In this document: piece after piece, positions 1 through 39,136 of the stretch | Layout of the letters: the number at the start of each line of letters is the position of its first letter | Position numbering within the stretch: position 1 is the first letter of the stretch | Virus record (IMG/VR): IMGVR_UViG_3300044522_000545 | Location: 1 to 39,136 of that record | Direction: 5' to 3' (one strand) | Length of the DNA: 39,136 nucleotides | From: a virus | The notes under the pieces: generated by a model | Databases searched by the model: none | What the model was told of the DNA's origin: nothing | What the model saw: the letters and a program-made list of their open reading frames with translations, nothing else | Translations under genes and position numbers: made by a program

Positions 1-96
1 GTCCACCACAGCCACGAAGAAAACGCTGCCGATGTCTCACTTGGACACCTCGTACTGCGCCCTCCTCATAAAAAACCTAATGGGAGTTCTGAATGA
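1..96 (+). CDS. 3' end of a gene of unknown function (partial)
   Basis: The frame is open from the first base of the window to a TGA at 94-96 and encodes the last 31 residues of a protein that starts outside the window. The stop overlaps the ATG of the next gene in an ATGA arrangement (93-96), typical of translationally coupled phage genes and the main reason to believe the frame. The visible tail is hydrophilic, ending in HKKPNGSSE, with no recognisable motif. Confidence 0.55.
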   Translation, partial: VHHSHEENAADVSLGHLVLRPPHKKPNGSSE

Positions 97-416
97 AAGA
101 TTTTCCAAAATATCTTGAAGATCGTTCTCGTCTTCCCTGCCATGTCAAGAGCAAGTTTGGTTCTGTCATCATGTCCAAGCCTAGTGACAATGTTTGGATC
201 TTTCAATATTGTGGGCTTCGCGGTTCTATTGAGAAGGTCTTGGGAGGCTTTAGAGCGGTGGGCTTGTTGATGTATGGTCAGAAACAATTGAAAATTACAC
301 CATGTCTTTATTCAAGTCTACAGAAGGCGATTGAAGATATCATTTCAGAAACAATCAAAAAACAAACAATTAGGGGCAAAGATGAAATCATTTCAACAAT
401 TCACCGACGAACTTGA
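93..416 (+). CDS. hypothetical protein, 107 aa
   Basis: The ATG at 93 overlaps the stop of the preceding frame (ATGA) and is preceded by GGGAG about 7 nt upstream, so the start is well supported. The product is a mixed 107-aa protein with no signal peptide or membrane segment; the C-terminal third is rich in Ile, Lys and Glu and probably helical. I do not recognise the family. The region is more AT-rich than the early cassettes that follow, suggesting it belongs to the preceding operon. Its 3' end overlaps by 35 nt a second ORF that starts at 382 with its own Shine-Dalgarno. Confidence 0.55.
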   Translation: MKDFPKYLEDRSRLPCHVKSKFGSVIMSKPSDNVWIFQYCGLRGSIEKVLGGFRAVGLLMYGQKQLKITPCLYSSLQKAIEDIISETIKKQTIRGKDEIISTIHRRT

Positions 417-594
417 GAACATTACTGAGAATAATCTACAACGACCTATTCGTAGGGGTGGGCTGTGGCCACTCAACTAGGCATTTGAGAAACCGAAGAA
501 ACCGCAAGCACCAAGCAAAAAAATTTCCAATAAAGGCTACAAAGCCGCAGCGGAAGCGAATACCTTTGTCAAGGGGCTACGGCAAGGAAAATAA
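382..594 (+). pseudogene. amber-interrupted ORF with capsid-targeting-like N-terminus
   Basis: An ATG at 382, preceded by the Shine-Dalgarno AGGGG, opens a frame whose start (MKSFQQFTDELENITENN) resembles the capsid-targeting sequence of T4 internal head proteins (MKTYQEFIAEA), including an I-T-E site. The frame meets an in-frame TAG at 478-480 after 32 codons, then continues open for a further 38 codons of Lys/Ala-rich protein to TAA at 592-594. Either a packaged basic protein was broken by one amber mutation, or the amber is read through, or only the 32-residue peptide is made. TAG is also the stop of the genes at 13569 and 14551, so the codon is not globally reassigned. Confidence 0.4.
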
Positions 595-618
595 AAAAAG
601 ATTTGTTGCCCAAGGGGC

Positions 619-646
619 TTGACAGGGGCTGAATCAATGGTATACT
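619..646 (+). promoter_or_regulatory. early sigma70 promoter, cassette 1
   Basis: TTGACA, 16-bp spacer, TATACT with extended -10 TGG. The -10 ends 6 nt before the ATG at 653. This is the only early cassette promoter with a 16-bp rather than 17-bp spacer. Confidence 0.9.
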
Positions 647-652
647 ACCCGC

Positions 653-865
653 ATGAACACCGAACACACCTACGACTTCGTCTCAACTCATCCTCCACGA
701 AAAACCCCAAAGGATAAGGTTGTCGCCCCCTCCGTGGACTCCACCAAGAAACTCCTTGAGGAAATCAAGGAGTTGCAGAAGTTGTTGGCAACCTACAAGG
801 CAACCACACAGAAGTTGATCGTCGAGAAGAATCTTCTCTTGGACATCATCAAGGGGATCAAGTAA
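653..865 (+). CDS. early cassette 1 protein, 70 aa, coiled-coil C-terminus
   Basis: First gene of the early array. The ATG lies 6 nt after the promoter -10 box and has no Shine-Dalgarno, so translation is probably leaderless. The first 30 residues are polar and Pro-rich; from about residue 31 a Leu/Lys/Glu-rich segment (KKLLEEIKELQKLL and on to the C-terminus) should form a coiled coil, implying dimerisation or binding to a host protein. No family recognised. It has its own promoter and its own terminator, so it is monocistronic. A role in early takeover of the host is inferred only from promoter class and size. Confidence 0.8.
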   Translation: MNTEHTYDFVSTHPPRKTPKDKVVAPSVDSTKKLLEEIKELQKLLATYKATTQKLIVEKNLLLDIIKGIK

Positions 866-923
866 CGGTGAAGAATGCTCTCATCCGTGTGTGGTCATCA
901 CTCCGAAGAGGTTGACCACCCTC

Positions 924-966
924 AAACTCCCCCTCATGCCGCAAGGTGTGAGGGGGAGTTTTTTCT
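924..966 (+). terminator. intrinsic terminator, cassette 1
   Basis: The stem CTCCCCCTCATGCC pairs with GGTGTGAGGGGGAG around a GCAA tetraloop, extended by AAA/TTT pairs and followed by a T tract. The 58 bp between the stop and this hairpin contain a smaller inverted repeat (GTGGTCA/TGACCAC). Confidence 0.9.
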
Positions 967-989
967 TTGGATTTTTTCGTGCAAAGGGG

Positions 990-1018
990 TAGACAGGGCA
1001 TCGAATCAATGGTATACT
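990..1018 (+). promoter_or_regulatory. early sigma70 promoter, cassette 2
   Basis: TAGACA (one mismatch from TTGACA), 17 bp, TATACT with extended -10 TGG; the -10 ends 6 nt before the ATG at 1025. This is the weakest -35 of the array. Confidence 0.85.
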
Positions 1019-1024
1019 ACCCGC

Positions 1025-1255
1025 ATGAAGACCACCACCACCCCGTCATTCACCTACATCATCACCACTCAGACCCTCTCATCAGGCTTTGAGGGTCAAT
1101 CGGGCGAGCCGTCGATGTTCAAGGTTGAGTCGCCTCGTCGCCTCTTTCGAGGTGACATCGTGCGATGTATGCAGCCTCTTGGATATGATCGTGCGGTTGA
1201 CAGCCTCGACTTCAAGGAGTTGAGCAGCATCGGCACGATTGTCTTCGAGGGCTGA
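1025..1255 (+). CDS. early cassette 2 protein, 76 aa
   Basis: The start at 1025 is chosen because it sits at the position shared by all cassettes, 6 nt after the -10 hexamer; a longer in-frame reading back to 875 would translate the terminator and promoter and is rejected. The protein begins MKTTTTPSF, followed by a Thr/Ser-rich stretch and a probably beta-rich central part (FRGDIVRCMQPLGYDRAVDS), ending in an acidic tail. No known domain seen. Monocistronic, leaderless and with its own terminator. Confidence 0.8.
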   Translation: MKTTTTPSFTYIITTQTLSSGFEGQSGEPSMFKVESPRRLFRGDIVRCMQPLGYDRAVDSLDFKELSSIGTIVFEG

Positions 1256-1270
1256 CCTCGTATCCTCATG

Positions 1271-1308
1271 CTCCTCCTCATGCCGCAAGGTGTGAGGAGG
1301 AGTTTTTT
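1271..1308 (+). terminator. intrinsic terminator, cassette 2
   Basis: CTCCTCCTCATGCC and GGTGTGAGGAGGAG pair around a GCAA tetraloop, followed by six T. Compared with cassette 1 the stem carries compensating changes (CCT/AGG for CCC/GGG), so pairing is conserved. Confidence 0.9.
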
Positions 1309-1333
1309 CTTTGGATTTTTATCGCTGACCCCA

Positions 1334-1362
1334 TTGACATAGAGAATCTTTTGTGGTAAGAT
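1334..1362 (+). promoter_or_regulatory. second upstream sigma70-like promoter before cassette 3
   Basis: TTGACA, 17 bp, TAAGAT with extended TGG, about 85 bp upstream of the main cassette promoter. The same element occurs before cassettes 6 and 8 with almost identical sequence. A transcript from here would start near 1369 and run through the main promoter, giving a leadered mRNA. Confidence 0.65.
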
Positions 1363-1419
1363 GGATACGGACGACTAAAATTCCGAAGAAAAATCCTAAA
1401 AGATTTCCGCGCAAAGGGC

Positions 1420-1448
1420 TTGACACCGTAGTGAATCAATGGTATATT
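1420..1448 (+). promoter_or_regulatory. early sigma70 promoter, cassette 3
   Basis: TTGACA, 17 bp, TATATT with extended TGG; 6 nt to the ATG at 1455. Confidence 0.88.
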
Positions 1449-1454
1449 ACCCAC

Positions 1455-1778
1455 ATGAAGAACACCACCACATATTACACCACCCCAACCGCACTCGCGT
1501 CAGACAAGAACCGCCTCATCCTCGTCGAGGCGTTCAATCAGTACTTGGACGAGTTCAGCCTCCTCAATTATGAGCGGGTCACTCGTCCGAAGAAGGAAAC
1601 CCTCGATGGGATGCTCGACCGCTGCATCACGCTTGGGGAACTCCTGCCGCTGACTGAGGGCAAGATCACTGCCCTGACGAGCAGTTTCCAACACCTCAAG
1701 AGTTTCAACAATGGGGGAGGCGAAACCTCGATGGACACCATCTCTGACATCTCAGAGATCCTTGAGGCAAAGTTCTGA
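1455..1778 (+). CDS. early cassette 3 protein, 107 aa
   Basis: Starts MKNTTTYYTT at the conserved leaderless position; the in-frame extension to a GTG at 1353 is translated promoter sequence and is not used. The protein is mainly acidic and probably helical (EAFNQYLDEFSLLNYE in the first half; SDISEILEAKF at the end). No family recognised. It is one of three cassettes with an additional promoter about 85 bp further upstream, so it may be expressed over a longer time. It shares its first codons (MKxTTTYY) with cassette 4. Confidence 0.8.
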   Translation: MKNTTTYYTTPTALASDKNRLILVEAFNQYLDEFSLLNYERVTRPKKETLDGMLDRCITLGELLPLTEGKITALTSSFQHLKSFNNGGGETSMDTISDISEILEAKF

Positions 1779-1784
1779 GACCCG

Positions 1785-1810
1785 AACCCCCGCGCAAGCG
1801 GGGGTTTTTT
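1785..1810 (+). terminator. intrinsic terminator, cassette 3
   Basis: AACCCCCGC and GCGGGGGTT around a GCAA tetraloop, then a T tract. The primary sequence differs from cassettes 1 and 2 but the GNRA loop is kept. Confidence 0.9.
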
Positions 1811-1836
1811 CTTTTGGATTTTTTCGTCCAAGGGGC

Positions 1837-1865
1837 TTGACATCGGCTGAATCATATGGTACAAT
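1837..1865 (+). promoter_or_regulatory. early sigma70 promoter, cassette 4
   Basis: TTGACA, 17 bp, TACAAT with extended TGG; spacer contains TGAATCATATGG; 6 nt to the ATG at 1872. Confidence 0.88.
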
Positions 1866-1871
1866 AGACGC

Positions 1872-2060
1872 ATGAAGATCACCACCACATATTACGGCAT
1901 TGTGTATCACGGCGGATCCCTTTTGGGTCTCGGCACATACGGCGAGACCAAATCGTACCGTTCGTTTGCGGCTGCTGAAAAGGCGGTCGCGCGTCTCCTG
2001 AGCAAGTGTCGCAAGATCTGCGGTGGCTCCCCATCGGCAGAAATTTACTCCTGTTGGTGA
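1872..2060 (+). CDS. early cassette 4 protein, 62 aa
   Basis: Begins MKITTTYYGIVYHGG at the leaderless position. The short protein has an N-terminal beta-like half (GSLLGLGTYGE) and a basic helix (SFAAAEKAVARLLSKCRK), then two further Cys residues. The strand-strand-helix pattern looks like a small folded domain, but I cannot assign a family. Monocistronic with its own promoter and hairpin. Inferred early function only. Confidence 0.75.
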   Translation: MKITTTYYGIVYHGGSLLGLGTYGETKSYRSFAAAEKAVARLLSKCRKICGGSPSAEIYSCW

Positions 2061-2068
2061 ACCAACAG

Positions 2069-2092
2069 CCCACCCGAAAGGGTGGGTTTTTT
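2069..2092 (+). terminator. intrinsic terminator, cassette 4
   Basis: CCCACCC and GGGTGGG around a GAAA tetraloop followed by six T. Confidence 0.9.
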
Positions 2093-2116
2093 CTTTGGAT
2101 TTGTTGGTCAAGGGGC

Positions 2117-2145
2117 TTGACAGCGGCTGAATCATATGGTATACT
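2117..2145 (+). promoter_or_regulatory. early sigma70 promoter, cassette 5
   Basis: TTGACA, 17 bp, TATACT with extended TGG; 6 nt to the ATG at 2152. Confidence 0.9.
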
Positions 2146-2151
2146 ACCCGC

Positions 2152-2379
2152 ATGAAGAACACCAACACCTACATCCTCACCATCGGGCAGATCAGCAGCG
2201 AACACGGAACTCACCAAGGGGCTGTTGCAGCATTCTACGACAAGTACCCTGATGGAGATGCGGGTCATTGCGGTGACCTTACAGACGGGGGAGATCGTAC
2301 CCTCTGTTGGGCAGACCCTGTCGATTCAGACGGAGATGACGGCTACAATGCTGTGGGAGAGATCCGCATGAGCCAATAA
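2152..2379 (+). CDS. early cassette 5 protein, 75 aa, acidic
   Basis: Begins MKNTNTYILTIGQ at the leaderless position. The C-terminal half is strongly acidic (DPVDSDGDDGYNAVGE) and the middle contains two Cys and several Asp/Gly residues. The overall charge is clearly negative, so a DNA mimic or an inhibitor of a basic host protein is imaginable, but nothing in the sequence proves it. No family recognised. Confidence 0.78.
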   Translation: MKNTNTYILTIGQISSEHGTHQGAVAAFYDKYPDGDAGHCGDLTDGGDRTLCWADPVDSDGDDGYNAVGEIRMSQ

Positions 2380-2390
2380 GTATCTTCATG

Positions 2391-2426
2391 CTCCCCCTCA
2401 TGCCGCAAGGTGTGAGGGGGAGTTTT
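2391..2426 (+). terminator. intrinsic terminator, cassette 5
   Basis: Same hairpin as cassette 1 (CTCCCCCTCATGCC, GCAA loop) with a shorter T tract (TTTTC). Confidence 0.88.
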
Positions 2427-2451
2427 CTTTGGATTTTTATCGCTGACCCCA

Positions 2452-2480
2452 TTGACATAGAGAATCTTTTGTGGTAAGAT
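2452..2480 (+). promoter_or_regulatory. second upstream sigma70-like promoter before cassette 6
   Basis: TTGACA, 17 bp, TAAGAT with extended TGG; nearly identical to 1334-1362. Confidence 0.65.
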
Positions 2481-2537
2481 GGATATGGACGACTAAAATC
2501 CTGAACAAAAATAAAAAAAGATTTCCGTCCAAAGGGC

Positions 2538-2566
2538 TTGACATCGTAGTGAATCAATGGTATACT
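2538..2566 (+). promoter_or_regulatory. early sigma70 promoter, cassette 6
   Basis: TTGACA, 17 bp, TATACT with extended TGG; 6 nt to the ATG at 2573. Confidence 0.9.
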
Positions 2567-2572
2567 CACCGC

Positions 2573-2842
2573 ATGAAGACCTCAAACCCAACCGCCCTCC
2601 TCGTCATGTACTATGTGGTCACAGGGATCACTCCCCAAGGTTCGCGCCAAAGCGCGAAGTTTCAAACACAAGAGTTCGCAAGAGCGCACCTGACGCATTT
2701 TGTCAGTGGGACGGTGTGGGCGGTCAATCCGTACCACAAGCGTTCGCTTGTAGCGCGGGTGAGAACATACACGGTGTGGGCGGTCAATCCGTACCACAAG
2801 CGTTCGCTTGTAGCGCGGGTGAGAACATACACACCCGCCTGA
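2573..2842 (+). CDS. early cassette 6 protein, 89 aa, with perfect internal duplication
   Basis: Begins MKTSNPTALL at the leaderless position. After about 46 residues it contains a 20-residue block (TVWAVNPYHKRSLVARVRTY) twice in tandem, encoded by a perfect 60-bp duplication at 2711-2830; the protein ends TPA just after the second copy. The block is basic and probably helical. Because the unit is a multiple of three the frame is kept, so the ancestor was probably 69 aa. No family recognised. A second open frame across the repeat (2557-2910) is a shadow. Confidence 0.75.
   Translation: MKTSNPTALLVMYYVVTGITPQGSRQSAKFQTQEFARAHLTHFVSGTVWAVNPYHKRSLVARVRTYTVWAVNPYHKRSLVARVRTYTPA
2711..2830 (+). 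repeat. perfect 60-bp tandem duplication
   Basis: The unit 2711-2770 is repeated without any mismatch at 2771-2830, inside the cassette 6 gene. Identity at silent sites shows it is recent, or an assembly artefact. Confidence 0.95.
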
Positions 2843-2857
2843 TCCTCACCCGAAGAG

Positions 2858-2885
2858 ATCCCACCCGAAAGGGTGGGATTTTTTT
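2858..2885 (+). terminator. intrinsic terminator, cassette 6
   Basis: ATCCCACCC and GGGTGGGAT around a GAAA tetraloop followed by T tract. Confidence 0.9.
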
Positions 2886-2906
2886 GGATTTTTTCGTCCA
2901 AAGTGC

Positions 2907-2935
2907 TTGACATCATGTGAATCATATGGTATACT
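2907..2935 (+). promoter_or_regulatory. early sigma70 promoter, cassette 7
   Basis: TTGACA, 17 bp, TATACT with extended TGG; 6 nt to the ATG at 2942. Confidence 0.9.
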
Positions 2936-2941
2936 ACCCGC

Positions 2942-3283
2942 ATGAAGAACACCACCAACACCACAATGACCGCCACCGCCCTCAAGTTGCTTGATATGCA
3001 CAAGCAACTCCAAAAAATGTTTGAGATCGAGTGCGACATCGAATTCGAGGCTCGTCGAATACAATCGACGGGCGGCAATAATCAAGAGGAAGTGCGTCTC
3101 ACAGCCTGTATCACAGACAGCCTGTATCAGGCTCTGTGCGCTGTCTCAAGCGCAGCCAATGTGATCGAGGAGCGAGCAGCGCAGAAGCGCGACGATGTGG
3201 GCTTGGAACGCCTTGTCGATAACGCAATGGTGGACTGTGATCCACGCACGGACATTGATTGGATGTCCAACGGCGCAGACTGA
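2942..3283 (+). CDS. early cassette 7 protein, 113 aa, helical
   Basis: Begins MKNTTNTTMTATALKLL at the leaderless position. Long stretches without Pro or Gly and with heptad-like spacing (LKLLDMHKQLQKMFEIE; LYQALCAVSSAANVIEERAAQ) suggest an all-helical protein, probably oligomeric. No recognised family. It ends with an acidic segment (DCDPRTDIDW). Monocistronic, with its own promoter and terminator. Confidence 0.78.
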   Translation: MKNTTNTTMTATALKLLDMHKQLQKMFEIECDIEFEARRIQSTGGNNQEEVRLTACITDSLYQALCAVSSAANVIEERAAQKRDDVGLERLVDNAMVDCDPRTDIDWMSNGAD

Positions 3284-3298
3284 TAATGACCCTTCATG

Positions 3299-3337
3299 CC
3301 CTTCTCCACGCCGAAATGGTGTGGGGAGGGGTTTTTT
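3299..3337 (+). terminator. intrinsic terminator, cassette 7
   Basis: A 14-bp stem (CCCTTCTCCACGCC with GGTGTGGGGAGGGG, using some G-T pairs) around GAAAT, then six T. Confidence 0.88.
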
Positions 3338-3362
3338 CTTTGGATTTTTATCGCTGACCCCC

Positions 3363-3391
3363 TTGACATAGAGAATCTTTTGTGGTAAGAT
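3363..3391 (+). promoter_or_regulatory. second upstream sigma70-like promoter before cassette 8
   Basis: TTGACA, 17 bp, TAAGAT with extended TGG; third copy of the element at 1334 and 2452. Confidence 0.65.
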
Positions 3392-3448
3392 GGATATGGA
3401 CGACTAAAATCCCGAACAAAAATCCTAAAAGATTTCCGCGCAAAGGGC

Positions 3449-3477
3449 TTGACATCGTAGTGAATCAATGGTATACT
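3449..3477 (+). promoter_or_regulatory. early sigma70 promoter, cassette 8
   Basis: TTGACA, 17 bp, TATACT with extended TGG; 6 nt to the ATG at 3484. Confidence 0.9.
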
Positions 3478-3483
3478 ACCCAC

Positions 3484-3951
3484 ATGAAGACCTCAACCAC
3501 CACATCCTTGGCAGCAAAACTCCTCTTTGAAACCGCAGTCGAATCCCACTACGCAAACAGTTGCAAGTGGAACATCTCAAGTCAGACACATATGTGTCTC
3601 ACAGGAGCATCAGAGGAATCAGGAATTCCTTACGGAATTCTCCACATTGCGATGGGCGAACTCGTCGCCAAAAAATTGCTGCGCGATGTCCATGACACTT
3701 GCCGTGGAATGCTGAAGCAAAACCTCAGCACAACGCGCTACATTACGCCGACACTCAGTTCGATTCCCTCCGAACCAACGATCTGCATGGGCATCAGTTT
3801 CCTTGTCCAAAAGTTTCTTGCGAGATATTCTCGCGAATCGGTGGCATTTGCTGAGTTTGTGACAAAAATCAATCCTGACTTCTCAGAATACAGTCAAGAA
3901 CTTCAGGATTGGTTGGCGATTAGCGAGAACCTGACCATTGGCGATAGATAA
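3484..3951 (+). CDS. early cassette 8 protein, 155 aa (possible winged-helix-like segment)
   Basis: The largest protein of the early array. It begins MKTSTTTSLAAKLL at the leaderless position. Residues about 40-70 (ASEESGIPYGILHIAMGELV followed by AKKLLRD) have the spacing of a winged helix-turn-helix of the kind 'selection helix, then a Lys/Arg-rich wing', but the match is by eye and weak. The rest is mixed, with a Thr/Ser-rich linker and an acidic C-terminus (NPDFSEYSQELQDW). If the helix-turn-helix is real it could be an early regulator. One of three cassettes with an extra promoter upstream. Confidence 0.78.
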   Translation: MKTSTTTSLAAKLLFETAVESHYANSCKWNISSQTHMCLTGASEESGIPYGILHIAMGELVAKKLLRDVHDTCRGMLKQNLSTTRYITPTLSSIPSEPTICMGISFLVQKFLARYSRESVAFAEFVTKINPDFSEYSQELQDWLAISENLTIGDR

Positions 3952-3960
3952 CCCTTCATA

Positions 3961-3997
3961 CTCCCCCTCATGCCGCAAGGTGTGGGGGGGAGTTTTT
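3961..3997 (+). terminator. intrinsic terminator, cassette 8
   Basis: CTCCCCCTCATGCC with GCAA loop and TTTTT. A late promoter box starts at the next base (3998), so one transcription unit ends and another begins with no spacer. Confidence 0.88.
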
Positions 3998-4005
3998 CAT
4001 AAATA
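3998..4005 (+). promoter_or_regulatory. T4-type late promoter box (leaderless geometry)
   Basis: CATAAATA, one mismatch from the T4 late consensus TATAAATA, ending 5 nt before the ATG at 4011. Confidence 0.7.
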
Positions 4006-4010
4006 TCAAT

Positions 4011-4292
4011 ATGGGTAGAATCGCTTCACAAAATCGTTCGATGAGACGGCATAGTCTTTCAATACGAAAAATTATTGAAGATAATGACATATCGTCGATC
4101 CTCTTCACGAAGAAAAATGGGCGCAGACGCAGAATGATCTGCACCCTCAACATGGGGAGGATCCCTGAAGAGGCGCACCCAAGCACCGACATGACCTACA
4201 TCACCTCTCAGATCCGTGTGTGGGATTTGAAGAAGTCGGCATGGCGTTCTTTTCGACCATCAAGTCTAATTGACATCGAAGAAGTGATCTGA
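4011..4292 (+). CDS. small SH3-barrel-like protein (DUF2693-like), 93 aa
   Basis: The only late-promoter gene inside the early array. The core FTKKNGRRRRMICTLN, then IPEEAHP, and the C-terminal RVWDLKKSAWRSFRPSSLI match my memory of the DUF2693 / SH3 beta-barrel-fold proteins of T4-like cyanophages (FTKxDGxxRxMxCTLN ... RVxDxxxxAWRSFR). The N-terminal 30 residues are very basic, suggesting nucleic-acid binding. There is no Shine-Dalgarno; the ATG is 5 nt after the late box, so a leaderless late transcript is predicted. Its job is unknown. Confidence 0.7.
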   Translation: MGRIASQNRSMRRHSLSIRKIIEDNDISSILFTKKNGRRRRMICTLNMGRIPEEAHPSTDMTYITSQIRVWDLKKSAWRSFRPSSLIDIEEVI

Positions 4293-4320
4293 GATTTTTT
4301 CAGATTCTCGCCCAAGGGGC

Positions 4321-4349
4321 TTGACAAGGGCTGAATCATATGGTATACT
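4321..4349 (+). promoter_or_regulatory. early sigma70 promoter, cassette 9
   Basis: TTGACA, 17 bp, TATACT with extended TGG; 6 nt to the ATG at 4356. Confidence 0.9.
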
Positions 4350-4355
4350 TCGCGC

Positions 4356-4679
4356 ATGAAGAACACCAACACCATCACCACCCCCTCAACCGTCAAGTTC
4401 TTCGCGGATACCCGCGAGGGAAAATCATTGTGCGCGGAATTCACGGTGATCGACACCACCGAAAACGGTAGCGTGAGAATTGGATTGGATACCGTTACAG
4501 AGGTGGGAGAGATCGGATATATCTACAGCCGCACCCATGTAGGTGCGATCCTACCTAGATTTGCAATGCAAGCATTCGCACCGATGCACCGTTGGATCAT
4601 GGATGGGGACGGGGAGTGGAACATTGACCTTCACCCGATTCAAGGGATGGGGTTCCAAACGCTCCCGCTCTGCTACTGA
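4356..4679 (+). CDS. early cassette 9 protein, 107 aa
   Basis: Begins MKNTNTITTPSTVKFF at the leaderless position. The sequence alternates hydrophobic and polar residues (GSVRIGLDTVTEVGEIGYIYSRTHVGAIL) and looks beta-rich; the C-terminal part is Trp/Asp-rich (RWIMDGDGEWNIDLHP). No family recognised. Own promoter and terminator. Confidence 0.78.
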   Translation: MKNTNTITTPSTVKFFADTREGKSLCAEFTVIDTTENGSVRIGLDTVTEVGEIGYIYSRTHVGAILPRFAMQAFAPMHRWIMDGDGEWNIDLHPIQGMGFQTLPLCY

Positions 4680-4691
4680 TAACCCTTCATG

Positions 4692-4731
4692 CTCCCCCTC
4701 ATGCCGCAATGGTGTGAGGGGGAGTTTTTTT
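4692..4731 (+). terminator. intrinsic terminator, cassette 9
   Basis: CTCCCCCTCATGCC stem with GCAAT loop, closing GGTGTGAGGGGGAG and eight T. Confidence 0.9.
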
Positions 4732-4756
4732 ATTTGGATTTTTTCACCCAAACCGC

Positions 4757-4785
4757 TTGACAGCGTACTGAATCAATGGTATACT
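4757..4785 (+). promoter_or_regulatory. early sigma70 promoter, cassette 10
   Basis: TTGACA, 17 bp, TATACT with extended TGG; 6 nt to the ATG at 4792. Confidence 0.9.
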
Positions 4786-4791
4786 ACCCAC

Positions 4792-5106
4792 ATGAAGAAC
4801 ACCACCCCAATGGCACACGATGCCTCGTCCACTTGCATGACCTGCTACAAATTCGTAATCGCTGAGTTCACCTCACGCATCACCTCACGCAAGGTGAATA
4901 AAACCCTTTGTACGGGTGACGGATTCGCCACCTACGGTGGTGCGCTCGCGGCGGCAGCACACGCGAGATCGTATTACACCATCGACGGTGACATCATCAT
5001 CACGGAACGACCGCTCACGCAGAAGGAACTTGAAGCCCGATTCCGCGCCCGTGATCGTGAGGAAGCCCAACGCTTCATGCATGGGACGCGCACTCGACCA
5101 ATTTGA
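4792..5106 (+). CDS. early cassette 10 protein, 104 aa
   Basis: Begins MKNTTPMAHDASSTC at the leaderless position; the in-frame reading back to 4543 would pass through a terminator and promoter. A C-x-x-C pair (CMTC) lies near the N-terminus with a third Cys further on, so metal binding is possible but incomplete. The middle is Ala/Gly-rich (YGGALAAAAHARSYY) and the C-terminus is a basic/acidic helix (KELEARFRARDREEAQRF). A short direct repeat (ACCTCACGCA, twice) lies at about 4868-4892. No family recognised. Confidence 0.78.
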   Translation: MKNTTPMAHDASSTCMTCYKFVIAEFTSRITSRKVNKTLCTGDGFATYGGALAAAAHARSYYTIDGDIIITERPLTQKELEARFRARDREEAQRFMHGTRTRPI

Positions 5107-5132
5107 CTTAGCGGACGGCTGAGTCAAGAAGA

Positions 5133-5162
5133 CCCTCCACATGGTGTGGAGGGTTTTTTTTT
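5133..5162 (+). terminator. intrinsic terminator, cassette 10
   Basis: CCCTCCACA and TGTGGAGGG around TGG, then nine T. The block GCTGAGTCAAGAAGA just before it is repeated exactly before the cassette 11 terminator. Confidence 0.9.
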
Positions 5163-5183
5163 GAATTTTTTCGTCAAAGGGGC

Positions 5184-5212
5184 TTGACAGCGGACTGAAT
5201 CAATGGTATACT
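5184..5212 (+). promoter_or_regulatory. early sigma70 promoter, cassette 11
   Basis: TTGACA, 17 bp, TATACT with extended TGG; 6 nt to the ATG at 5219. Confidence 0.9.
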
Positions 5213-5218
5213 ACCCGC

Positions 5219-5467
5219 ATGAAGAAAACCACTACCGTCCCTGCGTTAATCCCCAACATCGAAAAGCGACTTGCCGATTTTGAAACGGCGGTCAAGAACC
5301 CCACGCCGAAAGACACGGTGCGGAGCATGGACATCCGTGCGACGAAAATCGACAGGCTGCTTGGCATTCTCCGTGACCTCAAGGCAGAGGGATCAAGTGC
5401 CAAGGCATACGATTTCGCAAAGAGGCTAACCCAAGCGCAAGCAAGCAGGTGGTTGATTAGACGGTAA
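5219..5467 (+). CDS. early cassette 11 protein, 82 aa, basic
   Basis: Begins MKKTTTVPALIPNI at the leaderless position. It is basic and probably all-helical (EKRLADFETAVKN; DRLLGILRDLKAEG; AKAYDFAKRLTQAQASRWL). The first 14 residues parallel those of cassette 12 (MKNTTTVPASIANI) while the rest differs, suggesting that cassettes exchange 5' or 3' parts. No known family. Own promoter and terminator. Confidence 0.78.
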   Translation: MKKTTTVPALIPNIEKRLADFETAVKNPTPKDTVRSMDIRATKIDRLLGILRDLKAEGSSAKAYDFAKRLTQAQASRWLIRR

Positions 5468-5495
5468 TCCGTAGGGTCGGGCTGAGTCAAGAAGA

Positions 5496-5522
5496 CCCTC
5501 CACATGGTGTGGAGGGTTTTTT
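5496..5522 (+). terminator. intrinsic terminator, cassette 11
   Basis: Identical hairpin to cassette 10 (CCCTCCACA/TGTGGAGGG) and six T. Confidence 0.9.
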
Positions 5523-5547
5523 ATTTGGATTTTGTTGGTCAATAGGC

Positions 5548-5576
5548 TTGACAGCGGCTGAATCATATGCTATAAT
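5548..5576 (+). promoter_or_regulatory. early sigma70 promoter, cassette 12
   Basis: TTGACA, 17 bp, TATAAT (perfect consensus); TGC before the -10; 6 nt to the ATG at 5583. Confidence 0.92.
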
Positions 5577-5582
5577 CACCGC

Positions 5583-5906
5583 ATGAAGAACACCACCACC
5601 GTCCCTGCGTCAATCGCCAACATTCACCTCATCTCTTTCCCTGAAGCCACCAAACTTGAGGCTCGCGAGTGGGGCAAGCATCTCTACAACGATTCACGCA
5701 TGATCAGCCACAAGCAGTACGATCAAGCGTATTGGGACGCGCTGAACCGCATGAACAAGTCGAGGAGCGCATACATTCGCTCGATGGCGAGGAAGATCTG
5801 TGCGGGTCTTGGATGCCACCCATCTTATCGCCACCTTCGATGGGTGGCAACACAACCGATCTATGTGATCGAGTGTTGGGCGGGGATTGCGCTGCCGAAG
5901 GTCTGA
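5583..5906 (+). CDS. early cassette 12 protein, 107 aa
   Basis: Begins MKNTTTVPASIANI at the leaderless position. The body is basic with several aromatic residues (QYDQAYWDALNRMNKSRSAY) and three Cys in the last 40 residues. The C-terminus is hydrophobic (IYVIECWAGIALPKV) but too short and mixed for a clear membrane span. No family recognised. It stands behind a perfect-consensus promoter and is followed by a GAGA run and terminator. Confidence 0.78.
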   Translation: MKNTTTVPASIANIHLISFPEATKLEAREWGKHLYNDSRMISHKQYDQAYWDALNRMNKSRSAYIRSMARKICAGLGCHPSYRHLRWVATQPIYVIECWAGIALPKV

Positions 5907-5920
5907 GAGAGAGAGAGAGA

Positions 5921-5941
5921 CCCCGCGAAAGCGGGGTTTTT
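5921..5941 (+). terminator. intrinsic terminator, cassette 12
   Basis: CCCCGC and GCGGGG around a GAAA tetraloop, five T; preceded by a GA dinucleotide run. Confidence 0.88.
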
Positions 5942-5966
5942 CTTTGGATTTTTTCGTTCAAGGGGC

Positions 5967-5995
5967 TTGACAGTGGGTTGAATCTTTGGTATACT
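5967..5995 (+). promoter_or_regulatory. early sigma70 promoter, cassette 13 (no ORF)
   Basis: TTGACA, 17 bp, TATACT with extended TGG, fully intact, but the position where the ATG normally lies reads AAT. Confidence 0.88.
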
Positions 5996-6001
5996 ATTCG
6001 T

Positions 6002-6064
6002 AATTGCAATCGGCGTAAAGCGCGTCGAATCCTCCCATGCCGCAAGGTGTGGGAGGGTTTTTTT
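6002..6064 (+). ncRNA. candidate ~63-nt small RNA from an ORF-less cassette
   Basis: An intact early promoter (5967-5995) and an intact GNRA-loop terminator (6031-6066) are separated by only about 35 bp with no start codon at the usual place. The predicted transcript starts near 6002 and ends in the T tract near 6064. Its unique 5' part is about 29 nt (AATTGCAATCGGCGTAAAGC and 9 more), followed by the terminator hairpin, the usual architecture of a short regulatory RNA. The alternative is a cassette whose gene was deleted. The promoter shows no decay, which favours a selected transcript or a recent deletion. Confidence 0.5.
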
Positions 6065-6066
6065 TT
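6031..6066 (+). terminator. intrinsic terminator, cassette 13
   Basis: CCTCCCATGCC and GGTGTGGGAGG around GCAA, followed by nine T. Confidence 0.9.
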
Positions 6067-6087
6067 GAATTTTTTCGTCAAAGGGGC

Positions 6088-6116
6088 TTGACAGCGGCTG
6101 AATCATATGCTATAAT
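6088..6116 (+). promoter_or_regulatory. early sigma70 promoter, cassette 14
   Basis: TTGACA, 17 bp, TATAAT; 6 nt to the ATG at 6123. Promoter and spacer are identical to cassette 12. Confidence 0.92.
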
Positions 6117-6122
6117 CACCGC

Positions 6123-6410
6123 ATGAAGAACACCAACACCACATTCGTAATCTCACCGACCTACGACAACCCATACCCATCGGCATACGGTGCGCTGCGT
6201 GGAGGAATCTCAGCGCGACTTGATTCGGTGCTTTTTCGCGCCGATCTCCTCAAGGATCAGAATGATCCGATGGTTGAGGAGATCCGAATCCTCGCCAAGA
6301 GGATGGAAGAGTGCATCAAGGAGTGCGACAACGCAGTCGAAATTCACAACAACCAAAGGCTAAAGTGCTTAGAGGAGTTGGCAATCGCCGAGGCGAACAT
6401 CAACCGATAA
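6123..6410 (+). CDS. early cassette 14 protein, 95 aa, coiled coil
   Basis: Begins MKNTNTTFVISPTYDN at the leaderless position. Residues about 30-95 are a long amphipathic helix region (LDSVLFRADLLKDQ; EEIRILAKRMEECIKECDNA; LKCLEELAIAEANI) with three Cys, likely a helical hairpin or coiled-coil dimer. No family recognised. Last gene of the early array; its terminator abuts a perfect late box. Confidence 0.78.
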   Translation: MKNTNTTFVISPTYDNPYPSAYGALRGGISARLDSVLFRADLLKDQNDPMVEEIRILAKRMEECIKECDNAVEIHNNQRLKCLEELAIAEANINR

Positions 6411-6419
6411 CCCTTCATG

Positions 6420-6457
6420 CTCCCCCTCATGCCGAAATGGTGTGAGGGGGAGTTTTT
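6420..6457 (+). terminator. intrinsic terminator, cassette 14
   Basis: CTCCCCCTCATGCC with GAAAT loop and GGTGTGAGGGGGAG, five T; two bases later comes TATAAATA. Confidence 0.9.
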
Positions 6458-6458
6458 G

Positions 6459-6466
6459 TATAAATA
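6459..6466 (+). promoter_or_regulatory. T4-type late promoter box
   Basis: Perfect TATAAATA, directly after the early-array terminator; leader of about 13 nt to the ATG at 6485. Confidence 0.8.
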
Positions 6467-6484
6467 AGATTAGGAAAATGAAAA

Positions 6485-6763
6485 ATGCATTACACCCCTG
6501 ATGAACACGCCGCTGTTGTCGCCCACCGCGCTCTGCAAAAAAATTCCACGAATACGCACGGGCTTCTAAATGAACCCGAATCTAAAATGATCGTCGCAAG
6601 AGGTGTGATTGCACAAGCGAGCGCACAGGCTCGTCACGATGCATGGCACACGGCTTGGCATAACGCGCCTGAACACGAACGACCCGCCATTGAGGCGGCA
6701 TCACGCGCCGCTGAGAAGAAATTGATCCATTTGCCTACGCCAAGTAACAGAATCCCAAAGTAA
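6485..6763 (+). CDS. hypothetical protein, 92 aa, His/Ala-rich
   Basis: Start chosen at 6485 because AGGA lies 9 nt upstream and a perfect late box lies at 6459; an earlier ATG at 6478 opens only a seven-codon frame. The protein is Ala- and His-rich and probably helical (AQASAQARHDAWHTAWHN; AIEAASRAAEKKL). No recognised domain. It is followed by a terminator at 6791, so it forms a one-gene late unit. Confidence 0.68.
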   Translation: MHYTPDEHAAVVAHRALQKNSTNTHGLLNEPESKMIVARGVIAQASAQARHDAWHTAWHNAPEHERPAIEAASRAAEKKLIHLPTPSNRIPK

Positions 6764-6790
6764 ACAAAAGTCAGCCCCATGACACTTTGA

Positions 6791-6812
6791 ATGCCCCGAA
6801 AGGGGCATTTTT
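6791..6812 (+). terminator. intrinsic terminator
   Basis: ATGCCCC and GGGGCAT around a GAAA tetraloop, then TTTT. The late box of the next gene follows 6 bp later. Confidence 0.85.
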
Positions 6813-6818
6813 AGTTTC

Positions 6819-6826
6819 CATAAATA
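6819..6826 (+). promoter_or_regulatory. T4-type late promoter box (leaderless geometry)
   Basis: CATAAATA, ending 5 nt before the ATG at 6832. Confidence 0.72.
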
Positions 6827-6831
6827 AAGAT

Positions 6832-7038
6832 ATGAAAAATCGTCTCAAAAATGAATCAAATATCTTCGTGGATGCATTTGATGAAACCATGCTGTATGGG
6901 ATGAAATTGGGATATGTCAATGTTTTTTGGGATGAGAAGGGTATGCATACCTTTTTCATCTATGCAAATGGAACCAAGGCTGTGTTAAATGGTTCATGGG
7001 AAAAGAGCGAACCTTACGATTATTGGAATATCAACTAA
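6832..7038 (+). CDS. hypothetical protein, 68 aa
   Basis: The start at 6832 is preferred over an in-frame ATG at 6787 because the latter lies inside the upstream terminator, and 6832 sits 5 nt after a late box. No Shine-Dalgarno, so a leaderless late message is predicted. The protein is small and aromatic-rich (MLYGMKLGYVNVFWDEKG, then HTFFIYANG), probably a beta sheet with a short helix. Its TAA overlaps the ATG of the next gene (TAATG), so the two should be co-translated. No family recognised. Confidence 0.68.
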   Translation: MKNRLKNESNIFVDAFDETMLYGMKLGYVNVFWDEKGMHTFFIYANGTKAVLNGSWEKSEPYDYWNIN

Positions 7039-8168
7039 TGAAAACATTTCTAGAATTTATCACAGAAGCAACTTTCAATGGGGTGAAGGTCAAAGATACA
7101 GCATTCACAAAGAAATTCAAATCATTGGTGGGTATGGTAACAGCCAACGCAGCCAATCAATCAGGCATTCATCCCGCCTTCAAGGCAGCGGAGAACCATT
7201 GGCGTTTGACAGGTCATGTAGGTGATGCACATACGACTAGAGAAATTGCTGACATGAAGCGGAAGGTATTTGGCAGTGGTGGTGAGAATTCTGAGATTTA
7301 TTGGATTCACCACAAGCACGGTCTGATCAGGACTCCCGCACATGAAAATGAAACACACAGAGACCATGAAGAGGGATATGTTGGAAAGTTGCCTCCAAAG
7401 CATGAAATGGCTATCAGAAAGCCTCTCGCCCGTGGACGGATCGAGCATCATGGAGACGGTCATGGAAGCGTCACCCTTACAGCAACAACTCCGCACGATA
7501 CTCGTCATGCCATAGGTGTATTGAGACAACATTATCCAAAATATAGAATTCATAATGGTCACGGTCAAGAATTTGAAGAGTTTCATGAAGAAACTGATTT
7601 TTCTAAAAGATTCCAAAATCTGCACAGAGAAGTAAAGGCTATGTCAAAGAAGAGAATGACAACCGATCCAAATACTCCTCATATAATTCACGCAGCGGCA
7701 AGAAGCCCACACCTACTTACGGGTCATCATGGCGACGAACACATCACTCGCGAGATTGCTGATGCCAAGCGCAGAGTATTTGGTAGTGAGGGCGAGAATT
7801 CTGAATTATTTTGGCATCACAAAACTCATGGAATAGTGACAGTTCCCGTGACACCGAACACAACCCACGATGTTCACGAATATGAGGAAGGTGGAGTTCT
7901 TCATAATGATGTCGCAAGATCACTGAGAGATCCAAGAGCGGTGAATGCCAAAGGCAGAATCGAACATCACCCTCCTCATAGTCGCTATGGGGGAATCATA
8001 AGTCTCATGCCACAAATGGGAGGGGATCTTCGTACTGCTATTCGTGAAATGGAAAGAAAATATCCAACATATAAGATCCATAACGGTTACGGGGTAGAGT
8101 ACACCAAGGAAGATGTCAATAAAGTCACGAAAACAACTCTCATAATTCGACCCATTCAAAAACTATAA
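7038..8168 (+). CDS. putative internal head protein, 376 aa, with two tandem His-rich domains
   Basis: The N-terminus MKTFLEFITEATFNG closely resembles the capsid-targeting sequence of T4 internal proteins (MKTYQEFIAEA), with I-T-E before Ala as a likely prohead-protease site after residue 10. The body is an internal duplication: residues about 54-180 and 228-365 share TREIADxKRxVFGSxGENSE followed by a HHKxHG motif and an 'xGRIEHH' block, ending in YPxYxIHNGxGxE. The many conserved His residues could bind metal or be catalytic, but I do not recognise the fold. Start at 7038 from the TAATG overlap with the previous gene. Inferred to be packaged in the head and injected with the DNA. Confidence 0.8.
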   Translation: MKTFLEFITEATFNGVKVKDTAFTKKFKSLVGMVTANAANQSGIHPAFKAAENHWRLTGHVGDAHTTREIADMKRKVFGSGGENSEIYWIHHKHGLIRTPAHENETHRDHEEGYVGKLPPKHEMAIRKPLARGRIEHHGDGHGSVTLTATTPHDTRHAIGVLRQHYPKYRIHNGHGQEFEEFHEETDFSKRFQNLHREVKAMSKKRMTTDPNTPHIIHAAARSPHLLTGHHGDEHITREIADAKRRVFGSEGENSELFWHHKTHGIVTVPVTPNTTHDVHEYEEGGVLHNDVARSLRDPRAVNAKGRIEHHPPHSRYGGIISLMPQMGGDLRTAIREMERKYPTYKIHNGYGVEYTKEDVNKVTKTTLIIRPIQKL

Positions 8169-8171
8169 ATA
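8164..8171 (+). promoter_or_regulatory. T4-type late promoter box
   Basis: Perfect TATAAATA overlapping the stop of the previous gene; the downstream leader carries AAGGAGA before the ATG at 8197. Confidence 0.8.
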
Positions 8172-8196
8172 CTAAAGAATCACAAGGAGATTTTCA

Positions 8197-8379
8197 ATGG
8201 GAACACCAAATTTTATGCAAAAAATGTATCTCGCCAAGGCACTCGACCAAGACACAGATCACTTGTTCGACCATCCTCTCGAAGAGAAGTCAGAGGAAAC
8301 CAAATGCACTAGCGGCTGTAAGTGTGTTGATTGCAAGGGTCTCAAGAGAATCACCGATAATGGAAAAGGAAAGAAATAA
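8197..8379 (+). CDS. small Cys-cluster protein, 60 aa
   Basis: Strong Shine-Dalgarno (AAGGAGA) 6 nt before the ATG and a perfect late box upstream. The C-terminal half has four Cys in a tight cluster, CTSGCKCVDC, then a Lys-rich tail (KGKK), so it may bind zinc. The N-terminal half (MQKMYLAKALDQDTDHLF) looks helical. The TAA overlaps the ATG of the next gene (TAATG), so it is coupled to the large basic protein that follows. Function unknown. Confidence 0.75.
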   Translation: MGTPNFMQKMYLAKALDQDTDHLFDHPLEEKSEETKCTSGCKCVDCKGLKRITDNGKGKK

Positions 8380-10010
8380 TGGATAAGTCGAATCAAAAAT
8401 CTCTCAACGAAACAATTCAAAATCTAAACAAAGTTGATGCACCAAAAAACATCACAGAAGGATTCTTTCAATCGCCTGAACAAAAGGTATTGAATGCTTC
8501 ACTCATTCAATCAATCGTTGAGGCTACATCTGTTGGGTCAATTGACGAAAGTGGTAAGCAGAGAGCGGCAAGAAAGATTGCTTCTTGGCAGCGGAACAAC
8601 CGTAATATTCGTGCGGGTCGAAAACCTAGCCCCAAATCCCCCTCAGATACAGAAGTATACGATGATGTTAATAAAATCCACGGTAAAATAGCACTAAAGG
8701 CTTTGAGACCTTATGGGAACTCGAATGAGAGACCCCTAACAAAACGAGAAAGAAACATACTTAAACAAACAGAAACTAGAAACCCTGGTCGTGCAAAAAC
8801 TACAGCATCCGTTGCTCGATACGATGCAAGAGATGAATTGATAAGCAAAGGGCAGGAAAATGCTAGATTCTCTAGAGCATACGAAACAAAAGGCACTCGT
8901 CCCGCACCAAGCCGCTTAGTACCAAGCGTATCAATGCCAGGTACATTGAGTAAAGAGGAAAGTGCAAAGAAACGCGCAGCGCAAGCAGCCAAGCGCGAAG
9001 CCGCAGCGGCAGAATTGGCTAAACCAAGATTGCCAAAAATAACAAAAGAATCTTTTGAAGAAAAATTGAAGTTTGCTCATATTGTGAAGAGACTATCGAA
9101 GTCTGCTTTGGCAAACAGAGCAGCAAAAATTCGAGCGAGAAATGAAGGATTCGATGGAATAGCAGAAGAGGCTGATGAGACCCCAAAGCCAAAGCGTATC
9201 CGCAAGCCAAAGGCTGCTGCCCCTGCTCCTGCTAAACCACAAGCAAAGCGTGTTGTCAAGCCAAAGCGCGTCAGCCCATTTGAGAATCTATTTGCAGGTA
9301 AGGGACATAAATTATCAAATGAAACGCTAGCCCTAAAGAAGGAATATGATGCTCACAGAGCAGCAGGGCATAATCAGGAAAAAGCAACAGACATGGTCTA
9401 TGCGGGAGTCGCAGCAAAAGACAAAAAGAAAAAAGCGATTCTCAACAGAATCCTAAACACACCAAGAGAACCGTCAACTATCCAACTAGCGCGAGGAGTG
9501 GGGAAAGCCGTGAATAGAGTAGGGCGAGCCGTAAACACAGTGGGGCGAGGAGTGGGGCGAGCCGTGAATACTCTTACAGATCGTGAACTTCTTCCTGCAC
9601 TAGGAAAGTCACTAGCGAAAAGAGCGGGGCGAGGAGTTGGGGGGGTAAGCAGAGCCGCAATGAGGTCAAAGGTAGGCAAAGTCGTCACTGCCGCCGCAAC
9701 TGAGTACTCCCGTGTTCGTGCTGCAAATGAATCAATCGAAGTGAATGAATTGAATTCTACTTTGGGCAAACTTCAAGCGGCTCGTAAGAGACGAAAAACT
9801 GCTCGTTTGGCTTTGAATAATTCAGTAATCGTTGATCAAATCAACCTCGTAAATGAAGCCAAGCCATCAACAGCGGTTCGTAATGACATCGTACAGGCTC
9901 GTAAAAGAGAAGGAAGAGCAACACGATTAAACAATTTAGGAAAATTGTTGAGAGGTAACACAAGAGTTGCCAAAGCCGTCGCGGCGGGTGAATCAAAGAG
10001 TAGTTGTTGA
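8379..10010 (+). CDS. large basic protein, H1-like, putative internal head protein, 543 aa
   Basis: Very Lys/Arg/Ala-rich throughout. Residues about 260-300 have repeated KPK blocks with Ala-Pro linkers (PKPKRIRKPKAAAPAPAKP), like histone H1 tails, and around 375-420 there are short repeats of the type GRGVGRAVNT. The N-terminal 50 residues contain L-N-E, I-T-E and I-V-E sites (SLNETIQ, NITEGFF, SIVEATS), suitable for cleavage by a T4-type prohead protease. No enzyme domain visible. I infer a DNA-binding head-core or injected protein. The ATG overlaps the previous stop. It is followed by a gene with a similar N-terminal site. Confidence 0.72.
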   Translation: MDKSNQKSLNETIQNLNKVDAPKNITEGFFQSPEQKVLNASLIQSIVEATSVGSIDESGKQRAARKIASWQRNNRNIRAGRKPSPKSPSDTEVYDDVNKIHGKIALKALRPYGNSNERPLTKRERNILKQTETRNPGRAKTTASVARYDARDELISKGQENARFSRAYETKGTRPAPSRLVPSVSMPGTLSKEESAKKRAAQAAKREAAAAELAKPRLPKITKESFEEKLKFAHIVKRLSKSALANRAAKIRARNEGFDGIAEEADETPKPKRIRKPKAAAPAPAKPQAKRVVKPKRVSPFENLFAGKGHKLSNETLALKKEYDAHRAAGHNQEKATDMVYAGVAAKDKKKKAILNRILNTPREPSTIQLARGVGKAVNRVGRAVNTVGRGVGRAVNTLTDRELLPALGKSLAKRAGRGVGGVSRAAMRSKVGKVVTAAATEYSRVRAANESIEVNELNSTLGKLQAARKRRKTARLALNNSVIVDQINLVNEAKPSTAVRNDIVQARKREGRATRLNNLGKLLRGNTRVAKAVAAGESKSSC

Positions 10011-10038
10011 ACAAATAAGATTAGGATAATCAAAAACA

Positions 10039-11286
10039 ATGAACAAATACAAAACAATTTTATCAGAAAATTTCATAAGAAATACAATGTGTCGCGCGGT
10101 TATAGTGAAAGAAGAAATGCTTCAAACCAAAGAATCTTGGCGCGATGATGGTGCTTTGGATGTAGACGCATGTGCTTTTAGTGATTATTTGAATTTTCTG
10201 TCAGAATCATCATCCCTCTCATTACCACAAATGCCGAACCAAGGCGGTGATAAGCCTACATGGAAAAAGGTTCAGGCAGGTTTTGATGAAGTAAAAACCC
10301 CTGAAGATCAAAAGAGATTGCACAAAGAAGGAAAAAAGATTCGTAAGAATCCACTTCTTGGTAAAGGTAATCCAAAATTGGCAAAGGAAAAACTTAATCC
10401 TCAAACTAAGCATCTTAGAACGCTAGGATTATCTCTCACGCCGCATAAAGAGGGTAGACTCAATACCTGTGCATCAGCAACACCTGAATGTGCGGCGGCA
10501 TGTCTAAACAAAGCAGGTCGTGGAAAGATGGAGGGTGTTCAAACAGGACGAATGAAGAGAATGGATCACATGATAGATCATCCATCCCACTTTATGGCGG
10601 CATTGCATGGTGAAGTACATTCACACGAAAAATCCTCCCGAGCAGCAGGTGAAACCCCCGTTGTTCGACCGAATATCGTTAGTGATATTCCTTTTGAAAA
10701 ACTACACCCACAAATCTTTACACAACATCCACATACAACATTTTATGATTATACGAAACATAAGGATCGTGTCATGAATCATGATGGTACGCCAAAACCT
10801 AATGCTTTACCAATTGGATCCGCCGTTCGTCGCGCTGCACATCACGCTGCACAGTCAGGTGCTACCCCAATAAATTCGGGGCCAACAGATCACACACCAA
10901 ATTACCATCTAACACTTTCTTCTACGGGTATACACGCAAAGGGTAATTGGAGTCATGTACGACAACATCTAAATAACGGCGGCGTTGCTGCTATGGTATT
11001 TGCGGTTGGTAAAGGTAAAAAATTGCCAACCCATGTTCATGATGAAGCAACAGGTGTAACACATCGAGTTGTTGATGGAGATGAGAGTGACCATCGTCAC
11101 ATGGATCATGAAAATAACGGAATACCGCATGGTACAGGAGTAATTGCAGGGCTTCGCATGAAGGGCGGAAAGAAGATGCTTGCAGCAGCAGGAGACTTTG
11201 CGGTAAAAGTTCCTCACGGAGCAACAGTTGTCCGTGTACCACCTATTCACGGAACAACCATGCACGGGGCAACAAAATCCCCATGA
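10039..11286 (+). CDS. GP88/DUF7227-like protein with capsid-targeting-like N-terminus, 415 aa
   Basis: From about residue 120 the sequence matches my memory of the phage GP88/DUF7227 family: RTLGLSLTPH, then a Cys signature with LNTCASATPECAAACLNKAG and a following KRMDHMIDHP; TPVVRPNIVSDIPFE; TTFYDYTK; NYHLTLS; RVVDGDESDHR; and GVIAGLRMKG. Family members are linked loosely to replication but their activity is not known to me. The N-terminal extension of about 90 residues begins MNKYKTILSENF, with an L-S-E site like the other putative head-packaged proteins here. No strong Shine-Dalgarno is visible before the ATG; an AAATAAGATTAGGA block like that at 6462 lies upstream. Confidence 0.75.
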   Translation: MNKYKTILSENFIRNTMCRAVIVKEEMLQTKESWRDDGALDVDACAFSDYLNFLSESSSLSLPQMPNQGGDKPTWKKVQAGFDEVKTPEDQKRLHKEGKKIRKNPLLGKGNPKLAKEKLNPQTKHLRTLGLSLTPHKEGRLNTCASATPECAAACLNKAGRGKMEGVQTGRMKRMDHMIDHPSHFMAALHGEVHSHEKSSRAAGETPVVRPNIVSDIPFEKLHPQIFTQHPHTTFYDYTKHKDRVMNHDGTPKPNALPIGSAVRRAAHHAAQSGATPINSGPTDHTPNYHLTLSSTGIHAKGNWSHVRQHLNNGGVAAMVFAVGKGKKLPTHVHDEATGVTHRVVDGDESDHRHMDHENNGIPHGTGVIAGLRMKGGKKMLAAAGDFAVKVPHGATVVRVPPIHGTTMHGATKSP

Positions 11287-11305
11287 TAACCAAGAACACA
11301 GAAAT

Positions 11306-11313
11306 ACTAAATA
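11306..11313 (+). promoter_or_regulatory. T4-type late promoter box with longer leader
   Basis: ACTAAATA followed by a leader of about 70 nt that contains a perfect 12-bp palindrome AGTTTCGAAACT (11358-11369) and two GAAACTAA copies before the Shine-Dalgarno AAGGACAG. Unusually long leader for this window. Confidence 0.5.
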
Positions 11314-11388
11314 GTTAAAACTGTAGCATTATTCTAGAAACTAATGTTAACAGATTAAGTTTCGAAACTAACAAAAAAGGACAGAAAA

Positions 11389-12537
11389 ATGATTGATCGT
11401 AACGCATACACCTCCCTAAACGAAGCAGCCGCTAATGTGGCTGTGGGCAAGTCTTCGATGAGACCTGCTATGGGGATGAATGCCCCTAATATGTCAAACT
11501 CAAACTCACCCGCACAAGGCATTCAATGGGGTTCTTCCGCTATCGGTGGAGCCATGAACGCAACTGAACTCGCGGCTTGGCTTTCGGGTCAGGGTAATGT
11601 TGGAGTCGAAGACGCAGCGAAGTCTGCTGCTGCTACTCCATCGGGTACTGCCTCTGCATTGAGCATGAAACCAGGTTCGTCTGTTTCACAGACAAGTTCT
11701 CCCGTTCGCACGGCAACTAAGACCACATCAAAGCGCACTGCGCCTCAAGCAACGGTTGCTGATAGCATTGAGTATACCGCACAAGAAATTCTTGACATTC
11801 TCTCTGAGGCAACAGGCTTCAACGGAGCCGCTTTGTCAAGATCACTTTCAAATGGAACTCATGCGGCTTATCTTTCTCAGTTCACCCCATCAGCAGGGGG
11901 TGCGGGAAAGATCTCTTCGCGTGGGAATGTGATGAGTCGATCATCAGGGACTTCATCAAGAACTCCAAAGGCTCCTGTCGGCGGTGGCAAGGCATCGGTT
12001 GCTGACAGCGTCGAAGTAGATATTGATTCAACCATCTCCGAAAAATCCAATGGATGGGGTGGTCGTAATATTGGTGGTGCAAGAAACGCTTCTGAACTAG
12101 CCGCATGGCTTGCCCAAAACGGTCAAGTGGGTGTTCAAGGACAAGCCGATAGTGGTGGTAATGAGGGCCCAAATAATCATGGTATTAGACCGTGGAATCC
12201 AGGTGCTTCAGAGCCTAACTACGGTCGTAGAGTCACAACCAACTACATCGAAAGCGGTAAGAAGTATGTTCCAAGACCACCGAAGCCCGATAATTATGTT
12301 CCACCTGCAAGCAAGAATGTGACTGGAGCAGTTCGATCTCGTCCTCCTGTTGCACCAACCCGTTATGGAGCAATGTCAAACAGAGGGCAAACAGTTGCTG
12401 ACAGCGTCGAAGTAGATATTGATTCAATCATTGCAGAAGGAGTTGAGCGATATGGTGAGGAAGTTTTCCTCGATATCATTGCCGATTTCGATGCAACGGG
12501 AGAAATGTCACAAGAACTCTTTGATCTTCTTGGCTAA
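11389..12537 (+). CDS. Ser/Ala/Gly-rich repeat protein, putative internal head protein, 382 aa
   Basis: The N-terminus MIDRNAYTSLNEAAAN has an L-N-E site. The body is low-complexity with three copies of a VADSxE module at about residues 124-145, 203-218 and 337-365 (VADSVEVDIDSTISE; VADSVEVDIDSIIAE) and two copies of NAxELAAWL followed by GVxxQ-type linkers (near 55 and 233). Several modules end in L/I-x-E (LSEA, ISEK, IAEG), so the prohead protease might cut it into pieces. Good Shine-Dalgarno (AAGGACAG). The C-terminal 45 residues are acidic and helical. No known family. Confidence 0.72.
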   Translation: MIDRNAYTSLNEAAANVAVGKSSMRPAMGMNAPNMSNSNSPAQGIQWGSSAIGGAMNATELAAWLSGQGNVGVEDAAKSAAATPSGTASALSMKPGSSVSQTSSPVRTATKTTSKRTAPQATVADSIEYTAQEILDILSEATGFNGAALSRSLSNGTHAAYLSQFTPSAGGAGKISSRGNVMSRSSGTSSRTPKAPVGGGKASVADSVEVDIDSTISEKSNGWGGRNIGGARNASELAAWLAQNGQVGVQGQADSGGNEGPNNHGIRPWNPGASEPNYGRRVTTNYIESGKKYVPRPPKPDNYVPPASKNVTGAVRSRPPVAPTRYGAMSNRGQTVADSVEVDIDSIIAEGVERYGEEVFLDIIADFDATGEMSQELFDLLG

Positions 12538-12561
12538 TCTAGATCACTAAAGCGTATACCG

Positions 12562-12588
12562 AAGAGGGGAGAGAAATCTCCCCTCTTT
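12562..12588 (+). terminator. intrinsic terminator
   Basis: AGAGGGGAGA and TCTCCCCTCT around a GAAA tetraloop; short T tract. A late box starts 6 bp later. Confidence 0.82.
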
Positions 12589-12593
12589 CATTT

Positions 12594-12601
12594 GATAAAT
12601 A
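12594..12601 (+). promoter_or_regulatory. T4-type late promoter box (leaderless geometry)
   Basis: GATAAATA, ending 5 nt before the ATG at 12607. Confidence 0.72.
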
Positions 12602-12606
12602 CCTTC

Positions 12607-13146
12607 ATGTCCAACTCATTTAATGACTCAATCAACCGCATTCTCCTAGAAAGTCGCAATGTAGATCTTTCAGGAAAATACACCTTGTTCACTCTTTATA
12701 CTGACAACACCGCTACCCTTCATATCTTTGAAGACGCAGGGAGTTATGAAGCAATGAAATTCAAATTTTCGTCAAACGATAACATCAAGAGACTTGGCGC
12801 GACAAAACTTCCAGAAAACACCACTTTCAAGAAATTGTCTGAATCCTTGGAACGCAAGTTCAATGTTCCGAAGGACACCATCAACATCCGTACTCACGAC
12901 AAGGCTCAAGAACAGCCCACAGAGGCTCCTGTAGCCCCAAAGGCAGTCAAGGAGTCCTCCAAGACACCCAAGAAGGGATCGGTCTTAGAGAGCGTTCTAC
13001 GGGGCAGAGAGAAGTTCAACGCGAAACCACGAAATCAACAAGAGATCAACAGCCTTCCTACAGAGGCAACGGAACCGTCAATCAATTCGTTTAGACCCAA
13101 TTCATCTCAAAAAATTGATATGTCTAATTTTCAAGGTTTGGACTAA
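12607..13146 (+). CDS. putative head-packaged protein, 179 aa
   Basis: The ATG at 12607 is 5 nt after a late box with no Shine-Dalgarno. The N-terminus MSNSFNDSINRILLESRN has an L-L-E site near residue 15. Residues about 20-95 form a small alpha/beta domain (GKYTLFTLYTDNTATLHIFED); the remainder is Pro/Lys/Glu-rich and probably disordered, with RGREKFNAKPRNQQ and a C-terminal MSNFQGLD. No known family. It is followed after 3 nt by the next gene, probably coupled. Confidence 0.7.
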   Translation: MSNSFNDSINRILLESRNVDLSGKYTLFTLYTDNTATLHIFEDAGSYEAMKFKFSSNDNIKRLGATKLPENTTFKKLSESLERKFNVPKDTINIRTHDKAQEQPTEAPVAPKAVKESSKTPKKGSVLESVLRGREKFNAKPRNQQEINSLPTEATEPSINSFRPNSSQKIDMSNFQGLD

Positions 13147-13149
13147 CTT

Positions 13150-13572
13150 ATGCCGCACAACAATGACATTCCATATTTGGTCAAGTATCGCCTCCAAGGT
13201 GACGCAGGGCGCAGCCCTCGCACGGTCAAGGTCATGGCAAGAAATCAATCCGATGCCAAGAAGGCTGCTATCGCTTCCATCCCTGACGCTAAGATTATCG
13301 GTGGCCCGAAAGAACTCAAAGAGGGGACAGGAGACTTTGTTGCTAGTGTCGCAAAGTGGCTCTCTCGTTGCGTTGGCAAAACCTGCCTCGCGTACACTCA
13401 AGCCCCGATAGACCCCAACAGCGGAACTCTAGGTCATGTCCGCAAGCGCGTGACTAGAGAAATCGCTCAGACCGTTGGAAATAAATTAGTCAATATTGGT
13501 GATGGTAAGGCTGTAAAGACAACCATCACTGTAGGCAAGAAGCGTAAGGCAACTCCTCGCAAGAAACGCTAA
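13150..13572 (+). CDS. basic hypothetical protein, 140 aa
   Basis: Starts 3 nt after the previous stop. The N-terminal 50 residues (IPYLVKYRLQG ... RTVKVMARNQSDAKKAAIASIP) look like a small beta-alpha module; the middle holds two Cys (SRCVGKTCLAY); the C-terminus is very basic (GKKRKATPRKKR) and suited to nucleic-acid binding. No family recognised. Its stop overlaps the convergent gene on the minus strand by 4 bp, so no terminator separates them. Confidence 0.7.
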   Translation: MPHNNDIPYLVKYRLQGDAGRSPRTVKVMARNQSDAKKAAIASIPDAKIIGGPKELKEGTGDFVASVAKWLSRCVGKTCLAYTQAPIDPNSGTLGHVRKRVTREIAQTVGNKLVNIGDGKAVKTTITVGKKRKATPRKKR

Positions 13573-14525
13573 AGGATCACGCAGTTTTTAACTCTGCGTT
13601 TACTGACCGCCAACGGTCGTAGCCCCTTATATTCCATAAATGAATTTCTACTTTTATCACTTCTGATAATAAAGTAGACTTCGTCTTGTTGTCTCAGATC
13701 ATGAATAGATTTGAGAATTGCAGTAACCTTGAGGATCAATTCTGAATCTTTAATGGAATAGTTCCCGTTGAATGTGTGAATGATCACAGCCCCATTGGGG
13801 CTTATGTCTGTACCAAAGACCACATCAATTGATTCTGCTTTAGTTGCAAGTCTTGCGATGTTTTTACTGAGTTTGAAGTAAGGGACTGTTGCGTTTGGAT
13901 CTCCCATATGGACGATAGTGACCAATTCCTTCTCGACAGCCTCACGGATGAGCAACCTACCTTTCTCGCGATAGTAATTGTCAGCAGATTCCCAATTTTC
14001 CGCATCTTCTTTCTTTATTGAAAGTGGGTACTGATTGTTGTCTAAATCCACTAGAAGAATATCTGCCTTTGGTTTGTCGTGGGATTGAGTATATTCGGGT
14101 GGGGGTAGGATTGCTTTTATACAAGCATTGACCCGAAATTCCCTTTTATTAGTGCTGAACACCACATTGATTGGGCCATGTTTTTCAAGTACTCTGTTAA
14201 GAATGCTCAATAAGGTTGTTTCATTCCTAATGCCAGCGGACAGTCTGCCTTGAGCATTCTTCAACTTCACTAGAATAGAATATTCATTGCTAGCAACAAG
14301 CCCACCGATACTTGACCCTCTCAAATTCTTATCGTGAGGAAAGCCTGTTTGCTTTTCAATCTGTTTTAGTAGGGTGGGTCTATGTTCATCAGTAAGAACG
14401 ATGATCTGTTTTGCATTTGTGTATCTGTCGTTCTTCTTCTTGATCTCATAGCCAAGAATTTCTAGTTGATTGACAATTTCGTTTCGCTTCCCAATATTTT
14501 GATTTCTGACAGAGAGTTTATTCAT
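13569..14525 (-). CDS. candidate PD-(D/E)XK-type nuclease, 318 aa
   Basis: The segment KPKADILLVDLDNNQYPLSIKK (residues about 152-173) has the layout often seen in restriction-like nucleases: an Asp at the start of a strand, then a hairpin, then S-[VIL]-K. The glutamate or aspartate of the canonical E-x-K is replaced by Ser, as in some divergent families. An N-terminal basic region (residues 1-70) may bind DNA. It ends with TAG. Transcribed away from the RuvC-like gene, with only 25 bp between the two start codons. It could be a recombination or host-DNA-degrading nuclease; assignment is tentative. Confidence 0.72.
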   Translation of the reverse strand: MNKLSVRNQNIGKRNEIVNQLEILGYEIKKKNDRYTNAKQIIVLTDEHRPTLLKQIEKQTGFPHDKNLRGSSIGGLVASNEYSILVKLKNAQGRLSAGIRNETTLLSILNRVLEKHGPINVVFSTNKREFRVNACIKAILPPPEYTQSHDKPKADILLVDLDNNQYPLSIKKEDAENWESADNYYREKGRLLIREAVEKELVTIVHMGDPNATVPYFKLSKNIARLATKAESIDVVFGTDISPNGAVIIHTFNGNYSIKDSELILKVTAILKSIHDLRQQDEVYFIIRSDKSRNSFMEYKGLRPLAVSKRRVKNCVIL

Positions 14526-14537
14526 AAATGATTCTTT

Positions 14538-14545
14538 CCTAAATA
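14538..14545 (+). promoter_or_regulatory. T4-type late promoter box (leaderless geometry)
   Basis: CCTAAATA, ending 5 nt before the ATG at 14551, in the 25-bp divergent gap. Confidence 0.65.
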
Positions 14546-14550
14546 ATAGT

Positions 14551-15126
14551 ATGGCTTACACACTACATGTTCTTGGTGCAGTTGATTACTCTATGTGTTG
14601 TCCTTGCGTATGTATCTTTACTGGTGGAGCGGTCTTTAATTATGAGTCATGCATATTCTTTTATCTCACCGACACTAAGAAGTATGCCCAAAAATTCAAT
14701 GGAAACATCCACGGTAAACTTTTCTCTGAATGGGAAGAGGAAATGGAGAGGTACTGTTCTATTGCAGATTGGGCAATGGATATTCTCAAAGGATGCTCGC
14801 AGGTGGCTATTGAGGGTTATGCGTTTGGAGCAACAGGTAAGATTTTTAATATTGCAGAAAATACCTGCATTTTGAAGTATAAATTATACCAAGAGGGCAT
14901 ACCAACTACTATCATTCCACCGACTGAGAATAAGAAATTATTTTGTGGGCGCGGAAATGGTGATAAAAATGCAATGCACGATGCATTTCTAGCAGAAACT
15001 GGAATAAATTTGAAACTGATACTTACCCCAAATAAACAGGACTCTGTGTCGCCAGTTTCTGACATAGTAGATTCTTATGCGCTATGTAAGATTCTACATA
15101 GTCAAGTGATTCTCAATTCAATTTAG
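14551..15126 (+). CDS. RuvC-like Holliday junction resolvase, 191 aa
   Basis: RNase H-fold resolvase of the type found in T4-like cyanophages and marine phages. Visible features: the first strand GAVDYSMCCPCVCIF carrying the first acidic residue (D12), the central AIEGYAFGATGKIFNIAENT (E at about residue 90) and the C-terminal DAFLAETG and SPVSDIVDSYAL holding the last Asp pair. It would cleave branched replication/recombination DNA before packaging, a role filled in T4 by gp49. No Shine-Dalgarno; the ATG is 5 nt after a late box. Stops with TAG, overlapping the convergent gene by 4 bp. Confidence 0.82.
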   Translation: MAYTLHVLGAVDYSMCCPCVCIFTGGAVFNYESCIFFYLTDTKKYAQKFNGNIHGKLFSEWEEEMERYCSIADWAMDILKGCSQVAIEGYAFGATGKIFNIAENTCILKYKLYQEGIPTTIIPPTENKKLFCGRGNGDKNAMHDAFLAETGINLKLILTPNKQDSVSPVSDIVDSYALCKILHSQVILNSI

Positions 15127-15650
15127 CGGCTCGACACATCGACATCTTCATTGAGAGGTTGTGGAGTTGACATAACTTTTCTTTTTGTTATGTACCTCGA
15201 CCAATAGTACGACCCAACAGCCACAACCATACCCACATAGAAAAGTACTGCATACCAATTGATGCGGCTGAGACTTATCATAGTCCCCGCAGGAAGCACC
15301 ACAGGTGTTGTTGCAGGAATTGATGTTGATGTCGCTTCCATAGTTCTAATTGGAGTATTCTCAGGAAGAATCACAACAGAATCCTTTGGGAGAACAATTG
15401 TCATTGGTTCTTTTGTGTTCTGAACTAATACTTCAATAGGCACATCAATCTTCACTTCAGTCTTCTTTTCGGTCTTCATTAAAGTGTCAACAGGAATCTC
15501 TGCAATGACATCTTCAACGACAACAGATTTGGTTGGCTTGGTGAGTATATCAGGAACCTTCTCAGTGAGTGGTGGGGTTCTGATCTGTGTAGTGCATGAT
15601 GCAAGTGTGAATAGAACGAGAAGTGATATTGTAATGATGATGTTTTTCAT
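15123..15650 (-). CDS. candidate unimolecular spanin (lipoprotein with C-terminal membrane anchor), 175 aa
   Basis: Residues 1-19 are a lipoprotein signal peptide with lipobox LASC (Cys19 lipidated). Residues about 20-128 are periplasmic, Val/Thr/Pro-rich and probably extended. Residues 131-150 (NWYAVLFYVGMVVAVGSYYW) form a transmembrane helix followed by positive charges and a cytoplasmic tail. Outer-membrane lipid plus inner-membrane anchor in one chain is the defining layout of u-spanins such as T1 gp11, which disrupt the outer membrane at the last step of lysis. The ATG overlaps the stop of the holin-like gene (ATGA). A different envelope lipoprotein cannot be excluded. Confidence 0.72.
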   Translation of the reverse strand: MKNIIITISLLVLFTLASCTTQIRTPPLTEKVPDILTKPTKSVVVEDVIAEIPVDTLMKTEKKTEVKIDVPIEVLVQNTKEPMTIVLPKDSVVILPENTPIRTMEATSTSIPATTPVVLPAGTMISLSRINWYAVLFYVGMVVAVGSYYWSRYITKRKVMSTPQPLNEDVDVSSR

Positions 15651-16084
15651 GACTTGTTTCCCGCTGCTGCCGTTCCAAAGTAGAAACCAGATAAGGCCAG
15701 AAGTATTTGACGGTTCTCTTGTGTAAACAAGAATCCATGAACTTCAGTGAAGATTATATTTGTAGTCTGAGGAATAAGCCCAAACAGAATTTCAGGATTT
15801 GTGTCAACAACTTCTACAACCGTGGGAATACCAAAGAATGGGAGAATGAATGGAGCAACAATCGTTCCAAACAAAATCGTCAATACAATCATTTGTCTGA
15901 CACTCTTTCCAATATCAAGAGGTACTCGTTCGGCAGCACCTTTGCGAGTTGCTTCATCGTGGATCTTGTTTGCTGTTAGCCGTTCAAACATCTCCTTGTC
16001 GGCAATGCGTTTCTCTGCCATATGACGGAAGAGGAACCCCGCGAAACTTCCTCCGATCAGTGTAATAAGTTCAGTTGCTATCAT
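15647..16084 (-). CDS. holin-like membrane protein, 145 aa
   Basis: Start set at 16084, where GGAG lies 6 nt upstream; an in-frame start at 16132 lacks this. Three hydrophobic segments are visible: LITLIGGSFAGFLF near the N-terminus, MIVLTILFGTIVAPFILPFF in the middle and QILLALSGFYFGTAAAG at the end. Between the first two is a charged helix (EKRIADKEMFERLTANKIHDE). The three-span layout and the coupling to a spanin-like lipoprotein suggest a holin. No endolysin is adjacent, so it must be elsewhere. An alternative is another small inner-membrane protein. Confidence 0.7.
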   Translation of the reverse strand: MIATELITLIGGSFAGFLFRHMAEKRIADKEMFERLTANKIHDEATRKGAAERVPLDIGKSVRQMIVLTILFGTIVAPFILPFFGIPTVVEVVDTNPEILFGLIPQTTNIIFTEVHGFLFTQENRQILLALSGFYFGTAAAGNKS

Positions 16085-16135
16085 TGGACTCTCCGTTGTA
16101 ATTTGAGATAACATCATATTGAATCTACTCACTTT

Positions 16136-18622
16136 TTATATAAAGTTAGTTCTCTTTGTCATGGATCTTCGACGCTTACTATTTGCACGACCGCGCTTCC
16201 CCTTTGACTTTCGTGCCGCCTTGACTGCTCTGCGTGATCGAAGTGCCTTCTCGGCTCCACCAACCTTCACACAAGTTCTACCGCCCCGCTTTCCAAGTTT
16301 CTGACCTGTGGGACACTTGAAAATGATTTTCTTTTTACCACCACGAATGACAATCTTTCGTTTGGCTCCTTCAGCCAACAACTCAAGTTCTTCAGCCGAA
16401 ATGAGTTCTAGGGCAGTCTCAACATCAATGGTGTCAACCCCATGAACAACATAATGTGTTTCCATAAGGGTAGTGTTTTTAATGTCAAGAGATAGTTTCA
16501 AACTTTCTGCTTGAGATCTCTTTTCCATTGCTTGTTTTGCTGCTAGGACAACATCCTTATCCTTATGTTTCAATCCTTGACTAATATGTTCAGGAGTAGC
16601 ATTTGGGTGTTGCATTGCTGCATGGGCAACAGCATAATGCTCATGTTTCAATCCTTGACTAATATGTTCAGGAGTAGCATTTGGGTGTTGCATTGCTGCT
16701 CGGGCAACATCATAATGCTCATGTTTCAATCCTTGACTAATATTGTCAGGACTAGCATTTGGGTGTTGCATTGCTGCATGGGCAACAGCATAATTCTCAT
16801 GTTTCAATCCTTGACTAATATTGTCAGGACTAGCATTTGGGTGTAAGACTGCTGCTCGGGCAACCCTCCAATTCTCATGTTTCAATCCTTGACTAATATG
16901 TTCAGGACTAGCATTTGGGTGTGAGACTGCTGCTCGGGCAACATTATAATCCTCATGTTTCACTCCTTGACTAATATGTTCAGGAGTAGCATTTGGGTGT
17001 GAGAGTGCTGATTGGGCAACAGCAGCATCCTTATGTTTCAATCCTTGACTAATATGTTCAGGAGTAGCATTTCGGTGTGAGACTGCTGCTCGGGCAACAT
17101 AAGAATCCTTATGTTTCAATCCTTGACTAATATGTTCAGGACTAGCATTTGGGTGTGAGACTGCTACTTGGGCAACCCTCCAATCCTCATGTTTCAATCC
17201 TTGACTAATATGTTCAGGACTAGCATTTGGGTGTGAGAGTGCTGCTAGGGAAACCCTATAATCCTTATGTTTCAATCCTTGACTAATATTGTCAGGACTA
17301 GCATCTGGGTGTGAGAGTGCTGCTCGGGCAATCCTATAATCCTTATGTTTCACTCCTTGACTAATATGTTCAGGAGTAGCCTTTGGGTGTTGTATTGCTG
17401 CTCGGGCAACATAATAATCATTATCCTTCAACCCTTGACTAATATGTTCAGGAGTAGCATTTGGGTGTTGCATTGCTGATTGGGCAACCTCATAATTCTC
17501 ATGTTTCAACCCTTGACTAATATTGTCAGGACTAGCATTTGGGTGTTGCATTGCTGCTCGGGCAACCCTATAATCCTTATCCTTCAACCCTTGACTAATA
17601 TGTTCATGAGTAGCCTTTGGATGGCTGACTGCTGCTTGGCGAACACCAAAATACCCATCCTTCAACCCTTGACTAATATGTTCAGGAGTAGCATTTGGGT
17701 GTTCCATTGCTGCTCGGGCAACCTCTATCCGATCAGACTTCATCATTCTTGATAGAATTTCAGGATGAGTGTTTCTTTTGGGATCAGCAAAGTGGGCTTC
17801 AGCGTGACCTTTTCCAAACTCATCGTACATCTTGTGTTGCTTTTCAACACTTAGATTCTTGGCATCACCCGAAAAGAAATCATAGACCTCTTTTTTCTTA
17901 CCCGTCATCAAGGCACTTGTCTGCTTCTGAATATGATGCGCTTCATCAGGTCTGATCGTAGTATTGTCTTGATTCACAATACCTCGATCACCAAAACCAT
18001 GAGAACGAACCATTTCACCTCGATGGTTTGTGTAAAACAAGATCCCGTGACCATGCGAATAGTGCTTGAGGTGGGCTACATCATGATTACCTTTGACACA
18101 CCAAGTACAAGAAGAACTCGTATGCTTCTTGATTGTATTTGAGATTTTCTTGAATTCATCATCGTCCTTGACATCATTGACATGAACCTGATGAACATCA
18201 AGAACCCCATGCTCAGGATGTTGAATCTGACCGATATGGTACTTGTCCATACCCTCAAGTTTACTCGCTGTTACTGTTGATTTTTGGTCACTCTGAGATC
18301 GAAGGAATCTTGATATCGAATCGTGTGTATGATCCTTCAAGTTTCCCGTAAGATCACCATTGGTCTTACCTTTTCTCCATCCTTTGATGACATGCTTGAG
18401 ACTTAGTTCGTCTTCATTTGGATTGTAGGTCTTGTCCAAGAACTGTTTGGTGGCATAAGTCCCCTCATCATGACCTTGAACATGAGGATGCGCTGCCGCT
18501 ATTCTTCTTCTAGCCTCTTCAGGATCCTGATGAACCATAGGATGGTCTTTATGATGCTTCATGTACCGATTGATAAACTCATCAATTTTTGCTTCGATTA
18601 GGTATTCTTTGAATGATATCAT
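16136..18622 (-). CDS. 828-aa protein with fifteen 26-residue HEAT-like repeats and capsid-targeting-like N-terminus
   Basis: The N-terminus MISFKEYLIEAKIDEF resembles the T4 internal-protein targeting sequence, with L-I-E before Ala. Residues about 15-290 form a His-rich domain with CTWC and a GHGILFYTNHRGEM strand region. Residues about 308-697 are fifteen consecutive 26-aa units of the form HPNATPEHISQGLKHKDYxVARAAxx, a two-helix solenoid by pattern. After a helical linker with L-A-E (ELELLAEG) the last 80 residues are extremely basic with two Cys (FKCPTGQKLGKRGGRTC). I infer a packaged protein with a DNA-binding tail and a binding solenoid. The ATG overlaps the previous stop (ATGA). Confidence 0.8.
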   Translation of the reverse strand: MISFKEYLIEAKIDEFINRYMKHHKDHPMVHQDPEEARRRIAAAHPHVQGHDEGTYATKQFLDKTYNPNEDELSLKHVIKGWRKGKTNGDLTGNLKDHTHDSISRFLRSQSDQKSTVTASKLEGMDKYHIGQIQHPEHGVLDVHQVHVNDVKDDDEFKKISNTIKKHTSSSCTWCVKGNHDVAHLKHYSHGHGILFYTNHRGEMVRSHGFGDRGIVNQDNTTIRPDEAHHIQKQTSALMTGKKKEVYDFFSGDAKNLSVEKQHKMYDEFGKGHAEAHFADPKRNTHPEILSRMMKSDRIEVARAAMEHPNATPEHISQGLKDGYFGVRQAAVSHPKATHEHISQGLKDKDYRVARAAMQHPNASPDNISQGLKHENYEVAQSAMQHPNATPEHISQGLKDNDYYVARAAIQHPKATPEHISQGVKHKDYRIARAALSHPDASPDNISQGLKHKDYRVSLAALSHPNASPEHISQGLKHEDWRVAQVAVSHPNASPEHISQGLKHKDSYVARAAVSHRNATPEHISQGLKHKDAAVAQSALSHPNATPEHISQGVKHEDYNVARAAVSHPNASPEHISQGLKHENWRVARAAVLHPNASPDNISQGLKHENYAVAHAAMQHPNASPDNISQGLKHEHYDVARAAMQHPNATPEHISQGLKHEHYAVAHAAMQHPNATPEHISQGLKHKDKDVVLAAKQAMEKRSQAESLKLSLDIKNTTLMETHYVVHGVDTIDVETALELISAEELELLAEGAKRKIVIRGGKKKIIFKCPTGQKLGKRGGRTCVKVGGAEKALRSRRAVKAARKSKGKRGRANSKRRRSMTKRTNFI
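16532..17701 (-). repeat. fifteen tandem 78-bp coding repeats
   Basis: Exactly 15 units of 78 bp with no indel between 17701 and 16532. Units share the HPNA(T/S)P(E/D)(H/N)ISQGLKH core; variable positions cluster at K/E-D-x-x-V-A, the likely exposed helix. DNA identity between units is high, implying recent homogenisation. Confidence 0.95.
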
Positions 18623-18861
18623 TGTGTGAGAGGATTCTTTCTGCGCCACATAGGAGTCTTTGTCCGTGACTTGATAGGAGGAATCTCCCCCGTGGACACT
18701 CCCGCAAGACCCGCTCCTGAAGCCGTGTTAGCGACTCCTGCATCCTCGTCGAGCATGAACATAAGCATCTCCATCTTGGCAGGATCGTTCTGTGCTTCCT
18801 CTAGGAGAGCATTACCCTCTGCTTGAAGGGCTTCTGATAGTACTTGCGAGTATTTCTTCAT
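18619..18861 (-). CDS. small acidic protein with prohead-cleavage-like N-terminus, 80 aa
   Basis: Starts MKKYSQVLSEALQAEGNALLEEAQ: L-S-E before Ala at residue 10 fits the L/I-x-E rule of T4-type prohead protease gp21. The first half is an acidic helix (PAKMEMLMFMLDED); the second half is Gly/Ala/Thr-rich, then basic (RTKTPMWRRKN). It sits between two genes with ATGA overlaps at both ends, so its amount should track the repeat protein. It could be a head-core or scaffold peptide; no family recognised. Confidence 0.72.
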   Translation of the reverse strand: MKKYSQVLSEALQAEGNALLEEAQNDPAKMEMLMFMLDEDAGVANTASGAGLAGVSTGEIPPIKSRTKTPMWRRKNPLTQ

Positions 18862-19232
18862 ATTCTTCTCAATTCTTCGAAAAGTTCGTTGTCTAGACTT
18901 ATTTCTCTCAGAACCACTTCAGGAATCTCTTTGTGTAAAGTGTTGAGATATTGAAGATAAGTCTTTAGTTGGCTGTGATACTTCTGTTCCATCCTAAAGA
19001 ACAGAATTCTGTTCCCATTCTCAACCCCAAACACATTGATAAAGACCGTAAGGTGGTTGAGTATCAACCTATTACGCTGACTTCTGTCCCCATCAAGGCG
19101 GTTTATGAGCCTCTTGAGGTACTTGATCCTGTCCAAATCCTCATAGAACTCCTGTAGAGAAGTACATTGGGGATTATCATAATGTTCAAGTGCGAAGGCT
19201 ATGAATCCTTCTTCACATAAAAGGTTCATCAT
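18858..19232 (-). CDS. conserved hypothetical protein of T4-like phages, 124 aa
   Basis: The pattern ALEHYDNPQCTSLQEFYEDLDRIKYLKRL ... RLILNHLTVFINVFGVENGNRILFF is familiar from hypothetical proteins of T4-like cyanophages (DUF7207 by memory; not verifiable here). It is helical with no signal or membrane segment. Start set at the ATG pair at 19227-19232; upstream in-frame residues are not needed. First gene of a three-gene operon joined by ATGA overlaps. Function unknown. Confidence 0.72.
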   Translation of the reverse strand: MMNLLCEEGFIAFALEHYDNPQCTSLQEFYEDLDRIKYLKRLINRLDGDRSQRNRLILNHLTVFINVFGVENGNRILFFRMEQKYHSQLKTYLQYLNTLHKEIPEVVLREISLDNELFEELRRI

Positions 19233-19242
19233 AATGAAAATC

Positions 19243-19716
19243 TTATTCTTTGGTTGACATGTAAATTTCAGCGTCGAGAGAGTACAAGCCACCAGGAACA
19301 GCCATCTTGCGAATCTTTATATTTCCGTGCTGCTTTGCGCGAAGGAAGATGATATCGTCCGTGTATGCATTTCCTGTAACTGGGTGTTCGCCTTGAAGAT
19401 TGTCGTATTGAGATATCTTGTAAGTTCCTGATCCGCCATCGTAATCCTCAACATTGATGCCGATAGTTTGCAATTCAGCAAAAAGACGGTTGAGGGAATC
19501 GGTTGGGTGAAGGTGGGATCCCATCAACGAACGCTTGATGAAGAAGTTGATAGTTTGAAGGTTCTCTTCTTTCTCAATGTAGAACAACCCTTCCTTGTCA
19601 AGAGCAGATCGGTGGTTGGTATTGTAAGTTGTTTCCTTCAGAGTCGCAGTTCTGATGGCGTTTAGGGTCTTGGCTGCGGCATCTTGTAGGGGGTCTTTTC
19701 GCGTGAAATAACTCAT
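19243..19716 (-). CDS. hypothetical protein, 157 aa
   Basis: Two ATGs are possible (19728 and 19716); 19716 is preferred since GGAG lies 6 nt before it. The protein starts MSYFTRKDPLQDAAAKTLNAIR and has an alpha/beta mix (GLFYIEKEENLQTINFFIKRSL; FAELQTIGINVEDYDGGSG). I do not recognise it. It lies 10 bp upstream of the conserved hypothetical gene and probably belongs to the same late transcript; conservation of this neighbourhood in T4-like phages would suggest a neck or baseplate role, but this is not shown. Confidence 0.7.
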   Translation of the reverse strand: MSYFTRKDPLQDAAAKTLNAIRTATLKETTYNTNHRSALDKEGLFYIEKEENLQTINFFIKRSLMGSHLHPTDSLNRLFAELQTIGINVEDYDGGSGTYKISQYDNLQGEHPVTGNAYTDDIIFLRAKQHGNIKIRKMAVPGGLYSLDAEIYMSTKE

Positions 19717-19750
19717 TTTCTTCTCCATGTTTGGGCATTATTATGTATGA

Positions 19751-19785
19751 AAGAAAAGACGGGGAGTTTTTGGCTCCCCGTCTTT
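19751..19785 (-). terminator. bidirectional-looking terminator
   Basis: AAAGACGGGGAG and CTCCCCGTCTTT form a 12-bp stem; on the minus strand it is followed by TTTTCTTTC. It ends the transcript of the 41-aa membrane protein. Confidence 0.82.
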
Positions 19786-19807
19786 AATTTGATCGTCTTA
19801 GATGTTC

Positions 19808-19933
19808 TTACTTATTCCAGGGTAGTTTCTTTGAAAACCATCCCCAAAGAGGCTGACCAATCAAGGCTCCCGCAACGAAGATTACTACTGCGAAGAAAGC
19901 CGTACCTAGCGAACTTGATATAAATTCTGACAT
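19808..19933 (-). CDS. small membrane protein, 41 aa
   Basis: An ORF below usual length limits: ATG at 19933 preceded by AAGGAG 5 nt upstream, 41 codons, TAA at 19808. Residues about 9-28 (LGTAFFAVVIFVAGALIGQP) form one hydrophobic helix; the tail is Trp/Lys-rich (WGWFSKKLPWNK). It has its own terminator. Candidates are a lysis-timing, superinfection-exclusion or host-membrane protein; nothing decides between these. Confidence 0.72.
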   Translation of the reverse strand: MSEFISSSLGTAFFAVVIFVAGALIGQPLWGWFSKKLPWNK

Positions 19934-19990
19934 TTTTGCTCCTTTGTAAAGCAGGTTCTAATCTACTATATATGGTCATTTTTCAACGAT

Positions 19991-19998
19991 GCTAAATA
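19991..19998 (+). promoter_or_regulatory. T4-type late promoter box
   Basis: GCTAAATA, followed by leader with AGGAG before the ATG at 20017. Confidence 0.65.
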
Positions 19999-20016
19999 CA
20001 GTAGGAGACAATCACT

Positions 20017-20238
20017 ATGGCTATACAGTACACACAGTCGTTCGCGATCCCTTCGGGGGGATGGACAGGATCCGCTCAAGGCATCATTATTGGGGGAATC
20101 ACAGGCATTACCGCAAATGTCCGCTTGTGGGGTGACGGAACAAACGCATTGGTTCCTGTTTCTCTAGCACCAGGGGTTATCTTGGACATGAAAGTCCGAC
20201 ATGTGTTCCACTCAGGAACCGTCACAGGCTTGAATTAA
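20017..20238 (+). CDS. small virion-type protein, 73 aa
   Basis: Good Shine-Dalgarno (AGGAG) and late box. The protein is Gly/Thr/Ile-rich and beta-like (GIIIGGITGITANVRLWGDGTN; VSLAPGVILDMKVRHVF), the composition of small capsid-decoration or tail accessory proteins. It has no Cys and no charged clusters. No family recognised. Stop overlaps the convergent exonuclease stop by 4 bp. Confidence 0.72.
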   Translation: MAIQYTQSFAIPSGGWTGSAQGIIIGGITGITANVRLWGDGTNALVPVSLAPGVILDMKVRHVFHSGTVTGLN

Positions 20239-20900
20239 AGCGTAGGCATTTCTAAAGACTGCCATTGTCTGTACAAACGAATCGCACGAATAAGCCCAAG
20301 GACATAATCTTTGGGCTTTTTCACATATTCCTGAAGGGTTCCCGTCTCACAAGCGATAAGGATCACGATCTGTTCGACCTTCTGACCCGTGAGTTCTTGG
20401 TACATGAGAGCATAAGCAGTCGCTTGCATGAAGTATCCTTTGATGGATGACTCATACTTCTCTCTCGTAGACCCCTTAAAGTCAACCACAGACAGTTTCC
20501 CATTGTAATCGCAGATACAGTCTACTCTTCCTGCCAAGCCTATAGACTCGCTCCACAGCGACTTTTCTAGGGCATAGACATTGGTGATCTTGTTGGCAAC
20601 ATGATCTCTCATGCTCATGTACAGATTGTTTATTTCTGTGTCCTCATTGAGAATTTCGGGATGGTTCTTGAGGAGGGTTTCCATCATGGAGTGAATGGTA
20701 TTTCCTCGATCACAAACCCGAATCATTTCCTTGGGATTGTTTTTTCGCCAAATGTCAAAACCTGCCTTACCCTCAAATCCCGTGACCGTGGTGACTGATG
20801 GTAGGGACTTACCTGATGGAGTGGTGTAGGTTCTACCGTTCTCGTTTTGAACTACTTGAAGGTCTGCCGTTGGAATGTCACATGGTATATAATTGTACAT
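20235..20900 (-). CDS. PD-(D/E)XK exonuclease (RecB/Cas4-like fold), 221 aa
   Basis: Motifs in order: RGNTIHSMMETL (about 65-76) gives the R/H of the first helix; ESIGLAGRVDCICDYNG (118-134) supplies Glu118 and the motif II Asp127; LSVVDFKGS (136-144) gives D140-x-K142; and YFMQATAYALMYQEL (156-170) is the Q-x-x-x-Y motif. This is the classic layout of phage exonucleases of the PD-(D/E)XK superfamily, which act in recombination or in degradation of host DNA. Length is in the usual range. No Shine-Dalgarno is evident; the ATG lies 9 nt after the previous stop. Confidence 0.8.
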   Translation of the reverse strand: MYNYIPCDIPTADLQVVQNENGRTYTTPSGKSLPSVTTVTGFEGKAGFDIWRKNNPKEMIRVCDRGNTIHSMMETLLKNHPEILNEDTEINNLYMSMRDHVANKITNVYALEKSLWSESIGLAGRVDCICDYNGKLSVVDFKGSTREKYESSIKGYFMQATAYALMYQELTGQKVEQIVILIACETGTLQEYVKKPKDYVLGLIRAIRLYRQWQSLEMPTL

Positions 20901-20909
20901 AAATTTTTG

Positions 20910-21146
20910 TTATCGAACCTGTTCGTAAGTAGGTGGCACATATGACCGTGCAGCAGTCTCATGGAGAACTTCGTTGAAGTACGAAATTGCTTCTCCTGCC
21001 GACATACCACTATACCGTGCATCGCGTAGCATGTCAATATAAATCGGATTAGAAATAATTACTCTCCAAGGAATGTTCATACGATCCGCACACTTATGCA
21101 TGAATGCTTGATCAGATTCACGAATTGGTTTTGGGTTTCTTGACAT
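20910..21146 (-). CDS. hypothetical protein, 78 aa
   Basis: ATG at 21146 preceded by AGGAG with about 10 nt spacing; it overlaps the end of the previous gene by 29 bp. The protein is helical (SDQAFMHKCADRMNIPWRVI; YIDMLRDARYSGMSAGEAIS), with no motif I recognise. It lies between a small basic protein and the exonuclease, suggesting a nucleic-acid context. Confidence 0.68.
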   Translation of the reverse strand: MSRNPKPIRESDQAFMHKCADRMNIPWRVIISNPIYIDMLRDARYSGMSAGEAISYFNEVLHETAARSYVPPTYEQVR

Positions 21147-21300
21147 GTTTCTTCTTCTCCTTTACTTCGGTCTTCGGCTCATCAATATAAAAGAATCCTG
21201 CACGAATTAGCCTATTTACACGGGCTTTCTTGAGTTCATCATCACCCGAAAGAATTGCGGTGAGTGCATGATTGATGTGTGGTAGTGCTTTCTTCGGCAT
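21118..21300 (-). CDS. small basic protein, 60 aa
   Basis: Start placed at the ATG at 21300 (MPKKALPHINHAL), which is exactly 5 nt after the late box CCTAAATA, instead of an upstream in-frame extension that would translate a terminator hairpin. The N-terminal 35 residues are helical (ALTAILSGDDELKKARVNRLIR); the tail is Lys-rich (KEKKKHVKKPKTNS). Predicted leaderless. Unknown function. Confidence 0.65.
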   Translation of the reverse strand: MPKKALPHINHALTAILSGDDELKKARVNRLIRAGFFYIDEPKTEVKEKKKHVKKPKTNS

Positions 21301-21305
21301 ACAAC

Positions 21306-21313
21306 TATTTAGG
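21306..21313 (-). promoter_or_regulatory. T4-type late promoter box (leaderless geometry)
   Basis: CCTAAATA on the minus strand; 5 nt to the ATG at 21300. Confidence 0.65.
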
Positions 21314-21338
21314 AAACGGAATTTATTTGAGGTGATAA

Positions 21339-21370
21339 TAAAAAACCCTCCCCTGCATAGCAGGGGAGGG
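21339..21370 (-). terminator. intrinsic terminator (minus)
   Basis: CCCTCCCCTGC and GCAGGGGAGGG, loop TAT, followed on the minus strand by a run of T. With the one at 21512 this makes a double terminator after gp32; the about 140 bp between the two hairpins holds no ORF with a credible start. Confidence 0.85.
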
Positions 21371-21511
21371 CGGCGGCGAAATTCCTTGTCGTGGGATTTA
21401 CCAAATCCCAGACGCACAATGACCAGCGTAATCACGCGAACCACTGTCTCCACGATCATTCTTGGTTTGAAGAACGAGGCACTATTATGTATATCCACAG
21501 AAATCTACAAA

Positions 21512-21548
21512 ATAAAAAGAACCCCCGCAGATCAATACGGGGGTTCTT
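21512..21548 (-). terminator. intrinsic terminator downstream of gp32 (minus)
   Basis: AAGAACCCCCG/CGGGGGTTCTT stem with a 10-nt loop and TTTTTATT on the minus strand. Confidence 0.85.
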
Positions 21549-21575
21549 CGTTCATAATAACTAAATCACATTATG

Positions 21576-22508
21576 TCAATCTTCCCCTGCAAGCCCCTTG
21601 AAGAAGGCAAGTGCGTCATCTTCGTCACCCGAATCTTCCTTCGGCTTGGCTGAACGACCTGGATTCTTTGCTTCAACGGCAGGGAACTTCGGGGTGAACT
21701 TCTTCTGAGGCGCAGAATCTTCTTCATCAAGATCCATATTCTCTGCCTTTTGTGTCACAGAACCGTTCACAACCGATTGGAACTTTACTCGCAATTCTGC
21801 GTGTGGCTTGAATTGCTCAGGCTTGACAAACTCAATCAAGGAATATTCCTTGCGCCACAGTTCTTCAAGTGCCTTGTCATTGCCCTCAAGCAATGGGGCT
21901 GATGCAGAAAATTCACTCTTATCGTAATTTGTGTAACCTTCCACATTGCGAATCTTCAACTTAAAGTTTGCGCCCTGCCAAAAGTCAAAAGGATTAACAG
22001 CATCCTCATCCTTGTATTGGGGGTTCATCTTGTCGTTGATCTTGTCAAAGATCTTCTTTCCGTAGCGGAATAGAAAAGTCTTGCCGTTGTTAGCGGGATT
22101 CGTTGGGTCATCGACAACAAGAATGTTGCTGATGTATGACAACTTGCGCTTGCGGTCTCGCGCAATGTTCTTGTCATCTTCAACCCCACTATTCCACAAT
22201 TCGTTGTTTGCCTCACAGACAGGGCATTTGCCGCCGATAGTCGTTGGGCAGTTCTCGATATACCAACCACCCTTAGATTGGAATCCGTGCGAGAAGATTC
22301 GAACCCAAGGAAGATCTTCATTTGGTGGTGCAGGAAGGAAGCGGATTGCTGCATATCCGTTTCCCGTCTTATCGACCTCTGCCTTCCAAAAGCGATCATC
22401 CTTGTATGAGTTCTCACTAGCACCCTTGACGACCTTATCAAGTTCCTTGGCGATCTTTGAAACATCGGTTTTAGAACTCTTCTTCAATCCTGAAAATGAA
22501 TCTGACAT
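21576..22508 (-). CDS. gp32-like single-stranded DNA-binding protein, 310 aa
   Basis: Matches T4-like gp32 in architecture. The core RFLPAPPNEDLPWVRIFSHGF, GGWYIENCPTTIGG and CPVCEANNELWNSG is characteristic. Zinc ligands H74-x12-C87-x7-C95-x2-C98 are all present, as in T4 (H64, C77, C87, C90). The N-terminal 30 residues carry the basic cooperative segment, and the C-terminal 50 residues are acidic (DEEDS; DSGDEDDALAFFKG), the tail that contacts replication partners. It coats single-stranded DNA in replication and recombination. Start at 22508 from the AGGAGA Shine-Dalgarno. A double terminator follows. Confidence 0.92.
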   Translation of the reverse strand: MSDSFSGLKKSSKTDVSKIAKELDKVVKGASENSYKDDRFWKAEVDKTGNGYAAIRFLPAPPNEDLPWVRIFSHGFQSKGGWYIENCPTTIGGKCPVCEANNELWNSGVEDDKNIARDRKRKLSYISNILVVDDPTNPANNGKTFLFRYGKKIFDKINDKMNPQYKDEDAVNPFDFWQGANFKLKIRNVEGYTNYDKSEFSASAPLLEGNDKALEELWRKEYSLIEFVKPEQFKPHAELRVKFQSVVNGSVTQKAENMDLDEEDSAPQKKFTPKFPAVEAKNPGRSAKPKEDSGDEDDALAFFKGLAGED

Positions 22509-22548
22509 AGTTGTGTTCTCCTTGAACGGTGTGTACTGCGAATGACTG

Positions 22549-22576
22549 ATTATACGAGATATTTTTGGTTTGTCAA
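22549..22576 (-). promoter_or_regulatory. sigma70 promoter of gp32
   Basis: TTGACA, 16 bp, TATAAT on the minus strand, with a leader of about 35 nt containing AGGAGA. Unlike the early cassettes this message is leadered, which leaves room for translational control such as T4 gp32 autoregulation. Confidence 0.85.
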
Positions 22577-22788
22577 GAAAAAGGTAGAGATTTCTTTCTT
22601 GGACGCAGATTGACTTCCATCGCTTCTTGCTCAATGTTTTCGACAATTGGACGAGAAATATGCTTGGCAATCATGACTACATCAATCGAATGCTCATCAC
22701 ACAGTTCTAAAACAGCGTCCATGTATGTCATTTTTCGGACAGAAACCATGTTTTCAATTAAGTTGGATACTTGTGTGGGGTCGAGCAT
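22573..22788 (-). CDS. gp33-like late-transcription co-activator, 71 aa
   Basis: Small helical protein with QVSNLIENMVSVRKMTYMDA, VLELCDEHSID and IEQEAMEVNLRP, the arrangement I remember for gp33 of T4-like cyanophages (LIE ... SYxDAVxxxCE ... IExEAxxLN). In T4, gp33 links the sliding clamp and RNA polymerase with sigma factor gp55 on late promoters; such boxes are abundant here, and the position next to gp32 agrees with T4 gene order. Start at 22788: the ATG is exactly 6 nt after TATAAT, so this mRNA is also predicted leaderless. The stop overlaps the gp32 promoter -35. Confidence 0.75.
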   Translation of the reverse strand: MLDPTQVSNLIENMVSVRKMTYMDAVLELCDEHSIDVVMIAKHISRPIVENIEQEAMEVNLRPRKKSLPFS

Positions 22789-22794
22789 AAGGGA

Positions 22795-22822
22795 ATTATA
22801 CACTATTTAGTAGATATGTCAA
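22795..22822 (-). promoter_or_regulatory. sigma70 promoter of the gp33-like gene (leaderless geometry)
   Basis: TTGACA, 16 bp, TATAAT; 6 nt to the ATG at 22788. Lies back-to-back with the plus-strand late box at 22825. Confidence 0.88.
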
Positions 22823-22824
22823 CA

Positions 22825-22832
22825 CATAAATA
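22825..22832 (+). promoter_or_regulatory. T4-type late promoter box
   Basis: CATAAATA on the plus strand, then a leader with AAAGGAA before the ATG at 22870. Confidence 0.72.
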
Positions 22833-22869
22833 ACGATAGTCAAAAGAATATTTCAAAGGAACCACCCCA

Positions 22870-24480
22870 ATGGCACTCGACACCAATGCAAATTTCGTAG
22901 TTTCAGGCGCAACACAAGAAGGCACAGTTGCCACCGATTACTCAACACTTGAGTCATCACACTTCCAAGTAACAAAGATTTCCTTTGGTGGTACGGGGGA
23001 AGAACCGATTCGCGTTACTGATTCGGTTGGGCTTCCTGTTGACATTTTGGGTTCTCCAACTGTAACTGTCTCCACAATCTCTCCTGGGGCTGTAGTGGGT
23101 ATTGCAGGGAATGTTGCTATCTTCGGCATTTCGGGTGCTACTGCTGTCGGGGTGACCGCTACCGATCTTGACATTCGATCCCTGACCGCAGGAGATCCCA
23201 CACTAGGTCTTGCCGTTGGTGCTGACTTCGTGCGTGTGGTAGGCTACTCAGGCGGTTGGGCTGTAGGCGTGACCGCAACTAACTTTGGTATTCGTGCTTT
23301 GACTGCGGGGGATCCTACGACCGCAACCGCAACAGGAGCGGATGTTGTTCGTGTCGTTGGATATTCGGGTGGATGGGCAATTGGAGTGACTGCTACTGAT
23401 TTGGACATTAGAAGTCTTACCTTTGGTTCTGATAGCGTTTCTGTGTTGAATACAGTTGCTGTTAGTTCCAGTGAGTTACCTTTCTCTGTTCCTCTTTCGG
23501 TGGTTACGGGGTTTCCGACAAGACTTCTTAGGTCAACCTTAGCGGGGGATAGAGTAACTTCTTTTGCCTCAATGCAATCGGATGTATCGGCAACTTCACC
23601 AAACGAAGATACTGTCCGTGTCGTTGGTCTTTCGGGAGCCTATCCTGTTGACTCTATGATGATGGGTCTTACTAATCTTTCAGACAGAACATCTCGCAGC
23701 CCATTTCGACTCAATTCTACGGGTGCTTTGTTTGTCAACCTTGAGGCAGGAAGCATCGGAGTTACGGCAGAAATTAGTGGGGCTAGCATCGTTCTAACGG
23801 GGCTTTCTCTTGCAGATGCAACTACGGCTGCTATGACCATTCAAATCAATGGTTACACAGGAGCGGGTGCGAGATTGATTGGCATTACTGCTACCGACCT
23901 AGACATTCGTGGTCTAAGTTTTGGAACCGATTCCGTTACCGCACATATTGTGTTCGATGCAAACACAGAAGTTGGAATCACGGGTGCTGCATGGTCAGTC
24001 TTGGATAGATTGGATGATACTATTGTTGACGCAGGACCATTCAAGAGAATAAAGACTGACGATGCAAACGCAGCAAATATCAATACCCTTTTGATAGAAT
24101 CGGGTGGTATTAGAGATGATATTAACAGCCTTGAGGCGTTTGTAAGTTCTGTATGGCAATCAAACCCCGCAGCGTTGAGGGTATCTGTGATGTCTGTGGC
24201 TCAACCATCGGGTGGAACAGCAGGGCGAGTATCACCACCGATCAATTCTAGTGCTGCAATGAATTTGGGATCGGCGGTACTTCAAAGTGGAGTTCACTTC
24301 AAGTCTGATTTGATCAACACTAATACGACAATCTTCATTGGAATGAATGCGGGAGTCACCGCAGGTAGAGGATATCCACTCTACAACGGCGATCAAATCT
24401 TCATCGAAACAGACAATACAAGTAGAATTTGGGTGTCTTCGGACACCGCAGGAACAACCCTCTATTACATTGGAACCTAA
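22870..24480 (+). CDS. virion structural protein, 536 aa, repetitive beta-rich
   Basis: Gly/Thr/Val/Ala-rich. A block of about 40 residues, VRVVGYSGGWAVGVTATDLDIRSLTAGDP, appears in at least three versions between residues 90 and 200 and a degenerate one near 335-360 (GITATDLDIRGLSFG). The C-terminal 60 residues (FIGMNAGVTAGRGYPLYNGDQIFIETDN) resemble the end of many phage neck/whisker or decoration proteins. Strongly beta. Late promoter and Shine-Dalgarno. First of three plus-strand virion genes. Exact position in the particle cannot be told. Confidence 0.75.
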   Translation: MALDTNANFVVSGATQEGTVATDYSTLESSHFQVTKISFGGTGEEPIRVTDSVGLPVDILGSPTVTVSTISPGAVVGIAGNVAIFGISGATAVGVTATDLDIRSLTAGDPTLGLAVGADFVRVVGYSGGWAVGVTATNFGIRALTAGDPTTATATGADVVRVVGYSGGWAIGVTATDLDIRSLTFGSDSVSVLNTVAVSSSELPFSVPLSVVTGFPTRLLRSTLAGDRVTSFASMQSDVSATSPNEDTVRVVGLSGAYPVDSMMMGLTNLSDRTSRSPFRLNSTGALFVNLEAGSIGVTAEISGASIVLTGLSLADATTAAMTIQINGYTGAGARLIGITATDLDIRGLSFGTDSVTAHIVFDANTEVGITGAAWSVLDRLDDTIVDAGPFKRIKTDDANAANINTLLIESGGIRDDINSLEAFVSSVWQSNPAALRVSVMSVAQPSGGTAGRVSPPINSSAAMNLGSAVLQSGVHFKSDLINTNTTIFIGMNAGVTAGRGYPLYNGDQIFIETDNTSRIWVSSDTAGTTLYYIGT

Positions 24481-24482
24481 AT

Positions 24483-24890
24483 ATGTCAAATGACTTTATC
24501 AATCGCAGAAATTTATCGAATCGTAGCAGACCATCAAGCCCCGTACTCGCTGAGTTTGAATTAATTCTTATTCCTGAGTTTGATAGTTTTTACTACCACA
24601 ATCCACCTGGAACTCAAGGTGGATCAAAAACCGAGAATGTCAATGGTATTGGTCATATTGACGAAACAACCGAAAATGTAATTGGATTGCTAAACCCGTG
24701 GAACGATGGGGCTGATATTCCTGCTGAAGGTGGTATGTTTAGTGTTCTTTTGAAGCCAAGAACACCTATTCGAACATTGTTAGGGTTCAATCTTTCAGCC
24801 ATTCCTACTAACGCTTCCGTATTTGATGCGAAACTTCTGTTTACTATTTCAAGTCACAAGAGTTGGCTTGGAACAAACCCATTTGGATAA
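24483..24890 (+). CDS. virion-associated protein, 135 aa, with the start of a DNRLRE-like domain
   Basis: Starts at 24483, one base after the previous stop. N-terminal 60 residues are unremarkable; residues about 100-127 (IRTLLGFNLSAIPTNASVFDAKLLFTIS) match the opening strands of a DNRLRE carbohydrate-type beta-sandwich domain (LGFNLSAIPTNASVxxAxL), but the protein stops soon after, so only the beginning of the domain is present. It may be a truncated fibre protein or a small adaptor for the beta-helix protein that starts 12 bp downstream. Confidence 0.68.
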   Translation: MSNDFINRRNLSNRSRPSSPVLAEFELILIPEFDSFYYHNPPGTQGGSKTENVNGIGHIDETTENVIGLLNPWNDGADIPAEGGMFSVLLKPRTPIRTLLGFNLSAIPTNASVFDAKLLFTISSHKSWLGTNPFG

Positions 24891-24902
24891 AAGAAAGCCC
24901 CC

Positions 24903-27900
24903 ATGCGAATAACCACACCCGACTACCCTATTCCAACAGCAGACAAGGTTCTTTATGTTTCCCCTAACGGAAGTGATATCTTCGGAGACGGAACAAGAGA
25001 TAACCCATACTTTAGTATCAAGGTGGCATACGCCGCTGTTCCTACCACGAACGACAAATGGTTTATTGTGGCATTAGACGGGGTCTATTCACTCACACGA
25101 ATCGAAAATGCGGGAGCAACCATAGCATGGAGTAGTACTCCAGGAACTAGTGGTAATGTGTTAACAGGGTTGGTTTTAGGTAATGATCTTTCATCTCAAT
25201 CCCTTACTCGTAGTAAAAATGTATGTTTGATGTCAGAAAACCTTGGCGGGTGTAAATTAATAGGTTCGGCTGAAATCCCCATTATTGGCGAAATTGATGG
25301 ATTAGCCGTATATGACAGAGGAATGTTGTTATCTAGTAGAGGAATTGGTAAATCTTCCCTAGCAGATTATTACATTTACACTCAAGAGTTAGAGACCGAT
25401 ATAGTCGTAAAAGACGATCTCAACACGATTACTTATCCTGCCATGTTAAATCGTTTAGAGGGAGATACCCCCGCAGAATTTTTTGTGGCAGGAACCAATT
25501 CATTCACGATTCCCGCAACCAAAGGAGTTCCAACTGCCCTAGACATAAACGGGATAACCTTCGGTTGTTTGAGAACATCAACATGGACTGCAACACAAAA
25601 TGCAGGTATCACTATTTTTAAAATAAACCTAGACAATAACGGTCAACACATAACCGATCTTATTACGGCTGAGACTGTCAATTTACCTGGTATCATATGG
25701 GAAGACACAACCTTTCTATGGCATAATGGTAATAATGGAGTTCAATTTAGTAAACTTGCAAAGGTTGATTTTGTTGACGGTGTCTGTACTGCTGTTTATA
25801 GTGACATTCGTGTTGGCGACAGAATCGTCGGTCTTGCCTTGATAGGGAATAAGAAATTTATCACAAAGGTTGGACAATATGGCACTGAGATAACTCCAAC
25901 TTCTCATAAAATTTATTACAAACCAAGAGAAGCAACAGCACCAACAACAATTAGATACCCAGCAATAACAACAGCATTCGTATCTGGGAATGTGAATAAT
26001 CTAGAAGTCACGGGATTTGAGATAGGTGAGTTTGAGGATGCAGCATGGATGCCTCTAACCATAAACACCTCATCCAATAACAAATTAAAATACAACATTA
26101 TTCGTGACCCAAAGACCGAGGGCGTGGCTGTGAGTAGAGGAATTAATTATGAAATTCACGGAAACCTGTTTTTGCGGTGTGGTCGTAGATGTATTACTAC
26201 ATCAAGTAACGCTGCAAATCTCCCCGTGACACAAAATGTCAGAATAACTAATAACACTTTGTTGTTTTGGCGAGAACGAGCAGCAATTTACAATCAAGCA
26301 ATTCGTGGTATTCATATTGAAGGAAATTTTCTCACCACTCTTTACTCACAACATGGTGATGTAATTGCCGTCTATGAAGGCTCAACAGATTGCACAATTA
26401 AGAGAAACTTTGCCTATACTCCTGAAGATATTGGTGTTCGCATCCAAGGGTATACCAAGGGAGGTTATACACTAAGCAACAACATTTTCTACTCAGATCC
26501 TGGATTGATCATTGATAGATTCCGAGGTATTAATCAAATAACAGATGCTTTGTCATTTGATAAACAGCACGATAAAGCAACATTCCATGTAGATCACAAT
26601 TACATTAGTCATTCGGGGAGTAAACCCGACATGACAACAGATGTTTGGTGGGGAATGTACAACAGAAAAATCAGAAATAATATTTTATCGGGTTCGGTCG
26701 ATTCCCTTGATAAATCATCTACGGGTTTAATCGCAGGAACGAATGGTTCTTATGCTGTTATAAATGGACTTGTAGGTTCGGGTTCTGCCGTAGGCAAAAG
26801 TATGACCATGCCTACATTATATCAATCTGCATATGAAGGATTGCTACCAGCCGCATATAATGGTAGTACAAATACCCCCTCTTCATCATGGGTTGCGGGG
26901 CGTTTTGTCCCCCCTGTAGGTGGAATCACGATGGAACAGTTTCCTTCGGGGCATTTTGCGTGGTCATATGATACAACAACTCCAAATTGGGACGGTACGG
27001 CTTGGGACGGGGTGCCTAGAGTCTACAACAATATTTTATTGTCACGAAACAACGGCTCTGATAGAGTTACCTTGGTTGATAATAGCATTACCATCACTCC
27101 TGGTTCCGCAGGTAGCACCAATGGTATTCCACTAGCCCAAACAAATACCATATTGGCTTCGGAAATTATCTACGCTAGTTCAGTTGCAATGAAAGATCGA
27201 GTAGAGGCATTGGCGGCTGGTACTAGAGATGCTACAGGAATTAACGGATTTTACGATTTTAGATCAAATCTTGCTCTAGATCCTGAAGAATTGATTGGCC
27301 CTGATTGGATTGGCCCACCCGTAATCCCTGAAGGTGGAGATTACTTGAGTTGGTGGGTGATGTCTGCTGGTATTATTGCTGGAGACACAACAACAAGCAA
27401 TCCTGATCCTGATACCACTCCTATCGACAACCATCCGATCACAGTCGCACTTACTACATCTGATGTCATCTTTGGTGCTTTCGATTGGGATTTTAAGGAC
27501 AACACAACAGCGACAAGACATGGTGCTGATTCGTTCTTTGTAACTTCGGGCATAACTCAGATTCCCAACTATCTTAATGATATCCCATTGTTCACAGATC
27601 CCAATAGAAACAATCCTGGGATTGGCCCAAGTCGCAGCAATGAACAAAATGCTGACAATGAACTCATTGGAACTCAAGGTGGAGTTTATGTCAATGGATC
27701 CAATATGGACTTCACATTGGATCCTACCGTTGGAAACAGAAACACATTGAACATAAACACCATTGCCACTAAGTTCATGCAAGAAGCAAGAGTCCTTGGT
27801 GGTGTGACCATGAACCTTATCCTTCACGGTAAGTCAGTACCTAGTGAGGCGTTCGCTGAGTACAAGTATGTTGCTGCTCCTTCTCCTGCTTTTCCTGAAT

Positions 27901-28805
27901 TTCCTGAGAGTAATGAAAATATAGAAGGAGTTCATTTCGCTGATTTCTACCGAAAGTACGCCTACATTGCGTTCAATAGCCGCGAAGTTCCTGTTCAATC
28001 AATTACCTCAAATCAAATATCATTCCGCAAGAGTTTCCATCATGGGTTTGCAAAGTGGTCAAAGGCTGACCTAGCGGGTCTTTCTTTGTCAAATGGGGCA
28101 ACGGGGGTTTCCCAAATTCAGGCTTTGAATAGTTCTTTGTGGAACACTCCACACGGTCTATCGTTTGGAGCCTTGTGTACTTTTGATGCCCTAACAACAC
28201 CAATTAATGAAACCGCTAGTGCTATCAATGCTACTAATGTACCAACCAGCATTTCTTGTACGAACAAGACACTAAGGTTTGTTGGAATACAAAATCTGAC
28301 CGCCCACTTCCAAGCGGTGGCAACTAAAGCATTCTCATTGTTTAGCACACTAACATTCAACCACAATGGTAAAATTATTGCTTCTGATCCACTCTTTGGT
28401 TTTGATGATCCAAATCCTGTGTATACTTTGACTAATCAGTCATCTCTAAGCATCAGAACTCAGTACGCTCACACTCATGGTAGCAAGAACTTGCTTGGGA
28501 TCAAGTTTGCTTCGGGGGCAACAAGGCTATCTGATGGTACATCAAACATTGGTATTGTAGCAGGTTCCTACATTCGTATTAGTGGATCTTCGGTGACTTC
28601 CAACAACGGAATCTACCAAGTACTCTCAATACAGAACGGTATTCCTAATGATACGAATGAGAACACATCACTCACTGATGGTTTGTCCCCGTTCTCGTAC
28701 CTAGAACTCAGTAGAGCCATCACACCCACAGCAGAAGGTAACAGCATTCTTATCGAGAATGTGAGCCATCTACCTATTCTGCACTTGAAGTATAGAACCT
28801 CGTAA
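24903..28805 (+). CDS. right-handed beta-helix tailspike or fibre protein, 1300 aa
   Basis: The opening KVLYVSPNGSDIFGDGTRDNPYFSIKVA is the standard start of the parallel beta-helix fold of pectate-lyase/DUF1565 type (YVSPxGSDxxxGT...P). Residues about 350-650 show beta-helix rungs with Asn ladders (NNLEVTGFEIG; NVRITNNTLLFW; HIEGNFLTTLY; DCTIKRNFAY). The remaining 600 residues are Ser/Thr/Asn-rich, and residues about 840-960 hold fibre-like linkers. It is very likely a receptor-binding spike, possibly with glycan-degrading activity, though no catalytic residues can be named. Convergent with the next gene; two hairpins follow. Confidence 0.82.
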   Translation: MRITTPDYPIPTADKVLYVSPNGSDIFGDGTRDNPYFSIKVAYAAVPTTNDKWFIVALDGVYSLTRIENAGATIAWSSTPGTSGNVLTGLVLGNDLSSQSLTRSKNVCLMSENLGGCKLIGSAEIPIIGEIDGLAVYDRGMLLSSRGIGKSSLADYYIYTQELETDIVVKDDLNTITYPAMLNRLEGDTPAEFFVAGTNSFTIPATKGVPTALDINGITFGCLRTSTWTATQNAGITIFKINLDNNGQHITDLITAETVNLPGIIWEDTTFLWHNGNNGVQFSKLAKVDFVDGVCTAVYSDIRVGDRIVGLALIGNKKFITKVGQYGTEITPTSHKIYYKPREATAPTTIRYPAITTAFVSGNVNNLEVTGFEIGEFEDAAWMPLTINTSSNNKLKYNIIRDPKTEGVAVSRGINYEIHGNLFLRCGRRCITTSSNAANLPVTQNVRITNNTLLFWRERAAIYNQAIRGIHIEGNFLTTLYSQHGDVIAVYEGSTDCTIKRNFAYTPEDIGVRIQGYTKGGYTLSNNIFYSDPGLIIDRFRGINQITDALSFDKQHDKATFHVDHNYISHSGSKPDMTTDVWWGMYNRKIRNNILSGSVDSLDKSSTGLIAGTNGSYAVINGLVGSGSAVGKSMTMPTLYQSAYEGLLPAAYNGSTNTPSSSWVAGRFVPPVGGITMEQFPSGHFAWSYDTTTPNWDGTAWDGVPRVYNNILLSRNNGSDRVTLVDNSITITPGSAGSTNGIPLAQTNTILASEIIYASSVAMKDRVEALAAGTRDATGINGFYDFRSNLALDPEELIGPDWIGPPVIPEGGDYLSWWVMSAGIIAGDTTTSNPDPDTTPIDNHPITVALTTSDVIFGAFDWDFKDNTTATRHGADSFFVTSGITQIPNYLNDIPLFTDPNRNNPGIGPSRSNEQNADNELIGTQGGVYVNGSNMDFTLDPTVGNRNTLNINTIATKFMQEARVLGGVTMNLILHGKSVPSEAFAEYKYVAAPSPAFPEFPESNENIEGVHFADFYRKYAYIAFNSREVPVQSITSNQISFRKSFHHGFAKWSKADLAGLSLSNGATGVSQIQALNSSLWNTPHGLSFGALCTFDALTTPINETASAINATNVPTSISCTNKTLRFVGIQNLTAHFQAVATKAFSLFSTLTFNHNGKIIASDPLFGFDDPNPVYTLTNQSSLSIRTQYAHTHGSKNLLGIKFASGATRLSDGTSNIGIVAGSYIRISGSSVTSNNGIYQVLSIQNGIPNDTNENTSLTDGLSPFSYLELSRAITPTAEGNSILIENVSHLPILHLKYRTS

Positions 28806-28811
28806 AAGAAA

Positions 28812-28846
28812 GCCTCCTACGACAAGTGAAGAGTGTCGTAGGAGGC
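28812..28846. terminator. hairpin between convergent genes
   Basis: GCCTCCTACGACA and TGTCGTAGGAGGC form a perfect 13-bp stem with loop AGTGAAGAG. No T tract on plus, short TTTCTTTT on minus, so it may stop both transcripts or stabilise 3' ends. Confidence 0.65.
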
Positions 28847-28850
28847 ACAT

Positions 28851-28878
28851 GTCGCGTTGTCAAAAATTGCGACTTTTT
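28851..28878 (+). terminator. intrinsic terminator (plus)
   Basis: GTCGC and GCGAC around a 13-nt loop, then TTTTT; ends the plus-strand virion operon. Confidence 0.6.
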
Positions 28879-28910
28879 ACGCCATTCTTGCCAAGGTGGG
28901 ATTTGCTAAA

Positions 28911-29471
28911 TTAGGTCACTGTTTCAATATCGAATGAATCGAAGACAAATGTTGCATTGATGGTTGCGGGGTCAACATCATTCATAGCAACATTCAAGTC
29001 AAACCCACTAATTGACACAGGGAACATCTTTTTGAATGTCCATCGAACATTAGCATTCTTTGCACTATTCAGGCAATGCACTACTCCGTCAGAATAGTAG
29101 TTTGATTCATTGGTTATAACATCCGTAAAATCTTCAAACGGCATGATCTCTCTCATCCAATAATACAATTCACGCCAATTAGTGAAGTTCTCGTCTACCA
29201 TGAAGGTGACTCTAAGTTGGTCTAGTGACACAGATGATCCTGGAACATGGATAGGCATCATCGGAGTGTGTACAGTAACCTCTCCAATAGAGACGGAAGG
29301 AATGTTTACTGAAGTACACCAAAAAGTGACATTAGGCAACCGATTCAAAGTGAACTTAAAGTTCGTTGTGAGAAACGGATTAACTGTATCGGGGGTTTTC
29401 AGTAAGGTGTTATAGTTTAACCCCTGCTGATTTATAACAGGAATGTTGACTGATGTTTGTTCTATTGCCAT
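28911..29471 (-). CDS. gp19-like tail tube fold protein (tail tube or tube initiator), 186 aa
   Basis: The pattern NFKFTLNRLPNVTFWCTSVNIPSVSIG, then PMMPIHVPGSSVSLDQLRVTFMVDENFTNWRELYYWM is characteristic of T4-type tail tube proteins and of related tube-end and baseplate-hub proteins in cyanophages. The C-terminal part (FPVSISGFDLNV ... INATFVFDSFDIE) also fits. Hexameric rings of this fold form the DNA conduit. Length (186 aa) fits gp19 (163 aa) better than gp54 (320 aa), but paralogues occur. Strong GAGAGGAG Shine-Dalgarno and late box. Confidence 0.72.
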   Translation of the reverse strand: MAIEQTSVNIPVINQQGLNYNTLLKTPDTVNPFLTTNFKFTLNRLPNVTFWCTSVNIPSVSIGEVTVHTPMMPIHVPGSSVSLDQLRVTFMVDENFTNWRELYYWMREIMPFEDFTDVITNESNYYSDGVVHCLNSAKNANVRWTFKKMFPVSISGFDLNVAMNDVDPATINATFVFDSFDIETVT

Positions 29472-29487
29472 AATACACTCCTCTCAC

Positions 29488-29495
29488 TATTTATC
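29488..29495 (-). promoter_or_regulatory. T4-type late promoter box
   Basis: GATAAATA on the minus strand, overlapping the stop codon of the ribonucleotide reductase gene; serves the tail-tube-like gene. Confidence 0.72.
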
Positions 29496-31788
29496 GAAGT
29501 TCGCAACCGCCAGCAACACAGGCAAGTTCCTGTGCAGAGGTCGTGCAATCTTCCTTCTCGTATTGTTGTAGGAGATCCCAATCGACACCTTGAGGCATCT
29601 TAGCCACAAGTGCCTCATACTCCTCTTTTGTGCAATCTTGATATGGTGCTTGACGGTAGGAACCACCATCTTCGGGTAGAAAGGATACACCACAAACCTC
29701 ATCAAAGTGAGCATAAACCCACGCTCCCACTTCTAGCCACTCATGTTCCTTGATGGTGACCGTGATTGAAGGATTGTGTTCCGTCCAATGCGTCTTGTAC
29801 GCTAACCACAATTCTAAATGTTGAATTGCTGTCATATCCTTGCGAGTAGTCGAACCAACCGCAGACTGAGGAAACGAGAAGACAGTTGTGTACTCAGGCT
29901 TCATCACACAAGGTTCATATGGGAATCCCATGTCCTTCATCATTTGGCACAGAGGGTCTTTGTTATCTGAACGAACTGTACGAACATAGTACTCGCTGTG
30001 TCTCGGGTGAATCCCCGATGCGGTATTTGTTAATGCACTAACAGTTCCACTTGGTTTGACCGTAGTAATGGCTGCTGATGCATTGATGCAAATTTTCTTA
30101 GCATATTCCTTATTAGTTTCAATAGCAACCTTCTTCATGTCAGTCAACAACAAACTCAAGGCACTTTCTCCCTCATCTCCACGGGTAAGCGCATTATCCA
30201 CAATACCTGTGAGAGAGACTCCAAGGAGGGCTTCCTCTTCGCAGTTCTTTTTCCAGTCGGAAGATAGGAATGGGAAATTTGTCAATGATGCCTGAAAAGT
30301 GCCAAGAATGGTTGCAAGACGCACCTTTCGCAGCAAAGAGTCCCGTGTGTCTGTTGGTCGAATGATGACCTCAGACAAATTGCAAAACTCTCGATCTCTG
30401 AGTAAAATTTCACCGCAGTTGTGGACAACCAATCCATTACAGACGAATCTTTCTATTTCGGGGACTGAACAATCATAAACATCTTCAATTCCATCTGCTT
30501 CAATGGAGATTATTTTTGTGTGTGATTTGTTTTGTGTGTTACCAATTGTTAGTTCATCGCTAACAATGCAATTACCCAATTCTTTCCAAGTGCCATCAGA
30601 CATCAATAGTCTGTGATTGTCTGTCGCTCGTAATTGATAACCCGCTTCTGTTGTTACCTTGTAAAGTTGCTTTGTTCCTGTCTTCACAAAGCCAGTAGAA
30701 TCATACTCTCCATCACATACGGCAATGAATGGAACACCAATGAGACTCTCTACACTTCGCAACCCATCATTGGTGGATATCATCATATCCTTAGAGACGC
30801 ATGGATTTACACCCATGTCATGCGAAGCATCTCTACGCTCACCCAATTTCATTAAATTCTTCTTGGCTGCTTGACGATTGAATATACCTCTTTCTCCACT
30901 CTTTGATTTGTAGAGTGACAGCCATTCTTCCATGAAGATGCCAATCTCGGGCTTCTCCTTGTATGCGACAGAGTTGTTTGCCAAGGCTCTCTGTGAATTG
31001 TCAATCCACCAAGCCCCTGTCTTCGCATCTCGCATCTTTTCATCTGTGAGGTTAGACAGGGAAATCAAAGCGGCTCTACGAACCCCTCCAACAACCACAA
31101 TTGAGCCAACCATACAGATGATATCATGGCACTCGATAGAGGTGAGTTTTCTTCCCGCTGCTTTCTTGAAGGTTGTCACACAGAACTTGAACAAATCTTC
31201 AAGAGGTGCTGGTCCACTCGCTCTTCCTCCGAATGTTTTAAGTCTTGCTCCTGCGGGGCGAACTTTACTCGTATCCCATTTAGCAATTTGCCCTACAATC
31301 AACAGAGAAATAAGTTCCTTGAACGCTTTCGCCCAACCACCCTTACTATCCTCGACCATGACAGTAGTATCAGTTGTGTGAAATTCTTCGGCAATCGTTG
31401 GAAGTTTTTCCACATACTGACGCTCGACGCTGAAACCCACACCCGTTCCGTTGAGCAGCACAAAAAGTGTTTCAGCGAACGCTCTCATATTATTCACAGC
31501 AATAAACGCACAATTGTAACCCGCAATGTTTGATCTTTCCAATGCTGGTCCTGCCGTCATCAATGAGCGCATGGACGGCATGACCTCAAGGTTTAGAATA
31601 GCACTCTTGAGTTCTTCTCGTAGTTCAGGCTCTAGGATATACTTCTGCTTTTCCTTCAGATGATTCTCAAAGAATCTAAAGTATCTCTCTACAGTTTCTT
31701 CCCATGTTTCTCTTCGATTCTCCTTCTCCAACCAACGAGAGTAACGGGAAACATAAATGAAATGCTGATACGGGGTGGGAAGATTCAT
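29491..31788 (-). CDS. nrdJ: class II (adenosylcobalamin-dependent) ribonucleotide reductase with mini-intein, 765 aa precursor
   Basis: Monomeric class II enzyme similar in motifs to Lactobacillus RTPR. Radical-site motif NPC-GEILL, with C458 and C469 separated by 11 residues as C408/C419 in RTPR; C93 (NCAFIAV) corresponds to C119; the C-terminal redox pair C757/C762 (CVAGGC) corresponds to C731/C736. Other motifs: NGTGVGFSVE, GGRASGPAPL, TVKPSGTVSALTNTASGIHPRHS. Residues 330-457 are an intein; the spliced enzyme would be 637 aa. It converts ribonucleotides to deoxyribonucleotides without oxygen, using host-supplied B12. Late box GATAAATA and AGGAG lie upstream. Confidence 0.92.
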   Translation of the reverse strand: MNLPTPYQHFIYVSRYSRWLEKENRRETWEETVERYFRFFENHLKEKQKYILEPELREELKSAILNLEVMPSMRSLMTAGPALERSNIAGYNCAFIAVNNMRAFAETLFVLLNGTGVGFSVERQYVEKLPTIAEEFHTTDTTVMVEDSKGGWAKAFKELISLLIVGQIAKWDTSKVRPAGARLKTFGGRASGPAPLEDLFKFCVTTFKKAAGRKLTSIECHDIICMVGSIVVVGGVRRAALISLSNLTDEKMRDAKTGAWWIDNSQRALANNSVAYKEKPEIGIFMEEWLSLYKSKSGERGIFNRQAAKKNLMKLGERRDASHDMGVNPCVSKDMMISTNDGLRSVESLIGVPFIAVCDGEYDSTGFVKTGTKQLYKVTTEAGYQLRATDNHRLLMSDGTWKELGNCIVSDELTIGNTQNKSHTKIISIEADGIEDVYDCSVPEIERFVCNGLVVHNCGEILLRDREFCNLSEVIIRPTDTRDSLLRKVRLATILGTFQASLTNFPFLSSDWKKNCEEEALLGVSLTGIVDNALTRGDEGESALSLLLTDMKKVAIETNKEYAKKICINASAAITTVKPSGTVSALTNTASGIHPRHSEYYVRTVRSDNKDPLCQMMKDMGFPYEPCVMKPEYTTVFSFPQSAVGSTTRKDMTAIQHLELWLAYKTHWTEHNPSITVTIKEHEWLEVGAWVYAHFDEVCGVSFLPEDGGSYRQAPYQDCTKEEYEALVAKMPQGVDWDLLQQYEKEDCTTSAQELACVAGGCELR
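30418..30801 (-). mobile_element. mini-intein inserted before the catalytic cysteine of the reductase
   Basis: 128 residues (C330-N457) interrupt NP|CGEILL. Block A starts with Cys330; block B has T389-x-x-H392 (RATDNH); the C-terminal blocks contain VYDCSVPEIERFV and NGLVVHN with penultimate His456 and Asn457; the +1 residue is Cys458. All canonical splicing residues are present. No LAGLIDADG or HNH endonuclease and no insertion room for one, so it is a mini-intein that cannot home by itself. The +1 Cys is also the thiyl-radical cysteine, so the unspliced protein must be inactive. Confidence 0.92.
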
Positions 31789-31821
31789 CAGAAAAGGGAC
31801 TCCTAGTTTGGCTGTGCTGTC

Positions 31822-31829
31822 TATTTATC
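31822..31829 (-). promoter_or_regulatory. T4-type late promoter box upstream of nrdJ
   Basis: GATAAATA, with a leader of about 30 nt that contains AGGAG. A late box in front of nucleotide-metabolism genes is unexpected. Confidence 0.62.
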
Positions 31830-31894
31830 AGGGAAAGATTGACATCATACCACGAATCCGATAGAAATCAAGTGTGAACTAAAGATTGTTTTGA

Positions 31895-32581
31895 TTAGCC
31901 AAATCTAATTGGGTGATCGTTGCCGACAGCAGTTGGAGTTACGGTGTGGGATGCCCCTGTAGCACCCGTAACGACCTCCACAGAAGTCCCTGTGAGTGGG
32001 AAGTACTTTACCAAACTCTCAGGGCGAACCCGCAGGGGGATGTTTCCCTTGGCTAGAGATGCGACATCGTCCGCACCAAGAGCAATGTTCCATATTCCAA
32101 CTTCGGCAATATTAAACTTTGTTCCGTTATTGGCCCACATATCATTGATGATCTCGTACCCAATATCTATTGTTGCTATCGTAGTGTCTGTAAACACTCG
32201 ACTAGTCGTGTTTGTGATAGGGTTAGCACCATTTACATAAATGGTTCTGCTCGTTGCCGAAGTAAAGACGGCGCAACCGTGTGTCCACACATCGTCTGTA
32301 TATGTCGTGGTGTTGGGTGTGTGTGTGGTTCCGCCTAGTGTTATTGCGCTAAGTCTCACTCTACGAGTCGATTGTTGAACATCAATTCGTACCTGTTCGT
32401 CGAGACCCGCAACATTAAGACAAACAAGACCAGGTGTTAGAGCAATACCAACATTTACGGACTTGAACCAAACTGAAATGGTAAGAGGATACTGTGAAAG
32501 AGTAACACCCTCTACATTGGGGTTGATGCTAATAAAAGATTTTGGGTCAATAGCGTTCGGAGAAAGAAAGTCAAAACTCAT
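31895..32581 (-). CDS. LamG/concanavalin-like virion protein, 228 aa
   Basis: The central part is a laminin-G/pentraxin-like jelly roll: YPLTISVWFKSVN (about 31-43), VWTHGCAVFTSATSRTIYVNG (117-137) and IAEVGIWNIALGADDVASLAKG (about 160-180) are the signature strands seen in LamG_3 domains (the 'W-x-H-x-A-x-x...xxY-x-[ND]-G' motif and 'xxExxxxNxAL'). Such domains bind sugars on fibres. ATG overlaps the stop of the preceding gene (ATGA). Part of the fibre module. Confidence 0.78.
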   Translation of the reverse strand: MSFDFLSPNAIDPKSFISINPNVEGVTLSQYPLTISVWFKSVNVGIALTPGLVCLNVAGLDEQVRIDVQQSTRRVRLSAITLGGTTHTPNTTTYTDDVWTHGCAVFTSATSRTIYVNGANPITNTTSRVFTDTTIATIDIGYEIINDMWANNGTKFNIAEVGIWNIALGADDVASLAKGNIPLRVRPESLVKYFPLTGTSVEVVTGATGASHTVTPTAVGNDHPIRFG

Positions 32582-33213
32582 GAAGCACTTCGCACTTCGA
32601 CTGCAATGAGTTCAGCATCTCCTGTCATCGTGTCGTTTGCACCGTCAGACGGTTCTCTATAAATCTTCAATCTATAGAACTCTCCCGCAACCAACGAATC
32701 AATAGTAGTTACTGTGATTGAGGTTGTTGTTGGAATTCCACTCGTTCCGTTGGCTGTTCCGTTGGCTTCTACGGCTGTGTCGAATGAATCAGAATCTATA
32801 TCTGTGTTCAGATTCATGAATTGCGCTCCCCATCGGGCAACTCCGCTCGTCGCTGATGTTGCTGCCCATGTTATCCTAACAATTAATCCGCTACCAAGAC
32901 TCGCCGCTTCGGGGATTGCTCCAACAAATATCGCAGACTCGTCTGTCGTGTCGCTGAAGTCTAAGACCGCAATGCTGTTCCGTGTGTCAAATGTCGCAAA
33001 GTTTGTTGATGGTGGTTGATTGTCTAGTGGGGTGAAAATGGCATAAGACTTTGTTCCGTTTGCACCTGTTGCACCTGCAACACCCGCTGCGCCTGTTGCA
33101 CCTGCTATTGTACCACCCAAACTAATCCAAGCAACAGCGTTCCACTTCCATGTTTTTCCGTTGAAAGTGTATAGGTCATTTACTGATGGTGATGAGGGGA
33201 AATCTATTGCCAT
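32578..33213 (-). CDS. fibre-type virion protein with short collagen-like segment, 211 aa
   Basis: Starts MAIDFPSSPSVNDLYTFNGKTWKWNAVAW, the common phage module in which a small N-terminal domain with 'Y-x-x-[DN]-G-K-x-W-xW' precedes a fibre. Residues about 35-55 are a short Gly-x-y collagen-like run (GATGAAGVAGATGANG). The remaining about 150 residues are a beta-rich domain (SGLIVRITWAATSATSGVA; FYRLKIYREPS). No Shine-Dalgarno before ATG. Overlaps the next gene by ATGA. Confidence 0.75.
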   Translation of the reverse strand: MAIDFPSSPSVNDLYTFNGKTWKWNAVAWISLGGTIAGATGAAGVAGATGANGTKSYAIFTPLDNQPPSTNFATFDTRNSIAVLDFSDTTDESAIFVGAIPEAASLGSGLIVRITWAATSATSGVARWGAQFMNLNTDIDSDSFDTAVEANGTANGTSGIPTTTSITVTTIDSLVAGEFYRLKIYREPSDGANDTMTGDAELIAVEVRSAS

Positions 33214-33223
33214 GTTGAAAAAA

Positions 33224-33694
33224 TCATGTATTTGTGTCCATGATTTCGCCTTTTCTTTGTTGTGAAATCAATCCAACAGTAACGAGATAATCCATTCCTG
33301 CGTTTGTCATTGGGTCATCCGATACAACTTCTTGTGCTGCATGAGCAAATCCCATAATATCTGCAACAAAATCATCTGTTAGTGCTAGTGTTCTATATGT
33401 GGTTCGTTCTGCAAATGTGAATCTATTCAGAAACTCATATGCTGTCCAAATTTTTCTCAGTTCGTCGGCAGTCTTTGCTCTTGTAGTCCAAACTTGGTTA
33501 ACTGAGTTTCCATTGATAACAAATGATTGCTCTGTGGTTTCAGAGGAAGTTACTATTGGTTTTTCTGTGTAGTTTACAATCAAATAAGAGTTTTTCTTTG
33601 TATTTTCTGTATCCACCCAAGACTGATACAGTACATCACTTATTTCCTTGAACTCTACTATTTGATTTTGATATATGTGTGCATAAACACTCAT
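33224..33694 (-). CDS. fibre-associated hypothetical protein, 156 aa
   Basis: Good AAGGAG Shine-Dalgarno. N-terminal half: MSVYAHIYQNQIVEF ... YLIVNYTEKP, a small beta region. C-terminal half: LRKIWTAYEFLNRFTFAERTTYRTLALTDDFVADIM, DDPMTNAGMDYLVTVGLIS, RKGEI, a helical module I know from many phage genes next to tail-fibre genes; it is generally annotated hypothetical or as tail-fibre assembly. Here it lies between two structural genes, consistent with an assembly role. Confidence 0.75.
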   Translation of the reverse strand: MSVYAHIYQNQIVEFKEISDVLYQSWVDTENTKKNSYLIVNYTEKPIVTSSETTEQSFVINGNSVNQVWTTRAKTADELRKIWTAYEFLNRFTFAERTTYRTLALTDDFVADIMGFAHAAQEVVSDDPMTNAGMDYLVTVGLISQQRKGEIMDTNT

Positions 33695-33704
33695 TCATAT
33701 CTCC

Positions 33705-35171
33705 TTATTCAAAATATCCCATTACCGTGACCTGACCTCTCCATACAAGAGAAGCAGTTGCCGCACCGTTAAGTTGCTTTAAGATAATATGAAAGAATGT
33801 TCCTGCGGGAACAACAAGCGGAGCATTGTCGAAATCAATATCAAAACCGTCTGATGATGTACCAATTGGAGCCGCAGCAAGGAAAGACTGAACACCGAGC
33901 GGAATCCGTTTGGGAGATGCTGTTGTGGTTGAATCTGCTGTCGCAAGTGAAACCGCTGAAGAACCAACAGCAGCAGCCCAGAAAAAGAATGTGGGATTTA
34001 CTGCTGCCGCACCAGTTAAAATTATTTTTGATATGCGGATAGCCGAGATATACAATGTTTTTCCTGACAACGCAACAGTACCCACAGGATTTTGATATGC
34101 AAACAATGCCCAATCAGTTTCGTTGGTAGCACCCGCAGCAAACTGATACTGACCACCAAGCGTAGTGTAACTTGCTGCCGTATTTGAAAGTGTGGCATTT
34201 GCAGGAGCAGTAGAGTTTGTCCAGTTTGTGGTTTGTGCTACGGCAGTACCCGTTTGAGTTTGGTAGGAACTCTGACCCATACCACACAAAGCGTGTGACC
34301 AAGGTTTGTTTGTAGTCTGATCTCCCAGTGAAACATTTATAAAACCAATATGCAACTGACGAGCAGTTGGTGTAACGGTTCCTGTGTTGACGACTCTGAA
34401 ACCCAATGGAAGATTTGAAGAGTTTGTGAATCCTTGCTGATTTCCAGGACAATCAACGCTTGCAACCAACACATCATTAATCCAAAATCGAATAACATCG
34501 TTGTGAAATACAATTAGGTAGTGACTGACTTCTGTTTGAATATAGGAACCAGTACCATCTCTTGCAGGAACATTGGTTGTGTCAATTGTAGTTTCGGTTT
34601 CAGTACCGTTGTAGTTTATGACTGCTCTTAAAGCACCGCCAGACAATCGCCTAAAAAAAACACCGTCAAGAGGAGTGGCAGTTGCAACTGCGGTAATATA
34701 CAGAAGACCCCATTCGGATATGGTATTAACAGAATCGTGTCCAGTTTCACGAATCCACATATCAACATAGCCAGGAAATGTGCCGTATGTCGGAAAGTGT
34801 CTGTAGGTTCTAATGAAGTTTCCATGACCACTAGTAACAGACGAACCGCCGTTAACGGTCATGAATCCGCTTGCTTGTGTTGTGGTTGCTGTGGCAAGAA
34901 TTTGCTGAAAGATACCCGTATTGACAATGATTCCTTCAAACCCCATGTTAAAACAAGATTGGTCAACACCGACACGAACACGATAATCGTCTGAGATTTC
35001 CATAGGAAGTACTGTGCGAGTTCCAAGAACATCTCCCGCATCTACTTCAGACGAACACTGGACAAAACCAGCATTGACTTCGGTTTGCGGTGTGACCACC
35101 TGAAGTTCATATGTTGAACTCACATTTGAAAGCCCTGCCGAATTGTTCCCACCCTTGATATTAACGCCCAT
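33705..35171 (-). CDS. large virion structural protein, 488 aa
   Basis: Beta-rich protein without collagen repeats. Notable segments: STYELQVVTPQTEVNAGF, VQCSSEVDAGDVLGTRTVLPMEISDDYRVRVGVDQ (start), WIRETGHDSVNTISEWGLLY (middle), and VPAGTFFHIILKQLNGAATASLVWRGQVTVMGYFE (end). The Val/Thr/Ala composition suggests a surface or fibre domain; similar proteins occur in T4-like phages as 'virion structural protein'. Strong AAGGAG 5 nt before ATG. No enzymatic motif recognised. Confidence 0.75.
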   Translation of the reverse strand: MGVNIKGGNNSAGLSNVSSTYELQVVTPQTEVNAGFVQCSSEVDAGDVLGTRTVLPMEISDDYRVRVGVDQSCFNMGFEGIIVNTGIFQQILATATTTQASGFMTVNGGSSVTSGHGNFIRTYRHFPTYGTFPGYVDMWIRETGHDSVNTISEWGLLYITAVATATPLDGVFFRRLSGGALRAVINYNGTETETTIDTTNVPARDGTGSYIQTEVSHYLIVFHNDVIRFWINDVLVASVDCPGNQQGFTNSSNLPLGFRVVNTGTVTPTARQLHIGFINVSLGDQTTNKPWSHALCGMGQSSYQTQTGTAVAQTTNWTNSTAPANATLSNTAASYTTLGGQYQFAAGATNETDWALFAYQNPVGTVALSGKTLYISAIRISKIILTGAAAVNPTFFFWAAAVGSSAVSLATADSTTTASPKRIPLGVQSFLAAAPIGTSSDGFDIDFDNAPLVVPAGTFFHIILKQLNGAATASLVWRGQVTVMGYFE

Positions 35172-35185
35172 TTAAGTCTCCTTGT

Positions 35186-37183
35186 TTATTGACCCAAACA
35201 CTTTATTTGATATTTCCCGTATGTTCCTTCAGGAGCATGACCCATAATGTCAAAGCCGACTCCTGCCACTATGTTATTTATCTCAAATCTAACACCCTCG
35301 ATTATTCCATCTTCGGGACTATGATCATCCGATGTCAGACCCAAGATTTTACAGGTGATAAACGAATCGGCGGTCACCCACGCCTGACCTGTCACGCCCT
35401 TCGTGACATAGGTTTCCTCTATATGAAGAAGTTCTTTGAATCCAGCACCACCGACAATCTGAACAGTGTCAAATGTGGTATCTGCGACTATTTCACCAAA
35501 ATAGAATAAACTTGCAATTGCCTTTGCTTCTTCTGCCGTATATGTTGTGGCAGGAGAAGCCTCATCGTAGAATGGAGGCTTGAGTACAATATCCAAATAC
35601 CCTGCAATACCTGCTGGCAATGGATTGGTTGTGTACCAGTCTGCGCTCTCTACTGTTCCAACGACTCGTTGAGCATCGTTTGCTCGTCGAATGACGGCTT
35701 GTGTGCCAACGAGTGCCTCGATGTGGTATCGTGTTGCATGGGCTATGGCGAAAAGACCAGTATTGATCAACTCAACTGCAAACTGTAATTTATTAATATT
35801 TGCTGAGAAATCTAAAGTTTGGGTGGTTGTGTTTGCTGAACCACCACCTGCTGGACCAGTGGCTCCTTGAGGACCCGTTGCGCCCGTGTTTCCTTGAATA
35901 CCTGCATTCAGTTCAAGCCATTGTGAACTATTACCATCGTTGATGTATGTGTATTCAATACCATCGTCAATATCAAACCATTTGTCACCTGTTCCAGGAG
36001 ACACAGGCGCAGACGATGCGATTGTGTAGTTTCCACTACCAGCCACTCCTGTTGCGCCTTGGATACCTTGAGAACCTGTTGCACCCGTTGCACCCGTGAT
36101 GCCTTGGATGCCTTGATCGCCTGTTGCTCCAGTTGCACCTGTGTTTCCCTGAATACCTTGAGATCCTGTAGCACCTTGTGGACCAACGGAACCTGCACTA
36201 ATGGTTGTCTTTACATAAGAAACATCTTCTCCCTCATAGGAAGTAATAACATTAAAACTACCAGAACCGCTTACTCTAGCAGCATAAACTTTAAAAACTA
36301 ATCTATCTGTTGTTAAAAACGAGAAAGCAGAAGCATATGCAACAGTCCATCTAATTTCTGCTTTGGTTTGATTAGAAAACTGTTCAGAATACCCATTTCT
36401 GAGTAGAGTTTCTGTTCCTGATAGATCTCTTTTCCACAATTGAAAATTTAATCTTGCAATACAGTTTACATTATCGTCTTGATATGCATGAATGATTCTC
36501 TCTGCAATGCCTGTAGGAAGAGATCCTACTCCTGGTTCGCCCACATCAGTTATGAAGGATGCAATAAAAACATCACTTGTTCCACTAACAGCAGTAGTAA
36601 TACTTGTAATTGCATTAGGTGATGGAGATGTAACTGCTTTTTTGTATCCTACAACATCAGCAGTTACTCCTGCCCAAAGATAATAGATTCTACCAGCATT
36701 TCCACCTGCGATTCCTGTAGCACCTGTAGCACCTGTTGCACCCGTGATACCTTGAATGCCTTGGATGCCTTGATCGCCTGTTGCACCTGTAGCACCTGTT
36801 GCACCCGTGATACCTTGAATGCCTTGGATGCCTTGATCGCCTGTTGCACCTGTTGCACCCGTGATTCCTTGAGAACCTGTAGCACCTGTTGCACCCGTGA
36901 TGCCTTGGATGCCTTGATCGCCTGTTGCACCTGTTGCGCCTGTAACACCTTGGATACCCGCTCCTGTAACGCCTGTTGCACCTGTAACGCCTATAGCACC
37001 TGTTGCGCCTGTAGCACCTGTAGCCCCACCACCCGATCCCGTCAATAGTATTGTTTCGCCTACAGTACCTCCAACATACAAGAGACCATCGGTGACATTT
37101 ACTGCCAACTCTCCGTAGGTAAGTCCTGTGGGCTGTATGCCTCCAGTATCTCCGCGCTTAATTTTAATGGTGATATCAGACAT
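35186..37183 (-). CDS. collagen-like tail fibre protein, 665 aa
   Basis: The N-terminal MSDITIKIKRGDTGGIQPTGLTYGELAVNVTDGLLYVGG is the usual fibre attachment region that faces the virion. Residues about 50-160 are dense Gly-x-y repeats (GATGATGDQGIQGITGATG) and a second block lies near 335-400, with a third short one near 435-460; intervening segments are beta domains (AGRIYYLWAG; FSANINKLQF). The C-terminal about 190 residues form a globular domain (VVGTVESADWYTTNPLPAG; AEEAKAIASLFYFGEIVADTTF). Trimeric fibre inferred. The Gly-x-y block has a perfect 63-bp DNA duplication. SD AAGGAAA; late box upstream. Confidence 0.82.
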   Translation of the reverse strand: MSDITIKIKRGDTGGIQPTGLTYGELAVNVTDGLLYVGGTVGETILLTGSGGGATGATGATGAIGVTGATGVTGAGIQGVTGATGATGDQGIQGITGATGATGSQGITGATGATGDQGIQGIQGITGATGATGATGDQGIQGIQGITGATGATGATGIAGGNAGRIYYLWAGVTADVVGYKKAVTSPSPNAITSITTAVSGTSDVFIASFITDVGEPGVGSLPTGIAERIIHAYQDDNVNCIARLNFQLWKRDLSGTETLLRNGYSEQFSNQTKAEIRWTVAYASAFSFLTTDRLVFKVYAARVSGSGSFNVITSYEGEDVSYVKTTISAGSVGPQGATGSQGIQGNTGATGATGDQGIQGITGATGATGSQGIQGATGVAGSGNYTIASSAPVSPGTGDKWFDIDDGIEYTYINDGNSSQWLELNAGIQGNTGATGPQGATGPAGGGSANTTTQTLDFSANINKLQFAVELINTGLFAIAHATRYHIEALVGTQAVIRRANDAQRVVGTVESADWYTTNPLPAGIAGYLDIVLKPPFYDEASPATTYTAEEAKAIASLFYFGEIVADTTFDTVQIVGGAGFKELLHIEETYVTKGVTGQAWVTADSFITCKILGLTSDDHSPEDGIIEGVRFEINNIVAGVGFDIMGHAPEGTYGKYQIKCLGQ
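36722..36847 (-). repeat. perfect 63-bp tandem repeat in collagen block
   Basis: The unit 36722-36784 is repeated exactly at 36785-36847 and degenerate units follow. It encodes 21 residues (seven Gly-x-y triplets) per unit, so length changes keep the triple-helix register. Confidence 0.92.
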
Positions 37184-37201
37184 TTATTTCCTTGTGTACC
37201 C

Positions 37202-37209
37202 TATTTATC
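37202..37209 (-). promoter_or_regulatory. T4-type late promoter box
   Basis: GATAAATA on minus strand overlapping the end of the upstream gene; serves the 665-aa fibre gene. Confidence 0.7.
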
Positions 37210-38386
37210 AGAACTTTCCACCATCTATAACACTAGGAAACTCAGCAGCAGCAGTACCACCTGTGATGGTAACAACAACTCCATTTCCGCCTTGTGTGAC
37301 ATTTACAGCACTCCCACGAAAATCAATATCTCCGATAGTACTTTTTACATATTTACCATTCATCTTGACACCAACGCCACCACCCGATGCTGCTAGCCAA
37401 TCGAACTTCGACAAATCGAAGGCAGGGTTAGCGAGTGGGGCAAATACTTTTTGGAGCCTCTCTAATAGGTTCTTTGAGTCTAGACTGACTATTTTAGTCG
37501 TTTTGTCATAAACAAGTGGGTATTGAACATCAGCGAGGGCATTTGTGCCGTCTGCGCCTTTAGGCCCTGCGATTCCTTGGTCTCCCTTGACTCCACGGGA
37601 ACCGCGAAAACCCCGATTTCCGTCTTTTCCATCGACCCCATTTTTACCATTTGACCCTACCGCGCCCCTCGCGCCCTTCTTGCCCGTTGAACCTTGGAGT
37701 CCCTGCGTACCTTGCGCTCCTTCTTCCCCTTGCAGACCTCGTTCTCCACGCTCCCCGTTGACCCCTGCGGCTCCTCGTTCTCCTTGGATGCCTTGGATCC
37801 CCTGTTCGCCTTGGATGCCTTGGATGCCCTGCTCGCCCCGTTCTCCGCGCTCTCCGTTAACTCCCGCTTCTCCTTGGTCACCTCTCTGACCAATTTCCCC
37901 AATATCTCCCTTTTCGCCCCTTTCTCCTGTTTGCCCCGCTTCGCCCTTCGACCCAACTGCACCTCTTTCGCCATCGAATCCATTATAGCCTCTTTCGCCT
38001 CGTTCTCCTTGATCTCCCCTTGCCCACGGGATTCCAAGGCTTCCTTGACTTTGTTCTTCAATCGTTTTAGGTTTTTCTTTCCTAGATGTCTCGACAAGGG
38101 GTGGCTCCTTTGAAATATGCCTCTCAACAAGGGAAAACATCATGTCTATGTTGACTGAGTCTCCCACAAGAACGAGATGCCCAACATCCTCATTGAAAAT
38201 GCACAATCTTTGGTGTCCCGTCCCCCTGCGATAGATTAGGGGGTATACAGCATCAGACTCTGAAACTACAGAGAAGTTGATTCCTCTAGGAATGTCCTTT
38301 AGGTTGGTGGCTAATGTGAAAACATCACCAATATTAGAATTGGTGATTTTTCCGTTGCCTACGAAACCCATGAAATCAGACTTCAT
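37208..38386 (-). CDS. collagen-like protein with N-terminal globular domain, 392 aa
   Basis: Residues 1-100 are a globular domain (FMGFVGNGKITNSNIGDVF ... GINFSVVSES ... RLCIFNEDVGHLVLVGD). Residues about 125-275 are a long charged collagen run with Glu/Arg pairs (GERGERGEQGIQGIQGEQG), of a more bacterial collagen type than the neutral run of the 35186 gene. The C-terminus (FAPLANPAFDLSKFDW ... GDIDFRGSAVNVTQGG) is a small foldon-like end. Start preceded by a late box and GAGG-like leader. Probably a tail fibre or head whisker. Confidence 0.8.
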   Translation of the reverse strand: MKSDFMGFVGNGKITNSNIGDVFTLATNLKDIPRGINFSVVSESDAVYPLIYRRGTGHQRLCIFNEDVGHLVLVGDSVNIDMMFSLVERHISKEPPLVETSRKEKPKTIEEQSQGSLGIPWARGDQGERGERGYNGFDGERGAVGSKGEAGQTGERGEKGDIGEIGQRGDQGEAGVNGERGERGEQGIQGIQGEQGIQGIQGERGAAGVNGERGERGLQGEEGAQGTQGLQGSTGKKGARGAVGSNGKNGVDGKDGNRGFRGSRGVKGDQGIAGPKGADGTNALADVQYPLVYDKTTKIVSLDSKNLLERLQKVFAPLANPAFDLSKFDWLAASGGGVGVKMNGKYVKSTIGDIDFRGSAVNVTQGGNGVVVTITGGTAAAEFPSVIDGGKF

Positions 38387-38408
38387 TCTCTAGGAAACCT
38401 CTGTTCCA

Positions 38409-38416
38409 TTATTTAG
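38409..38416 (-). promoter_or_regulatory. T4-type late promoter box (variant)
   Basis: CTAAATAA on the minus strand, in the short gap after thyX and before the collagen-like gene. Confidence 0.5.
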
Positions 38417-38418
38417 GG

Positions 38419-39084
38419 TTATGCGACAAGGGCTTTCCAAGACACGGGGAACAATGGTTGAATAATTTCTGAGATTGCCTTTGCAAACATTTGAACTTCC
38501 CATTGGGCATGGGGATCTAGGCGTAGTTTACACACCCGTGCGTATGCCGCCAAGGATCCTGTCCAGATCCATTCTGTGTACATCCCCTGTGGGAGAACAA
38601 AACGAGCCTGTTCTGGAGCAACTCCATGATCAAGTAACTCTTGGTAAATCTCTATGGCATCATCACACACATCACGGTAACGCTGCTCCTGTTTGGTTGT
38701 ATACTTCATAAAATCTGAACTACCCTGTTTGGCTCCATCGGTAGGAGAGGATCTCCACTTTGGGGTGTAGTATTCAGGGATATCTTTGCAATATCTTCTC
38801 GATTTTTCATTTTCTGAGAAGCCTACCTTACTCTTAAATAGTTGAGTCCTAATTGAAATAGGAGCCTTAACTCTAAGAGTGATCTGTGGATGACTAAAAG
38901 GAGTCCAATGATTATGCTTTGCCAAATACTCAATCAATTTCTGATCTTTCAAAGAAAGAGAGCCATCTTTATTGGGAATAGATACCTTGTCGAAGGACAC
39001 ACGGGCTGCTTGGCAAATTGATAAATCTGATCCCATCACATCAATAAATTCAACGAACCCATGATCTAAAACATCAATTTTCAT
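38419..39084 (-). CDS. thyX: flavin-dependent thymidylate synthase, 221 aa
   Basis: Carries the ThyX signature in its phage-type form: residues 79-98 contain R-T-Q-L-F-K ... S-E-N-E-K-S-R-R-Y, i.e. the S-x-N-E-x-S-x-R-Y half of the classical RHRxxSxNExSxRY motif, with a divergent first half (no HR pair). Other conserved parts: HWTPFSHPQITLRVKAPISIRTQLF and APEQARFVLPQGMYTEWIWTGSLAA. It makes dTMP from dUMP using FAD, NADPH and methylene-tetrahydrofolate. ATG at 39084 overlaps the upstream stop by 11 bp, which favours this start over 39108 or 39114. Works with NrdJ in deoxynucleotide supply. Confidence 0.92.
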   Translation of the reverse strand: MKIDVLDHGFVEFIDVMGSDLSICQAARVSFDKVSIPNKDGSLSLKDQKLIEYLAKHNHWTPFSHPQITLRVKAPISIRTQLFKSKVGFSENEKSRRYCKDIPEYYTPKWRSSPTDGAKQGSSDFMKYTTKQEQRYRDVCDDAIEIYQELLDHGVAPEQARFVLPQGMYTEWIWTGSLAAYARVCKLRLDPHAQWEVQMFAKAISEIIQPLFPVSWKALVA

Positions 39085-39136
39085 TATTACCACTTGCTCC
39101 TGCTTCATCAACATAGTAGAACTCTATGCCTTCGAC
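39074..39136 (-). CDS. 3' end of a gene upstream of thyX (partial)
   Basis: Open from the window edge (39136) to TGA at 39074-39076, giving the last 20 residues, VEGIEFYYVDEAGASGNNEN. The stop overlaps the thyX ATG by 11 bp, a coupling arrangement that supports both frames. Too short to assign. Confidence 0.6.
   Translation of the reverse strand, partial: VEGIEFYYVDEAGASGNNEN

Follow-up and report, generated by a model that had tools for sequence, protein, structure and literature searches.

The usual description of early phage genes includes Shine-Dalgarno (SD) leaders. In an uncultured T4-like phage, 13 small genes stand in a row, every one behind a promoter of its own, which raises the question of whether a whole gene set may be transcribed from its start codons and translated without leaders, as the initial annotation had inferred from sequence alone. 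The window, i.e. the whole stretch of 39,136 nt analyzed here, carries the T4-type core genes gp32 (phrog_224, 5e-110), a gp19-type tail tube, RNR and ThyX, and thus meets the core gene criterion for a T4-like phage (Straboviridae/Kyanoviridae-type). The nearest named gp32 belongs to Synechococcus phage DSL-LC03 (54%), and the terminase gene lies outside the window.

Geometry and products of the cassette array

The array and the related features of the window are listed below.

619-865, plus strand: cassette 1, promoter 619-646 (spacer 16), ATG 653, 70 aa, terminator 924-961
990-1255, plus strand: cassette 2, promoter 990-1018 (TAGACA), ATG 1025, 76 aa, terminator 1270-1303
1334-1362, plus strand: second promoter upstream of cassette 3, TTGACA-17-TAAGAT; leader would be about 86 nt
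1420-1778, plus strand: cassette 3, promoter 1420-1448, ATG 1455, 107 aa, terminator 1784-1807
1837-2060, plus strand: cassette 4, promoter 1837-1865, ATG 1872, 62 aa, terminator 2067-2088
2117-2379, plus strand: cassette 5, promoter 2117-2145, ATG 2152, 75 aa, terminator 2390-2423
2452-2480, plus strand: second promoter upstream of cassette 6, TTGACA-17-TAAGAT
2538-2842, plus strand: cassette 6, promoter 2538-2566, ATG 2573, 89 aa, terminator 2850-2887
2907-3283, plus strand: cassette 7, promoter 2907-2935, ATG 2942, 113 aa, terminator 3298-3332
3363-3391, plus strand: second promoter upstream of cassette 8, TTGACA-17-TAAGAT
3449-3951, plus strand: cassette 8, promoter 3449-3477, ATG 3484, 155 aa, terminator 3960-3993
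3998-4292, plus strand: late-promoter gene inside the array, non-cassette, CATAAATA at 3998-4005, 5 nt, gene 4011-4292 (phrog_1086); leaderless geometry
4321-4679, plus strand: cassette 9, promoter 4321-4349, ATG 4356, 107 aa, terminator 4691-4725
4757-5106, plus strand: cassette 10, promoter 4757-4785, ATG 4792, 104 aa, terminator 5126-5160
5184-5467, plus strand: cassette 11, promoter 5184-5212, ATG 5219, 82 aa, terminator 5490-5522
5548-5906, plus strand: cassette 12, promoter 5548-5576, ATG 5583, 107 aa, terminator 5912-5945
5967-6060, plus strand: 14th unit, without gene, promoter 5967-5995, predicted 58-nt RNA 6002-6059, terminator 6027-6060
6088-6410, plus strand: cassette 13, promoter 6088-6116, ATG 6123, 95 aa, terminator 6419-6453
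6819-7038, plus strand: late-promoter gene, CATAAATA, 5 nt, gene 6832-7038; leaderless late geometry
12594-13146, plus strand: late-promoter gene, GATAAATA, 5 nt, gene 12607-13146; leaderless late geometry
22573-22822, minus strand: match outside the array, 71-aa gene upstream of gp32, TTGACA-16-TATAAT-6-ATG, ATG at 22788

The geometry first annotated for the 13 genes (a -35 element and an extended -10 set 16-17 bp apart, a 6-nt gap and no SD) held fully, in 13/13 cassettes. The -35 element was TTGACA in 12 cassettes and TAGACA in the one at 990, the spacer measured 17 bp in 12 and 16 bp in the one at 619, and all 13 showed an extended -10, which was TGGTATACT in 9/13, TGGTATATT at 1420, TGGTACAAT at 1837 and TGCTATAAT at 5548 and 6088. 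The ATG followed the -10 by exactly 6 nt and was preceded by a C at position -1 in every cassette, while a search for AGGA, GGAG or GAGG in the 20 nt upstream of each ATG returned no SD (0/13). The pattern TTGACA-N16/17-TATAMT-N6-ATG matched the window 11 times, one site lying upstream of gp32 and the other 10 within the array, against 0 matches in 100 shuffles. Close relatives retain the promoter of the 71-aa gene upstream of gp32, there with a spacer of 15 bp and a 7-nt gap to the ATG. On the plus strand, 14 terminators, one per unit, alternate with 14 promoters, confirming for the window phage the proposed separate termination of each gene; this trait is not constant in relatives, as one well-characterized array (G028, below) showed no excess of terminators.

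The repeat block of the array spans about -51 to codon 6 (+17), with ATG AAG AAC ACC ACC ACC as its coding part, and ends abruptly at codon 7. Since conservation runs through codon 6, the start codons belong to the repeated module. As the cassettes of one array share ancestry, the 13/13 geometry does not represent 13 independent events.

The 13 cassette proteins are ORFans essentially unrelated to each other, two of the genes having their first 26 codons in common. A protein search with the longest product found no relative, and a distant nucleotide search of the array against phage genomes and records gave no match. In all 13 units the reading frame runs uninterrupted from the ATG almost to the terminator (P of 0.0005-0.09 each in shuffles), and most have their lowest G+C at codon position 2; taken together, the ORFs are coding. 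The 14th unit, at 5967, has an identical promoter and no ATG, and reads into its own terminator; the predicted 58-nt RNA is strongly folded in two hairpins and showed no convincing complementarity to mRNA starts. Scanning the window for Rfam families and tRNAs returned no matches.

Recurrence in other T4-type contigs

Arrays of the same geometry also occurred elsewhere, on at least six further uncultured contigs whose terminases are of the T4 type. When the seven arrays were pooled (window, G028, G029, L449, L476, L507 and L450), 86/91 cassettes had the ATG at 6 nt and 5 at 7 nt. The contigs were found by patterns requiring at least one such site, so that the comparison set is enriched for arrays. 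In the best-characterized relative, G028 (gp32 56%, RNR 73/67%), the ATG lies at 6 nt in 18 cassettes and at 7 nt in 2, with 17-bp spacers and C/A at -1/+1 in 20/20. None of the 13 window cassette proteins was present in G028, and the two arrays have one small gene family in common and no other. Two G028 cassettes (141616 and 142282) carry the same promoter type with a leader and an SD. The G029 array showed 13/13 at 6 nt. The distance is kept in relatives despite different spacers, discriminators, genes and -10 variants (TACAAT, TAGAAT, TATAAT), and the array phages split into two separate terminase clades.

No such array was present in twenty named T4-like phages, nor in the gp32 neighbourhood of close relatives, where contig fragments may simply not cover it. 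The proposed check for a family trait was positive, but the trait is confined to two T4-type clades. Recurrence of the geometry with different genes suggests dedicated early-gene expression without ribosome-binding sites, an inference made without any measured 5' end.

Other searches were discarded. TGAATCA-N0-3-TGSTATAMT-N6-ATGAA had five matches in IMG/VR, all by chance inside conserved genes. WhiB, considered as a pointer to an actinobacterial host, was absent from the array phages tested. In bacterial genomes the pattern scan gave 42 scattered single matches and three in a row on only one contig, a Porticoccaceae MAG with a gene resembling the CobS-type AAA gene that adjoins the L507 array; one MAG contig and a CobS-type AAA-like gene are too weak for a host call.

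Proposed leaderless expression and alternative readings

We propose that the array is a series of plug-in expression cassettes with which a T4-like phage expresses small and probably early genes for host takeover. Transcription by the sigma70 RNA polymerase of the host would begin at the A of each ATG or no more than one base away, 7 nt past the -10 at a C/A initiator. Ribosomes would load straight onto the 5'-terminal AUG of a message without leader or SD, aided by a CA-rich stretch across codons 2-6, and each message would end at its own terminator. Promoter, start codon and five codons would form an exchangeable module behind which unrelated ORFs are set. The sequences demonstrate the geometry, the terminators, where the module ends, and that independent arrays repeat the same spacing; the actual 5' ends, early timing, leaderless translation and gene functions are inferred, timing from host-type promoters only.

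Leaderless genes of Deinococcus that were tested by experiment are marked by a -10 motif 6-7 bp ahead of the ORF (PMC12340547), and the window array fulfils two criteria for leaderless genes, a -10 at 6-7 nt (13/13 at 6 nt) and no SD (0/13). CA repeats after the AUG enhance leaderless translation (PMC9031893). In the three arrays where it was measured, the A+C content of codons 2-7 was 0.87 (window), 0.82 (G028) and 0.72 (G029). Over their remaining length the genes had about 0.5, and the excess was reached in 0/5000 permutations; for SD-led genes in the window and in G028 the value was 0.56-0.62. The 5' folds of cassette mRNAs were not unusually weak after composition control. The leaderless inference is strengthened because the 6-nt distance is kept in independent arrays with differing promoters, spacers and proteins. 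Leaderless expression of the window array and its relatives is thus well supported and likely, with 5' ends and leaderless translation still inferred, the host unknown, and no 5' end, transcript or protein measured.

The leading alternative is that messages are near-leaderless or mixed, starting 1-4 nt before the ATG or partly past its A, with very short leaders and only a fraction translatable from the AUG. Sigma70 start-site choice does shift by a few bases, and 5/91 cassettes stand at 7 nt; however, C/A at -1/+1 in 13/13 window and 20/20 G028 cassettes is an ideal single initiator, A7 is the favoured start position, and selection would oppose loss of the AUG. We regard this reading as unlikely.

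The remaining alternatives are very unlikely. The fixed distance might be a functionless by-product of recent tandem duplication of the promoter-start module, as the almost exact repetition of the block in the window and the two genes with common first codons would allow, but this is largely refuted by the independent arrays, which hold 6 nt with different spacers, -10 variants, discriminators and genes, and by the occurrence of array phages in two distinct terminase clades. If the genes were expressed instead as leadered messages without an SD from promoters further upstream, or from later start codons, the geometry would be incidental, and second promoters do precede three cassettes (1334, 2452 and 3363); yet ten cassettes lack one, an intrinsic terminator lies ahead of nearly every cassette, no SD precedes the ATGs and the conserved block extends through codon 6. 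A reading of the units as sources of regulatory RNAs with merely spurious ORFs, favoured by the gene-less unit and by proteins without relatives, is opposed by the 13 open frames, their codon position 2 composition and a 60-bp internal tandem duplication in cassette 6 that preserves the frame.

The second promoters, through the leader of about 86 nt that they would add to three cassettes, count against a purely leaderless picture. A bolder form of the leaderless reading is that at least two T4-superfamily lineages run a dedicated leaderless early-gene programme, whose invariant promoter-AUG modules with a CA-rich enhancer would express any captured ORF at once and, as early messages would need no SD pairing for translation, escape SD-directed control, e.g. 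RegB-type cleavage at GGAG or host-mRNA competition. We advance this reading only tentatively and hold it to be less likely than not.

Known systems and late-promoter geometry

The closest known systems are the PeSLs, promoter-early stem-loop cassettes of T4-type phages (Arbiol et al. 2010; Comeau et al. 2014; via PMC4503421). The window meets their composite criterion, a terminator stem-loop and a host-like sigma70 early promoter repeated between small ORFans of a T4-like genome, as a common module with swapped ORFs. The window module differs in including the start codon and five codons, without leader or SD. In RB49 (Straboviridae), the corresponding promoters stand 13-30 nt upstream of the ATG, and an SD is present in many cases. 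The common start module ahead of unrelated ORFs fits PeSL-type shuffling, and no exchange event between genomes was seen.

The middle and late genes of the Thermus phage phiYS40 are leaderless (Sevostyanova et al. 2007, via PMC3594737), likewise an entire expression class of a myovirus. However, phiYS40 is not T4-like, its leaderless class neither has host-like early promoters nor forms an array of single-gene cassettes, and its host shows IF2 up and IF3 down; the window, with host-type sigma70 promoters in an ORFan array, does not meet the criterion of such a programme. Leaderless genes led by TANNNT are known in Deinococcus-Thermus and Actinobacteria (PMC12340547, PMC3160421) and share the -10 box about 6-7 bp ahead of the start codon and the absence of an SD, but are cellular and mostly lack a -35, whereas the window has a full TTGACA, an extended -10 (strong promoters) and an array with terminators. 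The initial claim that such geometry was undescribed in T4-like phages is narrowed to their early cassettes, because phiYS40 is a precedent for phage-wide leaderless expression. PeSL-like cassettes joined with leaderless expression are probably a new combination, with 5' ends and host still unknown.

No phage example of leaderless translation for a whole gene set would be clearer than this recurrent fusion of promoter and start codon, exact to the base, and the array would account for the way T4-type phages acquire new anti-host ORFs with no need to construct a ribosome site. The cassette signature offers a simple finder for short early genes missed or mis-started by gene callers, and the arrays supply dozens of natural sequences for testing what determines the efficiency of leaderless messages.

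A similar arrangement was observed at T4-type late promoters (TATAAATA, gp55). Three window genes start exactly 5 nt after such a promoter (ATAAATA), where T4 late transcription would begin, whereas most late genes of the clade have SD leaders. The late promoters of the clade are bimodal, with the ATG either at 4-6 nt and almost no SD, or at 15 nt or more and often an SD.

Promoters, terminators and reading frames of the cassettes

The initial annotation had described 13 genes with a -35 element, a 16-17 bp spacer, an extended -10 and an ATG 6 nt further on, and base-by-base re-reading confirmed this arrangement in 13/13. The -35 is TTGACA in 12 cassettes and TAGACA once, the spacer measures 17 bp in 12 and 16 bp in one, and all carry a TG-extended -10 with the ATG starting exactly 6 nt past it. 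The strict promoter-ATG pattern gave 11 matches in the window vs 0 in 100 dinucleotide shuffles. Position-by-position comparison showed a conserved block running from about -51, where its upstream edge is formed by the TTTTTTCG...CAAAGGGGC stretch, across the promoter and the ATG to the end of codon 6 (ATG AAG AAC ACC ACC ACC), information being at background level by codon 7; the spacer occurs as two alleles, TGAATCAATGG and TGAATCATATGG. Separate termination of each gene, also claimed, held for the window, where one intrinsic terminator follows each of 14 units (14 in all), but was not evident in G028, an uncultured T4-type virus contig with a similar array.

All 13 cassette ORFs are open from the ATG until just ahead of the terminator (P 0.0005-0.09 each by shuffling, product about 1e-22), and codon position 2 has the lowest G+C in most of them. 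The proteins are essentially unrelated to each other and had no convincing matches in PHROGs or Pfam. Position-3 G+C is 0.52-0.75 in the cassette genes (653-6410) vs 0.28-0.51 in the window's reference genes, which could reflect a different origin or host-tuned codon choice. The cassette 6 gene (2573-2842) carries a perfect in-frame 60-bp tandem duplication.

Elements of the array missed by the initial annotation
5967-6060: gene-less unit, cassette promoter and terminator without ORF
1334-1362: second promoter, TTGACA-17-TAAGAT
2452-2480: second promoter, nearly identical
3363-3391: second promoter, nearly identical
4011-4292: mid-array gene with a T4-type late element ahead

Transcription of the gene-less unit would start 7 nt past the -10 and read into the terminator; the product would be a 58-nt RNA predicted to fold into two hairpins (-31.8 kcal/mol, z -5.0), a possible early small RNA as judged from sequence alone. 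The second promoters lie about 86 nt upstream in three cassettes, each followed by a conserved GGATAYGGACGACTAAAAT leader, and a GTG overlapping their -10 opens a frame that enters the cassette gene in 3/3. The gene at 4011 has PHROGs relatives (phrog_1086, 1e-15).

Arrays in related contigs

The window phage belongs to an uncultured T4-like group. Its gp32 reaches 83% identity with IMG/VR contigs from other samples, and is 54% identical to the protein of Synechococcus phage DSL-LC03. The proposed search of related genomes for repeats of the same pattern returned arrays with the window's geometry in at least six IMG/VR contigs:

G028: IMGVR_UViG_3300023174_000064, 146 kb
G029: 3300000115_000218
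L507: 3300042540_000949, 79 kb
L449, L476 and L450: further array contigs

Since the scan patterns contain the trait itself and the scans were not exhaustive, array frequency cannot be estimated. In the 20 cassettes of G028 the ATG lies at 6 nt in 18 and at 7 nt in two, with a 17 bp spacer and C at -1 in 20/20; G029 has 6 nt in 13/13. Over the seven arrays, window included, the distance is 6 nt in 86/91 cassettes and 7 nt in 5/91. L449 10434 and L476 11278, for which the script gave an in-frame ATG at 0 nt, were counted at 6 nt from a second in-frame ATG; two weak promoters outside the scheme (L476 11762, L507 756) were omitted.

G028 and the window have in common RNR (ribonucleotide reductase, 73/67%), ThyX (64%), gp32 (56%) and others. 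None of the 13 window cassette proteins is present in G028, and the phrog_1086 gene, within the array in both, is the sole array gene they have in common. Two G028 array cassettes (141616 and 142282; entry L384) have the same promoter with a leader carrying a Shine-Dalgarno (SD)-like AAGGA, and provide natural leadered counterparts for comparison with the leaderless-geometry cassettes. L548 (NYWV01000053.1), a contig in a Porticoccaceae MAG, has three consecutive leaderless-geometry genes, and also a gene similar to the CobS-type AAA gene found with the L507 array; it is a tentative hint at the host.

A T4-type terminase is present in 6/6 other array contigs. The terminase tree places G028 with L507 (support 97/96) and G029 with L449, L476 and L450 (100/100); array-less phages lie between these two clades, and two label changes are forced. 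The window itself lacks a terminase, and its tie to G028 rests on other genes. Whole-genome searches of 20 named T4-like phages (T4, RB49, KVP40, phiM12, Cr30, HTVC008M, S-PM2, Syn9, S-SM2, DSL-LC03, DSL-LC02, ACG-2014f, P-SSM2, Mel-JY01, immuto, K441, I46, Astolliot, CC_R7, SdyM_006) found no arrays, only single sites in some; in RB49 matching promoters lie 13-30 nt ahead of the ATG, many with an SD. The distance is therefore kept in independent arrays. Duplication alone might have fixed it, but this is unlikely, being hard to reconcile with arrays that differ in their genes, discriminators, spacers and -10 variants while the -10-to-ATG distance stays.

Evidence for leaderless messages

The A of each cassette ATG is the 7th base past the -10, with C just before it; the 7th base is the usual sigma70 start. 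Cassette mRNAs are thus probably leaderless, with 5' ends at or near this A, an inference made without transcript data. Leaderless genes of Deinococcus were shown to be driven by a -10 motif held at a strict spacing of 6-7 bp ahead of the ORF (PMC12340547). A+C in codons 2-7 reaches 0.87, 0.82 and 0.72 in the window, G028 and G029 arrays vs about 0.5 in the remainder of these genes (0/5000 permutations). Genes led by an SD, taken from the window and G028, show 0.56-0.62. CA repeats after the AUG raise translation of leaderless and also leadered messages (PMC9031893). The first 50 nt fold weakly, though no more so than composition predicts. Early timing and protein functions are inferred at most, with no transcript measured and the host unidentified.

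The nearest known architecture in T4-type phages is the promoter-early stem-loop (PeSL) cassette, a likeness of architecture only, without motif-sequence comparison. Thermus phage phiYS40 likewise expresses a whole gene class leaderless, the class being its middle/late genes (PMC3594737). The claim that a leaderless early set is undescribed for T4-like phages held within the literature searched, which excluded most subscription journals.

Late genes and other window proteins

Three window genes (4011, 6832, 12607) begin exactly 5 nt past the ATAAATA of T4-type late elements at 3999, 6820 and 12595, the point at which T4 late transcription starts. Across relatives the element-to-gene distance is bimodal, with 9 distinct genes at 4-6 nt (SD-like tetramer in 1/9), 89 at 12-45 nt (53/89) and none of the late genes at 12-14 nt. 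Leaderless late genes across the whole clade appear likely from these distances, again by inference. Measured leader lengths in Lactococcus cremoris show a gap between about 4 and 14 nt (PMC10986495), and by this analogy two initiation modes for late genes are supported.

The ribonucleotide reductase (29491-31788) has an intein-like insertion at about residues 331-457, absent from the 67-73% identical G028 homologue. The 837-aa protein at 16136-18649 contains many HEAT-like HPxAxPEHISQGLKHxxYxVARAA repeats, variable in number.

Follow-up and report, generated by a model that had tools for sequence, protein, structure and literature searches.

A promoter-terminator unit without an open reading frame in an array of predicted leaderless gene cassettes of a T4-type phage

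Virulent phages make small noncoding RNAs, examples being T4 band C/D and sRNA1 and sRNA2 of Pseudomonas phage PAK_P3 (PMC4933390). The small noncoding RNA of a T4-type virulent phage (PMC4933390) is like the RNA of the locus described here, unit 13 of a cassette array, in the kind of RNA and the type of phage. That RNA was detected experimentally, whereas the unit 13 RNA is predicted, comes from an array of leaderless cassettes, and has no match in Rfam. The PAK_P3 sRNAs resemble unit 13 in being intergenic noncoding transcripts, about 100 nt in length, from a virulent phage (PMC4933390). In contrast to unit 13, they are abundant and late; the unit 13 promoter is host-like, and from architecture alone the unit is probably early.

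The window, that is, the whole stretch of DNA that we analyzed (39,136 nt), is a linear 39-kb IMG/VR fragment of a T4-type phage. Among sequenced phages, its gp32-like protein has its closest counterparts in the T4-like cyanophages, with 54% identity to that of Synechococcus phage DSL-LC03. By eye we also recognized proteins that we take to be a ribonucleotide reductase and ThyX. A scan of the first 12 kb gave 31 promoter sites and 28 terminators, where 14.6 and 13.6, respectively, were expected. Within this region, 14 promoters of one family alternate with terminators and make up the array, of which unit 13 is the 13th unit.

About 600..6460, + strand, array of 14 promoter-terminator units, 13 with one leaderless ORF of 62 to 155 aa
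5583..5906, + strand, ORF of the upstream neighbor cassette of unit 13, 107 aa, orphan
6123..6410, + strand, ORF of the downstream neighbor cassette of unit 13, 95 aa, orphan

Thirteen of the 14 units have their ATG exactly 6 nt past the -10 box, at the expected +1, and the mRNAs of these cassettes should therefore be leaderless. Codons 2 to 7 of the sibling ORFs are 87% A+C, compared with 53% deeper in the ORFs. All of the array cassette products that we tested were orphans.

Three near-identical elements in the array (1334-1420, 2452-2538, and 3363-3449) carry a second promoter type, TTGACATAGAGAATCTTTTGTGGTAAGAT. Each is followed, at a distance of exactly 86 bp, by a cassette promoter and has no ORF or terminator of its own, and two of the three have a tiny ATG GAC GAC TAA frame near +1. 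One cassette ORF contains an exact in-frame 60-bp tandem duplication (2711-2830), by which 20 residues are repeated.

Unit 13 and its predicted RNA are made up of the following features.

5967..5995, + strand, sigma-70-type promoter: TTGACA, 17-nt spacer, TG-extended TATACT
6002..6066, + strand, predicted ORF-less RNA of 63 to 65 nt, which would end at about 6064 to 6066 if the unit is transcribed
6002..6028, + strand, unique 5′ portion of this RNA, starting with AAT, with a possible weak 7-bp hairpin at 6010-6028
6029..6066, + strand, intrinsic terminator: 13-bp helix, GCAA tetraloop, and T run to 6066

We modeled the sibling promoters, excluding unit 13, and against this model the unit 13 promoter scored 46.9 bits. 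Apart from the array promoters, the highest score in the window was 6.4 bits, at a chance antisense site within the array. The GAATCA spacer motif, otherwise constant in the array promoters, reads GAATCT in unit 13. Despite this change, both promoter hexamers (-35 and -10) and the terminator are intact, in agreement with an earlier note on this DNA that had described both elements as intact. The terminator helix and loop span 6029-6058, and the core, CATGCCGCAAGGTGTG, is shared with sibling cassettes, which bears out the description of the hairpin as shared. Promoter and terminator are as close together as had been claimed, although the distance from the end of the -10 to the helix is 33 bp (31 bp with a longer stem from the scan) and not 35 bp.

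The unit 13 promoter matches those of its siblings up to the CG preceding the start, after which the divergence is total. At 6002-6004, where 13 of the 13 other cassettes have ATG, unit 13 reads AAT. The A+C content of the equivalent of codons 2 to 7 is 0.52, which is the background level, compared with 0.87 in the siblings. Together, the AAT and the lack of the A/C bias mean that the whole gene start is gone, which goes beyond a start codon mutation. No ORF fits between the promoter and the terminator, where the sole frame is TTG CAA TCG GCG TAA, so the reading that nothing is encoded here was correct. The TAA at 6016-6018, about 10 nt before the terminator, resembles the end of a lost gene, but we set it aside because a nearby stop is likely by chance. 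Unit 13 has the promoter and terminator of an array cassette and lacks the leaderless ORF with an A/C-rich start; a promoter and terminator of its own without an ORF is also what a trans-acting phage sRNA would have.

The earlier prediction of an ORF-less unit giving an RNA of about 63 nt is sound as far as sequence can tell. In this RNA, 8 free bases would be followed by the 7-bp hairpin and then by the terminator hairpin. The entire predicted RNA folds at -31.8 kcal/mol (z, -5.1), and the terminator contributes most of this. The 5′ part alone folds ordinarily (z, -1.35): 28 of 200 shuffles were equally good, and 3.9% of the 29-mers in the window fold as well. This part had been called unique and 29 nt long. 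We found no similarity above shuffles between it and the rest of the window (130 of 200 shuffles reached the score), consistent with uniqueness, but its length before the helix is 27 nt. A search of the window with the Rfam 15 covariance models gave no matches at the gathering score, and the best score at unit 13 was 18.9 bits against a cutoff of 50. Matches below the cutoff in the array fell mostly on terminators, and we took them as chance.

Pairing with host mRNA had been suggested as a possible function of the RNA, and so had action on the other cassettes through the shared terminator loop. Our results support neither, and we consider action through the loop unlikely. The GCAA loop is common to unit 13 and several siblings. 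GCAA is a GNRA tetraloop, a kind frequent in stable terminators, and is not self-complementary, so that it cannot pair with its own copy in a loop-loop kissing interaction. Common descent and stability suffice to account for the sharing of the loop.

Just downstream of unit 13, we found a patchwork junction made up of sequence from two sibling units.

6052..6135, + strand, patchwork junction, with 6052-6097 matching 5148-5193 and 6085-6135 matching 5545-5595

The identities are exact over 46 bp and 51 bp. In addition, elements of 183 bp are present three times in the array. Together, the patchwork and the 183-bp elements indicate that repeats have recombined, a process that could empty cassettes as well. 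Unit 13 itself has a unique core (about 5974-6035), with no repeat of at least 16 nt.

The leaderless-cassette pattern retrieved other viral contigs with arrays (L175, L157, L159, L230, L128, and, in part, L242). These are alike in having a consensus promoter, an ATG mostly 6 nt past the -10, and tandem small ORFs, and in the four that we measured (L175, L157, L230, and L128), codons 2 to 7 are A/C rich (70 to 80%). They differ from the window array in promoter spacers and genes, and most are without a recognizable terminator after every unit. Every array promoter in L175 and L157 leads to an ORF, some of just 12 to 16 codons. L242 has two promoters without a real ORF and with a hairpin at the end (rc 7480-7610 and rc 10244-10430), and L230 has a promoter followed by an 8-codon unit and then hairpins (10219-10350). 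What follows these promoters is thus no ORF or a frame of 4 to 8 codons. The sequences of these units are unrelated to unit 13, and their folds were modest where tested; they are candidates for further small RNAs. ORF-less units therefore recur among the arrays, though they are not conserved.

Pistol ribozyme matches above the Rfam cutoff lie in L175 (2768-2853, - strand), L230 (9704-9758, + strand), and L157 (323-383, - strand), all of which have leaderless arrays. L242 has an Rfam tmRNA match of 67 bits over only 81 bases (5373-5453, - strand), for which ARAGORN made no call. A GC-rich ORF-less element, by eye roughly GGCCGGGGCGCAGCCCCTAAGTCCTTACGCAGACTAGACTTACGCA, occurs in about four copies between the cassettes of L175 (near 5690, 4190, 2490, and 1290, - strand).

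The array was not found in IMG/VR with the exact promoter sequence or the array promoter patterns; 12 matches to the patterns were single chance matches only and were rejected as arrays. The neighbor-cassette proteins identified no relative with the array in IMG/VR, the array promoter pattern was found in none of the GTDB genomes, and phage records gave no meaningful match to the array as DNA or protein. We found no array in the stretches beside shared genes in the syntenic relatives G009, G015, G008, G012, and G014, which are fragments. Contig L009 has 100% identity in its shared proteins, and its start corresponds to position 6454 of the window, the array edge.

Our main reading, to which we give a probability of about 60%, takes unit 13 for an emptied cassette whose transcription probably continues, and our results support no selected function for its RNA. 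According to this model, each cassette is monocistronic, with its own strong host-type promoter, leaderless ORF, and intrinsic terminator, and recombination between the repeated promoters and terminators would reshape the array. The unit 13 ORF, with its start and A/C-rich first codons, would have been lost through deletion or replacement, leaving the promoter and terminator adjoining. Transcription by RNA polymerase most likely continues and gives a short, stable terminator-hairpin RNA of 63 to 65 nt. The anatomy, the missing ORF, and the patchwork repeats can be read directly from the sequence; the deletion event, the transcription, and the absence of function are what we infer. The reading draws on the missing gene start, the patchwork and the 183-bp elements, the ordinary fold of the 5′ part, and its lack of Rfam matches and of pairing with sibling mRNAs beyond shuffles. 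Consistently with this reading, nearly every unit of the most similar arrays elsewhere has an ORF, as do all units in L175 and L157. In a compact genome, a unit of no use might decay or vanish, yet the hexamers and terminator are intact; a recent gene loss, however, would leave unit 13 looking equally intact. Also against an emptied cassette, the ORF-less promoter-hairpin units of L242 could mean usefulness, and an ancestor or relative with a full gene at unit 13 was not found in IMG/VR, GTDB, or phage records.

It is possible, with a distinctly lower probability, that unit 13 makes a functional trans-acting phage sRNA. In that case, pairing with mRNAs of the host or phage would fall to the small hairpin and the 8 free nt at the 5′ end, while the terminator hairpin would give stability and possibly bind a chaperone. 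The ordinary fold of the 5′ hairpin and the lack of an Rfam match argue against this, as does our finding that shuffled controls paired with the 13 sibling mRNAs, over their first 60 nt, just as well as the 5′ part did. What speaks for an sRNA is the intact promoter and terminator without an ORF, the ORF-less units of L242, the good fold of the whole RNA, though this is mostly terminator, and the precedent of T4 band C/D and PAK_P3 sRNA1/2 (PMC4933390). We are more doubtful of the broader proposal that dedicated ORF-less sRNA cassettes are a regular ingredient of leaderless early-cassette arrays and that unit 13 is one, expressed at infection onset and regulating host or phage mRNAs.

Somewhat less probable again is a role in cis, with unit 13 serving as a spacer, transcription insulator, or recombination site between its neighbors and the RNA not acting in trans. 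Unit 13 does sit in a repeat-rich, evidently shuffled region, but the neighbor cassettes have terminators and promoters of their own, so added insulation seems unneeded.

We think it very unlikely that unit 13 is an assembly artifact of the repeat-rich array. The record is metagenomic, L009 begins at the array edge, and the exact repeats of 46 to 51 bp lie on the right side of unit 13. The unit 13 core is unique, however, which argues against a joining of promoter and terminator through a repeat, and ordinary sequencing reads are longer than repeats of about 50 bp. Least probable is a minimal peptide, since both candidate frames exist mechanically but leaderless translation favors an AUG at the 5′ terminus (PMC9031893), while the TTG CAA TCG GCG TAA frame has TTG at +3 and the 29-codon frame, with its ATG at 6036, begins within the terminator helix and runs beyond the terminator.

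We regard the unit 13 RNA as a probable remnant of gene shuffling rather than as a proven regulator. If it is transcribed and functional, unit 13 would add to the short list of small RNAs from virulent T4-type phages, most of which have unknown functions. If it is empty, unit 13 would be a snapshot of array turnover, in which strong promoters and terminators act as repeats between which small orphan genes come and go. The architecture of leaderless, single-gene cassettes with A/C-rich starts is common to several viral contigs and is of more interest than unit 13 itself.
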